Assembly (NCBI GenBank): GCA_037783545.1
Contig: JBBELK010000096.1
Span: 496,001-560,000 of the forward strand
DNA: 64,000 nt
Direction of reading: 5' to 3'
DNA from: Henricia sp. BOLD:AAB3569
Taxonomy: Eukaryota > Echinodermata > Asteroidea > Spinulosida > Echinasteridae
Shown here: positions 1 through 64,000 of the stretch, piece after piece
Layout: every line of letters starts with the position of its first letter
Numbering within the stretch: the first letter of the stretch is position 1
Position numbers and translations under genes: made by a program
Notes under the pieces: model-generated
The model's input: the letters and a program-made list of their open reading frames with translations, nothing else
Database searches by the model: none
What the model was told of the DNA's origin: nothing

Positions 1-20
1 AACAGAAAAACAGAGAAAAA

Positions 21-69
21 CAAAACAAAAAACAAAACAACCAAACAAAACAAAACAAAACAAAACAAG
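21..69. repeat. (CAAAA)n tract, LINE 3' tail
   Basis: Short A-rich tandem repeat, TTTTG-type on the LINE strand. It lies about 120 bp beyond the LINE stop codon, where elements of this group carry a simple-repeat 3' tail. Confidence 0.7.
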
Positions 70-186
70 CATAATTAACTAGAGTCATAATTATAATACG
101 GAAAAATGTTTGTAATGAAAGAAAAGAGTTTGTTGAAAAGACCAGAGAAACTAAGTTTTGAAAACAGGGGGACAGAAGGTGGATAC

Positions 187-984
187 TTAGAAGGCATGTG
201 TGATGGGATCTAGACTGAAAAGATGATCACGTAAAGAATTGACGAAAGGTTTTGGTGAATCTTCAAGGCAAAGATCTCGAACTTCACCGGGAAGGGAATT
301 AAACAACCTTGGGAATAGGGTGAACAAGGAAAATTTGACACAGTTAGTACGGCTGTACTGATGCTTGAAGAGGAGGGTGTCAGTTTTCCTAGTGTTGGCC
401 TGTGGGAGAAAATGTGAAGAAATAGAAATGTGATTGTAGAGGCATTTAATGACAAAGGAAGCACTGAGGTATACAAGTCTGTTATAGAGAGGAGGCAAGT
501 GAAGTTTGGACAGGCGTTGTTCATAGGAAAGAGAAATAGCAACATTGTAAGGAAAGCAAGATTTAGTGAAGCGGCGTTGAATTGCATCAAGGCATTAAAT
601 GTGGTTCTTTTGGTGAGGTAGCCAAACCGGTGCGGCGTATTCTAAGATGGGTCTGCAAAGAGAACAATATAATTTGACAGTGCGTCGTATGAAACCAGCA
701 AGTCTAGAACACTTAGAACGAACAGAATTTACATGTTTGGTCCAGGTGAGGTCGTTTGAAAGAATCACGCCAAGATATTTATAAGAGGTAACTACATCAA
801 GGGGTTTGTCGGAATTTGCGAAAAAGTATGGAGTTAGCAATTGCTTCCTGGAGCGGGTGACGTGCATAACCTTGCACTTGGTGGAGTTAAGTTGCATCTG
901 ATTATCAGAACACCATCTGGAAATAGAGTTTAGGTCATTCTGCAAAAAGGAACTGTCATCTTTACATCTAATAACCCTATACAA
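187..984 (-). pseudogene. LINE ORF2: RT palm end and C-terminal domain
   Basis: Continuation of the same protein: YRVIRCKDDSSFLQNDLNSI, KYLGVILSNDLTWTKHV, CRPILEYAAPVW, then after the stop at 595 the same frame continues DAIQRRFTKSCFPYN and RLFNSLPGEVRDL. That last block is the conserved tail seen in CR1/L2-group elements. A single premature stop separates the two open pieces. Confidence 0.85.
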
Positions 985-3045
985 AACAGTGTCATCAGCA
1001 TATTGAGGAAGTGAAGATTGAACTTAGTTTGGCAAGTCAGCTGTGAAGAAATTAAATAATATAGGACTGAGCCCTGTGGGACTCCTGAAGTTACTGGTAT
1101 CCAGTCAGATCTGGCGCCTGAAAAGATAACTCGTTGTTCTCTATTGGAAAGAAAATCACTGATCCATGAAAGTATGTTACCACAAATTCCATAGTGGTGT
1201 AGCTTATGAAGGAGGATTGAATGGTCACACTTGTCAAAGGCTTTGGACCAGTCAAGAAAGATTGCATCAATTCGAGGAGTTTTGGAAACATCAAGAGATC
1301 GGGACCATGTGTCAAAAAGGGAAGTTAACTGGGTAGTACAGGAACGTCTGGGTTGAAATCCATGCTGGGAGTCTGGGATAATGTTATGCTGAGAAGAATG
1401 GTCAAGTAGTTTCCTACTTATAAAACCTTCGAGCATTTTACAAGGAACAGAGGTAAGGGAAATTGGTCTATAATTAACAATATGAGATTTATCACCATGT
1501 TTAAACAAGGGAACAACGTTCGCCTGTTTCCAGTTAAGGGGAACTACACCTGTTGAAAGACTGATATTAAATATGTTAGTTAATATTGGAACAATTGAAA
1601 TGCCAGCTAGTTTCAGAATTTTTGGAGATATGCCATCCAAGCCTGGGGGCTTAGATGGATTAAGCTTGTCAATGGCCTTCATCACATCTGCTTGAGAAAT
1701 ATGAAGATTGTGAAGGGGATTAACACCAGGATGGGCAGCACAGGATGATAAATCTGGAAGATGGTATGAAGACTGCTGTGAAGAAAAGTTACTTTGGAAA
1801 TAAAGATTGAAAGCATTAGCAATTGCACTTGGATCACAGAGGGCTTGGTTGTTGTAATTAAAAGTGGTATTTGATTGGTGCTTCCTCTTATTGTTAACAA
1901 AAGACCAAAAACGCTTAGGGTTGTCTTTACAATCTAGAGCTAAACTATGAACATAATCACTGTAAGAATTCCTTGTCAATCGATTAACCATTGATCGTAG
2001 TTCTTTGTATTTGTCCCATAAGTTGGTATTGTTCTTGTTCTTCACAGCATGTCTGTATGCCCGGTTCTTTCTTCTTGCGGCCTTGATTATGTCATTTGTT
2101 ATCCATGGGGACCGACGGTGTCCTTTGGAGATGGCGATGGGGACAACATCCTTTACTGCCGCATGGACAAGTGATGTGAAGTTGTCCCATGTCTCATCGA
2201 CGTCATCCTCACAGAACAGCTGCCACGGAATACACTGTAGGGTAGTCTGGAAATCGTTCTTGTCGACCTCGTGGAATTGGTGAAAAGTACAGCGAAGAAA
2301 CTGACGGCTGGGTGTTGAGGAAATCTGGAAGTGAACAGAGTCATGGTCACTGTTCCCCAGACCAGGAGCTTTGTGGATATTTTGAGTCCAGCTTAAGTCG
2401 TTGCAGAAAATGAGGTCCAGCATGGTATCGTCACCATGTGGATTTCGTCTTGTAGGGAAGAAGACCAGTTGAGCCATGTTCAGGGATTCGATGATGTTGA
2501 GAACAGCAGCGGAGCGAGTGTTGAGAGTTGGAGGGTTGTGTTCATCAGAGGATGTCGAGCAGGGTATTTGTAGATTGAAGTCACCAAGAAGGAAAATGGC
2601 TTCAAACTGATGTGAACAAGGAAGAATGCGGTTGATCGAGAATGAAAGTGCTTCGTCAAATCCTGTTGTTGAAGATGGCGGCCGATAACAAGTCCCAATG
2701 AGTAGTTTGCCCTTGTTGTGTGGAAGAATGACTTGGACCCAAATGAGTTCACATTCTTTGAAGTTGGCTTGGATGTCAGGAGAGGGCTCAAATTCATCTC
2801 GTCGGGATGGCATAAGAGTGGGTGTGCATGCAAAGAGCACACCGCCACCGTTGTGATTTCTGTCACGCCTAAATAACTGGTACTGTGAAGTGTCCAAAAT
2901 TTCGGAGTCCATGATGTCAGGGCATAACCAAGTTTCAGTTATGCAAGCGATGTCGATGCGGTTAAGAGTCAGTTCGGTCTGAAAATTGAGGGTTTTGTTG
3001 ACCACACTGCGGGCATTTAGCATAATACAATTTCGTAAAGCAGAT
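930..3045 (-). pseudogene. LINE ORF2: endonuclease and N-terminal RT part
   Basis: A ~700-residue open stretch encoding most of the APE endonuclease and RT motifs 1-5 up to GVPQGSVL. After this point the frame drifts and the residues (YYLISSQLTC...) no longer match the RT family, while the correct YADD continuation lies in a neighbouring frame. The methionine at 3023 is internal; the LINE frame is open for several codons upstream of it. Non-functional as it stands. Confidence 0.88.
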
Positions 3046-3871
3046 GCGAATTTCCGTCAACGGAAACGAGATTTACAACTTAGACGATTACGACGTGTAC
3101 AATTCGTATAGAGATATTTGGATCTCGTCTTATCACAAAGATAATATGAGTCTTTTTGGTATTGAAAAAGAAAACGTAACTAAACTCAGGACAGTAGCGG
3201 GCGACGCGGTAAAAACAAACAAGGGCGACGTGGCGATAGCCAACGCATACGGAAAGTTTTACGCCATTCCGCTAGACATTGGAATTTTAACCGACCATCA
3301 CTCGTTTTATCCAAGTGGATTAGAGGGCAAGTTGTCGTTTTCCATCAAGTGGAACGATCACTCTAGAGTCGTAAGGTCTTCAGACGACGGAGCGACTTAC
3401 AGTATTACTCACCTAAAATTGCAATATGAAGTGGTCAATGATTCAAAACTGTCTAGACACATTAGAGACAGGTATAGGAGAGGTGTTTCGTTTTACTTTG
3501 ACAGAGTACACCGACAATATGAAAATATTTTATATAAATCAGACAATGCATGGACCCTCAATATTAACACAAACGTCAAGAGCCTGAAGGGGGTGTTTTT
3601 AATTTTTAAGGACCCGATTGACAGTAACCCGCAAAACAGTTATAACCCAGACCTGACTAAAGTAAAAGTTCAATTCGAGGGAATGCCGGAAGCGTTGTAC
3701 GTACCAGAGTTGAGGCGCGATCAGCACTTTGGCGAGATTTGCAAGTACTTTGTCGATAACCTAGATACCCGCACGCCGTCGGCAGTATCTAAATACGTTC
3801 AAGTGTATCCGATTAACATGGCCAAGTACCTCACTGACAAATACGCTCTCACTTGGGCGGTATTCAGATAG
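3044..3871 (+). pseudogene. Major capsid (hexon-like) protein, C-terminal part
   Basis: A 275-residue open stretch, also open in frame upstream to the LINE junction, so it is the C-terminal half or more of a larger protein. It resembles double jelly-roll capsid proteins of Polinton/adintovirus elements: NINTNVKSLKGVFLIFKD, then YNPDLTKVKVQFEGMPEALY and a C-terminal MAKYLTDKYALTW block. The protein would form the icosahedral shell. Identification is from recalled family patterns, not from a search. The fossil is truncated by the LINE insertion. Confidence 0.7.
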
Positions 3872-3982
3872 AGTTGACGTCGGCTGATGAAACCGCCGGT
3901 CAATTAAAGTGCTATATCTATTTGATCATGGACTCTCAATTAGTTATTAGAGAGGGTAGATTTAATAGTCTTCAATATTAAA

Positions 3983-4605
3983 ATGAAGCTACCAACAGAA
4001 CCCCACTGCGCGTTGATACGCGGAAGAAAGAAATCCGGCAAGACTAAGTTTATTTTAGATTTACTGTCGAGCGCGTATAAAGACAACTTTTAAAATTACG
4101 TAGTCATTCTGTGTCCGAGCGTGTTCAAAAACAAGACCTACTACAATAACGAGTGGATAACGAGTGACGAGTGCGTGGTGCTAAACGACTTAGACAGATT
4201 ATATTTAAATCAGGCGCTCAGCGCCTACAGAAGCGTCTTAAAGGGGTTTCACACGCTGTTTATCATCGACGACTGCAGCGCTCGACAAGACCTAAAGTCC
4301 CGCAAGAGCCTGAAAGACTGTGAAAATTGCGAGTTGTCAAATTTGGCGATGAGCGGGCAGCATGAAAATCACTCTTGCTGGTTGCTTACTCAAAAATACA
4401 ACAGCGTGTTAAAAGACTTTAGAGAGCAAACAGAGTGGATCGCGATGTTTTATTGCGAGGACGAGGGGTCGTTCAATCAGTGTATGAAGGAAAATAAAGG
4501 AGTACCCAGAGAAGAATAAGAAACGATAGAGTACAAGCTAAAGAATATAAAGTACACAAAATTAATATTGAAGACAGATCCGCCGGTAACGTATGACATA
4601 TTATA
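3983..4605 (+). pseudogene. A32/FtsK-HerA-like packaging ATPase relic
   Basis: Begins ALIRGRKKSGKTKFILDLL, a Walker A P-loop (GRKKSGKT). Further on, TLFIIDDCSARQDL is a Walker B type strand and SGQHENHSCWLLTQKY is the sensor-like region found in DNA-packaging ATPases of Polintons and related viruses. The role is to pump DNA into the capsid. It follows the capsid gene after about 110 bp. Broken. Confidence 0.75.
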
Positions 4606-4653
4606 AATAATTACGTTTTTCGTTGCAAATAACTGCGTTTGGTATTATAGATC

Positions 4654-4962
4654 ATGGACTCTTGTAACGCAATTAACTCAGTATATCAGATAGGAGTATT
4701 GACGTTGCTATCTACAATTTCTTATCAATTGTGGAAATTAAACGGAGAATTGAATTATGTAAAAAAGCTATATAATAAAATAAAGTATATATTTAAAACT
4801 AAAATTGAATTGGAAAGCGTATTGAGAGAAGGAAAACCGGATTTGAAGAGCAAAATGTTGGAAGTCGTAGCAGCGGGTAAATCTGAAGCATATCTAGGTA
4901 AAGACTACACGCAAAAGGAAGTCGAAGCCATGAACGACGACACGCTGACCAAACTCAATTAA
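4654..4962 (+). pseudogene. Element protein with N-terminal membrane segment
   Basis: 102 residues. IGVLTLLSTISYQLW near the start is a likely membrane segment, followed by a charged helical region and a C-terminal YTQKEVEAMNDDTLTKL. I recall similar small proteins between ATPase and core genes of adintovirus-like elements but cannot name a function. Part of the fossil. Confidence 0.5.
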
Positions 4963-5007
4963 TTATACCAGACAAAGATCGGGAAGGAGACGATAAAAGG
5001 ACTCGGG

Positions 5008-5328
5008 TTGCCAATAATCACGGCCTTTACCAAGATTGTAAAATTTGCATTGCCCAAATTCAGGATAGGCAATTTAGGATTAAACTTGGACGACGAGAAC
5101 AAGCTGCACGTTGAATTGGAGACAAATCCGGCCGTTAACTCGAGCGTGAGTCGATTGCTTAGAGGTGTTTACTTCAATTACGGACTTTTGGTAGGTCCGT
5201 TGACTGAGGTTTTGATTACAGCTAGTCACATTGAAGTCGTAGAAGCCGAAACAGTTGCTGTAGTTGAAACTGTAAAAGAAAAGGAAGATCGAATGCAATC
5301 AGAAGACGACGAAGACAATTTATTATAA
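5008..5328 (+). pseudogene. Element structural protein fragment
   Basis: 106 residues with KLHVELETNPAVNSSVSRLL and YFNYGLLVGPLTEVLITASH, a pattern I associate with small conserved proteins of Polinton-like elements, then an acidic tail. It lies directly after the 4654 gene on the same strand and may belong to the same original gene. Function unknown. Confidence 0.5.
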
Positions 5329-5355
5329 TTAATATTATAATTGTATTATAATAAA

Positions 5356-5727
5356 ATGGATAGCGCATTAGAATCAAAAGTCGAAGAAACAAATAACGTA
5401 GAAGAAGCCAAACCAGAACCTAAAGCCAAAAAGGTAACCGCGACCAAACAAAAAGACCCTAAACGAGTACAACTCGGCAAGAAACTCGCCGCGCAAATGA
5501 AGGTCTCGGACAGTACACCGACAGAAAGCGACGACAATAACTACAAGTGGTATGCACTGGCGGCTGTAATAGGGGTGGGGGCGACTATTTATATATTTAA
5601 AATGGTTGCGAGTAAGAATGCGTCGAGTTATTTTAACGATAAACATATTGAAAAACCTAAACCAAAAGTCGTCAGAGATCGGCCCGTTGAAACGAATTAC
5701 CCGGAATTACTAGAAATGGAAGATTAA
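5356..5727 (+). pseudogene. Basic single-TM protein (core/penton-region gene)
   Basis: About 123 residues from the methionine at 5356: an acidic then lysine-rich N-terminus with DPKRVQLGKKLAAQMK, a hydrophobic segment WYALAAVIGVGATIYIFKMV near residues 67-86, and a polar tail. A basic GKKLA patch followed by one TM is typical of a small virion-associated protein in these elements. This reading frame looks whole, but the element is a relic. Confidence 0.5.
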
Positions 5728-5768
5728 AAAATGATTTAAATATTATAATACCTAATTATAAATAAAGA

Positions 5769-6011
5769 ATGGATCAAAAGACGATAACAAACACCGTTTA
5801 TCACTCGGCAGTGTTGTCAGCGCTTACAATCGCCAACGATGTATTTTCGGTACAGCTGACCTTTGTCATGTATAGACCGGTTCCTAATCCTATCGCTAAT
5901 TGCGGAATGCTATATACTCAGGAACCAATCTTTACATGTAAAAAGTCCGCTGTACCAAATATACATGAATATCCTAATTCCATTGTGTGCGAAAACTCCG
6001 AACAGGTCTAG
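5769..6011 (+). pseudogene. N-terminal fragment of a further element gene
   Basis: Starts MDQKTITNTVYHSAVLSALT, which resembles a conserved downstream gene of the same elements. After about 30 residues the similarity appears lost. This marks the right limit of recognisable fossil sequence, near 5850. Confidence 0.35.
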
Positions 6012-6265
6012 AGACCGTATCGAATATCCGCCATTTCATGGGGCAGTTTCTTTGTTCCTTGAGGACATGAATGGTTGCACATATTGTGCTTCCATTGTTG
6101 AACGGTTTAAGTAACATGAAACATTTTTAAAAAGTGTTTTCTCACAAAATATAAATATTCTTCCCACTCAAAATTTGGGTTCCATCAAATCTGCACATTT
6201 CAATGCTTGTTCAGTCAATTTAAAGAGAAACAAATCTGATGAACTTGTCAACTCTTACCAATTTG
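6012..6265. other. No feature recognised
   Basis: A+T-rich DNA between the capsid-element relic and the MITE end at 6266. No coding, RNA or repeat signal was seen. Confidence 0.5.
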
Positions 6266-6405
6266 ACGTATGATTTTTCTACTCGACGTACGTAAATTAA
6301 GCTGATCTTTAGACGTACCAAAAACTGACAGACCGGAAACGACGTACGTCGATTTTACGTACGTCTGACGGATGAAAATAATGCAGTGGGAACCCACCCT
6401 TAGCT
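6266..6405. repeat. ACGTACGT-type MITE, one end only
   Basis: Shares the internal motif CTCGACGTACGTAA and the terminal run TCTGACGGATGAAAATAATG / CAGTGGGAACCCACCCTTA with sequences at 10795-10855 and 11160-11452. The matching opposite terminus is not found nearby, so it is a one-ended fragment. Confidence 0.55.
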
Positions 6406-6830
6406 TTGCTTCCTTAGAACGGATATTTCGCAAGGTCTGTAACTTGGAGAGTTCTGCGAGTTCCGCCCTTTTCTCCGCCTCAATATCAGCAAATTGGAGT
6501 CTCATTTTTAAAGCCGCAGCCTCAGCAGCTGGGGCAGCTTTGGTGGAGAAGACGGAAGATCGCGAAGAAGTAGATCGATGAGACGATTTACTTCGACGAG
6601 AAGACCTCGATAGTCGTGAACGTACTTCGGAAAGTTCAGTTTGACGCATTAAATCTTGTGCGTCCGCACCCAGGCCATAAGCATCACGGTTATTGGAGAA
6701 AATTCAAGGGTATCAATCGTCTGAGCGTCTTCATTAATGTTCCCTTTTATTGATTCAAGACGTATCTTTCTGGACGGAGAAGGGTCGAGAAACCATGCAT
6801 TTGTTCTTCTGAACCGGAGTGCCATGACAT
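6390..6830 (-). pseudogene. Possible BEL/Pao-like gag relic
   Basis: Minus-strand coding-like pieces: MALRFRRTNAWFLDPSPSRK at the 5' side, then a serine/arginine-rich stretch and an alanine-rich coiled coil (AAEAAALKMRLQFADIEAEK). This composition resembles the N-terminal gag region of BEL/Pao LTR elements in marine invertebrates. No LTR, protease or RT is present. A weak, broken fossil; a host coiled-coil gene fragment is an alternative. Confidence 0.3.
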
Positions 6831-6960
6831 AATATTAGGCAAGCACCTGCAAGTTAACGCTTAGAACCAACCGAGATGTACGGTGTCTTCACGTACATCT
6901 AAATTGTTATTGCAACATATATATGATGAATGCACTAGCAAGAATTTAACACAAGAGCAA

Positions 6961-6982
6961 GGGGGGGGGGGGGGGGGGGGGG
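6961..6982 (+). repeat. Poly-G tract
   Basis: Uninterrupted G run of about 22 bases. Its length is likely unstable in assembly. Confidence 0.9.
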
Positions 6983-7051
6983 TTTGCGCCTACGTGGGCA
7001 ACTATAACTAATGCAGAAAGTACTGTTAAATGACTGCACTAATTCTACATT

Positions 7052-7176
7052 AAAAGCAGAGGCTCGTCAATGCGCGCGTGAGGCCAAATTCGTGCCACAA
7101 AATACGCAGCTCCATAGTGAAGCCATGGAGCTGCGTATTTCGTGGCACGAATTTGGCCTCACGTGCGCATTTAAAG
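7052..7176. mobile_element. Palindromic MITE, GCTCGTCA family, copy 1
   Basis: Two arms of about 55 bp are inverted around GCCATGGAGCTGCG. The ends read AAAGCAGAGGCTCGTCA and GTGCGCATTTAAAG. Other copies lie at 23671, 31660, 48702 (one arm) and 62622. No coding capacity. The family consensus end is TTTAAAGGCACAGGCTCGTC. Confidence 0.8.
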
Positions 7177-7426
7177 TATTAAACGTAAAGTAATTTTACC
7201 TCCTTGGGTCTTTAATTCCTATAATAAGGCCCCATCGAGTGAAGAAACATAATTGACACGTCTTATCCTAGGAGAATCTGATAAAAATAATGTTTTGAAA
7301 CGAACAATTAATCCGCAAAATAAAACGCAAACGCGCGCATATGTGCGCGTACGCGTCACCAGGTAATGCAACATAACTTACACACTGAGTTAGGCCAAAT
7401 TCTATGGTTATGTCAACTTCTCTCCT

Positions 7427-7645
7427 GGGGCCAATTTCATGGCGCTGTTTAGCACACAAATTTGCTTAGCACAGACTTTTTTGTTTTATTTTGCAAAACT
7501 GGGTTGCCAGCCAAAATCGTATGTGATGTGTATTTACTGACATTTTGCTCCTGTTCCTAATTTTGGCTGCCAACCCATTTTACAGAGCAAAGAAATTCTG
7601 TGCTAAACAAATTGTTGTGCTTAACAGCGCCATGAAATTGGCCCC
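7427..7645. mobile_element. MITE with GGGGCCAATTTCATGG ends, in LINE
   Basis: Terminal inverted repeats of about 30 bp: GGGGCCAATTTCATGGCGCT at the left and its near-exact complement ending AAATTGGCCCC at the right; 219 bp in all. A one-ended relative lies at 12396. It splits the LINE endonuclease, so it is younger than that LINE copy. Confidence 0.8.
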
Positions 7646-8418
7646 TGATGTCTTGCAGTATCCTTGACCACCGGAAACTCTTCCTTCATCTCAGTTGATA
7701 TTAGGAAGATTAAAGTCCCGAACAACCAAAACTGGGTTGGAGTTTAGTCTTCAGAGCTGCAATAGACTTCTTAAGCTCGTCTAACTGGAGACCTTGGTGA
7801 TCATTTGGTGGTCTGTAATAAGTTCCGATCAGCATGGGTTTGTCGTGATATCGCTTAATTTCAGTACAAATTATTTCACAGTCCCCCTTGGTTAAATTCA
7901 TTAGAGACTAAGTCTTGGTGAATAGCCTGGAAGACGCCACCACCTGCTGTATTCCCAACCCTGTCTCTGTGATAAACTTGTTAGTTTGATGGAAAGATTT
8001 CGCTAGTATTTATAGATGGGTTCAGCCACGATTCAGTACCACAGATTATGTCAGGTTGATACGTACTTATGAGAGCTGCTAGATCAGCTGCTTCTCCTCT
8101 GATACTCTGGCAGTTGATTAACAGGCACTTTAATGTATAAATTGGCTTTCTTTGTGTGCTCACATGGTGTTCTGGCATGTAGTTGAGATCTCTGGGAATT
8201 AAGTACTGAATTCTCGTTGACAAAAGAAAGCTCATTGTCGAGGAAATAATTTGAATTAGAAAACCCTCCAGCACAATGTGCATGAATCCAGCGATCACAG
8301 TTGTCACATAGTACAGCTGCATCAATGTTTCGTACAGGTTCATCACAGGCTCCACAAGGGGCGGCACATGTATTACAGTCTCACGGATCTACAGATCTTT
8401 AGAGCTTTTTGTATTCAC

Positions 8419-8679
8419 CTACAGATATGTTTTCACATTTTGCATGGAGCCAGGTGTTACAGTTTTCACAGTAGATTCCTTTTCCCCACTGTATAACGGT
8501 TTAACACAAGCCTGGCACACGTCAAATTTTGGGTGAGTCGGTCCTGGGTTGAGTTCAATATCCCCGCAGACAATTATAGCCAGAAAAACAACGGTATTAG
8601 AAACCTCCTTGCCTACACATGGCTTGTTGTGGTGAGGTGAGTCTGCCAAAAGCCTATCTGGTAGGAGGATGGAGTGCAT
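8419..8679 (-). pseudogene. LINE N-terminal leader with 2A-like motif
   Basis: 86 residues from a plausible start at 8679. A hydrophobic segment (NTVVFLAIIVCG, residues 28-39) precedes the 2A-like DIELNPGP at residues 40-47. The first PHD-type finger begins at CQACVKPLYSGEK, where the frame shifts by a small indel. In intact relatives this leader precedes the endonuclease. Confidence 0.7.
8539..8562 (-). other. 2A-like ribosome-skipping motif (DIELNPGP)
   Basis: Residues DIELNPGP match the D-x-E-x-N-P-G-P 2A consensus, preceded by a hydrophobic stretch. 2A sequences are known at the N-terminus of APE-type LINEs in sea urchin and other animals, where the ribosome skips the last Gly-Pro bond. 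Activity here is untested and the gene around it is broken. Confidence 0.75.
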
Positions 8680-8799
8680 ATTTCATTTGGCGACCCTACC
8701 AGGACCTTTTAAGTGAGGTGACAACGAAGGAATGGTCGGAGTGGCCAGACCCTGCAGACATAGAGGGCGCTTGGGGGACAGACCAGTGCTAAAGCCAGA

Positions 8800-9630
8800 G
8801 TGAACGAGAAAGACACTGGTGTGTACAGACCAACAATAGAGGAGTTGGAAAAGTTGGAGGTAGCAGTGAAGGCGAAGCTCTATGGCCTGTCCAGAGAACA
8901 GTTATTGAGTGTGACCGGTCACTTGAAGATTGATGAGGGAGCCAGCAAGAAAGAACGACATGGCCTCATTAAACACATCATCAGATATTTGGATGGGGAG
9001 GATGTTAAAAAACAAGATGACCATGGACTGGAAATTCTTCATGGCCTGCAGGAATATATTGACAGGAATATATTCGTCAGCCCATCGAGTACAACCAGCA
9101 CAGAAGAAAAAGATAATGTTAAGCAATACACACAGACCATTGACTTGACATGCACACCAGCTGTTCTGGCCAGACGAGAATTGAAAATCTACGGCCAGAT
9201 TGGCTCACCCGGCCAGACAGATAAGTTGTCATTCAACAGCTTGGCCAGACAGATCGAAGATGCTCTGCAGAAGGGGTATAAAGAGAGAAATAATATCCGC
9301 AGTAACGAGAGCAGTGAGTCCGAATTTGCCACTAAGAAGCTACTTGGAAGGGAGCTAGCAGCAGCATCCCAACAGCAGAAAGGGTCTCTTCATGATTTTG
9401 TTATGAGGGCAATGAGTATCCGTCAGAAAGTAACATTCGCCTCACAAGAAGATCAATCACCCTTGAAATATGACACCGAGCTGGTGCAGAGTACGCTGGT
9501 AACTGGCTTGGTCGGTAGCCTTGAAGGTGAGATGCGGCAATATTTGCAAGACCCGACTATTACAGATGATGAGTTATTGGAGAAGTTGAATCTGGTGGTA
9601 GGCCTTGAAGAGAAAAGAGCAGAGAAATGA
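8800..9630 (+). pseudogene. Gag-like capsid-domain frame
   Basis: 276-residue open stretch. The first ~60 residues form a charged SAP-like helical region (EELEKLEVAVKAKLYGLSRE). The middle has ARRELKIYGQIGSPGQTDKL and LSFNSLARQIEDALQKGYKE, and the C-terminal part has DFVMRAMSIRQKVTFASQED and VTGLVGSLEGEMRQYL. These patterns match gag of Ty3/gypsy elements widespread in fish and marine invertebrates. Part of the fossil. Confidence 0.7.
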
Positions 9631-9714
9631 GGTCCGAAAACAAAGGTCAACGCACTGTCAGCTGATGAGGAGTCTAGTAAAACAAAAGCAGCCGAATCAG
9701 AGCAAATAGAACAG

Positions 9715-10041
9715 TTGGCTACAGGACTGCAGGAACTAACGGCCTTTGTTGCTTCCCTCCGTAAGGCAATGAGTCAAGCATCAACACAACCACAATCTAG
9801 CAATATGCGGAAGCTACAAGAGAGGGCTAGAGTCTGGGAAAGAGGATGTACTACATGCCGAGAAAAGGGAGCGGGAAATGATTGCCGCCATTGCTTCAAG
9901 TGTAGAAGTGAAAACCACATTGTCCGTGGTTGTCGGTCGGGAAACGGCACAAGGTTACCTTTTGAAGACAAGATGTTACCTCTAAATAGAGCAAGTCCCA
10001 AAACCCACAGCCGACATCGTCACACATTCATTCTCCACTGA
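9715..10041 (+). pseudogene. Gag C-terminus with CCHC zinc knuckle
   Basis: Contains CFKCRSENHIVRGC, the C-x2-C-x4-H-x4-C nucleic-acid-binding knuckle, preceded by a second Cys cluster (CTTCREKGAGNDC). Coiled-coil-like N-terminal part. Follows the gag frame closely. Confidence 0.7.
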
Positions 10042-10129
10042 TCAAGGGCATGGTTTGTCACATCACCCCGAGGGTTCATAACAAACTCACACAGTTGGTT
10101 GGGAACAAGTGTCTTGTGAGCTGCACCAT

Positions 10130-10615
10130 TAGGAAACATCCAGTTCAAGCTTTATAAGACACTGGCGCCCAGGTTTCGATCATGTCAAAGAAATGGAAAA
10201 GAAAATATTCCAGAATCAACGCTGATAGATATTGGCCTGCTGAGGACCCCGACCTTCAGCTATCGGCCGCAAATGGAACTTTGGTTCCATTCGACGGATG
10301 GGTGGCTGTCGGAAGAAAAACAGACTAGGAGACCCCTGACAGTCCCCTTCTTTGTGACATCAACAAATCTTTCAGAACCAATTATTGGAAACAATGTTAT
10401 TGAGGAAGTAGTTCAACGAGCAAGTGATGATATGATCACACTACAGAAGCTTTTGGAACTTTCCCTACTAAGGAGTAATGACCCTGATGACTTTGGCCAA
10501 GTTAAGATGGGGAAGTTAGCTGTTACCATACCTCCAGGTGAGGTGATGAATATCGACTGCAGAGTGCATATATATAAAGACCCAAGGTCAATTTCGAGTT
10601 TTGTCCTAGGATAAT
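10130..10615 (+). pseudogene. Retropepsin-like protease relic
   Basis: DTGAQVSIMSK near 10160 is the active-site motif of retroviral-type aspartic proteases. NLSEPIIGNNVIEEVV further on corresponds to the flap/IIG-N-x-I region of the family. The downstream polymerase is absent. Confidence 0.65.
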
Positions 10616-10627
10616 CCACTACCTGAA

Positions 10628-10788
10628 GCGGGTCTCCAACTGTGCGATTTTTGCCACGCATTTCCATGATCCAACGATTAGCTACGATTTGGTACGATTG
10701 TGTATAGAGTCTATAGACAGTCTCTGGTAATCTCACCAAATCGTACCTAATCGTTGGAAATTCGTGGCAAAAATCGCACAGTGGGAGC
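10628..10788. mobile_element. TIR MITE, CTCCCACTGTGCG family, copy 1
   Basis: Arms read GCGGGTCTCCAACTGTGCGA and TCGCACAGTGGGAG; about 160 bp, internally near-palindromic (TACGATTTGGTACGATTGTG and its complement). A better-preserved relative is at 44753-44910. It lies at the right edge of the gag/protease relic. Confidence 0.75.
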
Positions 10789-11452
10789 TGACGTAGGCCT
10801 ACGTCAATTATACGTACGTCTTACGGACGAAAATAGTGCAGTGTGAAACCGCCCTATGATGGATGTATTTTTATCGCGCTTTTGTACGTACAAGGGACGG
10901 ATGAAAAATCGACGGACAAGTAGACCTCAGATCAACTCTGTTGTCATCCGTCAACAGGGTGGTGTTAAATTAACACAGGTGGTGTTGTCTTATATAGATA
11001 CCAAGCTTGGTGTTAAGTTTTAACACCACGAGTATTAGTTTTAACACCTAGGGTGTTAAAAATAATGCATTCATTCCAATTGAGGAATACAAACTAACAC
11101 CACTGGTGTTAATTTAACACCACAGTTTTTGCAGCGTATGAAACGTTCGGATACGTTGATTTTTCTACTCGACGTACGTAAGCTGATTTTTGAGACGGTT
11201 CACATTGAAAATGCATAAACGGACCAAAAAAATTACCGGAGATGTGATTGGATGTTTGAAAGAAAAAAAACCTGAAATTGCAAGCGTGCAGCGTGAAGCC
11301 ATTACGGTGTGGGATTCACACGATTCACAGGGGTCATGTTTTTGGGCAAAAAGAAAACCTGATTTTAGGAAAAAACCTGAAAAATCACATCCCTGTAATT
11401 TACTTACGTCTGACGGACGAAAATGGTGCAGTGTGCACCCGGCCTTAGTTGC
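10789..11452. mobile_element. ACGTACGT-type MITE complex
   Basis: Two segments share the terminal run TTACGGACGAAAATAGTGCA or TCTGACGGACGAAAATGGTG followed by GTG(T/C)-A-ACC-GCCCT or a variant (10810-10855 and 11400-11452). The internal CTCGACGTACGTAAGCTGAT (11169) also occurs at 6277. It may be two tandem or nested copies, interrupted by the GGTGTTAA element at 10964-11127. Confidence 0.5.
10964..11127. mobile_element. GGTGTTAA-palindrome MITE, nested
   Basis: Ends GTGGTGTTAAATTAACACAG and CTGGTGTTAATTTAACACCA are inverted copies, and further GGTGTTAA/TTAACACC words fill the interior. About 164 bp inside the ACGTACGT-type element. Confidence 0.7.
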
Positions 11453-12390
11453 CGAATATGTCATAAAATTAACATATAAAAGCCGGACAAAATGTTTCAT
11501 CCGCAGTATAATTATCTTTAATGTATAATGTGCGACAATGCAGTACAGCAAATGATTACAAAAAAATGCTTCCTATAAAGCACATGTTTAACTTCAAATT
11601 TCTAGCTATTAAAAAGGAAAACAACCAAGATAAAGCAATAAAATCTAACAAGCAGTGGAAAGAGTGGCCTTTAAAATCCAGCTTTGTGCAGCTGAGTTTT
11701 TCAAAAACGACCCTATAGTCTTGTACCCCGACCTGCTGAGCTCTCATTGTGATTCCCCAGACCTGATGTGCGAGCATCCACAGCAGGTATGGGTACGAGA
11801 CTAAAACGTCCCAAGCTATATATCTTTCTGATAAGAGCGTTCTATAAGACAAGAATGTTTGATTTTACTGCTCACATTTGGGCATTAATTCCGTTCACTG
11901 GTCGCCACTGACATGACTGAGAAACAACGTGCAAATGCTATAAAACAAGGCAGAAAAACGTTAAGTATTTTCAAGGAACGTTTGTCACTCCTACATTCAC
12001 TTCCCTTTACAATCTGAACACTTTTTGGTGCATACAGTCAAGTGCGAACAGTGAACGAAAATCTTAATTGTTTTAAAATATTAATTGTTTTAAAATATCA
12101 AGCAAGATTATAAATTTGCACAAAGGCTAAATGTCTGTTCTAAACGATGTTTTCTATAAGGTACAGCAAAATGTCCTCTACATACCATCATCCGTTAAAA
12201 GTAAAATACTACAATATGTTCTAACATACATGTATTTAAGAGATTAATTGAGTTTTTTTATATAAAAAATTACATTATTACAAAGCACGTACGTACTATA
12301 CCCACATAAAATGTCGCCCTCTCCCACTGATCCGCCATACTTTCAAAAAGTTAAGTACCAAAACAGAAATCAAGTTGTTTTCACTGCAGA
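11453..12390. repeat. Diverged tandem duplication, unit 1
   Basis: Matches 12450-13350 in order: TTCATCCGCAGTATA, ATGCTTCCTATAAAGCACAT, TGGCCTTTAAAATCCA, GATAAGAGCGTT, AGGCTAAATGTCTGTTC, AATGTCCTCTA, AAAGCACGTAC, CGCCATACTT. Many substitutions and indels, so it is old. No gene is evident. Confidence 0.75.
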
Positions 12391-12395
12391 CTGCA

Positions 12396-12444
12396 GGGGG
12401 GCAATTTTATGGCGCTGCTAAGCACAAAGACTTGCTAAGCACAG
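12396..12444. repeat. One-ended GGGGCCAATTT MITE
   Basis: GGGGGGCAATTTTATGGCGC followed by TGCTAAGCACAAAGACTTGC matches the left arm of the MITE at 7427. It sits at the junction of the two duplicated units. Confidence 0.6.
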
Positions 12445-12449
12445 TGTAT

Positions 12450-13350
12450 AATTTGAACCGTAGTTGCCGAAGATGTCATCAAATTAACTATACAACATGA
12501 AAGCCGTACCGGACAGAATGCTTCATCCGCAGTATATTTTTATTATAATATTATGTGCGACAAGACTATACAGCAAATGATAAAAAAATAAATGCTTCCT
12601 ATAAAGCACATGCAACATTTTGAAGATAAAGCAATAACATCTAACATAGGCTAATCAGTAAATAACTGTGTTAAAACTGGGGTGTTTAAACTTGCGTTGT
12701 CACCATTATGGTAACAGTCTTGACTAAAGTCGTGATTTTGTGGAATTCCTCACGTGCTTGCAGTACTTAAAACATAGCTTGCACATCTTGCAATGGTTCG
12801 GGTAGTCTAGTCCTGTTTACCATTTTGGGTGATGATGGTAGCGTTGTACAAACTTCTGACTTCAACTGTAGGCTAATCAGTAAAGTACATGGCCTTTAAA
12901 ATCCAACTTTATGTAAAATTTTCTGGGTCAGTCTAAAATCACAACAGACTTAGTTTCCAAAGTGCAGTTTTTTATAAAGTCCCATGCAAGCTGTCATAAA
13001 AATGATTCTGATAAGAGCGTTAGGCAATATAATGTTTGATTGTTACTGTTGAAGTTTGTTTTGAGATGTCAAGCAGGATAATAAACCACATCTTGAACAA
13101 AGGTTAAATGTCTGTTCCAAACTATATTTTACAACACAATGTCCTCTAGGCCTACATATCATCATGCAGTTAAAAGTATAATACTACAGAGTACAATGAG
13201 TCCACTAACATAAGTACAACAGATTAATCGAGTTTTTAGAAAGAAATACGCCTTATACAAAGCACGTACATGTATATGCGTACCCACGCCATGTTCCATC
13301 CATTGACTCGCCATACTTCTAAAACGCTAATTACCAGAACAGAAAGTGGT
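12450..13350. repeat. Diverged tandem duplication, unit 2
   Basis: Second unit of the ~0.95-kb duplication (see 11453-12390). Landmarks stay collinear to the end, with local insertions and deletions. No coding signal. Confidence 0.75.
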
Positions 13351-13732
13351 TTTCACCCAGATTGGTCTCTGCCTCGAGAGTACGCACTTCCGAATTACGA
13401 CACCAAATCGCTAACAATTTACAAGCTATTTTTCCCTTAAAATGGCTGATTAGCCATCATTAAGTGCAGATCTAAACAGAAAACAAAATATTGGTAGGAA
13501 AAAAATATGATTTTATTAGGTACTGTTTGGACATTTTTATTAGCCAGTCTCATATGAATTGTGCACGAGGCCTCAGGTGATGTCTGAATTGTAAAATCTT
13601 TCCGAAAAAAAAAATGACGTGTCCTCAACAAGTGGAACTCATACATAATTGTCGTACAAAGAATAATAAAATAATATCCATTGAAAAGCGCATACGAACT
13701 TCACAAGAATGGCATATGCAGCGATGTCTCTC
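13351..13732. other. No feature recognised
   Basis: A+T-rich DNA without coding, RNA or repeat signal that I can support. Confidence 0.5.
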
Positions 13733-13856
13733 AGTATGGGCGCTGCCATCTTGTCCGAATACTGGGCAAAGAATGACAACGTTTTAGTGTATTACTGAAA
13801 ATGCACGTCATGACCTGTCCAGATTGCGGACAAAATGGCGACGCCCATACTGCAAA
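13733..13856. mobile_element. Short TIR element, CAGTATGGGCG ends
   Basis: Left CAGTATGGGCGCTGCCATCT and right AAAATGGCGACGCCCATACT are inverted with few mismatches (arms ~30 bp). About 124 bp. Confidence 0.65.
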
Positions 13857-14039
13857 GAATCGGTGCAATTGCCGTTCTTTGTGGGTACAATTTCTCGTTC
13901 TTTGACAATGATGTATACGAGTTGCACTCTTTGAGCACTTGTTGTGCACAATGTCATTTGTTTGTTGGGTCGGCTATTTTTCTCCTTTAATTTAGCGCAG
14001 GGGAACGATACCGCTTTACAGAAAACATGGCAAAGTATC

Positions 14040-14132
14040 TTAAGCAGTGTCCGCTTAAATTTTGGACTAAATTTTGGTAACATTTAAGAATATCTCTGTA
14101 AATGTTTACAAAATTTAGTCTAATGCGGACAG
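14040..14132. repeat. Inverted repeat (foldback)
   Basis: GTCCGCTTAAATTTTGGACT and ACAAAATTTAGTCTAATGCG form opposing arms around a short spacer. Confidence 0.5.
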
Positions 14133-14876
14133 CCGGAAAACACCCGGAATTGTAAAGTGTCGGTTGTAATTTTTACGCTCCGTCGCTGCAATTTTGTACG
14201 GGCGAGCCGAGTCGCGGAAGAATTAAATTGTAGATTTTACTCCGCTGGAAAGTCCTGTGCGGACGGGCATTGTAAAACCAATACATGTGTAGAACACATG
14301 TTGTGGCCATAATCTATGTGGACAGATGAGGTGACACGTTTCATCTTGGTTTTACGTGGCGGAGGGCCGAAAATAACTGTGGGCGGAAAATAACACCATG
14401 TGCGGAAGAATTACCAAGATCGAATGTTAACTAATGCACCTATCAATTGTTCTTGTTAAAGATTTAGGGAAACCCTTTAAAATTAAGGGTCTCTATTGCC
14501 CGTAGGATCTAAGAACTGAAGTTATAGAGCTATATTGTGGATTTTATTAAGTTAAATATGACCTGATTTCATTTGATATACAAAAACAGAGCAAGTTGTT
14601 GTGACTATGTTGAAGAACCTTCAACGTTTGCGGGCCTCTAAAGCGACACTTCTACTTGCATTTGTGTAAATAATTCGGTTGACTTTTTTTATATACGGTT
14701 CAAAAAAAGAAACGCAAATTGTACTCGACGGAAAGATCGAAGAGGCTGAGAGAAAATGTTATCAGTCAGTATTACGTGTGAACACCCATCTTCTGGCAAG
14801 GCCGACTGCACCAGCCTCCGCATAAGAGATGTTGAGGTAGGGTGTGGCTCTCTACCTGCCACCCTGTGATTTAGAC
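14133..14876. other. No feature recognised
   Basis: Intergenic DNA. No open frame, RNA gene or repeat structure stands out. Confidence 0.45.
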
Positions 14877-15190
14877 CCCTTTCTCACCAGATAAATCGCT
14901 TCGTTCGACGAAGAGATTTCCTGATGAGAACACATGCCTCTTATTCGACGATTCAAATAGCTTCATTCGACGAATCAAATTTGTAATGTGACGAAGCGAT
15001 TTGACACGTAACAAGATGGGGGGGGGGGGTCGCAGCTTCATATCGGTTGTTTAATGTGAACGGTACCGCCATCTTCCTTGAGTGAGATGTGTATACGCAC
15101 GCTTGTGTATACGCACGATGTGTATATAACTAAACGAGGATTAATAATTTTCGTCGAACGCAGCGATTTCTCTATAGTGAGAACGGGATC
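14877..15190. mobile_element. TIR element with TCGTTCGACGAA motifs
   Basis: Left end CCTTTCTCACCAGATAAATC then GCTTCGTTCGACGAA; right end TTTCGTCGAACGCAGCGATT then TCTCTATAGTGAGAACGGGA. Several further CGACGAA words sit inside the left half. About 310 bp, non-coding. Confidence 0.6.
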
Positions 15191-15587
15191 TTGCACTTCT
15201 TGGGTTGTTTTTGAGACGCACGGTTCCAGAGGGCAGCCTATCCCGCGCGCTTAATCAGGTTGAAACCCACCAAAATGTATCTTCAAGTTCTGGGAACCCT
15301 TAACTACAGGATTCTCCCAGAAACAGGAAATGGCACATTTTGTTGTGGGAATCTCATTGTTTAAATATGTCCACTTGGACCAAGAGCGAAATCACCGAAT
15401 CAGAACGGTCTTGAAAGCGATTCCGAGGTGATTGGGCGATCAGTGCCCTGTTGATGATTGCCCGATCAGTCCACTAGATATTAAAAAACTTCTGTTCCGA
15501 TCACTAATTTATATTATATTTTAGCGTTTCTTTTTGTAAAGTATCCCCTCTTTAGACGAAATTTTTCGACACCTTATATGCATTTTT
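15191..15587. other. No feature recognised
   Basis: Contains a short repeated word GCGATCAGTGCCC/GCCCGATCAGTCC but no gene or clear element. Confidence 0.4.
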
Positions 15588-15612
15588 GGGGGGGGGGGGG
15601 GGGGGGGGGGGG
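15588..15612 (+). repeat. Poly-G tract
   Basis: G run of about 25 bases immediately before the 128-bp tandem duplication. Confidence 0.9.
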
Positions 15613-15622
15613 AAGTAACTCT

Positions 15623-15878
15623 TTTTTAGACGAATTTTCTGTACACCACATTCGTTGATACTGCTTGTCTCCTTAATAAATGGCAAGTTTAGGAACTGAC
15701 CAGTTTGAAAGCACAAATTAATGTTGTATACATGTACTATGTTTTCCGCCTTTTTAGACGAATTTTCTGTACACCACATTCGTTGATACTGCTTGTCTCC
15801 TTAATAAATGGCAAGTTTAGGAACTGACCAGTTTGAAAGCACAAATTAATGTTGTATACATGTACTATGTTTTCCGCC
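15623..15878. repeat. Perfect 128-bp tandem duplication
   Basis: Unit 15623-15750 is repeated identically at 15751-15878 (TTTTTAGACGAATTTTCTGT at each start, ACTATGTTTTCCGCC at each end). Identity implies a very recent duplication or an assembly effect. A weak third start is seen near 15551. Confidence 0.9.
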
Positions 15879-16067
15879 TTTACGAATGCACCTTGTGAAT
15901 CTGCCAAGTTGGGGTTTTCCTATTGTAGATGTTCCTATTGTAGTTGATTCAACGTATACAAAGTCTGTGCCACCGTAATGGGTGCACTTTTACATGTACA
16001 TATAGTAATTTTCAAATCTTTCCGTGAGTAAAGTGGACAACCATGCAGCTTATCCCGATAAACTTGT

Positions 16068-17066
16068 TTACACAATGCCATGGCACAACAAGCTTTCTTT
16101 GAAACACTTTGAAGAGGGGCGCTTGCTGGCATCCTGCTTCCAACATTGCTTCAGAAGATCTAAGAATTTCTCTCCAACCGTGACATCAGCAGGAATCTTT
16201 AGATTAACATCTCCTTCCAGGACACGGCGTCTGAGCTGATGGATGTTTAGCCCATAAAACGGCATCTCTTGACAAACAACCTCCCAAGCAACCAATGACA
16301 TGGAGTAGACGTCGGCCTTGCACATAGCTGTCACATTGAGCTCTTCACCCGATAAAACTTCTGGAGCCGAGTATTTTGGTGTTCCTACACCCTGGACAAC
16401 CTTCGCAGAGGACTGAGATGTTTCTGCTTCACTCTTCATCATGCTGAGACCAAAATCAGATATCTTTGCAACCACCGTACCATCCTCCATGTTTAAGAGA
16501 ATATTGGTAGATTTGATGTCACAATGAGCCACTGATTTATCATGCAAGTACCCCAAACCTTCTGCCATGTGTAGGATGATCTGAAACTGTTGCTCACTGG
16601 AAAATGCAAATTCTTCCACATGCAATACCTCATATAGGCTCTTCTGCATGTACTCCATGACTATAGCCAGGTTTGGAGTAACAATGCAGGCACCGAGGAA
16701 CTTAACAACATTGAAATGATCCAAACGATTCAGAACTCCGACCTCCTCTTCGAACTGCTTCAAGCGACGCTGAGACACACGCTGCACACGGAGTTTCTTC
16801 ACTGCACAGACTTGACCCTTCCATTTGGCAAAGAACACATCGCCGAAGCCCCCGTGACCAATTTTAACTCCAAGCTCAATCTCGTCAAATCTAATGACAG
16901 GCCCTTCGTACTTCAACTTGCTGATCGATGTCTGAGGCTGCTTGCCTTGTGTCATATTAGACTCCTGCCATGTCAACACCTGGTTCATGCGCCTGATCAA
17001 ACTCAAAACGGTTTCTTGCTCTTCGGGAGGGATGCCAGGAGAAAAATCACCCATTATGTCTGCCTC
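16068..17066 (-). CDS. Protein kinase (TKL-like), catalytic exon
   Basis: Encodes a complete protein-kinase domain that would phosphorylate Ser/Thr (or Tyr) residues. Numbering from the internal methionine at 17054: glycine loop GHGGFG 66-71, ATP lysine in CAVKK 84-87, helix-C glutamate about 103, HCDIKSTN 177-184 (HRD written as HCD, keeping the catalytic Asp), DFGLS 200-204, APE-type SAPEVL 229-234, and ADVYSMSLVAWEV 248-258 of helix F. Style and order resemble tyrosine-kinase-like kinases (Raf/RIPK/plant-STYK group). The catalytic-loop Arg is Cys, so activation-loop control may be altered. A strong acceptor (pyrimidine tract then CCTCTAG) precedes 17066 and continues the frame as EADIMGDFSPG, joining the upstream exon in phase 0. 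Stop at 16068-16070. Family name not assigned. Confidence 0.85.
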   Translation of the reverse strand, partial: EADIMGDFSPGIPPEEQETVLSLIRRMNQVLTWQESNMTQGKQPQTSISKLKYEGPVIRFDEIELGVKIGHGGFGDVFFAKWKGQVCAVKKLRVQRVSQRRLKQFEEEVGVLNRLDHFNVVKFLGACIVTPNLAIVMEYMQKSLYEVLHVEEFAFSSEQQFQIILHMAEGLGYLHDKSVAHCDIKSTNILLNMEDGTVVAKISDFGLSMMKSEAETSQSSAKVVQGVGTPKYSAPEVLSGEELNVTAMCKADVYSMSLVAWEVVCQEMPFYGLNIHQLRRRVLEGDVNLKIPADVTVGEKFLDLLKQCWKQDASKRPSSKCFKESLLCHGIV

Positions 17067-17809
17067 CTAGAGGTTTAAAAAACAACAGAAAAGACGAATG
17101 TCATGAAATTAACTTAACAAAAACAGCTGACTATGCACATGTACAGTACTCGTACACGACCTTTAAAATGTTGTTCAAGTGCCCCAGACGGAGACTTCGG
17201 ACTATAGCGTCTTCTGAACACTGGTTTTGGTTTCTATGCATTTGAAAAACAAGTCAGGTCTTGCGTGCGAAATTAATTGACGGTAACAACCAAATTGTAC
17301 TTCATTTCGTTTCTGTTGTCCTTCCCATGAACGACTACCTGTTATTTTCTTCGCGTTTAGTTCAATGGTTGCGCTACAAATCCTGACCATAATTCTGAAT
17401 TAGCCTTTTGCGTTTAACATTTTTGCACAATAGCTGTCGTCCTGAATTCTAATAGAGGTGCAGTTTAGAAGGCCGCATACTACGTTGTTGTTATGTGTGC
17501 ACGCCACTGAAACCAACAGTATAGCTACTTTATGTCATTCTCTCCTACGGTGGACACGGTATTGATTATGTATTCCACACCAGCCGCGCGCACCACATAG
17601 CAATAAAAATGTAGTATGATCAAGTGCATACTAAGTGTGCATGTGAAAGGAATTACGCCAATACACCAGACGCTGTTCGTGCGAAACAAGCAAAAGGCTA
17701 ATTTGACATGGTCGTATATATCTCTTGCAAACTTTAGACATAGACTGGATAGGGTCAATCCCACTTTGTGAGGAACAGTTTTAGAATACAACATTCTCTG
17801 TTGACTTAC
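17067..17809 (-). other. Intron of the kinase gene
   Basis: Bounded by a perfect donor GTAAGT at 17809-17804 and an acceptor CTAG at 17070-17067 after TTTTCTGTTGTTTTTT. Both flanking exons are open, and the joint is in phase 0 (...LLQEP | EADIMG...). 743 nt. The upstream exon frame stays open some way into the intron, which by itself would give a nonsense C-terminus. Confidence 0.7.
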
Positions 17810-18595
17810 GGGTTCCTGTAGAAGTTCTTCAAACATCTGATTCATTGGGTGGGTTGGCTGAGTAAGCTTTTTGGGGTTTTTGCTTGTTGTCTTGCTGACA
17901 GGAGCAGTGCCCACTTTCATACCAACTCTGCCTAACTGACGATTCATTTGGTTGTCAACATAAAATCTCTCCTCGGATGATGAGGATCCACTTTTTCGGC
18001 TGTGAGGTGCTGATCCAAGAGGCAAACCGACACGTCCAAGGCGTCGGTTTAGGGCATTATCTTTGTATATCTTGCGTGCATTATCAGAGACCTCTGTTGA
18101 AGATGGCATCGGCATAGCTTTAACTGTGCTGCTAGAGCTACAACCCGCAGAAGTAGGTCTATCGGATGATGACGACTTAGACATCACCATGCTTCCAAGA
18201 GGCATGCCTACGCGGCCAACACTTCTGTTATAGGAGTTATCCACGTAGGTATTTCCAGAGGGCGAGCCATCCGAGGATGATTTAGAAACAGGCATGCTCC
18301 CCATGGGTGCCCCAACACGACCCACGCTCCTGTTGTAGGAATTATCCACGTAGGTTCCTCCTGATGAGGATCCCAAAGATGCAGAGGATGATCTAGAAAC
18401 AGGCATGCTCCCTAATGGTGCCCCAACGCGACCCACGCTCCTGTTGTAGGAATTATCCACGTAGCTACTTCCAGATGATGAGGCTCCCGAAGATGCTGAA
18501 GATGATCTCGAAGCGGACATGCTCCCCATGGGTGCCCCGACGCGACCCAAGCTTCTGTTGTACGAGTTGTTTGTATACGTTGTTCCTCTCGGCAT
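17810..18595 (-). CDS. Kinase gene exon with six NR-LGRVG repeats
   Basis: 262 codons from the methionine at 18595 (Kozak-like GCACCATGC) to the GTAAGT donor. It holds six imperfect repeats with core (Y)(V/K)DN-x-x-NR-x-(L/V)GRVG-x-x-(L/M/V)G(S/T), e.g. YVDNSYNRSVGRVGAPLGSM, separated by Ser-rich linkers of SRSSSAS type; the first four are closer to each other than to the last two. The exon ends in a helical stretch HPMNQMFEELLQEP, then the kinase exon, giving a ~594-residue protein with N-terminal repeats and a C-terminal kinase domain. The frame is open a further 22 codons upstream (GREGVLSLNDVIYHRAKEHS), so an earlier start or upstream exon is possible. I do not know what the repeats bind; the Ser-rich linkers could be phosphorylated or disordered. 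Confidence 0.75.
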
Positions 18596-18730
18596 GGTGC
18601 TATGTTCTTTAGCCCTGTGGTAAATAACATCGTTTAAACTGAGAACACCTTCTCTGCCCAAAATCTTTTAATCACACTGCGCGCTGTGTCTTGTTTATGG
18701 GTCATTCTATACATTTTGAGTCCAATTGTT

Positions 18731-18919
18731 CTGTCCCCGTTACATCTGACTTGTAAAATGTTGTAGATCGTAAATTCAGGACATATTCTTTAAATGCCTC
18801 CTATTTCAAAGAGTGATGACATAAAGTACACTTCCTAAAAATATGTTTTGAAGGCATTTTTAATGATACTTGTATGGCGAATAGGCTGAAAGCAATATGT
18901 CAGATGTAACGGGGACAGA
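18731..18919. mobile_element. Short TIR element, CTGTCCCCGTTACATCTGAC ends
   Basis: CTGTCCCCGTTACATCTGAC at the left and its exact inverse GTCAGATGTAACGGGGACAG at the right; 189 bp. It lies just upstream of the kinase gene's first visible exon. Confidence 0.8.
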
Positions 18920-19673
18920 AAAATGTCACACCGTGAGACTTATTCATTTTAAAGAGCTCAGGGCTTTACAAGTGTCATATACATACAAGGTAGCACAATG
19001 GTAAAAAGTACAAATCACTCTATTTCAAAATATGTAAAGGATTTTTTATGTAAAGGACCTGCCATTTTTAATTGGAATTGAAAAGGTGTTTGGTACTGCA
19101 AAATCTGAAAATAGAATTAAGTAACGAAAAGACATGCTAAAGCACTTTTCGACTTGCACCCATCAGAGAAAAACGCAAGAATGGCGTCATGACGCTAGTC
19201 GACAATAGTATAAGGCTAAGGGTGGGAACGCTACTTTGCATGCGCAGTTAGATTACATAAAGCGTGTGCACAAATTATGTCTGACGACACAGAACGGGCT
19301 TAGTGAAGTGAATGTATGTAGCCCCGAGCATGCCTAGATGCATGAAACTACGTGCTCTGGCCAGTACATTGAACTGCTGTTCGCTGTATTGTTTCGAGCA
19401 TTCTACAAGCAAGTGTACTTGTCCTATAGCAGATGTGCATTCGGGCTGTGTGGTAGCTTTGCGTGCATCCTTGCACACGCGCGACGGCTGTTTGCGGGAA
19501 GCAGGCAGGTTGCTGCGGAGAGAGGATGGAACGTGCTGTTTTATGCGATCTGCCCGTCGTTGAGACGTACGAACTACCTATCGAGCTTCACATCGGCACT
19601 GAAATTCATAGCTAACACTGTTAAATTGTGTGGTATAGTCTAGGCTCTAGGGGGAGTTCGTGTCCATCTCAAA
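18920..19673. other. No feature recognised
   Basis: Contains a 101-codon plus-strand open frame (19338-19643) with no family resemblance. Its composition (Cys, Arg, hydrophobic) does not look like a domain, so I do not call it a gene. Confidence 0.45.
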
Positions 19674-20384
19674 TGTACGAAGTAACCCATGATTTTATTG
19701 TTGTACGTACCAAGACCTTTCAAAAAAGTTTGGGTGTCACGCCCAAATCTGTATAATTTTTCTGCAGACCCCCCTCGAAGATTTCCGCTTTACCCCCCAT
19801 AGAGAAAATCTCATTTTCTCAATAAATCGGCCTTTATGCACGCGGCCATTATAATCAATGTATGCATGTTCAATGACGAGGCTGTGTTAATTGTAAATGT
19901 ATTCTTAGAGTAAATGGGTCATTTTAATAACGATTTTGGATCTAATTTGCATATTTATGACATCATAAAGACTCCATTTGTAACACAACCAACCTTATTA
20001 TACTTCTTGAACCTAAAAACATTGGAAAATATGTCATATTTGTCAAAACTGGTTGTGGATTGGCACATATCGTGCTGCATATACGCATTTTAAAGACAAT
20101 TAACTTAATTTGTTTATTTATGACATCATAATTGACTTCATTCATAACTTAACCAATTATATCATGATCCTTGACCCTGAAAACATGGGAAAAGATACCT
20201 TGTTTGTCAAGATTGGTTGTGTATTGACCAATTTATTGAGAAAATAAGATTTCCTCCGTGGGGGGTAAGCGGAAAACTTCGTGGGGGGTCTGTAGAAAAA
20301 TGTATACAGATTTGGGCGTGACACTCAAACTTTTTTAAAAGGTCTTGGTATGTACAACAATAAAATCATGGGTTACTTCGTACA
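19674..20384. mobile_element. Foldback element with ~160-bp inverted arms
   Basis: Left arm from TGTACGAAGTAACCCATGAT to about 19835; right arm from about 20225 to ATCATGGGTTACTTCGTACA. The arms share GTTTGGGTGTCACGCCCAAA / TTTGGGCGTGACACTCAAAC and CCCCCCTCGAAG / CTTCGTGGGGGG. The interior holds two diverged ~120-bp direct repeats (TTTATGACATCATAA... GTCAAAACTGGTTGTG). 711 bp, no ORF. Confidence 0.85.
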
Positions 20385-20743
20385 GGAGTTGTAGCCAGGA
20401 GATGTAGGTACTGCCGGAAGTAACTTACGCGCAGTGAATATTACGCGTGGCCGGCTGAACGGTGTGGGGCAGCAAGGCCGAGCGGTGTGGCGTGTTGAAT
20501 CCAAGATCGTGGTAAATCATCGGCGCGGCCTTGCAAGGCACCTTATAATTGCCACGAATTGCCTCTCTCCACCCAGGAGAAAATGAGTACATGTGAGAGT
20601 AATGAAAGCTGATGTGTTTGTTTAGTTCCTGTGCGCATAAGTTGCACGGGACTGCATACTCCCGGGGAGTTGAGAAGGACTAAGATTAGGCGCATTGAGA
20701 GTTCCGTCGGTTCTGAAATGCACTATATAGGAACTGCCTATTT
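20385..20743. other. No feature recognised
   Basis: Relatively GC-rich stretch (GGCCGGCTGAACGGTGTGGG area) between the foldback element and the Helitron-like array. No gene seen. Confidence 0.4.
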
Positions 20744-20800
20744 AGGTGATCGGGCCAACAGCCCGACCACCTATTACTCTCGTACGATTTCTTTATTTTT
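20744..20800 (+). mobile_element. beta1, 5' end
   Basis: Palindrome AGGTGATCGGGCC... GCCCGACCACCT (one mismatch) then CTCTCGTACGATTTCTTTAT. The element is interrupted here by alpha1; its body resumes at 32595. Confidence 0.8.
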
Positions 20801-20849
20801 GGCTTTTTCGCTTTGCGGCGAAAAAGCCTTTGTTTTCGTTTTGATTTTT
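20801..20849 (+). mobile_element. alpha1, 5' end
   Basis: Palindrome GGCTTTTTCG... CGAAAAAGCC then TTTGTTTTCGTTTTGATTTT, cut by alpha2. The remainder begins at 28920 with the T-tract and CCGTTTATTTC that should follow. Confidence 0.8.
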
Positions 20850-20883
20850 GGCTTTTTCGCTTTGCGGCGAAAAAGCCTTTGTT
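20850..20883 (+). mobile_element. alpha2, 5' end
   Basis: Second copy of the 28-bp palindrome plus TTTGTT, cut by alpha3. The expected continuation TTTTCGTTTTGATTTT is found at 24606. Confidence 0.8.
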
Positions 20884-23800
20884 GGCTTTTTCGCTTTGCG
20901 GCGAAAAAGCCTTTGTTTTCGTTTTGATTTTTTTTTTTCCGTTTATTTCTTCTTCTTCTTCTTCTGATTTGTTTCCCATAGACAAAGCGCATAGGCGTTG
21001 TCGGCGCTTTTTCAGGTTGTTCCCAAACATTGATCTTAACCAAACTTGGTCACATCAAAGACATAGTATAAGAGGTGTGCACCCAAGAATGGCTTCATTG
21101 TGACGTCATCCGTTACGTCATTATAACACTTTAAAAATGCCTAAAAAGCGGAAAATTGCCGAAATATGCACTTTTTAAAATGGTTCCCTTGCCCAAACCA
21201 CATGACCCATGGTTTTCATATTTGGCAAATATTTAGATCAGATCATGAGCTTCAATGTTCTTAGTGTAGGCATTTTCATCTGACCCTTCCTTCCTGGGTC
21301 AATCGAAGGTCAAAGTTCAGCCAATTCAAAAATCACATTTGTTGTATTTGTTTGTACTTATGAAGCAATATTAGCTATTCAACAATGCTTGATTTTCATA
21401 AAACTAGGTACAGGCATGGGCCCCATCACAAACGTCCACCACCATGTAAAACGTCACCATGACGTCAAGGATTACGTAATTATAATAATTTTAAAATGGA
21501 ACAAAAGTGGATTTTTATCATGAAAAGTACCAAAATATGCATTTCGTAAAACGCTTCCCTGTATGAACCCACATGACCCAGGGTATTCATATTTTGCATA
21601 CATATATATCAGATCATGGGCTACAATGTTCTTTGTGTAGGCATTTTCATCTGACCCTTCCTTCCTGGGTCAATCGAAGGTCAAAGTTCAGCCATTTCAA
21701 AATTCACATTTGTTGTGTTTTTGTGTACTTATGAAGCAATTTTAGCTATTAAAGTACGCTTGATTTTCATAAAACTAGGTACAGGCATGGGCATCATCAC
21801 AAACTTCCACCACCATGTACAACATCACCATGACGTCAATGATTACGTAATTATAATTATTTAAAATTGGCCAAAAAGTGGATTTTCGTCATAAAAATGA
21901 GCCAAAAATGCATTTCGTAAAATGTTTCCTTCTATAAAACCACATGACCCAGGGTCTACATATTTAGCAGACATTATAGATCAGATCCTGGGCTATAATT
22001 TGCTTTGTGTAGTCATTTTCATCTGACCCTTCCTTCCTGGGTCAATTGAAGGCCAAAGTTCAGGCAAGTCAACATTTCCGTATATACAGGTTGGATTTTA
22101 AAAAAACGAAACCGAGATATTATTGCTAATTGTAACTAAAGTAGGGCGCGTATGAATGAACAGGAGATATCATCTGTTAGGGTTGAATCTCCTCTTAAAA
22201 ATGACACCATGATCATGTCATTATGTTTTTGGTTGACTGAGCAGTGACCAGTGTTATGCCAGGAGCCTAGTTTTAGATTTGACCGTTCTCAATGCGAGCA
22301 AACTTCGCAGAAATTAATTTTTACCGTAGCTGTCTATTACGTGTGCCCTGTGTGACACGGCGCCGACCGAGACAGTGACACGCTATTTGTTTGCGTGGAA
22401 GCAGTCTTTTAACTGTGTCTACCACGGACGTGTAATTCAACAGAAGATGGTTTAACAAAAGGACATGTGAGTAGGATACAATCTTTTATGTTATTTCAGT
22501 CTTATTTAAGAGAGTCCACTCTCTACACGAAAGTAGTTGTATGTTATTGAGGGAATGTCGTAGTTTTGCCGTGAAGCATTCATTCCAATGTTTGTTTTCT
22601 TCCTTTTAGGTTTAGTAAGGTGCAAAGCTTAATATAGGCCTGATATCATTAAGTTATTGTCAGGATTTTATTGAACCATCTTCAACAAATCTAATTACGA
22701 AATTGTTCCTTCTTGGCCAAACTCTTTTCAATCTTAACAAATTATGTGCTCTGATTTCTGCCTTTGATGACTAATATATATGTATATCAGTTTTTCGAGT
22801 AAACATCGGATTTCCATCCCAAATTTGAACAAAACAAACTAACAATGAACAGTTTAGAATTCGCAAAGGGAAATAAAACTTGCCTCTCAACTTAGTTTTT
22901 AGGATAAACTTTTTAAATATTTAATTTATAACTGCATGTGACATTATGACAAATAGTACTAATTTTACAGTAACTTAGGCCTAATCGATGTTTTTGAATA
23001 TGCAAAAACTGAAAATTGCCATATTTTCAAATCTAAACATATTTTCTGAATCGATGAAGGCTTCTGCACTATTTCCATTAAATGTACATGTTATTTTGTT
23101 TTATATGAAATTTGGCTCAATACTCTCTTAGTATAAATCCTGAACCTACATGTTATGATACTCCTCAAGGAGCTAATTAAGTAATCAAAAGTTGTTACCT
23201 GCACCATGACTTGGTATCTCACAGTTCATCAAACACCTTGAAGTGGTAGATCTGTATAGCAGTAATTCCCCCACTCAGGCAAACTGACACAACTCAAAAA
23301 CTGTTCATCATCAGTTATAAGATTAAATGAACATACAATTTAATGTTTTCCATATTCAAACATTCTAACAAATCAGCCGATTCACCTATGATCGTGATTC
23401 CTGCGCCATATACGGTCATTTACAAAGGTATTTAACTGATGATCTCATAATGACGTCATCACGTCATTAAAGGTGATAAAAATATTATAAAAATGAAATA
23501 TTAAAAAATGCGACCTACAACCTTGATTCCTTCCCATATACGATCACTATACAAAGGTCGTTAACTTTTGGCTTTTCCGTTTATTTCGTCTTTTCATTTT
23601 CCCCCCATTGACATAACGCATGGGCGTTGTCGGCACTTTTTGAGGTTGTTCCCAAACTTGAGGTTGTTCCTAAATGCACAGGCGCGTCAGCAATGCGCGC
23701 CCGCCAAATGTGTGCCACGCAATACGCAGCTCCATAGCAAATGCATGGAGCTGCGTGTTTCCAGCACGAATTTGGCGGGCGCGCATTGCTGACGAGCCTG

Positions 23801-24605
23801 TGCATTTAAACAAACATGGTCACATCAAAGACATAGTTGAAGAGGTGTGCACCCAACAACGGCGTCATCATGACGTCATCAGGTGTAAGTTTAAAGGGGC
23901 ATGAAATTTAGTGTTTCCATATTAACAAATTCATAAAAAATCATCCGTTTGACCTACGGTCTTGATTCTTTCGGCATATACGATCATTAATAAAGGTCTT
24001 TCAGATGCCCACATGCCTTGACATTTGACCTCATTCCCTATTGGTCAAACAGACTTTGCCTTGCCATTTGAAACTGGTAAGAGGTATTTGGATGGGGTCA
24101 AAGGTGTTTGAGTTCGACTAGGGTGGGGTATCCAAAAATATCGCCATGACCTGTGACCTTGCTCACTTTCGGTAGAAACCGGAAGTGCATTTAAATGAAC
24201 CTATTTTGTAAAAGTGGTGAATGCTGCCGAGATGCGGTTGGTAGTGTCAGTGTCTAAGGTAAATAGGGTTTCCAAAAATGTAAGTTTCTACGTCATTCCA
24301 TAAAAGGGCGCCCTCTAGCGTCAAAATTAAAAAGTCTTAAAATGACCCTTTCATAGCAGTGTTTGCGCAAATTAGCCCAATAGTGCTGCTTATAGAGTAA
24401 GTCCACCACCAAACATGTCTGTGTGGTTAAAACATTGATGACGTCATCAATCCTTTTAAAGGTAACACATTAAAGGTAAACTTTTTAAAAGTTAAATTGT
24501 TGATATGCTAACATCTAATTTTGCAAGGTAAGCATGCTCATTTTTTAAAGTAAAAAAAATGTGAAAAAGCCCTACGCTCTGTTCATAGAACAGACGTAGC
24601 TCTAG
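20884..24605 (+). mobile_element. alpha3, complete innermost element
   Basis: Uninterrupted ~3.72-kb alpha copy from palindrome to CTCTAG. After a T-tract and (TTC)n it has about three ~371-bp internal repeats (starts near 21010, 21388, 21759) each with TGACCCTTCCTTCCTGGGTC and AGGTCAAAGTTCA. An A+T-rich middle follows, then a nested MITE at 23671-23810, a CTTTCGGTAGAAACCGGAAG pair near 24170, and the 3' hairpin. Nearly identical to the alpha1 body. Confidence 0.85.
23671..23810. mobile_element. GCTCGTCA-family MITE in alpha3
   Basis: Palindromic ~140 bp: AAATGCACAGGCGCGTCAGC at the left, GCTGACGAGCCTGTGCATTT at the right. The same insertion is at the same place in alpha1 (31660), so it predates the split of those two copies. 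Confidence 0.85.
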
Positions 24606-25766
24606 TTTTCGTTTTGATTTTTTTTTTTCCGTTTATTTCTTCTTCTTCTTCTGATTTTTTTCCCATAGACAAAGCGCATAGGCGTTGTCGGCGCTTTTTC
24701 AGGTTGTTCCCAAACATTGATCTTAACCAAACTTGGCCACATCAAAGACATAGTATAAGAGGTGTGCACCCAAGAATGGCTTCATTGTGACGTCATCCGT
24801 TACGTCATTATAACACTTTAAAAATGCCTAAAAAGCGGAAAATTGCCGAAATATGCACTTTTTAAAATGGTTCCCTTGCCAAAACCACATGACCCAGGGT
24901 TTTCATATTTGGCAAACATTTAGATCAGATCATGAGCTTTAATGTTCTTAGTGTAGGCATTTCCATCTGACCCTTCCTTCCTGGGTCAATCGAAGGTCAA
25001 AGTTCAGCCAATTCAAAAATCATATTTTTTGTATTTGTTTGTATTTATGAAGCAATATTAGCTATTCAACCATGCTTGATTTTCATAAAACTAGGTACAG
25101 GCATGGGCCCCATCACAAACGTCCACCACCATGTAGAACGTCACCATGACGTCAAGGATTACGTAATTATAATAATTTTAAAATGGCACAAAAGTGGATT
25201 TTTATCATGAAAATTACCAAAATATGCATTTCGTAAAACGCTTCCCTGTATGAAACCACATGACCCAGGGTCTTAATATTTAGCAGACATTATAGATCAG
25301 ATCATGGGCTATAATGTTCTTTGTGTAGGCATTTTCATCTGACCCTTCCTTCCTGGGTCAATCGAAGGTCAAAGTTCAGCCATTTCAAAATTCACATTTG
25401 TTGTGTTTTTGTGTACTTATGAAGCAATTTTAGCTATTAAAGTACGCTTGATCTTCATAAAACTAGGTACAGGCATGGGCCCCATCACAAACTTCCACCA
25501 CCATGTAAAACATCACCATGACGTCAATCATTACGTAATTATAATTATTAAAATATGGCAAAAAAGTGGATTTTCGTCATAAAAATTTGCCAAAAATGCA
25601 TTTCGTAAAATGTTTCCCTCTATAAAACCACATGACCCAGGGTCTTCATAATTAGCAGACATTATACATCAGATCCTGCGCTACAATTTGCTTTGTGTAG
25701 TAATTTTCATCTGACCCTTCCTTCCTGGGTCAATTGAAGGCCAAACGTCAGCCAATTCAACATTTC

Positions 25767-26038
25767 CAGAGGGACATGGATATATTCACATCATTGCCGT
25801 TATTCCACCGAACCCGCGGACCGGTTTCATCGTAGGAAATGGAGAACAACATGCTACAATTTTCTCACAACTCTTCACGACAGTTTATAAAAGGCCCATT
25901 TTATCACTTGAACACGAAACATTTGCAAGAATTCCAGGAACTACAGCATTACATAACTAAAGCATAATGTTGATAAACTGCCTTGTAGAAATTTCAGCCA
26001 CATAGATGCAGTAATACTTCAGAAAAACTGTTAAAATC
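25767..26038 (+). other. Insert with 63-codon open frame (possible captured exon)
   Basis: Absent from alpha1, alpha3 and alpha4, where CAACATTTCC joins directly to the TATACAGG region. From 25769 to the stop at 25958 one frame is open: EGHGYIHIIAVIPPNPRTGF, IVGNGEQHATIFSQLF, TTVYKRPILSLEHETF, ARIPGTTALHN. Composition is protein-like and there is no ATG at its start. TTTCCAG before AGGGACATGG could be a splice acceptor, and ~80 bp of non-coding sequence follow the stop. It could be a terminal exon captured by the element, or a relic of an autonomous ancestor. The family is not recognised. Confidence 0.4.
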
Positions 26039-28015
26039 CATATACAGGGTAGATTTTAAAAAACGAAACCGAGATATTATTGCTAATTGTAACTAAAGTA
26101 GGGCGCGTATGAATGAACGGGAGATATCATCTGTTAGGGTTGAATCTCCTCTTCAAAATGACACCATGATCATGTCATTATGTTTTCGGTTGACTGAGCA
26201 GTGACCAGTGTTATGCCAGGGGCCTAGTTTTAGATTTGACCGTTCTCAATGCGAGCAAACGTCGCACAAATAAATCTTTACCGTAGATGTCTATTCCGTG
26301 TGCCCTGTGTGACACGGCGCCGACCGAGACAGTGACACGGTAACTTTGAACTGTGTCTACCACGGACGTGTAATTCTACAGAAGATGGTTTAACAAAAGG
26401 ACAGTAAGTAGGATACAATATTTTATGTTATTTCAGTCTTATTTAAGAGAGTCCACTCTCTAAAAGAAAGTAATTGTATTTTATTGAGGGAATGTCGTAG
26501 TTTTGCCGTGAAGCATTCATTCCAATGTTTGTTTTCTTCCTTTTAGGTTTAGTAAGGTGCAAAGCTTAATATAGGCCTGATATCATTAAGTCATTGTCGG
26601 GATTTTATTGAACCATCTTCAACATTAATAAGAAACTCTTTTCAATCTTAACAAATTATGTGCTCTGATTTCTGCCTTTGATGACAAATATATGTAGGCC
26701 TATATCAGTTTTTCGAGTAAACATCGGATTTCCATCCCAAATGTCAAAAAAACAAACTAAAAATTAACAATCTTTTTTCGCTGACTACATCGTGAAACAG
26801 CAGATGAAAATTACCAAAATATGCACTTTTTAAAATGTTTCCCTCTATAAAACCACATGATCCAGGGTCTTCATATTTAGCAGACATTATAGATCAGATC
26901 ATGGGCTATAATTTGATTGGTGGAGTCATTTTCATATGATTCCTCCGTCCTGGGTCAATTAAAGGCCAAAGTTCAGCCAAGTCAAAATTTGCGTAAAACA
27001 ATGCATAAGCCACCAAATGTCGACTTCCGTACGTGACCGACAGAGGGCGCCATTCATAAATTACGGTGTTGCACAGACCTATAAACCTATAGACCAACGA
27101 TCGTGCATTGAAAATCGTGACTTGGAAAAGTATGGGCAAATGACGACACAATGGGCTGCATGAGCTAACCGTGCGGGTTTAAAGCGTCAACGCTATTCCA
27201 AAACGCGCGTACGCCGTGTGTATTGTACGCGTTCCTATGAAGTATGGGCGATGGACGCACGAAGCTCACAAAGCGGACTGACAGCGCGCACGAGGATTGA
27301 AATTGTCATGCTTCCAAACTACTTCTAAAAAAATAAGTATACATTTGTACATATCACCAAGTAACAATATGGTAACATTTCCTGAAGTGTGGTGAAGTTT
27401 GACGTCAGTTACCATGGTAATTGGGTCTAAACATTCGCTGCTAATCTGAATCGTCCATCGGTAAAGCGCAGGGAAACAGTTCACTGGTTGTAATGTAGAT
27501 CCAGTAACCATGGCAACACATAAAGGGTGGCGTTTTCACTTTAGTAGTCTATTCGCTGGCAGAGTGTGACGTCAATTTGCGCGCGTTAATTCAATAACAA
27601 TTCATTAACAATTAATATATTACACATGCCATTTTAATATACATGTAGGCCTAACATTTAAAAGCAAATTCAAACCTTGTCTGCATCACCCAGCTGAGCT
27701 CCGTATTGTACTTTAAATCTGCTGTTGTAATCCCGTAACTATATAGCCATTCATTATCGCTTTACGGTTACCGTAACTATAGCCACTGCGTAGTAGTTCT
27801 GAATCCGTTGCATCACCAAATACACACGCAGCGGCACGCATAGTGCACGCGACGTCAACTCAAATTCTCGAAACAATGACGAATCGTACCCGACGATTAA
27901 CGATAACGTCCCGACGTGCATTCGGGTAACTTCGGGAACCTTTGCAAAAAGGAGCAATTCCTCCTGTTTCAATATGGCGGGCAAACGTGTACATCTTACA
28001 CGTGTACATCATACG

Positions 28016-28347
28016 GAGCGCGTGTGGTCTAGTGGGTATGAAGCGGGACTCCCAATCAGAGGTTGGGGGTTCGAAGCCCACTCCGACCAACGTATCTGTG
28101 TCCCTGGGCAAGGCACTTAACCCCAGTCGCCTCGTAAACCCAAGCGATATATGGGAAGCTGTTAAGGGGATTGCCACAATCTAACTGCTGATAGTGTTGT
28201 GCGCCTGACCAGCAGCCAGCTAGTTGAAGCGAAATGGTTCTAGTGATTCCCTGCATGGCGGCAATAATAATGGTAACAGCGCCTTGAGCACCCTGCAGGG
28301 TGGATATGTGCGCTATTTAAAATCTCATTATTATTATGATTGTTATT
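28016..28347 (+). mobile_element. tRNA-derived SINE in alpha2
   Basis: The head resembles a tRNA with box A (TGGTCTAGTGGGTATG) and box B (GGTTCGAAGCCC), as used by RNA polymerase III. A body with TGTGTCCCTGGGCAAGGCAC follows, then a tail GCGCTATTTAAAATCTCATT ending in an (ATT)n run. A second copy at 36420 sits at the same place in alpha4. Confidence 0.8.
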
Positions 28348-28919
28348 CAGATGCCCACATGCTTTGACCTTTGACCTGATTCCCGATTGGTCAAACAGAC
28401 TCTGCCTTGTAGTTTGAACGTGTTCAGAGCTAATCTACTGTGTTATGGTTCAACTAGGGTAGAGTATTCAAAAATATGGTGTTGACCTTTGACCTTGCTC
28501 ACTTCCGGTAGAAACCGGAAGTGCATTTAAATAAACCTATTTTGTAAAAGTGGTCAACGATGCCGAGATCGGGTTGGCAGTGTTAGTGTCTAAGGTTAAT
28601 GCTTTCCAAAAAAATGCGCCCTCTAGCGGCGAAATTAACAAATCTTAAAATGACCCTTTCATGTTTAAGCAAATTAGCCCATCGTGACGCGTGGTGCTTA
28701 TAGAGTACGTCGACCACCAAACATGTCTGTGTTGTTAAAACATTGACTACGTCATCAGTCCTTCAATTTAAAAGTAACGCATTGAAGGTTAATATTTTTA
28801 AAGTTAAATAGTTGATATGTTAACAACATCTAATTTTACAAGGTAAGCATGCTCATTTTTCAAGTTAAAAAAATGTGAAAAAGCCCTACGCTCTGTTCAT
28901 AGAACAGACGTAGCTCTAG

Positions 28920-31900
28920 TTTTTTTTCCGTTTATTTCTTCTTCTTCTTCTTCTGATTTGTTTCCCATAGACAAAGCGCATAGGCGTTGTCGGCGCTTTT
29001 TCAGGTTGTTCCCAAACATTGATCTTAACCAAACTTGGTCACATCAAAGACATAGTATAAGAGGTGTGCACCCAAGAATGGCTTCATTGTGACGTCATCC
29101 GTTACGTCATTATAACACTTTAAAAATGCCTAAAAAGCGGAAAATTGCCGAAATATGCACTTTTTAAAATGGTTCCCTTGCCCAAACCACATGACCCATG
29201 GTTTTCATATTTGGCAAATATTTAGATCAGATCATGAGCTTCAATGTTCTTAGTGTAGGCATTTTCATCTGACCCTTCCTTCCTGGGTCAATCGAAGGTC
29301 AAAGTTCAGCCAATTCAAAAATCACATTTGTTGTATTTGTTTGTACTTATGAAGCAATATTAGCTATTCAACCATGCTTGATTTTCATAAAACTAGGTAC
29401 AGGCATGGGCCCCATCACAAACGTCCACCACCATGTAAAACGTCACCATGACGTCAAGGATTACGTAATTATAATAATTTTAAAATGGCACAAAAGTGGA
29501 TTTTTATCATGAAAAGTACCAAAATATGCATTTCGTAAAACGCTTCCCTGTATGAACCCACATGACCCAGGGTATTCATATTTTGCATACATATATATCA
29601 GATCATGGGCTACAATGTTCTTTGTGTAGGCATTTTCATCTGACCCTTCCTTCCTGGGTCAATCGAAGGTCAAAGTTCAGCCATTTCAAAATTCACATTT
29701 GTTGTGTTTTTGTGTACTTATGAAGCAATTTTAGCTATTAAAGTACGCTTGATTTTCATAAAACTAGGTACAGGCATGGGCATCATCACAAACTTCCACC
29801 ACCATGTACAACATCACCATGACGTCAATGATTACGTAATTATAATTATTTAAAATTGGCCAAAAAGTGAATTTTCGTCATAAAAATGAGCCAAAAATGC
29901 ATTTCGTAAAATGTTTCCTTCTATAAAACCACATGACCCAGGGTCTACATATTTAGCAGACATTATAGATCAGATCCTGGGCTATAATTTGCTTTGTGTA
30001 GTCATTTTCATCTGACCCTTCCTTCCTGGGTCAATTGAAGGCCAAAGTTCAGGCAAGTCAACATTTCCGTATATACAGGTTGGATTTTAAAAAAACGAAA
30101 CCGAGATATTATTGCTAATTGTAACTAAAGTAGGGCGCGTATGAATGAACAGGAGATATCATCTGTTAGGGTTGAATCTCCTCTTAAAAATGACACCATG
30201 ATCATGTCATTATGTTTTTGGTTGACTGAGCAGTGACCAGTGTTATGCCAGGAGCCTAGTTTTAGATTTGACCGTTCTCAATGCGAGCAAACTTCGCAGA
30301 AATTAATTTTTACAGTAGCTGTCTATTACGTGTGCCCTGTGTGACACGGCGCCGACCGAGACAGTGACACGCTATTTGTTTGCGTGGAAGCAGTCTTTTA
30401 ACTGTGTCTACCACGGACGTGTAATTCAACAGAAGATGGTTTAACAAAAGGACATGTGAGTAGGATACAATCTTTTATGTTATTTCAGTCTTATTTAAGA
30501 GAGTCCACTCTCTACACGAAAGTAGTTGTATGTTATTGAGGGAATGTCGTAGTTTTGCCGTGAAGCATTCATTCCAATGTTTGTTTTCTTCCTTTTAGGT
30601 TTAGTAAGGTGCAAAGCTTAATATAGGCCTGATATCATTAAGTTATTGTCAGGATTTTATTGAACCATCTTCAACAAATCTAATTACGAAATTGTTCCTT
30701 CTTGGCCAAACTCTTTTCAATCTTAACAAATTATGTGCTCTGATTTCTGCCTTTGATGACTAATATATATGTATATCAGTTTTTCGAGTAAACATCGGAT
30801 TTCCATCCCAAATTTGAACAAAACAAACTAACAATGAACAGTTTAGAATTCGCAAAGGGAAATAAAACTTGCCTCTCAACTTAGTTTTTAGGATAAACTT
30901 TTTAAATATTTAATTTATAACTGCATGTGACATTATGACAAATAGTACTAATTTTACAGTAACTTAGGCCTAATCGATGTTTTTGAATATGCAAAAACTG
31001 AAAATTGCCATATTTTCAAATCTAAACATATTTTCTGAATCGATGAAGGCTTCTGCACTATTTCAATTAAATGTACATGTTATTTTGTTTTATATGAAAT
31101 TTGGCTCAATACTCTCTTAGTATAAATCCTGAACCTACATGTTATGATACTCCTCAAGGAGCTAATTAAGTAATCAAAAGTTGTTACCTGCACCATGACT
31201 TGGTATCTCACAGTTCATCAAACACCTTGAAGTGGTAGATCTGTATAGCAGTAATTCCCCCACTCAGGCAAACTGACACAACTCAAAAACTGTTCATCAT
31301 CAGTTATAAGATTAAATGAACATACAATTTAATGTTTTCCATATTCAAACATTCTAACAAATCAGCCGATTCACCTATGATCGTGATTCCTGCGCCATAT
31401 ACGGTCATTTACAAAGGTATTTAACTGATGATCTCATAATGACGTCATCACGTCATTAAAGGTGATAAAAATATTATAAAAATGAAATATTAAAAAATGC
31501 GACCTACAACCTTGATTCCTTCCCATATACGATCACTATACAAAGGTCGTTAACTTTTGGCTTTTCCGTTTATTTCGTCTTTTGATTTTCCCCCCATTGA
31601 CATAACGCATGGGCGTTGTCGGCACTTTTTGAGGTTGTTCCCAAACTTGAGGTTGTTCCTAAATGCACAGGCGCGTCAGCAATGCGCGCCCGCCAAATGT
31701 GTGCCACGCAATACGCAGCTCCATAGCAAATGCATGGAGCTGCGTGTTTCCAGCACGAATTTGGCGGGCGCGCATTGCTGACGAGCCTGTGCATTTAAAC
31801 AAACATGGTCACATCAAAGACATAGTTGAAGAGGTGTGCACCCAACAACGGCGTCATCATGACGTCATCAGGTGTAAGTTTAAAGGGGCATGAAATTTAG

Positions 31901-32594
31901 TGTTTCCATATTAACAAATTCATAAAAAATCATCCGTTTGACCTACGGTCTTGATTCTTTCGGCATATACGATCATTAATAAAGGTCTTTCAGATGCCCA
32001 CATGCCTTGACATTTGACCTCATTCCCTATTGGTCAAACAGACTTTGCCTTGCCATTTGAAACTGGTAAGAGGTATTTGGATGGGGTCAAAGGTGTTTGA
32101 GTTCGACTAGGGTGGGGTATCCAAAAATATCGCCATGACCTGTGACCTTGCTCACTTTCGGTAGAAACCGGAAGTGCATTTAAATGAACCTATTTTGTAA
32201 AAGTGGTGAATGCTGCCGAGATGCGGTTGGTAGTGTCAGTGTCTAAGGTAAATAGGGTTTCCAAAAATGTAAGTTTCTACGTCATTCCATAAAAGGGCGC
32301 CCTCTAGCGTCAAAATTAAAAAGTCTTAAAATGACCCTTTCATAGCAGTGTTTGCGCAAATTAGCCCAATAGTGCTGCTTATAGAGTAAGTCCACCACCA
32401 AACATGTCTGTGTGGTTAAAACATTGATGACGTCATCAATCCTTTTAAAGGTAACACATTAAAGGTAAACTTTTTAAAAGTTAAATTGTTGATATGCTAA
32501 CATCTAATTTTGCAAGGTAAGCATGCTCATTTTTTAAAGTAAAAAAAATGTGAAAAAGCCCTACGCTCTGTTCATAGAACAGACGTAGCTCTAG
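28920..32594 (+). mobile_element. alpha1, body and 3' end
   Basis: Collinear with alpha3 at a constant offset of 7989 bp from about 20940 to the 3' end, with only about six substitutions noticed by eye and no indel. Ends with the alpha hairpin and CTCTAG at 32589-32594. Confidence 0.85.
31660..31799. mobile_element. GCTCGTCA-family MITE in alpha1
   Basis: Same insertion as 23671-23810 in alpha3, shifted by 7989 bp. Confidence 0.85.
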
Positions 32595-33449
32595 TTTTTT
32601 TTTTTTTTTTTTTTCTTTTTCCACTCAAACGTTTCCAGAGGTTTTCTTCAAAACGGTTCAAGCTATCAACTTAAAACTTGGTAGGAACATCAACCCCAAT
32701 GTGAAGATGTGCATACAAGTGTGACGTCATTGTGACGTCATTAGGTATCAAATTACAAACCAAAAATGACCAAAATATGCATGTTTTAAAATGCTTCCGT
32801 CTGGAAAACCACGTGACCCATGATCTACGTATTTGACAGGCTTATATATCAGATCATGACCTACAATTTTCTTCGTGTGGGCATTTTCATCTGACCCTTC
32901 CTTCTGGGGTCAATCTGAGGTCAAAGTTCAACGAAAACGAAAATCTCAATTTTTGCACTTATTGAGCAACAATGCCCATCAAACCAAGCTGAATCTTTAA
33001 GAAACTAAGTACAGGCATAGGTCCTATAGCAGACTTTCACCAGCGTGTTTAATATTATGATGGCATCAAGCGTGACGTCATCGTGACGTCATCAAGTATC
33101 AAATTACACCTCCCAAAAAACCAAAATATGCATATTTTAAAATGCTTCCGTCTCGAAAACCACGTGACCCAGGATCTTCGTATTTGGCAGGTTTATAGAT
33201 GACATTCTGTGCTACAACTTTCTTTGTGTGGGCATTTTCATCTGACCCTTCCTTCTGGGGTCAATTGGAGGTCAAAGTTCAACTTACCAGTAACAATGCC
33301 CATCAAACCAAGCTGAATCGTTAGTAAATTAGATACAGACATAGGCCCTACGGCAGACTTTCACCAGCATGTATAGTATCATGATGGCATCAAGTGTGAC
33401 GTAATAATGACGTCATCAGGTGTCAAATTACAAAAATTCAAAGGTTATT
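32595..33449 (+). mobile_element. beta1, body, truncated
   Basis: Starts with a long T-tract and CTTTTTCCACTCAAACGTTT like the other beta bodies. It has two ~340-bp repeats with GTGACGTCA clusters and GAGGTCAAAGTTCAAC. It stops at AATTCAAAGGTTATT, where the beta2 palindrome begins; its 3' portion is not found after 40663. Confidence 0.75.
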
Positions 33450-33509
33450 AGGTGATCGGGCCAACAGCCCGATCACCTATTGCTCTCGTACGATTTCTTT
33501 GTCTTTTTT
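33450..33509 (+). mobile_element. beta2, 5' end
   Basis: Perfect palindrome AGGTGATCGGGC / GCCCGATCACCT plus CTCTCGTACGATTTCTTTGT, cut by beta3. The body resumes at 38953. Confidence 0.8.
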
Positions 33510-33568
33510 AGGTGATCGGGCCAACAGCCCGATCACCTATTGCTCTCGTACGATTTCTTTATTTATTT
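33510..33568 (+). mobile_element. beta3, 5' end
   Basis: Second perfect copy of the beta palindrome and following sequence, cut in its T-rich tract by alpha4. The body resumes at 37257. Confidence 0.8.
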
Positions 33569-36500
33569 GGCTTTTTCGTTTAGGACGAAAAAGCCTTTGT
33601 TTTCGTTTTGATTTGTTTTTTTTTTTTTCCGTTTATTTCTTCTTCTTCTTCTTCTGATTTTTTTCCCATAGACAAAGCGCATGGGCGTTGTCGGCGCTTT
33701 TTCAGGTTGTTCCCAAACATTGATCTTAACCAAACTTGGTGACATCAAAGACATAGTATAAGAGGTGTGCACCCAAGAATGGCTTCATTGTGACGTCATC
33801 AGTTACGTCATTATAACACTTTAAAAATGCCTAAAAAGCGGAAAATTGCCCAAACCACATGACCCAGGGTTTTCATATTTGGCAAACATTTAGATCAGAT
33901 CATGAGCTTCAATGTTCTTAGTGTAGGCATTTTCATCTGACCCTTCCTTCCTGGGTCAATCGAAGGTCAAAGTTCAGCCAATTCAAAAATCACATTTTTT
34001 GTATTTGTTTGTACTTATGAAGCAATATTAGCTATTCAACCATGCTTGATTTTCATAAAACTAGGTACAGGCGTGGGCCCCATCACAAACGTCCACCACC
34101 ATGTAGAACGTCTCCATGACGTCAAGGATTACGTAATTATAATAATTTTAAAATGGCACAAAAGTGGATTTTTATCATGAAAATTACCAAAATATGCATT
34201 TCGTAAAACGCTTCCCTGTATGAACCCACATGACCCAGGGTCTTCATATTTTGCATACATATATATCAGATCATGGGCTACAATGTTCTTTGTGTAGGCA
34301 TTTTCATCTGACCCTTCCTTCCTGGGTCAATCGAAGGTCAAAGTTCAGCCATTTCAAAATTCACATTTGTTGTGTTTTTGTGTACTTATGAACCAATTTT
34401 AGCTATTAAAGTACGCTTGATTTTCATAAAACTAGGTACAGGCATGGGCCCCATAACAAACTTCCACCACCATGTTGAACATCACCATGACGTCAATGAT
34501 TACGTAATTATAATTATTTAAAAATGGCAAATTAAAATGTTTTCTTCTATAAAACCACATGACCCAGGGTCTTCATAAATAGCATACATTATAGATCAGA
34601 TCCTGTGCTACAATTTGCTTTGTGTACTCATTTTCATCTGACCCTTCCTTCCTGGGTCAATTGAAGGCCAAAGTTTAGCCAAGTCAACATTTCCGTATAT
34701 ACAGGGTGGATTTAAAAAAATGAAACCGAGATATTATTGCTAATTGTAACTAAAGTAGGGCGCGTATGAATGAACGGGAGATATCATCTGTTAGGGTTGA
34801 ATCTCCTCTTCAAAATGACACCATGATCATGTCATTATGTTTTTGGTTGACTGAGCAGTGACCAGTGTTATGCAAGGGGCCTAGTTTTAGATTTGACCGT
34901 TCTCAATGCGAGCAAACGTCGTACAAATAAATCTTTACCGTGGCTGTCTATTCCGTGTGCCCTGTGTGACACGGCGTCGACCGAGACGGTGACACGGTAA
35001 CTTTTAACTGTGTCTACCACGGACGTGTAATTCTACAGAAGATGGTTTAACAAAAGGACATGTGAGTAGGATACAATCTTTTATGTTATTTCAGTCTTAT
35101 TTAAGAGAGTCCACTCTCTACAAGAAAGTAATTGTATGTTATTGAGGGAATGTCGTAGTTTTGCCGTGAAGCATTCATTCCAATGTTTGTTTTCTTCCTT
35201 TTAGGTTTAGTAAGGTGCAAAGCTTAATATAGGCCTGATATCATTAAGTCATTGTCTGGATTTTATTGAACCATCTTCAACAAATATAATTAAGAAAATG
35301 TTCCTTCTTGGCCAAATTCTTTTCAATCTTAACAAATTATGTGCTCTGATTTCTGCCTTTGATGACTAATATATGTAGGCCTATATCAGTTTTTCGAGTA
35401 AACATCGGATTTCCATCCCAAATGTGAACAAAACAAACTAAAAATTAACAATATTTTGTCGCTGACTACATCGTGAGACAGCAGATGAAAATTATCAAAA
35501 TATGCACTTTTAAAATGTTTCCCTCTATAAAACCACATAATCCAAGGTCTTCATATTTAGCAGACATTATATATCAGATCATGGGCTACAATTTGCTTGG
35601 TGGAGTCATTTTCATATGATTCCTCCGTCCTGGGTCAATTAAAGGCCAAAGTTCAGCCAAGTCAAAATTTGCGTAAAACAATGCATAAGCCACCAAATGT
35701 TGACTTCTGTACGTGACCGGCAGAGAGCGTCATTCATAAATTACGGTGATGCACAGACCTATAAACCTATAGACCAACGATCGTGCATTGAAAATCGTGA
35801 CTTGGAAAAGTATGGGCAAATGACGACACAATGGGCTGCATGAGCTAACAGCGCGGGTTTAAAGCGCTCACGGCTATTCCGAAACGCGCATACGCCGTGT
35901 GTATTGTACGCGTTCCTATGAAGTATGGGCGATGGACGCACGACGCTCGCAAAGCGGACTGACAGCGCGCACGAGGATTAATTGTCATGCTTTTAAACTA
36001 CTTCTAAAAATAAAAATAAAATTCATAAACAATTAATATATTACACATGCCATTTTAATATATATGTAGGCCTAGCATCTAAAAGCAAATTCAAACCTTG
36101 TCTGCATCACCCAGCTGAGCTCCATATTGTACTTTTAATCTGCTGTTGTAATCCCGTAACTATATAGCCATTCATTATCGCTTTACGGTTACCGTAACTA
36201 TAGCCACTGCGTAGTAGTTCTGAATCCGTTGCATCACCAAATACACACGCAGCGGCACGCATAGTGCACGCGACGTCAACTCAAATTCTCGAAACAATGA
36301 CGAATCATACCCGACGATTAACGATAACGTCCGGACGTGCATTCGGGTAACTTCGGGAACATTTGCAAAAAGGAGCAATTCCTCCTGTTTCAATGTGGCG
36401 GGCAAACGTGTACATCTTACGCGTGTTGTCTAGTGGATATGAGGCGGGACTCCCAATCAGAGGTTGGAGGTTCGAACCCCACTTCGACCAACGTGTCTGT

Positions 36501-37256
36501 GTCCCTGGGCAAGGCACTTAATCCCAGTTGCCTCGTAAACCCAAGCGATATATGGGAAGCTGTTAAGGGGAATGCCACAATCTAACTGCTGATAGTGTTG
36601 TGCGCCTGAAGCGAAATGGTTCTGGTGATTCCCTGATGGCAGCGGTAATAATGGTAACAGCGCCTTGAGCACCCTGCTGGGTGGATATGTGCGCTTTATA
36701 AATCTCATCACTATTATTCAGATGCCCACATGCTTTGACCTTTGACTGTTTGACCTATTGGTCAAACAGACTCTGCTTGTAGTTTGAACGTGTTCAGAGC
36801 TAGTCTACTGTTTTATGGTTCAACTAGGGTAGGGTATTCAAAACTATGGTGTTGACCTTTGACCTTGCTCTACCGGAAGTGCATTTAAATAAACCTATTT
36901 TGTAAAAGTGGTCAACGATGCCGAGATCGGGTTGGCAGTGTTGGTGTCTAAGGTAAATGCTTTCCAAAAAAATGCGCCCTCTAGCGGCGAAATTAACAAA
37001 TCTTAAAATTACCCTTTCATAGCAATGTTTGCGCAAATTAGCCCATAGTGGTGCTTATAGAGTACGTCGACCACCAAACATGTCTGCAGTTAAAACATTG
37101 ATTACGTCATCAGTCCTTTAAAGGTAACGCATTGAAGGTTAATATTTTTTTAAGTTAAATAGTTGATATGTTAACAAGATCTAATTTTACAAGGTAAGCA
37201 TGCAAAAAAATGTGAAAAAGCCCTACGATCTGTTCATAGAACAGACGTAGCTCTAG
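33569..37256 (+). mobile_element. alpha4, complete element
   Basis: Starts GGCTTTTTCGTTTAGGACGA and ends with the alpha hairpin and CTCTAG. Internal repeats as in alpha3; the right half matches alpha2, including the SINE, but lacks the 272-bp insert. Clearly more diverged than the alpha1/alpha3 pair. Confidence 0.8.
36420..36718 (+). mobile_element. tRNA-derived SINE in alpha4
   Basis: TTGTCTAGTGGATATGAGGC (box A region) and GGTTCGAACCCC (box B), with the same body and tail as 28016-28347 and small deletions. Confidence 0.8.
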
Positions 37257-38952
37257 TTTTTTTTTTTTTTTCTTTTTCCACTCAAACGTTTCCAGAGGTT
37301 TTCTTCAAAACGGTTCAAGCTATCAACTTAAAACTTGGTAGGAACATCAACCCCAATGTGAAGATGTGCATACAAGTGTGACGTCATTGTGACGTCATTA
37401 GGTATCAAATTACAAACCAAAAATGACCAAAATATGCAAGTTTTAAAATGCTTCCGTCTGGAAAACCACGTGACCCATGATCTTCGTATTTGACAGGCCT
37501 ATATATCAGATCATGGCCTACGATTTTCTTCGTGTGGGCATTTTCATCTGACCCTTTCTTCTGGGGTCAATCTGAGGTCAAAGTTCAACGAAAACGAAAA
37601 TCTCAATTTTTGCACTTATTGAGCAACAATGCCCATCAAACCAAGCTGAATCTTTAAGTAACTAAGTACAGGCATAGGTCCTATGGCAGACTTTCACCAG
37701 CGTGTATAATATTATGATGGCATCAAGCGTGACGTCATCGTGACGTCATCAAGTATCAAATTACACCCCCCAAAAAAACAAAATATGCATATTTTAAAAT
37801 ACTTCCGTCTTGAAAACCACGTGACCCAGGATCTTCGTATTTGGCAGGTTTACAGATGACATTCTGTGCTACAATTTTCTTTGTGTGGGCATTTTCATCT
37901 GACCCTTCCTTCTGGGGTCAATTGGAGGTCAAAGTTCAACGAAACTGAGAATCTCAGTTTTTACACTTACCAGCAACAATGCCTATCAAACCAAGCTGAA
38001 TCGTTAGTAAATTAGATACAGACATAGGCCCTACGGCAGACTTTCACCAGAATGTATAGTATCACGATGGCATCAAGTGTGACGTAATCATGACGTCATC
38101 AGGTGTCAAATTACAAAAATTCAAAGGTTATTATTTCCAAAATTCATATCTCAAGAACCGTAATAGATACTTGAACAATTCTTTCACAACATGATAAGTC
38201 TAAATGAACTGAACAAATCATACGATGTCATGACCCCTGTGTGACGCCTACTTCCGGTCCAAACCGGAAGTTGTTCGAAAATGTACACTTGTTTAGCACT
38301 TTGAATGCAAATAGAGCCAAAGTGGTAGGGAATTTGACCATAGTTCTACGGAACGAAATGTTTTCACACATGTGGACCTTTTGACTATACCATTGGTGAC
38401 GTCATTACATGGACGGTGGTTACGTAATGTACGTCAAATTACGCAAATTTGGAGCTGAGATGTTTTAAAATGCTGTATCTTGAAAACTACAACAGATATT
38501 GGTATGATTCCTTCGCCACATTTAAGAACTTGATGTTCAACATATTGTTCAACAATTTGTGCACAAAATTGTGACGTCATGATGTCGTCACAGGTGTCAC
38601 ATTACAAGATTTCAAAGGTTATTATTTCAACAATTCATATCTCAAAACGGTGCAAGCTATCAACCCCCAGCTATGGCGGATATGCAGGGAGGAGATATTA
38701 GTTACCGGATTAGTGTATACAGCAGCCGATTTCACGAAACTTTACGCAATTGCGCAAGTCCACTTACGCCATAAGCTATTGCGCAAGTAATGGCGTAAGT
38801 GGACTTGCGCAATTGCGTAAAGTTTCGTGAAATCGGCTGCTGAACTTCCATTTTTGCCATTCCATAGGTGATAACAACGTCTGAAATTCATCACAAAATG
38901 TTCATTTAACCCGATCACCTGGCGTTTGTAACAACAAACGTCATACCTCTAG
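37257..38952 (+). mobile_element. beta3, body and 3' end
   Basis: T-tract, CTTTTTCCACTCAAACGTTT, two internal repeats, the ACTTCCGGTCCAAACCGGAA palindrome near 38251, a nested palindromic MITE at 38720-38842, then CCCGATCACCT, the hairpin and CTCTAG. Non-coding. Confidence 0.8.
38720..38842. mobile_element. CAGCAGCCGATTTCACG MITE in beta3
   Basis: Nearly perfect palindrome of ~123 bp with ~57-bp arms (CAGCAGCCGATTTCACGAAA... TTTCGTGAAATCGGCTGCTG). Also in beta2 at 40431 and as a fragment at 59327. Confidence 0.9.
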
Positions 38953-40663
38953 TTTTTTTTTCTTTGTCTTTTTCCACTCAAACGTTTCCAGAGCTTTTCT
39001 TCAAAACGGTTCAAGCTATCAACTTGAAACTTGGTAGGAACATCAACCCCAATGTGAAGGTGTGCATACAAGTGTGACGTCACTGTGACGTCATCGGGTA
39101 TCAAATTACAACCCAAAAATGACGAAAATATGCATGTTTTAAAATGCTTCCGTCTGGAAAACCACGTTACCCATGATCTTCGTATTTGACAGGCTTATAT
39201 ATCAGATCATGGCCTACAATTTTCTTCGTGTGGGCATTTTCATCTGACCCTTCCTTCTGGGGTCAATCTGAGGTCAAAGTTCAACGAAAACGAAAATCTC
39301 AATTTTTGCACTTATTGAGCAACAATGCCCATCAAACCAAGCTAAATCTTTAAGAAACTAAGTACAGGCATAGGTCCTATGGCAGACTTTCACCAGCGTG
39401 TATAATATTATGATGGCATCAAGCGTGACGTCATCGTGACGTCATCAAGTATCAAATTACACCTCCCAAAAAACCAAAATATGCATATTTTAAAATGCTT
39501 CCGTCTCCAAAACCACGTGACCCAGGATCTTCGTATTTGGCAGGTTTATAGATGACATTCTGTTCTACAACTTTCTTTGTGTGGGCATTGTCATCTGACC
39601 CTTCTTTCTGGGGTCAATTGGAGGTCAAAGTTCAACGAAAGCAGAAATCTCAGTTTTTACACTTACCAGTAACAATGCCCATCAAACCAAGTTGAATCGT
39701 TAGTAAATTAGATACAGACATAGGCCCTACGGCAGACTTTCACCAGCATGTATAGTATCATGATGGCATCAAGTGTGACGTAATAATGACGTCATCAGGT
39801 GTCAAATTACGAAAATTCAAAGGTTATTCTTTTCAAAATTCATATCTCAAGAACCGTAATAGATACTTGAACAATTCTTTCACAACATGATAAGTCTAAA
39901 TGAAATGAACAAATCATACGATGGCATGACCCCTGTGTGACGCCTACTTCCGGTCCAAACCGGAAGTTGTTCGAAAATGTGAATTTTTTTAGCATTTTGA
40001 ATGCAAAAAGATTCAAAGTGGTAGTGAATTTGACCATATTTCTACGGAACGAAATGTTTCCACACATGTGGACCTTTTGACTATACCATTGGTGACGTCA
40101 TTACATGGACGGTGGTTACGTAATGTGGTGTCAAATTACGCAAAATTTGGAGCTGAATTGTTTTAAAATGCTGTATCTTGAAAACTACAACAGATATTGG
40201 TATGATTCCTTCGCCACATTTAAGAACTTGATGTTCAACATATTGTTCAACATATTGTTCAACAATTTGTGCACAAAATTGTGACGTCATGATGTCGTCA
40301 CAGGTGTCCCATTACAAGATTTCAAAGGTTATTATTTCAACAATTCATATCTCAAAACGGTGCAAGCTATCAACCCCCCAGCTATGGCGGATATGCAGGG
40401 AGGAGATATTAGTTACCGGATTAGTGTATACAGCAGCCGGTTTCACGAAACTTTACGCAATTGCGCAAGTCCACTTACGCCATAAGTTATTGCGCAAGTA
40501 ATGGCGTAAGTGGACCTGCGCAATTGCGTAAAGTTTCGTGAAATCGGCTGCTGAACTTCCATTTTTGCCATTCCACAGGTGATAACAACGTCTGAAATTC
40601 ATCACAAAATGTTCATTTAGCCCGATCACCTGGCGTTTGTAACAACAAACGTCATACCTCTAG
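38953..40663 (+). mobile_element. beta2, body and 3' end
   Basis: Same architecture as beta3 with modest divergence, including the ACTTCCGGTCCAAACCGGAA palindrome near 39949 and the MITE at 40431-40553. Ends CTCTAG at 40658-40663, after which unrelated DNA (TTTTATTATTATT) begins: this is the right edge of the array. Confidence 0.8.
40431..40553. mobile_element. CAGCAGCCGATTTCACG MITE in beta2
   Basis: Orthologous position to the copy in beta3, so the MITE was present before these two beta copies separated. Arms ~57 bp with few mismatches. Confidence 0.9.
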
Positions 40664-40674
40664 TTTTATTATTA

Positions 40675-40884
40675 TTATTGAGCGCGCGTCACGGCTTCCA
40701 TCACCTGTTGTTCCAAAGTTTGTGAAACTTTGCCTCTCCACGGCACTTTAAGATACACAGGACATTTGTTCGGTCTGTGAGGTCGCGGTTTAGAGCGGTT
40801 TGCGGGCGAGTGCACAAAACCGGCTCTGGTGAGAAAATTTTCTTCAACCAACGTAACCGGGCTGATGAAAAACTCGGCGAGCAT
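40675..40884 (-). pseudogene. Penelope-like element fragment
   Basis: 69-residue minus-strand stretch containing CPVYLKVPWRGKVSQTLEQQ and VMEAVTRAQ. I recall this as the CPVYL-LPW-G-VS---E-QV--AV sequence found between the RT and the GIY-YIG nuclease of Penelope-like retroelements. RT and nuclease are absent. It ends in the (ATT)n tract at the array edge. Confidence 0.5.
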
Positions 40885-41008
40885 TCACACTACTGAGGAC
40901 AGCTCGAAGAATCGTCTCAAGGTTAACCCCGAGAAGGGTTAGAAATTACCCGGGTTAAGTGGGGTTTTGAGGCAGTTAATAACCCGAAGTGTAGTGTGAA
41001 TGCTCCGA
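40879..41008. repeat. Element with GAGCATTCACACTAC inverted ends
   Basis: GAGCATTCACACTAC at the left and GTAGTGTGAATGCTC at the right are exact inverses. The interior and right flank are rich in TTACCCGGGTTAA-type words, a pattern of MITEs seen in many animal genomes. Confidence 0.5.
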
Positions 41009-41100
41009 ATTACCCGGGTAATCTCGAGGTTAATTTTGTTGTGAACCCTGAGATAACCCGGGTAAAAGCTCAATTATCATGTCGTCCAACCAAAGAAACC

Positions 41101-41355
41101 AGGGTTGTAGTCGACTCCATCACAAGTCTATCACAAGTCCAGAGCCAATAAAATCACGTCTGTATGACAAGTCCCGCACAAGTCAGTCACAAGTCCAGTA
41201 AGAAGAAGCAAAAGATAAACACGCACAAAAGAATGCCCTTGTTGGAGCTCATTTGAATAGCTTTTGACTTGAATTAAGACCCAGGGACTTGTGGTGGACT
41301 TGTGAAGGCCTGTGAGGACTTGTGATGGTCTTGTGATGGACTTGACTACAACCCT
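41101..41355. mobile_element. TIR MITE, AGGGTTGTAGTC ends
   Basis: Left AGGGTTGTAGTCGACTCCAT plus CACAAGTC words; right GTGATGGACTTGACTACAAC then CCT. ACTTGT/ACAAGT words fill both subterminal regions. 255 bp. Its ends resemble those of the element at 46279-48284. Confidence 0.8.
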
Positions 41356-42007
41356 GCACAGAACCGATGACTAAAAGTTTGGATCTTTGTTCAGGAACGC
41401 TCTTGCAAATTCCAGACGAGGTTCTCTATGCCTCTATTTCAGGAGTGGATTTTATTTTGGTCGGCACTGGAGTGTCTGTCTTGATATCTTGGTCCCAGAC
41501 TCACCAAGATTGTTCTTGTCTTGATGGTGGTCCGTGGATGATTGTTGGCCTCTTGCCATGCCTTTCTTAATTGCAAGACGAGGTGACACCTATGGCTTCC
41601 GACCACGTCCGTCCATGTTTTTGTTTACAGTTTGGGACTTCTTCTATACTTCCTCGTTATCTCGGCTATTTCACGATCAGCTGTACCATTTAGCAGCCAA
41701 AGTTTGTGAAAAATTAACTTGCTTAAATCGGGTTATCAAACATATCAGCTGATGGCTACATCCGATTGAGTATATTCAGCTGAAATGTTTTCGCACAAAC
41801 TGCATTCCTTCCAAAATAATTTGCAGTTTTGTATTTCATGCTGTAGAGTGGGGTACATGCATATCCACTGTGAGACACTCTGTTAAACACACATACATGT
41901 ACATGTATAACAGTTGCCATGTGATCACCAACAGCGTTAAAACTAAGCAAAATTACCATTATGTATTATGTATATAAGTGTACATGTAAGGTAAGCATTA
42001 ATTGAAA
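41356..42007. other. No feature recognised
   Basis: Short open frames only, with no family resemblance. Contains ACATGTACATGTA simple words. Confidence 0.4.
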
Positions 42008-42371
42008 TGTAGTGTCCGTACCCCCTGTTTAAGGTATGTGTTTTAACAATCCTGTACAATAATTCTGGGAGGTTAATCTTCATTTACACTTTTAACACTA
42101 TTATAATTAGTTTGCGATATTAAGAAATGTTTTCCTGCAGTAAATCCTATGCATTGTACACAATGATTATAACATGAGGGAACGGACACTACAGAGGGGT
42201 ACGGACATACATTTGGTAGAATATTGTGCCGTATTTTTTAATAACTGAACAATATTGAACAAATAAATACCACATTATTGTATGAAAAATGCCCCCACAT
42301 ATATATGAGTTCGATGACTTAAAGTATATAACATGAAGAAAATTACAAGTAGGGGTACGGAGACTACAGAA
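42008..42371. mobile_element. TIR element, GTAGTGTCCGTACCCC ends
   Basis: Left TGTAGTGTCCGTACCCCCTG; right AGTAGGGGTACGGAGACTAC. A further copy of the motif (GAACGGACACTACAGAGGGG) lies inside at about 42181. About 364 bp. Confidence 0.5.
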
Positions 42372-43067
42372 TTTTTCTGAAAATTATTGGTCAATTTCAA
42401 GCTGCCACTTGGAATATATAGACTATTTAGAGATGGGTATAACTTCCTAATTGTGTACAGATAGGTTATAGAATTATTTTAATTGATCTGCGTTTTGAGA
42501 AAATAATGCAGCCCAATAATATCGCGGTGATCAAGGACCTACTATACATTAATTGTTTTCTTCGTCTTCTTCCAGAAAATGTATTTCGTTTGTACCCAAC
42601 AATCGTATAAAATTCCGTTCCAAAATGTTACCCATGGGGAAAACCAGGAAATATGCAATCTCCGTTTGGATGTGGAAGCAAAGATGTTGATGTAATCACT
42701 GCATTTGGATAAATTAGTTAACAAAACAAGTTTCTCTTTTTAATGGTAATCTTTAAAATACTACGGATCATCAAAATCTCAACACCCATGGGAAAAATGG
42801 GGGTGCTCATAATGTGAGACATATCACTATCAGTCTGTATAAATGGAATTGGGTGTTCCTATGTTCATTTTTATTTCCATTTGAAATTCAAGAAAATGTG
42901 TCAATTTCTCTCATTTCTATCTCCCGATTTTTCTTTTTTGATAGAGGAGTAACTCATTTCCGGCAATTAGTGGAGAGTACCTGTGACAAAAAAAATACGC
43001 CTAGACAAATGTTACAGTAAATTCTCGTTAATGGGGTTGTCCACAAAGAATGTACATGCATGTAGTA
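42372..43067. other. No feature recognised
   Basis: A+T-rich intergenic DNA. A 68-codon frame at 42814 has no recognisable content. Confidence 0.4.
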
Positions 43068-43250
43068 TCATGGCAGGCAATTCAAGTACATGTACGTTAA
43101 CTCTCTAAATTACATTTACAAAAATATTTTGAATTAGTTTCTTTGTCAGCGCTGCTTTGAGTTCTTTTTCCTATTTCGTAAGAGTAGAAGTTGATCAGAC
43201 TTCATTTCTTAAAAATATGACTGAAAAACAACATCTCTATCGAGATAAAT
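43068..43250. repeat. Duplicated segment a, copy 1
   Basis: GAATTAGTTTCTTTGTCAGC, GCTGCTTTGAGTTCTTT and CGTAAGAGTAGAAGTTGATC recur at 45292-45510 in the same orientation with small indels. Confidence 0.75.
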
Positions 43251-43835
43251 TTGACTTTGTTCTCGTAACATGAGGACGCCATGACATGCATAATGCATGC
43301 ATCGCGTCATTACGTGCTACTCATGAAGCTCTTGAATGGTTCAAGACAAATGTTAAATATTCATACCTTGCATACCCGCATATCTAAAGCCCGCCAATTT
43401 TCGGCCAAAACTGGCCGAAAAAATAAAGAAATACATTAAACCAGGAAGTGCAGACGCGACAAGGCTGTCTTTCAAGCTAGGCCAGGCCGTACGCATCCTC
43501 ATTGGCTGAGAACACATCACGAGGCCGGATTTAAACGAACGATAATAACCAGTGATTAAAACTTGCTCTTTGCGTTAAGTTGCCGGTGCCCGCAGTTTGC
43601 GGGTCTTCAAAGGAAACTCTCAGGGTGCTTCGTGAATAACACTTAACGCAAGTCTTACGATCCCTTAACATCCACTTACTGGCCCCGCAAAACGCAAAAT
43701 TTGCGGGTGCTTTGTTAATAAGGCCCTAGGCCCCTATCCTGTTTAACACGTATGTTTAAGACCATTCAAACCCACTTTTAATCCCTAATTTATGCACGGC
43801 ACGCACTGTACTCACACAGTGCGTATACATGTTAC
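43251..43835. other. No feature recognised
   Basis: Includes GCGGGT/ACCCGC words (43585-43705) that look like subterminal repeats of a small element, but I cannot define ends. Confidence 0.35.
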
Positions 43836-44055
43836 ATGTATATTCTGAAGGATTTTGCGCATGCGCAAACCGTAACACCGCCCTTCGAGTCGTACTTAGG
43901 CACGGAATGCACGGGATATGTTTATTGATCAGCTCAACGAATACTATGTATTCCTGCTCGAATGGTGTCTGTGCGCGAAACTCTAATTAAAAGTCACTTT
44001 TGGAGGTACTTTGAGCGGTCACCCTTCCCAAACGCCAGGATGCGACACTTGAGAA
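43836..44055. repeat. Duplicated segment b, copy 1
   Basis: CATGTATATTCTGAAGGATT, TTGCGCATGCGCAAACCGTA and GATCAGCTCAACGAATACT recur at 44962-45196, same orientation. With segment a this shows an old local duplication later split by insertions. Confidence 0.8.
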
Positions 44056-44752
44056 TGGGGGTCGGGGGAGAGGTATATGGGGTTTATTATACCATTGCTA
44101 TCAACATTTTTAGTCAACTCGTAATTTAGTAAAATTTGGGTAACTACAACTGTTGTATCGGGGCTTAAATAAATAAAACAATTTTCTGAAAGCTGATTGC
44201 GGTGTTAATGAGAAGTAATTTTTATTGTGAGCGTCCCCCAATTATTAAATAATTCAGTGCATATAGACAATTATCACTGCGTACCACCACCTGTGAAATG
44301 CGCGTTTCATTTGTTTAGACTTCGTTACACTCTATTGGACACGGTGATTATAGTCGAACAACACAATGCCGGGAAGCCTCACATTATATTGATGAGACAG
44401 ATTATGCTATAGTTGCCTGGGCAACTCTTAATAAGATAAAACATATATATTCAAAGTCATTGAAACGGCAAAAATAAACAATTTAAACAAAAAACGAAAA
44501 AAAATGCTAACGTTCCAAAACATGTTAATACGTGTATAACGCTATGTTGATACATGTACATGTATAACGCTATATAGTATAACGCTATACACAATTTATG
44601 CATGGCGCGCACTGTACTCACTGACAATCGCGGACGTCCCTTTGTTCCTCTTTTGTTTGGACATAGTCTATTTTTCCTTACTCTTGTTGGTTTTGTACAG
44701 GAGCGAATCGCGGATGTTCGCTTGCCAATCGCGGACGATACTATTCTCTTTG
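44056..44752. other. No gene recognised
   Basis: Carries the word GCACGCACTGTACTCAC at 43799 again as GCGCGCACTGTACTCACTG near 44607, part of the local duplication. No gene. Confidence 0.4.
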
Positions 44753-44910
44753 TTAAGCAGGCCTCCCACTCTGCGATTTTGGCGACGAAATACCTACGAA
44801 TTGGTACGATTATCGGAGACTGCCTATAGACTCTACACACAATCGTACCAAATCGTATCCAATCGTAGCTAATTCGTGGCAAAATTCGCACAGTGGGAGG
44901 CCCGCTTAAG
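44753..44910. mobile_element. TTAA-flanked MITE, CTCCCACTGTGCG family, copy 2
   Basis: Flanked by TTAA on both sides (44753-44756, 44907-44910), with inverted ends GCAGGCCTCCCACTCTGCG and CGCACAGTGGGAGGCCCGC. The TTAA duplication suggests a piggyBac-type transposase. Same family as 10628-10788. Confidence 0.75.
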
Positions 44911-44961
44911 ACCTCCCTAAAACGTCCACGATTGTTTGGGAAAACAAGCGCAGTGCGTTTC

Positions 44962-45196
44962 ATGTATATTCTGAAGGATTTTGCGCATGCGCAAACCGTA
45001 ACACCGCCCTTCGTGTCGTTCTTAAGCACGGGATATGTCATTCTTAAGTTACTGATTATTGATCAGCTCAACGAATACTGTGTATTCCTGCTAGAATGGT
45101 GTCTGTGCGCGAAACTCTATAATTAAAAGTCACTTTTGGGGGTACTTAGAGCGGTTCCCCCTCCCAAACGCACGGGATGCGACACTTAAGAATGGC
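44962..45196. repeat. Duplicated segment b, copy 2
   Basis: Second copy of 43836-44055, with an extra GTCATTCTTAAGTTACTG stretch and small indels. Confidence 0.8.
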
Positions 45197-45291
45197 CGTT
45201 CTAAAGGTTAGACACCGCCACCTAGCCACCGACACCATAAAACCTTTTGTGCGCAAAACTCTAATTAAATCGTCGTGGTCTCTCAGACTAT

Positions 45292-45510
45292 TAGTATCAT
45301 GACAGACAATTCAAGTAGCCTACATACATGTACAGTTAACTCTCAAAAAAAAATATGAATTAGTTTCTTTGTCAGCGCTGCTTTGGGTTCTTTCTCCTAT
45401 TTCGTAAGAGTAGAAGTTGATCAGACTTTGTTTCTTTAAAATAACCCATCTAGCATCGGTAGATGCAAATATGACTGAAAAACAAATTTCTATCAAGAAA
45501 TTGTTCAACC
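45292..45510. repeat. Duplicated segment a, copy 2
   Basis: Second copy of 43068-43250, carrying a ~30-bp insertion (ATAACCCATCTAGCATCGGT). Confidence 0.75.
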
Positions 45511-46278
45511 TGTCTATGTTTTGGACACAAGGTCTGAAACCCTGATCAACTACTCAAATCTTTCCTTAAATGTTTCTGATTTACAGTCGCTTCACTTCAT
45601 TTCCACTTCTCGCCTCATACTATAACCCCATTACCACTTTGCCCCATCACTACTTCTTCAAATTGGCTTATAGACGTATACCTTTTTTCATCGACTAGAA
45701 AGATACAAATGTTGCTACTGTAGTTTTACTGGAACGGGTTGATTAATACCATGCACAAACACCAAGGATTTTCATTTTTATGACATATAATCCATGTAAA
45801 AATGATATATTGATTATGATACCAGAACATTAGGAGGGTCATTCCGTGTTAAATCACCTAAATTTCAGAAACTTTGTCTGGGGTCCTACACAGATTTGGA
45901 CGAAACTTTTTCTAAAAATACCTCAACCTATGTCATGAACATGTACACAATTTTAGAGGCCAACTTCAACTCGTTGCTGAGATATGACCTCCAAAAAATG
46001 CGTACCCCTACCACTTTTTCCCAATCAAAGGCGTGCCATTGAAGTTGTTTGCATTTTTGGAGGCCTGTATCTCAAAAATGCTTGGGAATTTGTACACATA
46101 GAATGGCATCCAGCCTGCATGATTCTGCTATCAAAAGTATGGTAACATGTTTCTTTTTTGAGATGTCTCTCCCCGAAAACCCCAATTTTTTGATTATCTT
46201 GGTAACCTTTTTTCATTTTTGGCTCCCCATGGTGCCCACACAGATGATCGGATTGACTTCATATTTTATATGCGCACC
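45511..46278. other. No feature recognised
   Basis: GGGTCATTCCGTGTTAAAT near 45837 resembles the start of a dispersed repeat, but no second end was found. Confidence 0.35.
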
Positions 46279-46689
46279 AGCGTTGTAGTCGAGTCCACAC
46301 TTCCCGAGCCCAAGTCCAAGTCCGAGTCCAGTGTCTCCGAGTCCGAGTCCAAGTCCGAGTCCAGACAGGTCGAGTCCGAGTCCTTGATTTGTCGAGTCCA
46401 AGTCCGAGTCCGAATCCAGGAGAAACAGGATAACTTAAAACATTCAACACTCACACACTGCTGATGCATGGAGTGCTTCTACTGAGAAAAGCATTTTTCA
46501 AGACGTGCATGGGGCCAGTTTGAATAACCGCTCCACATATTCCACACACTATGAATGAACATGAGGACTGGCAGCCGAGACGTCGAAAATAGTAACATGA
46601 CGTCATTCGTTTATTTTTAGGATTCGTGCAGCTATTGGTTGCAGTTCATAACTGTTGATTTTTAAAGCCCGAGGCCCGAGTGTTTGTAA

Positions 46690-46850
46690 CCGCAGCAAAT
46701 ATATACATGTAACAAAAACATTCGGCGGCGGGCGGCGTCCATGCCATTCAAATTCTCGAAACACTGACGAATCGCACCCGACGATCAACGAGAATGTCCG
46801 GACGTGCATTCGGGTAACTCCGGAAACTTTCAGAAACAGGAGGTAGTCTA
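46690..46850. repeat. Copy of a block also found in alpha2 and alpha4
   Basis: TTCTCGAAACACTGACGAAT, CGGACGTGCATTCGGGTAAC and neighbouring words match 27860-27950 and 36285-36370. This shows that the right-half block of alpha2/alpha4 also exists apart from them. Confidence 0.65.
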
Positions 46851-47034
46851 TTGTTTTTCGCGCACATGTATAAATGACATATTCTTTACATCTCTTTTTT
46901 TCCTGAGGGACACGGTGGGGGAGGGGGGAACAGAGTATGGCGGTGAATCAGATTACTTCCATAGCGGACCGCCTTTGTGCAGCCATATTCACATGTAGGC
47001 CGATATATCAACACTGCCCAATACCTTAAGAACT

Positions 47035-47490
47035 TGCGGACGCGGTACGTACGCTGCAAGACTCGTCGACTTTCAGGAACCACTTATAAGAGCTAAAGCA
47101 CATGCAGTGACCTATTTTTACCATTTAGGCTCCACGTCAAAATAGGGAGTTTCACCAAACGATTCGGCGTCAACTTTAAACATTCTTAAAATTTAAGTCT
47201 TGTGCATTTTGCAAAAAGTTAATTGAACAAAAGTTCATGAAAATCTGACCTTTTATTTCCGTATGAATAAGGGATTTTTTAGGGATTATGACCAGGTAAC
47301 CCTGGACGTAATATAAAAATGTAAAAAACATGCAGCGCGTCTCTGCAGTCTGCAAGCTGCGTAAATATTTTGGCGCAAGTGTTTTAGTACTTGATTCGTG
47401 TTCATGACACGCTCAGACAACATTTTAATTTTTGAACTGGTAGAATTTAAGGTGCCTTTTCTATTTATTGGCGTTTGGGCACTTACATTT
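47035..47490. repeat. Dispersed repeat, copy 1
   Basis: GGAGTTTCACCAAACGATTC, TTTAAACATTCTTAAAAT, TGGACGTAATATAAAAA, ATATTTTGGCGCAAGTGTTT and TCTATTTATTGGCGTTTGG match 60590-61195 in order; a short third piece is at 62545. No coding domain. Confidence 0.65.
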
Positions 47491-47715
47491 GCTGTATATG
47501 GTAAAGTACAAATCGAAGAATATCGTCACAAAGTTAAAACCCAATTGCCATTCCCTGACTGGTCCCAGCCCGCCGCGGGACTTACACGGTCTATTGTAAA
47601 TCCAGCGGTAGACGGAGATCAGTGCGCAGCAGCTTATTTATTTCTATTTGTTTATTTATTTATTTGGTTGGGAGAGATAAATGTAATACTCGGCGCAATA
47701 CCCCTTTTTCAGTGA
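47398..47715 (+). other. Hydrophobic 105-codon frame, doubtful
   Basis: Two hydrophobic stretches (PFLFIGVWALTFAVYG; YLFLFVYLFIWLGEINVI). It overlaps the dispersed repeat and the homologous copy at 60590 does not keep the frame, so it is probably chance. Confidence 0.12.
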
Positions 47716-48284
47716 ATTGCCTTAAATTTAAAATCAGTTACAGCAGCAGCTTGTCAAACTTAATTATATTTAAATCACGTTTCGATATTTTGTTTTAAGA
47801 CTGGAAATAGAACAGCCCCTCCGTAGCCTGTCGCTAATCTAGTCTGGTTTCCAGACCAAAAGATTCCGAATAATTCTGAGATCATCTCATATTCATGTCG
47901 TATGTGGAATATGTGGAGCGGGAACCAGTCTAGTAGCTGGCTCATCATTTGTTAGCGCGTAGTGAGACGGCTGTCCGCGTGTATACTGGATTATGATATT
48001 CGTCGTGCCTGTGCACGACTGTCAGAAATCCTGTCAGAAATCCTGTTGATAAATTCATCACGCAAGTACTGTCAAACAACCAAACTTTCCCATCAAAGTG
48101 TTTTAAACTTTGTATTCCTAACACTGCTTTGAAAATCTTGTATTTTTGTATGGACTCGACACCGATGTCCAGTGATGTTCGAGTCCCAATTTTTGCGAGT
48201 CCGAGTCTTTCAAGGCCGAGTCCGAGTCCGACCCCGAGTCCGGCAAAGGGTGGACTCGAGTCCGGACTCGAGTCTTACAACGCT

Positions 48285-48701
48285 GATATTACACACACAA
48301 TAGGCACATGGGTTTGCTTCATATCGAAGACAAAGCAATTCCACTCTTTTTATGGGCGTAGTCAAGGTTTAAGAAAAATGGGTCCGCAAAGAAAAATGGC
48401 AAAATGAGCCTCCTCTTATCTTCTGAGGGGTGGTTCGCCGGTACATTACAAGTCAAGTCAGATTACCTATTCAGACAGAAAATTAGAGGGAGTTTTGTCT
48501 TTGTACTTGCATATTCTGCCCTGGAAAATTTTGTAAATAAAAGTGGCTGTTCGTATAGCAATGAAAATTACAATTTTTTAATGCTTCAAATCCTTGTATT
48601 TTTGTCAAAAAGTGCACCGATTTCCATAATTATTTTTTTAAGTTGCTGAGCAACTGGTACTGCTTTGTACAAGAAATAAACAGTAACTGTACCACCTTCA
48701 C
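48285..48701. other. No feature recognised
   Basis: Unremarkable A+T-rich sequence; short frames only. Confidence 0.4.
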
Positions 48702-48778
48702 TTTTAAAGGCACAGGCTCGTCAGCAATGCGCGCCCGCCAAATGTGTGCCACGCAATACGCAGCTCCATAGCAAAGGC
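48702..48778. repeat. GCTCGTCA-family MITE, one arm
   Basis: TTTTAAAGGCACAGGCTCGT through TACGCAGCTCCATAGCAAAG, then GGCCTTTAA, which may be a remnant of the other end. A solo arm of the family at 7052, 23671, 31660 and 62622. Confidence 0.75.
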
Positions 48779-49402
48779 CTTTAATACAAATAGCCCGTAA
48801 CAACTGACAAGTTAAAATGGTACACCTGATTATGAAATAGCCGTCTGTGTGTTGCAACTAACACTCCGAATTGCTTCAAAATAGCTTTGTAGCATTTACA
48901 ATGCTCTACCGAAGGTCCTCACTGAGTTATTTCTTGTTCGCCAGTGACCATGAACTGAGAATTATCGCATCAGCTTCCTCCATAGAGTTGTTCTTTAACA
49001 TTCCTCATTGTATATTCAATAAACCACATTTTGAAGGCATTCAGATTTGTATTCGCTTTTTTGAATAATTGCATAACATTATAAAGAATTTTAGGAATGT
49101 CAAAAGCATGTGCATTATCACAACTACTGGCCTCAAATCTGAGACTTGGTATGGAGTAGGAATAAATTTTGACAAGCATAAAACAAATAACATATCCATT
49201 GTTATGCTAATAATGTTGAGCCAAAATATATGTGGATTTGTACATGCTAACTAAATGTTGGTATTAGAGAAATGCAAAACTCTCAGATTTTTCATAGGGT
49301 ATGAGTAATGTTGGGCTTAACTGTACATGCACCTGCTGTTGCATGCAACACACAGAGAAAAATTTGGTCTATAGGAAAAACCTGAGGAAGTATACCAACT
49401 GT
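48779..49402. other. No feature recognised
   Basis: Short frames without resemblance to known proteins; no repeat found elsewhere in the window. Confidence 0.4.
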
Positions 49403-49473
49403 GCCTTATACTTCAGCTGGTAGAGCGTCTGCCCGGTGAGTCAGAGGTCTCGGGTTCGAATCCCGATAATGCC
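49403..49473 (+). pseudogene. tRNA-like sequence (relic or SINE head)
   Basis: TTCAGCTGGTAGAGCGTC (D arm/box A), TCGGGTTCGAATCCCGA (perfect T stem, box B) and a partly pairing acceptor (GCCTTAT / TAATGCC). The D stem is damaged and the acceptor has mismatches, so it is probably a pseudogene or the head of a SINE rather than an active tRNA gene. Confidence 0.5.
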
Positions 49474-50804
49474 CTGACGATTTTTCTCTCTTCCCAAGTT
49501 TGCTTCGGAATTGTTAGAATCGGCAAGTTATCACTGGGAATCGAATCCAGATGAAATGTAACACTGGGCGTAATTATGGTTGTCACAGATAAGAGAAAAC
49601 TTATTTATTGATAATGGCGGTCCTCATTTGCATAATTTGGCATTAGCCAATCAGTTAATAACTTTGGAAACGGCCTCATCTGAACCATTGACCATGAAAA
49701 GCTATCTGGTTACCGAGTTATGGACAAGTTACCGAGTCATGGGCAAACGTATATTTTGTAATGGCGGACTTATTTTGCATATTATGCAAATTGCTCAAAG
49801 GTGAAAGGTGATCATCAGGTGGATTCTCAAAAGTTACCCCGACCAGTAATATTCAGCTGAGAAAAACAACTTTAGACGGCAAAACAAGGTTCAGACCCTC
49901 GGCTGCCAGACTACACTTCCAACATGCTTGAAGACACCAAACGTAGTTATACATGTACATGTAGATGGTGTGGTATCAATTATGTTCTACAAGAGAATCT
50001 AAGTCTGGAGTCATTTAGAATCACCTGACTATACCACTGCTACATAGTATGCTTGACACATTCGATCCAGGTTTTCTGGTTCTCTCTTGGATGCATAATA
50101 GTTAAGCTGCTAAGCCGACCAATCGTGTACTTTATGACTAAAACTTTCATGACATGAAACTTTCTGGGCGAGGTGTACATGCCCTGAGGATCAATTTTAG
50201 ACGTGGAGGCAATTCGGATCTGACCTCAGTTGGCCTGGAGGTCATTGACCTTCTATATTAGCATTTTTCAGCAATATTTTTACCCGTTTGCACAGTTACA
50301 GGTACATCATGACGCCTCTAAAACCTGGGCTTAATATTGCAAATGATGAACAGAATTGACGGAAAATCCAAGCCTGTTCAAAACAAATAACCTTGCATGC
50401 AAATGTATGCAGATATATGTCAAAGAATATATGTACATTTACATACATATGTATTATACACATTTGACGTAACTGAAATTGGCAACCTGCCAAGGCAAAA
50501 TGAGGAATGTCCCCCAAATTTTTTTCTTCAGATTTATACACAAGAAGAAAGACCAATTCTTCAGCTTTTCAATGACACCAAATGTATTTCTGTAACTTAC
50601 TACATTTGGAAAATACATGTAGGCCTATGACGCAAAAAAGATGACACAGCGCGCTGTTGTCAAAAAGACTTTTCTAGAAAAACGGCTTTCAAAAAACCTC
50701 TGTCACGCAGCTGGTGCAGGTGAAAATCAGAAAATCTCATTTTTAACAGGTTTTTTGAACAATTTGACAAAAACAAATATGCTAGAATGAATCTTGAATA
50801 CTAA
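49474..50804. other. No gene; a weak internal duplication
   Basis: AATGGCGGTCCTCATTTGCA (49613) and AATGGCGGACTTATTTTGCA (49759) are related words ~146 bp apart. Otherwise nothing is recognised. Confidence 0.4.
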
Positions 50805-51240
50805 TACCCCAGTCACAATTAGCTTGCAATGGGTTTGCGAGTAGTTTGCGACGGATCTCTAGGCATTTTCGGCCGGGGCCCCACGGGACTCCTTGCGGCT
50901 GCCGGGTCATTTTTGGGCATCGGGCGGGCATCGAGTTACTTTTACCTGGACTTAAAACCTGCTGCGGCGTTTCGCATCGCAAACTGATCGGCAATAAATC
51001 GGTCGATGCCTTGCCGATGTCCGGCAGGGCATCGCACACATCGAGCGGGCGCCGGGCCAAATTTTGGACAACCCAGACAATCCATATATCGGCCAGACGC
51101 CGCTCAGACGCCGGCCGGGCCCCGCCCGGAAATCGGCTAGACATCGGCCGGGGTATCGCAGGTACATAGGCAGGACATCGGACGAGTGCCTGCCGGACAC
51201 TGGCCGATAAACGGGCCAAGAATTCGACCCCATTCCGTCA
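50805..51240. repeat. GC-rich block of CGGGC/CCGGCC/CATCGG words
   Basis: Sharp rise in G+C against an A+T-rich background, with recurrent GGGCATCG, CCGGCCGG, CATCGGCC and GCCGGGC. Long open frames here on both strands follow from composition (145 codons on the minus strand) and show no domain. Possibly a MITE-like element with simple subterminal motifs. Confidence 0.45.
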
Positions 51241-51261
51241 TGACAGTGTGCGGGGCACTTT

Positions 51262-51360
51262 TAAGTAGCGTTCTTTCGTTTCAAACGGTTTGTCGTACGT
51301 GTTGGGCGGTGCGTAATCTTCTTGTCCAATCAGAATCCAATGCACACAGGACTGCTAACC
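51262..51360. repeat. Dispersed repeat, inverted relative to 56640-56775
   Basis: AGTAGCGTTCTTTCGTTTC, TTGTCGTACGT and CCAATCAGAATCCAATGCAC match the reverse complement of 56640-56775. Confidence 0.6.
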
Positions 51361-51392
51361 CACTGTGGCCTCATCCAATCACAAAAGCGTCC

Positions 51393-52666
51393 ACACTGAA
51401 AACATTATCTAGTCAATCACAGTGGAAAATTAGTCAAACAAGGGCAAAATGATTAGTCGTGTATACAATTTGTCAGTTGACAACTTTTTGTTGGTACATG
51501 ACAAATCTTTGTTGGTGCATGACAAATTAAAACTGTTGCAGGACAAATTAATATTAGCGGAAGACTAATCTGAACGACTGACAAATGTGATGATCGTCTT
51601 TTGACTAATTTGTATTGTCACGTAAAACAACAACTGACGATTTATTTTCCCATGACTAATTGCATGACTAACTTTTGATTGCATTACTAATGGCAAGAAT
51701 AATGCAGCCGAAACTCATGACTAATTTAATTAGTCATGAGTTTTGGCGGGATTATTCTTTACATTGATAATGTAATAAAAGGTTAGTCATGAATTCGGTC
51801 GTGGGAAAATAAATCTTCAGTTCTTGTTTTCGTGCAGCTGTGCGACGCCATTACATGCGAACCGCACCGTAAAATGAGGTCGTGTTTCGACTGGACTAAA
51901 CATTCTGTCACGGTGACGTTACTCTGGTAAGGTAAGCGTGTGACGGGTTTTGTGTGACACCAAAGAATTGTGCGGGACTCTGAGATTTCTAAGGCAATAA
52001 TTGGTTTGCATGTTTCAAACTATGTCGTGTGTCGGAGTAAAGACATGGTTGAGGCCGTGCTTCGGGTCTCAACATCCGTGTATTGACACAAATAGTCATG
52101 ATCTGTAAGGACAACTCAGTACGTATTTGTAATGTTAGGTCAGCCCAGGTTAGACTCCTTTTCTCGCTGCAGTTAGAAGTAAGTTAATAAAATGAGCTAC
52201 GAATAGTAACTGGATGTTTTTTTGGGTACATCGTTTCCTCTTCCATTTTTGTTGTCCCCATTACCGTCATCAAACTGCGGATGTCTTTGTTGCATTAACA
52301 CAACACACCGTGCAGTCATTGCACGTATTCTGCGTAGGCCTATTTCAGTACGTTATACAAAACACACCGTGACAAAGTAAGTTTGTCAGGCTGACTAACT
52401 GACATTACTAATTAATTTTACTGCAGGACTAATTAATTTTCCTGCAAGACTAATAATTTTTCTGCAGGACTAATATTTTTGTGTGCAAGACTAATTAATT
52501 TTCCCGCATGACTAATCATTTTTTAAATTAGGCAAATAAGACCCTTTTTCATGACTAATTAAAATTAGTCAATTCAAACCACGTATGACTAATTGGAAAT
52601 TAGTCAAATAAGACCCAGAGTATGACTAATTTTTTTGTGTCAATTGACGAAATAAAGTTTTCAGTG
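51393..52666. mobile_element. 1.27-kb TIR element packed with GACTAAT motifs
   Basis: Starts CACTGAAAACATTATCTAGT and ends AATAAAGTTTTCAGTG. At least fifteen GACTAAT/ATTAGTC words cluster in the outer ~300 bp on each side, many as TGACTAATT or palindromic TGACTAATTTAATTAGTCA (51718-51736). Between them is a non-repetitive core (about 51800-52370) with no ORF. Repeated subterminal motifs usually serve as transposase-binding sites. Confidence 0.7.
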
Positions 52667-52926
52667 CACGACCGTATGTTTTACATGTTATAAATAATGA
52701 ACGAGCCACTGCACAATGCTTAGTGTTAAAGCCTCAGACTCTGCGCCGCCCGCGTGTTTTTTATTTACACCGCAGCGAGGGGTACACCCCAATTTTTCAA
52801 CCCGAATAGAGTCTAAGTTTCCAATGACTGACACTTCTCGAGTGACAATCTTGGAAATAGTGACAACTCTTACTCTCACTATTAGAGAAAAAGAAGAAAC
52901 TGAGAAATTTCGGAAAATCCCAAACA

Positions 52927-52993
52927 TGCATAGATTCGAACCAGGGACCTTATGATTACAAGTCGAGCTCTCTTCTAACCAGACCACGAAGCT
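52927..52993 (-). pseudogene. tRNA-Thr(TGT)-like relic
   Basis: On the minus strand: GCTTCGTGGTCTGGTTAGA (D-arm region), CGACTTGTAATCATAAGG with anticodon TGT, and CTGGTTCGAATCTATGC (T arm). The D arm and T stem have mismatches, so it is likely a pseudogene or SINE head. Confidence 0.55.
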
Positions 52994-52997
52994 GGTT

Positions 52998-53030
52998 GCA
53001 ACCCTAAACCCTAACCCTGAACCCTAACCT
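52998..53030. repeat. Short interstitial telomere-type repeat
   Basis: AACCCTAAACCCTAACCCTG then AACCCTAACC: about five CCCTAA units, the complement of TTAGGG, with small errors. Confidence 0.75.
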
Positions 53031-53815
53031 ATTATATAGTCTCCTCTCAAGACGCTAAAAAGGTACAAACCCCATTGTTCTCCCCTCGCAGTGGTGTAAA
53101 AAAAAATTACGCGCGCCGCCCTGCTGTAATTTGTCAATTCCTGGGAATTTCTGAAATGCTCCTGACGATACAATAGAAGGCCCCGTGCCGTATTCACTGA
53201 TTTCTAAACAAACTAAATTGAAGCAGGTGCCAAAATCCTTTTGATAACGGCCAAATGAAAAGGACAGTGATGGGGTGGCGCACCCGGTGGATTCATTTGT
53301 ATTTATATCACCGAATGACGTTTATTTACTTTTGTTAAGTTGCTGTATGAACGGACATGAATACAAAAAATACGTCGTAATTCTGACTTAGCACAATAAT
53401 TAATACTTATTTTTATTCATGTCCCTATTACGCTTCGGTACGAATTTATTAAAACTGTGGATATAACTCACAAATTCCCGCACATTTTAAAACTGTTTAA
53501 ATCAAATCCATAACCTGTAACTTCAATTTCGTCCCGCAAGACGAGTGAGACGCGAAAATGCTTCAATTGAATTGGTCTTTGTTCTTTCGAAGTGATCAGT
53601 GGTCAACCAATTTCAATATTTGTCCAGTCAATGTCGTGAGATTTTATTCAAACTAGTCTCACCTGAAAATCATCTGCATCATGTAAAGATTGAATTCGTC
53701 TTTGTTCAACCGACTTATGATAATTTGTCGATAAAATTTGTCGGATGGTCAGACTGTATAAACGCGTCAGTGACAAATGAAATACGTGTGAAATTGATTT
53801 CCAATGTTTGCCGAC
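53031..53815. other. No feature recognised
   Basis: A+T-rich with ambiguous small frames; no RNA or repeat signal found. Confidence 0.4.
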
Positions 53816-54020
53816 GGCTATGGTAGATTAGAGCCAACTACCATGGCACACGTCACACTTCGGCTGTCTATAGCGAACCGTGACCTTTTGATCCCATATG
53901 TACAAGCACCCTATAGACAACCAAAGTGTGACGTGGTTGCCATGGCAATTGGCTGTAAACATGGCCGTCGAAAATATTACCATTGCAAAAGCACAGGAAC
54001 ACGGTTCAGTGCATTTTTTT
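53816..54020. repeat. Dispersed CCATGGCAATTGGCT repeat
   Basis: Contains the opposed words ACGTCACACTTCGGCTGTCT / AGACAACCAAAGTGTGACGT and CCATGGCAATTGGCTGTAAA. Related fragments occur at 27400-27540, 54595-54690 and 55190-55320. Confidence 0.6.
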
Positions 54021-54035
54021 AAGTTTAAAGATGAC

Positions 54036-54092
54036 GTACTCACTTAGGCAGTCTATTGCAATAGACTGCCGAATTAATACGTCATCTTTTGT
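54036..54092. repeat. Palindrome around GGCAGTCTATTGCAATAGAC
   Basis: GATGACGTACTCACTTAGGC and GACTGCCGAATTAATACGTC oppose around TCTATTGCAATAGA. Confidence 0.6.
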
Positions 54093-54117
54093 TGGTTTAT
54101 AGGCAATTGGCTGTACA

Positions 54118-54441
54118 CTAAAGCCCAATTCATACTCGCTCGGCGACCTACATGCGGAACGGAATTATTGTCCGCCGCAGTTGCGGCGAGTAGGGTCAAA
54201 CAAGTTCAACAGTGCGCGGTCAGTCCGCATCTGAGCGCACGGGTCGTTTCCACCCGTCTCTACTGTGCGCGCTCTGAATTAAAACGCGCATACAAAGTGC
54301 GCCGCAGAGCCCGTTTATACCTCGGCGACTACTACGCGCAAAGCGGACTTGTATGAACGCGTGAAAACTCTGCGGCGACTACACTCGGCGAGTATGCGGC
54401 GAGTGAGTTCGGCGGAGAAGTAAACTATGAACCTAGCTTAA
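54118..54441. mobile_element. GC-rich TIR element with CGGCGA motifs
   Basis: Left TAAAGCCCAATTCATACTCG, right AACTATGAACCTAGCTTA (imperfect inverse). CGGCGACTA/CTCGGCGAGT words are frequent inside. About 324 bp, non-coding; small frames are compositional. Confidence 0.55.
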
Positions 54442-54776
54442 GAATAACTAAACCGCGCTAATTACCATATTCCATGCCACGAGAAAAACTGTCGATGTGA
54501 TTGAAACAAACTTCGGCCAATTGTAATATGAACGACCAGAAGGACCCACATTTATCAACGAAACAACGGTTGGGGCAATAGTGCGCCGAAAAGTGACGCA
54601 TTGCCATGGTAATTGGCTCCAAACACCATGGCTGCCGGATAAAACACTATTTCAAAAGCGCAGGGAAACTGTTGAGTGATTTTTAAAAAGTGGAGCCAAT
54701 GCCTAGAAAACTAAAAATAGGGTGACGTTTTCACTTCGACCGTTTATTGTGAACAGGTGAATGAACCCGACTTCTC

Positions 54777-55190
54777 GAACCGTCGTATTTACATATCAAT
54801 AAAACACGACGGTTCAGGCAATTGTAGTGACTGAATAGACTGACAGTTAGAACCGTCGCATTTCCATATCAATAAAACACGACGGTTCAGGCAATTGTAG
54901 TGACTGAATAGACTGACAGTTAGAACCGTCGCATTTCCATATCAATAAAACACGACGGTTCAGGCAATTGTAGTGACTGAATAGCCGGACCGTTAGAACC
55001 GTCGCATTTCCATATCAATAAAACACGACGGTTCAGGCAATTGTAGTGACTAAATAGCCTGGCGGTTCGAACCGTGCATTTACATATCAATAAAACAGGA
55101 CAGGTGGGCAATTGTAATGACTGAATTGCCTGACGATTTGAACCGTGCATTTACATATCAACGAAACAAGGCGGTTTGGGCAATAGACAG
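54777..55190. repeat. 73-bp tandem satellite with internal hairpin
   Basis: Unit starts at 54777, 54850, 54923, 54996, 55069 and 55140 (73, 73, 73, 73, 71 bp). Most units contain GAACCGTCG ... CGACGGTTC, a 9-bp inverted repeat around ~20 bases; the last units lose this symmetry. Confidence 0.9.
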
Positions 55191-55330
55191 CCGAAGTGTG
55201 ACGTGTCCATGGCAATTGGCTCTAAACATCATGACCGTCGGAAAAAGTACCATTGAAAAAGCACGGGGACACGGCTCAGTGATTTTAGTGTATTGCCTAG
55301 GCAACTTAACAAAAGATGACGTATTCATTT
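55191..55330. repeat. Fragment of the CCATGGCAATTGGCT repeat
   Basis: AGTGTGACGTGTCCATGGCA then ATTGGCTCTAAAC, a degraded relative of 53816-54020. Confidence 0.5.
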
Positions 55331-55653
55331 CCGCTGTCTGTTGATTTGATGGATTTATTTTGCGCTCAACTATTGTGCCAGAATCACCTGATCATATTTG
55401 GTGTTTTTCGTATCTGCGCCCTAAAACGGATTGGTACGTTTCGATAGGGAGGATGATGAGCTTTCACTTGTATATTGCTTTGCAGCTCGCCAAACTTGTA
55501 ATGTTTATTGGATTTTTTTGCCCATGAAATTTCATATTTCGCCCACCGTGTTTTACGTTTTATTAAACGGGCACGTTTTCGCTACCATAACCAGGACCAT
55601 GTTTTGACGTAATTACAAAATAAGTTAAATAACCCAAATGGTTGGCTTTGGTT

Positions 55654-55738
55654 GAATTGCGATATTTACGTACGTCAGAATGTTCTCTAAGATGGTTTAA
55701 TGAAAATGAAATAAAAATAATCTGGAATCTTGTTCAAC
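55654..55738. repeat. 85-bp direct duplication, copy 1
   Basis: GAATTGCGATATTTACGTAC through ATCTGGAATCTTGTTCAAC is repeated at 56070-56153 with one base change seen. Confidence 0.85.
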
Positions 55739-56069
55739 AGACAAGTCGGCAACCGAAGCCGTGCACTGGTTTAACCAGTCAGAAAAAATGCTGTCGGTTT
55801 AGGTGGTCTAACACGGACTGTTCGTACATGTGTGCGTGTGTAAAATTGTTAAAAAAAAATTGTGGTAAGAATTATTGAGACGTTGACCATTTCCCCTTAA
55901 TTTAAGTTCAAGACGACCTATTAGGTATATTAGGTATCAGTAATATTGTGCGGCCACAGTGCGGGAAATAATCTACATTATAGGTCGACTTGGTAAAATA
56001 AATGATCTCGGTAATTAAACAAGTAGGATACCACTCACAGTGCGCTGCATTTTTTTCTTTTAAATAAGT
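55739..56069. other. Spacer between direct repeats, no gene
   Basis: No coding or RNA signal. Confidence 0.4.
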
Positions 56070-56153
56070 GAATTGCGATATTTACGTACGTCAGAATGTT
56101 CTCTAAGATGGTTTAATGAAAATGAAATAAAAAGAATCTGGAATCTTGTTCAA
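56070..56153. repeat. 85-bp direct duplication, copy 2
   Basis: Nearly identical to 55654-55738, 416 bp downstream. Confidence 0.85.
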
Positions 56154-56639
56154 TTTTGTTAAACAAGTGAACCAACCCCCATTTTGCACCTAAATTTCAA
56201 GACAATATGGTGCTCAGTGATGTTTGACACGACGAAAGTAAAAGGTACCATTGGAAAGCACATACTCTCTGCTTTAAGACGGTATGGTACATTTTACGAA
56301 AATATATTTTTTAAATGACTGTTAGGTTGTCCTATAAGTTTAGTACTGAAGAACTTATGTGACGTCCGACTTGTAAATTATTTCCATTTGTATTGCCAAG
56401 TATAGTCTAATAAAAACAACCTTTCGAATTTGGATTATCTTTGTTGAAACACTTAGTAGTAATTAAGTGAGCACTACGGCAATAATAGTTTACTGCGCAA
56501 CATTAAAATGCATTCCGCATTGAAAAAGACCGCTGTGGGTCCAGAAATCTCATTTGAATTTTATGAATGCAAACGCTTCATGAATAATAATAATTGTAGC
56601 AGCAGGTGGTCGATGGCGACTCGTACGTCTGATTGGCAT
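56154..56639. other. No feature recognised
   Basis: A+T-rich intergenic DNA. Confidence 0.4.
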
Positions 56640-56775
56640 GATGTAGGCGGGACCTACAACGTGTGCATTCTTCTGATTGGACCTACAACGTGTGCATTCT
56701 TCTGATTGGATGGTTCACGCCGTACGTTTTTTTACGTACAATCAACCGTCGAAACGAAAGAACGCTACTGTGACC
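56640..56775. repeat. Dispersed repeat with 29-bp tandem duplication
   Basis: GACCTACAACGTGTGCATTC TTCTGATTG occurs twice in tandem (about 56651-56709). The whole block matches 51262-51360 in inverse orientation. Confidence 0.7.
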
Positions 56776-57639
56776 GCCCTATCGCGCGATCTTTCGCCGA
56801 CCTCTACACGCCGACCGATGCCTATAAATCGCACACGCCGCCCGTCCTCCGCTTTAATTGTGACTTAGGTATTATGCAATGCAAATATGCAAACAAACCA
56901 AAACCGACTATGGACAATTTTGTTCACGTATATTTCACTTTAGGCGCCGATTACGTAGTTTTGATATTTGGGGGACCTGCCGTGGCAGGTCACAAATAGG
57001 GCGGGCGGGGTGGGGTGCGTTAAAAAATGTGATATGTAATGTATGCGGCTCTTTTAATACACGTACATATGGTTTAATACGCGTGGATATTTAATATAGG
57101 CGGCTATTGATTAGGAGAAGGCTCAGTTTAAATTTGGATTTTTCCAGTCCAAAGTCCAAAACGGCATGCTTATTTGTTCCCCCAAATAACAGAGATCTAT
57201 GTTCTTCCAAATACAGTCAAACTTGTATATATGCATGTAGTAGTGACCATCCAAGGAACCGACAAAAAGTGGCCGGAATAAACAGTGGCCCTTGTTTAGC
57301 GGGAAACATACAAACAACATACCACAACGCAAGTCTGTAGTAGAAAAACAGCTTAATTAACGTGGAGTGCAACAAAATGGTTCCATTTCCCACAGTAGCT
57401 TGGTTCATTGAGGTAATTTACTGAATGTAGCCAGATTATCCATGTTTAACTTATTGTATTTGTACCGTCCTATAGTGCCCTGGCCACTGGCCGCGTTAGA
57501 CAAGCCGGGCCCCAATTAATTTCAACCTTCTATTCTTCCATTTGATTATGCACAAACTGATTTGAAACCGAACAAAATGTGGCCACTTTGCAGGAAGCCT
57601 CCTTATAAATGTGGCCTTAATACCGTTCGACGTTCAATA
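56776..57639. other. No feature recognised
   Basis: One 97-codon frame (56706-56999) overlaps the dispersed repeat and shows no domain. The rest is featureless. Confidence 0.4.
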
Positions 57640-57915
57640 TTCACTAAGGAGCTGTTACTTATTCAACATTCAATAAGGAGCTGTTAATTATTCAACATTC
57701 AATAAGGAGCTGTTACTTATTCGGCATTCAATGAGGAGCTGTTACTTATGCACCTAATTATTGAGGAGCTGTTACTTATATGCACCTAATTATTCAACAT
57801 TCAATAAGGAGCTGTTACTTATTCGACATTCAATAAGGAGCTGTTATTTATTCGGCATTCAATAAGGAGCTGTTACTTATTCGGCATTCAATGAGGAGCT
57901 GTTACTTGTGCACCT
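57640..57915. repeat. 29-bp minisatellite AAGGAGCTGTTACTTATTC
   Basis: AGGAGCTGTTACTTATTC-x-x-CATTCAAT units start at 57647, 57676, 57705, 57734 and onward (29-bp spacing), about nine in all, with two variants containing TGCACCTAATTATT. Confidence 0.9.
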
Positions 57916-57928
57916 ATATCAATTGTTT

Positions 57929-58112
57929 CTCCCCCCCCCCCACCCCCCACCCCCCCCCCCACCCCCCACCCCCCCCCCCCCCCCCCCCACCCCCCACCCC
58001 CCCCCCCCCCCCCCCACCCCCCACCCCCCCCCCCCCCCCCCCCCCCCCACCCCCCCCCCCCCCCCCACCCCCCCCCCCCCCACCCCCCACCCCCCACCCC
58101 CCCCCCCCCCCG
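57929..58112 (+). repeat. Poly-C tract with sparse A
   Basis: About 180 bases of C with single A's every 6-20 bases. Long Pro- or Gly-rich frames here are artefacts of composition. Assembly length is unreliable. Confidence 0.95.
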
Positions 58113-58223
58113 CTGTGGTTTGGTCACGTTTTTCATGACCCTTTGAAATAAACTTGTCTGTGCATTTGTACTTTGTATGTCGAATAAGTAACCAACTTCA
58201 CACCGGTGGCCTACATAGCAGAT

Positions 58224-58268
58224 TTGACTGCTAGTACTAGTACTAGTACTAGTAGTAGTAGTAGTAGG
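58224..58268. repeat. (CTAGTA)n/(TAG)n microsatellite
   Basis: CTAGTACTAGTACTAGTACT followed by AGTAGTAGTAGTAGTAG. Confidence 0.9.
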
Positions 58269-59326
58269 GCCTATGAGTAGATCCAAACACAACGTGCTGA
58301 CTTGACAGTACAGTTGATCACAGTATAATTTATATACATGTCCATTACACACAAGGCGCACACGTGCTCATGTAGTCTAGGCTACGCATGGACTTTTCAT
58401 TGTCAAATAACGAAACAACTTACCCAGATCAGGAACTTAGTCTCCAAATGTAGTACGCTATGTACGTGGGCGGGGGGCGGGGTGCGAGGGCAGGGGAGGC
58501 CAGGGGAGGCCAGGAAGGGGTGGCGGCACTTGACCAAGACTAAAAAGTAAAGACAAAACATGGGGGTGCGCGCACGTGTCTGAGCTAATATAATACTAGT
58601 CACAAAATAGCCGTAGTAACACATATTTATTTCACTGTTAAAAAAATTCCCGAAGGCACGCAACGTCCCCTGTACGTAAGCGCCCTACAATGGGGCAATA
58701 CGGGGAATTCCGAGGGGGAAATGTGAAATTTCGTGTGAAAAAAAACCGACTAAAAATAATCCTGTTTAAAAACTAAGTTTTATGCAATGCACGAACGCCG
58801 CTGGTAATGGAGGTCTACATGGATCGAGGTCTACATGTTTTCAAAGAATATCTAACATTTTCTCAATTGAAATTTCACGTTTCCTAGCCAGCGGCGGCAC
58901 CAGACTTGTTAATCTGGGGGCAAGAGGGGGAAAACTTAAATTTAGGGGGGTGCAAACAAAAATCTCTAATGTAATTTTGTAAAGTGTATTGGGCTTTTTT
59001 GATGGTGCCAGCTAATTATGATGGATGAAATTGAGTTTATTATTTACAGCGCAAACAACATTGTAACAAATTGGGTGCAATGGTTTGGGATTAAACTGCA
59101 TTTACGCCATCGGGGGAAAAACTGGGGGGGGGAGGGGGGGGGGGGGAAACCGGGGGTGGGCAAAAAAATTAACCGGGGGCGCATTTTCCCCCCTGCACCT
59201 GCCCGGCCGGTTTGACCTAAGCATGAATTGAAGGGTTTATCCCTCTGTCGGGCTTGCTAAGCTCACGTGCATGGTAGCCAATCCCATACAGTGAGGAACA
59301 ACTGCACTACCGCGATTCGAGACCAC
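58269..59326. other. No gene; G-rich patches
   Basis: Contains GGGG-rich runs (58470-58520 with a GGGGAGGCCA direct repeat; 59127-59160), otherwise unremarkable. Confidence 0.4.
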
Positions 59327-59395
59327 CAGCAGCCGATTTCACGAAAAATTGCGTAGCTTCCGCAACTTTTTAAAATGGCATAAGCCCCATAGGCT
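59327..59395. repeat. CAGCAGCCGATTTCACG MITE, fragment
   Basis: CAGCAGCCGATTTCACGAAA and a degraded interior match one arm of 38720-38842. The opposite arm is missing. Confidence 0.6.
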
Positions 59396-59640
59396 TGTGT
59401 GTAAATTATCACGGGATGACGTCACCCTACAGTGTGGATCTGGATGTCATCTTCTTGAGATGATTATCACGGGATCATGACCTTTTGCACTGAATATGTT
59501 GTCATCCTGCGATATAATATCTCGGGATCTCAACAAGTCAGATGGCACTTCAGAGCTCCGTATTATACGAGGCGGTCCAAAGTTGTTAGTTCTACAAAGC
59601 GTACACGTATATGAAGCGGGAGGAGCTCGAAGGCTGCGTA
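59396..59640. other. No feature recognised
   Basis: Contains ATTATCACGGGATGACGTCA and ATTATCACGGGATCATGACC as a weak direct repeat ~60 bp apart. Confidence 0.4.
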
Positions 59641-60109
59641 CACTGTTAACAATTTCTCCGGGTTTTTTTTACGGAACGTCCTGCAGCAAAATTACCGGAA
59701 CATTTTGTTTTTCTCCGTAAATTTACGGAATTACTCCGTTTATTCCGTTGTTTTGTCCGTAAAAATACCGATTATTCGACAATGTCCGTAAAATTACGGA
59801 GCTCGGTCCTTCAGTAAACAGTGTGAATTCCGTAAAAATACGGAAATTTTGTTTTTAAAATCCGTAAACGAATTTTACGGGTTTTTCGGAAAAATTCCGG
59901 CAGCAAAATTACCAGAACTTTTTGTTTTGCTCCGTAAATTTACGGAATAAATTTTACGGAAATACGTAATCACGGAAATAATCCATTTATCCAATATGTT
60001 TGTGCAATTAAAAAGACGGATTCTACGTGTGCAGTCCGTAAAATTATGGAAATGACCCTGACGATTCCGTAAAATGTTGTCCGTAAAAATACGGAAATTG
60101 TTAACAGTG
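59641..60109. mobile_element. TIR element full of TCCGTAAA/TTTACGGA
   Basis: Ends CACTGTTAACAATTTC and GAAATTGTTAACAGTG are exact inverses. More than ten CCGTAAA or TTTACGG words, several joined as palindromes (CCGTAAATTTACGG), run through the 469 bp. No ORF. Confidence 0.85.
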
Positions 60110-60443
60110 ATATAGGACTATGAAATGTTGACATTTCATATTTCAACATTTTAAAAATTGGTACTGACAGAAAATGTTTATATATTTCGGGGAGGGAAGG
60201 TGTCTTTAAAAATACTATCATCCACGATGTAGGACTGTGAAAACACCCGGTTCTAACAAAAGCTATAGGCCTAAATCCTTCTGCAGTAACAACCAAATTT
60301 TATTTATACAAACTTCAATAATTGCTTTAAAATTAAAGTAAAAGTAAATGCTACTCTATTTACATAATGACGCAGATTCTTGGAGTTTTGATCAGTCTAA
60401 ATTCGTGGAGTACAAGAACAATTTCTGAAAACATACTCATATG
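60110..60443. other. No feature recognised
   Basis: A+T-rich intergenic DNA; small frames only. Confidence 0.4.
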
Positions 60444-60563
60444 TAAACATAAATTAGTCAAAAACAGCGTTAATTAGTCATATGAGACATCATTTTTAAC
60501 TAACTTAGTCAAAAAGATGTATCATATGACTAATGAACGTTATTTTGACTAATTTACGTTTAC
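60444..60563. mobile_element. 120-bp foldback MITE with ATTAGTCA motifs
   Basis: TAAACATAAATTAGTCAAAA and its inverse ATTTTGACTAATTTACGTTT, with second motif pairs TAATTAGTCATATGAGACAT / ATGTATCATATGACTAATG. Related in motif to the 51393-52666 element. Confidence 0.75.
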
Positions 60564-60589
60564 AGGCCTACTCCTAAATAGACCGCCAA

Positions 60590-61195
60590 GAACCTGCGAG
60601 ATTCGGCGATTTCCGGGCACTGCGAAAAGGAGCTAAAGCATTAGTAGCGACCACTTTTGTCGGTATACCAAAATAAGAAGTTTCACCACACAATTTGGGG
60701 TCCAGTTTAAACATTCTTAAAATCCCATTTAGTACTTGTAGGTAAAAATTAATTGAACAAACAGTTCAACAGAACAAACATGAAATTTTAAATTTGACTG
60801 GTAAACATGGACGTAATGTAAAAACCATACATCGCATCACTGGTAGTTTGCAAGTGCACGAATATTTGGCGCCAGTGTTTTGCACTACGGTCGTTTTCAA
60901 AATCACTGGGATCGGCTTCAGACGGTGTTTGTGGTTTTTTTGTACTGGCCGTGTGTACTCTATTTGTTTTATCTATATACTCTCAACAGAGGTGAACGTT
61001 AAAGTTGACGTTCAAAAGTTAATATTCCTGAGATGCACCAAGCTTGAGCCTGGAATTCGCAAACACTACTTGCAAACTGGAAAGGTCAAACATGTTTATT
61101 TGTTTGTTTTTGGCAAGTTCAGACATTTTCTTAATTTTATTGATTGAATCGGTAGATTTTAAAGTGCCACTTCTATTTATTGGCGTTTGGCACTA
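60590..61195. repeat. Dispersed repeat, copy 2
   Basis: Collinear with 47035-47490 (AAGTTTCACCACACAATT, ATGGACGTAATGTAAAAA, ATATTTGGCGCCAGTGTTT, TTCTATTTATTGGCGTTTGG). A 117-codon frame inside (60794-61147) is not kept in the other copy. Confidence 0.65.
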
Positions 61196-61475
61196 ACAAA
61201 TTGTTTTGTTATATCCCTCCTTGGTCTCCGTACAGCATAATAATATCGTTTCTATTATTTGGAATTTTACAAATAAATCGTCTCTGCATTTTCGCTATTC
61301 TTCGGACAACTACCTGTGCGTGTGAAGTAGCATGCGTACCAGTTTGTTGTTTTGGCGCACAACGTGTGGAGGAATAATGCGATGTGCGTGCGCGTTGTGC
61401 GCCTCTAGCGTTTAATGCATAGTTCCGATTTTGCCCAGTTCCATTGTTGCTATGGCTCACACGCTATCGTCAAAA
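61196..61475. other. No feature recognised
   Basis: GC content rises towards 61400-61470. This would be the 5' flank of the possible exon below; no TATA-like element stands out. Confidence 0.3.
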
Positions 61476-61548
61476 ATGGCGACACACCACGCACAAAGCA
61501 ATTGGACTTTCAACGGAAAGTACAGATTCATTGAAGAAAACTCAAAGG
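61476..61548 (+). CDS. Possible first coding exon (weak)
   Basis: ATG in good context (AAAATGG) opens MATHHAQSNWTFNGKYRFIE, then ENSK, and meets a GTATTC donor-like site at 61549. FNGKYRFIEENS faintly recalls the start of fatty-acid-binding proteins, but the intron position and length do not match well and no second exon was found. An upstream in-frame ATG exists at 61452. Could be chance. Confidence 0.15.
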
Positions 61549-61984
61549 TATTCATGTTTCAGGGTCAACAGTTATCTTAGAACACACTGAGTAAAGGGCC
61601 ACTAATACAAGGATATCATATCATCACGAAATATAGCTTTTGTACCTTTGAACAACGAAACGACCGGCCTTGAAACCAAAAATTCACCCGGATCGTCGCA
61701 TACAACACTGTACAAATTGTATGGGCCGGCAGAACATATCGCGTGATCATGTTGTTGTGAGCGTACAGTGCACTTTGACCTATGTGGGTGACATCTGCTA
61801 GCTCTGTTGTGATTGGTCGGCGGGTTCGGTTGATTGACAGGTCGGAACTGGGAGCCTCAGTACAGCGCGTTACGCGTGCTATGGACAGGGGCAAAGAACA
61901 CGCAGATCGTTTCCTGCGATATGCAGTTAAACGTGCATACGGCGGGGTGATATGAAGTTAAATTCGCATACGGCAGGGTAATAT
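61549..61984. other. No feature recognised
   Basis: Contains two related words GTGCATACGGCGGGGTGATA and TTCGCATACGGCAGGGTAAT (61931-61982). Confidence 0.35.
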
Positions 61985-62153
61985 TATACAAATATTGACT
62001 GCAATGAGGGGCATGGTTAAGATTATAGGCCCAAGGTGATCTCGAAGCCATGACTGTGCCCCGAGGCGGAAGCCGAGGGGCATAGTCATGGCTTCGAGAT
62101 CACCGAGGGCCTATAATCTTAACCATGACCCGAATAAACAGCAGTCAATATTT
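61985..62153. repeat. Long palindrome around CCCCGAGGCGGAAGCCGAGG
   Basis: Arms of ~65-70 bp: AAATATTGACTGC, GGTTAAGATTATAGGC and GATCTCGAAGCCATGACT, mirrored as AGTCATGGCTTCGAGATC, GCCTATAATCTTAACC and GCAGTCAATATTT. The centre holds a second small palindrome GCCCCGAGGC / GCCGAGGGGC. A foldback element or cruciform-prone site. Confidence 0.85.
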
Positions 62154-62621
62154 GTTTTATATACCGAATGTGTAGATTTTTGTCATCTGTTAAAAGTAAC
62201 GATACATCGTACAGTCATGACAGTGGTCCTTCGAGTTTCGATTTCGGAAGCTGGTCTACGGCGGAAAAGTTGTATATTTACAGCAAAAATTTGTAGCAAA
62301 ATCACCTGGCACTTTACTGAGTAGCACATTTCACCTGACACAGTTTTCACTGCAGGCCACTTCTCTTATTTTCTTAAGGACTTCATCATCTACGACAGAC
62401 GACAAAACGACTTCGTTGAGATTCTGCCATTACCGTCGTCCTGAATGTCAAAGACTATGCCCGGTGGGCTTATACGCGCCGGGTCTAGCTGATTCAATGC
62501 CCCCACTTTTAACTAATAAGATGACAGGAATATACACTCAATTATTCTATTTATTGGCGTTTAGCACTAACAAACGCGGTACGCGCGGCAAGGTGACAAT
62601 TCAAAGAATATCATCTCAACG
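62154..62621. other. No gene; short repeat piece
   Basis: TTCTATTTATTGGCGTTTAG at about 62545 matches the 3' edge of the dispersed repeats at 47035 and 60590. Confidence 0.4.
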
Positions 62622-62763
62622 TTAAAGGAAGGGGCTTGTTAGCAATGCGCGCGGCAAATTCATGCCACGAAATACGCAGCTCCATGTAGCAAAGGCACAG
62701 AGCCGCTTATTTCGTGGCACGAATTTGGCGCGCGCGCATTGCTGACGAGCCTGTGCCTTTAAA
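62622..62763. mobile_element. GCTCGTCA-family MITE, copy 5
   Basis: TTAAAGGAAGGGGCTTGTTA at the left and GACGAGCCTGTGCCTTTAAA at the right; palindromic body with ATACGCAGCTCCATG. 142 bp. Confidence 0.8.
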
Positions 62764-63277
62764 ACCCATTGTCATTCCTTTACCGTGTGCCCATAGGTGT
62801 GACCCGCCATGCACGAGACTTACATGGTCTATTACATTGGAGTGTGACCCGCCATGCACGCATAGCTTGGACCATTCCGATCCGCAGGATTTAATTCAAT
62901 AAAGCTAACTGTGTTCTGGCCCATTTTCAAAATGTACAAAATTAAACAATTAAAAAGTAGAATACAGATCATGTCCACACATTGAATAATATTACTCCAG
63001 AGACTTTGATCGGGGAGTGGTGCGTCGACAAAAGTGTGCTGAGGTATATAGGGGCCTTGTTTACACGATCTGAAATTTTAGGTTTGAATGCGTTGGCAAA
63101 TGAGTTATTTGGGATAAAATACACATTGGTACGCATAAAACACTACTATTTTACAGAGTAGACATATAAGCCTATAAAATATGAATTGTAATTTTTTTGT
63201 TTATATTACAATGGTCAAAATTGTTAAACATATATAACAGATATTTATGGTTTTTCTCTCATCCCAAGTTTGGTTGT
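62764..63277. other. No gene; short direct repeat
   Basis: GTGTGACCCGCCATGCACG occurs twice, near 62799 and 62843. The rest is A+T-rich and includes the 3' flank of the exon at 63343. Confidence 0.45.
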
Positions 63278-63283
63278 TTTATT
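63278..63283 (-). terminator. Poly(A) signal AATAAA
   Basis: AATAAA on the minus strand, 60 nt after the stop of the exon below; the usual cleavage signal position for a short 3' UTR. Confidence 0.45.
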
Positions 63284-63342
63284 TCAATGGTGATACCAGA
63301 TGTTGCGTTCGATAATACAAAAGCTGCCATAAAAAGTCATCC

Positions 63343-63434
63343 CTACAGTTCGTTAGTCGTTGAGGTCGTTTCAATGTTGTCATCAGGGTATTTGTATTCC
63401 GGTGGAGGATCATCGCTTGAAACTGGCACCATGT
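63343..63434 (-). CDS. Probable terminal coding exon with PPxY tail
   Basis: After a good acceptor (TTTTTGTCTCCATTCTATTC then CTGAG) the frame reads MVPVSSDDPPPEYKYPDD then NIETTSTTNEL and stops at 63343-63345. PPEY is a PPxY motif, which binds WW domains such as those of NEDD4-type ubiquitin ligases; acidic, Pro/Ser/Thr-rich tails like this end many membrane proteins. The exon starts with two bases completing a split codon. Upstream exons would lie beyond the window or are not recognised, and the parent gene is unknown. Confidence 0.4.
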
Positions 63435-63715
63435 CTCAGGAATAGAATGGAGACAAAAATGTGGCTTACTTCATTTGCGTTTAATTAACTAATACTAAAT
63501 ATTTAATTTTTACCCTTGTGAAAAAGTATTTGGAATGAAATTTATAAAATAATGTTATGACCCCAATGCCCGTGATGTACACATTGCCAATCTTGTTCAC
63601 CATCCAATCCCTGGGTCTTTTGTGAATGTCAAAAAAATTTATAAACCTACATAACTGCATATATGCTCTAGTTATACACGAATCCGGTAACTAAGGACTC
63701 CTTCCGGGCCCTGTG
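63435..63715. other. No feature; presumed intron
   Basis: If the exon at 63343 is real, this A+T-rich stretch is the 3' part of its intron. No other coding signal. Confidence 0.3.
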
Positions 63716-63898
63716 CGTCCACCATAACTGGGGGTGCCATCCAGTGCCACGAAGTGTGCGTTCTGTGTTGTTGTTAAAATTGAATAGTACACAACGCGCT
63801 CCATTTGTGTGCACAGGCTTCAACAAAGAATGCGCAAATTGTTCGAAGTGACGTACAGTTCATGGCACTGGATGGCCCCCCAGTTATGGCGGGCGTAC
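63716..63898. mobile_element. Foldback element, CCATAACTGGGGG ends
   Basis: Left ACCATAACTGGGGGTGCCAT then CCAGTGCCA; right TGGCACTGGATGGCCCCCCA then GTTATGG. About 180 bp. The words CCCCAGCTATGGCGGATATG within beta2 and beta3 (40376, 38667) look related to its outer end. Confidence 0.65.
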
Positions 63899-64000
63899 AG
63901 AGAACAGATCCTCGGTTCTCGGATTGGTGTGTAGGTCTGAGGGAATATATGAGCTATAGTTCAATTCCGTGACGATGTGAACATGTGAATTTGGAGTCAT

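Follow-up and report, generated by a model that had tools for sequence, protein, structure and literature searches.

Between positions 20744 and 40663 of the window (the whole stretch analysed, 64,000 nucleotides of Henricia sp. DNA), mobile elements follow one another in what looks like a head-to-tail tandem array. Did this array arise by duplication, or by elements landing inside one another? Seven elements, four of them alpha and three beta, fill the interval; all have ends of the Helitron2/Helentron type, and we consider it very likely that this family inserts serially into its own 5′ zone, giving ordered nests.

Layout and joints of the nest

An earlier note had described stacked 5′ hairpins followed by bodies that resume in reverse (last-in-first-out) order at CTCTAG joints, and its coordinates match to the base (Table 1). 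Two of its generalizations needed an exception each. Five of the six insertions do sit in a T-tract just within the 5′ palindrome before them; the sixth, beta2, lies instead in the beta1 body directly after AAAGGTTATT (GGTTATT^). Likewise, six of the seven elements end in CTCTAG, whereas beta1 stops at 33449 without its 3′ half.

Table 1. Parts of the nest in the window. Each 5′ hairpin starts, and each interrupted body resumes, at the first position of its row; each CTCTAG end falls on the last.
Feature	Positions	Strand	Basis
beta1 5′ hairpin and prefix, up to CTTTATTTTT^	20744..20800	+	joint read to base, fold
alpha1 5′ hairpin and prefix, up to CGTTTTGATTTTT^	20801..20849	+	joint read to base, fold
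alpha2 5′ hairpin and prefix, up to GCCTTTGTT^	20850..20883	+	joint read to base
alpha3, innermost, uninterrupted, 3722 bp, CTCTAG end	20884..24605	+	
alpha2 body, starts TTTTCGTTTTGAT, CTCTAG end	24606..28919	+	
alpha1 body, starts TTTTTTTTCCG, CTCTAG end	28920..32594	+	
beta1 body, 3′-truncated, GGTTATT abutting beta2 hairpin	32595..33449	+	
beta2 5′ hairpin and prefix, up to GTCTTTTTT^	33450..33509	+	joint read to base, fold
beta3 5′ hairpin and prefix, up to CTTTATTTATTT^	33510..33568	+	joint read to base
alpha4, uninterrupted, innermost of right half, 3688 bp, CTCTAG end	33569..37256	+	fold
beta3 body, CTCTAG end	37257..38952	+	
beta2 body, CTCTAG end	38953..40663	+	
beta 3′ hairpin and CTCTAG; inverted-repeat 3′ copy CCCGATCACCT directly upstream	38919..38952	+	fold

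The two sides of the interrupted alpha copies are complementary: alpha2 is cut at GCCTTTGTT^ and resumes with TTTTCGTTTTGAT, and alpha1 is cut at GATTTTT^ and resumes with TTTTTTTTCCG. Compared with uninterrupted alpha3, the pieces hold two extra Ts at both joints (TT+TTTT versus GTTTTC for alpha2, T5+T8 versus GAT11CCG for alpha1), a footprint in which a TT duplication is indistinguishable from a terminal TT of the element. Serial self-insertion, which accounts for the order of the window, its base-exact complementary joints and the two-T footprint, is supported by these observations. Elsewhere in the genome the family does also form genuine tandem arrays of constant period, for example at C1:840357-847601 (mostly 1347 bp steps), C3:72216-75058 (1421 bp) and C227:714440-717167 (1350 bp), and they lend some credit to a simple head-to-tail array made by unequal crossing-over or from rolling-circle multimers. 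In the window, however, the joints run from CTCTAG to a T-tract with no hairpin between bodies, the hairpins are gathered at the left, and the element types are mixed and mirror-ordered, which makes such an origin extremely improbable here.

The alpha1 and alpha3 copies differ by 6 mismatches in 3675 bp (99.84% identity), close enough to mislead an assembler. Yet the same nest architecture is found on many contigs with differing flanks, orders and cut sites, and the contig carrying the window is 3.93 Mb long; we judge an assembly artefact at this locus very unlikely. Against other alpha heads in the sample, 23 alignments gave at most 97.0%, so the alpha1/alpha3 similarity may owe something to gene conversion or to local copying. 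Although alpha1 and alpha3 are sister copies, local hopping was rejected as the general cause: beta2 is matched at a displayed identity of 100% on contigs C181 and C6, whereas its nest-mate beta3 is about 95.5% identical.

A genome search with the joined flanks of the whole nest did not recover a cleanly empty site. The left flank belongs to a dispersed repeat, and copies of this repeat match as far as query positions 251-260, at most 16 bases beyond the join at 244, and the right flank matches another repeat from query position 254. The left-flank matches would perhaps fit an insertion of the nest into an ATT-rich tail.

The truncated beta1 copy

The two pieces of beta1 sum to 912 bp. Its 3′ half was sought downstream of beta2 and not found there, the sequence from 40664 being TTTTATTATTATTATTGAGCG. 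The GGTTATT joint of the beta1/beta2 type recurs exactly at three places and once with a mismatch. We rejected a single proliferating chimera as the source of the truncation, since contigs C69 and C330 carry this joint with upstream beta sequences that differ from window beta1; judging from these copies, repeated hits at the internal GGTTATT site probably fit the recurrent joint better. In the search for the beta1 remainder, the resumed body on C69 diverged after ∼890 bp. Beta1 may have lost its 3′ half when a transposition that began at its own 5′ end ran on to the 3′ end of beta2, or through a collapse between the two homologous 3′ halves.

Element class and candidate autonomous partners

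The earlier assignment to Helitron-like elements was borne out and could be made more precise, the ends being of the Helitron2/Helentron type. Folds of four 5′ hairpins out of the seven (20744, 20801, 33450 and 33569) and of three 3′ hairpins had z-scores against dinucleotide shuffles of −3.95 to −8.75 and −4.79 to −5.75, respectively. As expected for Helitron2/Helentrons, the 5′ terminal hairpin holds the 5′ inverted repeat (arms AGGTGATCGGGC and GGCTTTTTC), and a subterminal inverted-repeat 3′ copy (GCCCGATCACCT in beta, GAAAAAGCC in alpha), matching the 5′ arm of its own family in alpha and beta alike, lies upstream of a foldable 3′ hairpin. Insertion is into T-rich DNA, with Ts on both sides and without a long target-site duplication, as 37 of 41 host flanks end in TT and the joints gain two Ts only. 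The 5′ TC and A/T insertion of canonical Helitron1 were not found, the elements starting AGGTG or GGCTT after TT; the 3′ CTAG end does fit the Helitron1 CTRR.

Judged by coordinates only, Rep (PF14214) lies on the strand opposite to alpha joints in all eight pairs within 30 kb (97 of 150 Rep matches examined) and opposite to beta joints in all six pairs on contigs up to C54. The Rep-bearing frame on C7 contains, in a 999-aa part, an OTU-like cysteine protease (PF02338, E 6.9e-9), a Helentron feature. We regard the elements as mostly non-autonomous, HINE-like members of the Helitron2/Helentron type.

Nests across the genome

Pattern searches, whose totals cover the whole 740.7 Mb genome, detected 2338 beta-like 5′ hairpins, 897 beta-like hairpin pairs spaced 15-45 nt, 2135 exact beta heads and 97 alpha resumptions, all with zero hits for the reversed-pattern controls. 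The 897 stacked pairs, together with the 794 beta heads that resume directly after CTCTAGTTTT (CTCTAG end), bear out genome-wide the earlier proposal of serial self-insertion. Among the first 100 matches listed for each type, 14 of 15 beta and all 22 alpha multi-hairpin clusters lie on a single strand. Own-5′-zone locations made up 95 of 158 oriented hairpins in a non-random sample that includes about four orientation relics; 20 of the first 80 loci had been picked by their match to a query starting with CTCTAG, which tilts the first-loci sample to nested copies.

On C1-C9, at least two downstream beta heads were present for 17 of 29 stacks (two or more hairpins) versus 2 of 23 single hairpins (Fisher p 0.00035), in a comparison that counts exact beta heads only, includes some tandem arrays and omits three C10 clusters (3/55). 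In 13 of the 29 stacks, fewer beta heads than beta-like hairpins were counted, and at C3:682081 six hairpins are accompanied by two heads. This could be due to re-mobilization: a nest whose transposition starts at the outermost 5′ end and stops at the first 3′ end it reaches would leave a chimera with several 5′ hairpins and one body, as was proposed for FoHelis (PMC5148889), and stacks would often be inherited. Such chimeras would also account for window beta1 ending exactly at beta2 and for the beta2 3′ end bordering an ATT-rich flank. They carry one 3′ end each, however, and do not predict that 794 of the 2135 beta heads stand immediately behind a CTCTAG end, that bodies stand in matching reverse order in the window and on C745, or that the GGTTATT joint has different upstream beta sequences on C69 and C330. 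Often-inherited stacks are quite possible, if short of probable; given the shortage of bodies in 13 of 29 stacks, re-mobilized multi-5′ chimeras probably also exist and contribute.

Serial insertion is further supported by two cases. On C745, a host flank and seven hairpins precede joints whose types and order agree with prediction (beta 368676; TTTCTTC-type 366977; CCG-type 363650 and 360342). The joint CCGTTTATT^TTTCTTC again has two extra Ts. A further TTTCTTC-type joint, predicted to lie between 363650 and 360342, did not turn up in the pattern search. Contigs C32 and C52 form a before/after pair, 99.4% identical over 1564 bp covering host flank and the beta and alpha prefixes. Thereafter C52 runs on with TCTTCTTC, at the point where C32 has a new 5′ hairpin after CCGTTTATT. 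Together with the window joints and the genome-wide counts, these cases support the earlier suggestion of serial self-insertion behind the tandem-looking array.

Target site and self-preference

The 41 distinct host flanks, tallied after some orientation relics had been removed, yield an approximate target of T(T/A)(A/T)TT^, with TTATT (17), TTTTT (9) and TAATT (5) among the endings. Sites in the element's own 5′ zone are GTCTTTTT^, TTTATT^, GATTTTT^ and GCCTTTGTT^. In 99,140 bp of host sequence, T-runs of at least 12 occur at 0.081/kb, or ∼60,000 genome-wide, an imprecise figure based on 8 runs. By this arithmetic estimate, the 2338 own zones should receive ∼4% of insertions, versus 38% (897/2338) seen. 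Relative to their share of T-runs of at least 12, own 5′ zones thus receive roughly tenfold more hits, an excess that is confounded by re-mobilized chimeras, by duplicated loci and by selection against insertions into the host.

Any long T-run might simply be favoured, own 5′ zones being merely such runs. Beta-like zones indeed hold 62 of 92 classified own-zone insertions, mostly within T-runs, and T-rich targets are a reported HINE preference (PMC4067079). This is unlikely to be the full account, given the 38% against ∼4% and host flanks that end in TTATT more often than in T5 (17 versus 9 of 41). We tentatively entertain, with more doubt than belief, that the 5′ zone is an evolved self-target, a preferred landing pad lying beside the 5′ hairpin and perhaps recognized by hairpin-bound transposase, so that existing copies would receive about two of every five new insertions. 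Were this so, the host would be spared, the transposon having a built-in limit on the damage it does; the pad would be renewed each time, and nests would grow into safe havens that also donate chimeric elements.

A model for serial self-insertion

An element consists of a 5′ terminal hairpin, a short T-rich zone, the body, the inverted-repeat 3′ copy, a 3′ hairpin and CTCTAG. It integrates in one orientation after ∼T(T/A)(A/T)TT and leaves Ts on both sides, probably by rolling-circle integration with a Rep-bearing partner. Because several target-like sites are clustered in its own 5′ zone, a resident copy would be a strong target, and recognition of the pad may go beyond T content. Insertion would split the host copy, with hairpin and prefix to the left and T-tract and body to the right. 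As the incoming element brings a fresh pad, the process could be repeated, and successive rounds would build 5′5′5′-body-body-body nests, last in, first out.

A rolling-circle transposon can thereby build tandem-looking arrays without recombination, so that such arrays need a check for mirror order before being called duplications. Each nest is a dated order of insertions, and thousands of hairpins with base-level cut sites offer a natural assay of Helitron2 target choice. Helitrons with multiple 5′ ends, and some satellite-like arrays derived from TEs, may also have arisen by self-insertion.

Comparison with known systems

Self-insertion and multiple 5′ termini are already published for the Helitron2 elements FoHeli of Fusarium oxysporum (Chellapan et al. 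2016, PMC5148889). FoHelis share with the present family asymmetric terminal inverted repeats, terminal hairpins and multiple 5′ termini ascribed to self-insertion, and some FoHeli families have a reversed ORF orientation like that suggested here. The nests described there are few (one non-autonomous inside a putative autonomous element, plus multi-5′ single-3′ copies), with one case of three in tandem in Metarhizium, whereas here hundreds of stacks occur with bodies matched to 5′ ends in order; FoHeli1/2 target TNAT, in contrast to the T-rich target here. Helentrons, HINE and DINE-1 (Thomas et al. 2014, PMC4067079, available text) share palindromic subterminal inverted repeats, a 3′ palindrome, central repeats and insertion into T-rich targets, where two or more Ts flank the element on either side, and autonomous Helentron partners carry an OTU domain, as does the Rep-bearing C7 frame here; a 5′-end landing pad and ordered nests are not described in that text. 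Helitron2 (Bao and Jurka 2013, PMC3627910) likewise has a 5′ ATIR inside the 5′ hairpin and a 3′ ATIR that directly precedes the 3′ hairpin, with no mention of serial self-insertion in the available text. As far as the literature was searched, the scale, the resolved insertion order and the target consensus of the present nests are new.

Order and joints of the elements in the window

Positions 20744–40663 of the window (G000:C96:496001-560000, in a genome of 740,731,340 bases on 2104 contigs) hold seven elements of two related types, alpha and beta, with Helitron2/Helentron-like ends. Their types are mirrored in both halves of the array (beta-alpha-alpha-alpha, then alpha-alpha-alpha-beta on the left; beta-beta-alpha, then alpha-beta-beta on the right), which is the pattern expected from serial insertion. 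Folding was computed for four of the 5′ hairpins and three of the 3′ ends, and each formed a strong hairpin. The uninterrupted alpha3 has the sequence GCCTTTGTTTTCGTTTTGAT11CCG. In alpha2 the cut (^) comes at GCCTTTGTT^ and the body picks up again with TTTTCGTTTTGAT; in alpha1 the cut comes at GAT5^ and the body picks up again with T8CCG. Rejoined, the pieces of each add up to alpha3 plus two Ts. Slippage in the T-run could alone explain the extra Ts of alpha1, but not easily the GTTTTC case of alpha2. The serial nesting claimed in the earlier note was thus borne out by complementary pieces at the alpha1 and alpha2 cuts and by the mirrored type order, and from its sequence we take the array to be a nest.

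Features of the window (window coordinates)
Feature	Position	Strand
LINE-like ORF (endonuclease and reverse transcriptase domains)	930–3023	minus
328-aa open frame, protein kinase domain	16068–17054	minus
Left flank, part of a dispersed repeat	20534–20755	
5′ hairpins, left half	20744 (beta1), 20801, 20850, 20884 (alpha1–3)	
CTCTAG body ends, left half	24605, 28919, 32594	
Beta body start after left-half bodies	32595	
Alpha3 and alpha1 segments compared	20884–24605, 28920–32594	
5′ hairpins, right half	33450, 33510, 33569	
CTCTAG ends, right half	37256, 38952, 40663	
Internal palindromes of beta 3′ halves	38720–38842, 40431–40553	
Segment folded around first palindrome	38715–38850	
Short-period repeat arrays	54553–55286, 57633–58111	

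Contrary to the claim that every insertion lies in a 5′ T-tract, beta2 is outside any 5′ zone (the T-rich pad just inside the 5′ hairpin); it was inserted into the body of beta1, following AAAGGTTATT. A genome pattern search found this joint again, with no mismatch on C69 and C330 and with a single one on C79. Since the beta sequence upstream of it on C69 and C330 differs from that in the window, the internal TTATT site has been struck more than once. The remainder of beta1 is missing in the window; either transposition of a chimera from the beta1 5′ end to the beta2 3′ end or collapse between the two adjacent homologous 3′ halves would explain this.

Of 3675 aligned bases, 6 distinguish alpha3 from alpha1, although the two are separated in the nest by alpha2, a member of another subfamily; such similarity would follow from gene conversion, from local copying or from a burst in the recent past. 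The near-perfect palindrome within each beta 3′ half (folding energy −72.9 kcal/mol, z −19.9, for the first) may be a captured MITE-like piece.

Stacked hairpins across the genome

Whole-genome totals of exact patterns came to 1348 beta and 264 alpha 5′ hairpins, 2338 beta-like 5′ hairpins overall and 897 stacked beta-like pairs. Heads of element bodies numbered 2135 for beta, 794 of them immediately 3′ of CTCTAGTTTT, and 97 alpha heads followed the same sequence; reversed-pattern controls gave zero for every count. Among the first 100 matches listed for each type, 14 of 15 beta and all 22 alpha multi-hairpin clusters kept to a single strand. On contigs C1–C9, at least two heads lay behind 17 of 29 stacks versus 2 of 23 single hairpins (Fisher p 0.00035), and stack depth correlated with head number (Spearman 0.36, p 0.009), counting exact heads only and including some constant-period tandem arrays. 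Heads equalled or exceeded hairpins in 16 of the 29 stacks and were fewer in 13. Constant-period arrays of the same family occur at C1:840357-847601 (mostly 1347 bp), C3:72216-75058 (1421) and C227:714440-717167 (1350); these are secondary tandem amplifications, not nests.

On C745, a single host flank is followed by seven stacked hairpins, cut from the outermost inward at GTCTTTTT, GATTTTT, CCGTTTATT, GATTTTTT, CCGTTTATT and GTCTTTTT, the innermost being an uninterrupted beta. The downstream joints (beta at 368676, TTTCTTC at 366977, CCG at 363650 and 360342) match the reverse-order expectation with one exception, a TTTCTTC joint that was not found between 363650 and 360342. C32 and C52 have host flank, beta prefix and alpha prefix in common (99.4% over 1564 bp); the alpha continues on C52, while C32 carries an extra 5′ hairpin after CCGTTTATT. 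Two further loci, C19:1133432 and C68:257479, have a common flank, beside which C68 has one more hairpin, so that stack copies can also be gained or lost between related loci. The loci at C10:206512 and C10:780296 agree at every base of 2933 bp and are inverted relative to each other, through either an inverted duplication or an assembly duplicate.

Target choice

Forty-one distinct host flanks gave the target T(T/A)(A/T)TT^, and 95 of 158 sampled hairpins lay in the family's own 5′ zone. Cross-insertion into one another's zones occurs among alpha, beta and a third type of hairpin, and the pad is therefore common to subfamilies. Several other beta insertions follow ATTATT tails of flanks resembling that of the window. 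Host sequence (99,140 bp) contained ∼0.43 T-runs of ≥8 and 0.081 of ≥12 per kb; scaled up, own zones would represent <1% and ∼4% of such runs, respectively, against 38% of beta-like insertions observed in beta-like zones. The excess is softened by the small number of long host T-runs behind the scaling (8 of ≥12), and likewise by duplicated loci, selection and copies that are chimeric.

Candidate mobilising elements and known systems

The Rep domain PF14214 had 150 matches, many in open frames >3000 aa. By coordinates, Rep lay on the opposite strand in all eight pairs of Rep and an alpha joint no more than 30 kb apart and in all six pairs with beta joints, and partial text of PMC3627910 describes reversed RepHel in some Helitron2 elements. 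Successive Rep copies or joints were spaced ∼23–28 kb apart on C43, C139, C303, C330, C365 and C741, and 40 kb on C921; this spacing suggests large autonomous elements that are themselves nested. An OTU domain is present in the open frame on C7. These observations come from coordinates or from parts of frames.

Self-insertion at such a scale with a resolved order was not found in the literature searched. The ends are Helitron2/Helentron-like, T-rich targets are reported for HINEs in passages of PMC4067079, and passages of PMC5148889 already present self-insertion, multiple 5′ termini and a chimera model in Fusarium.
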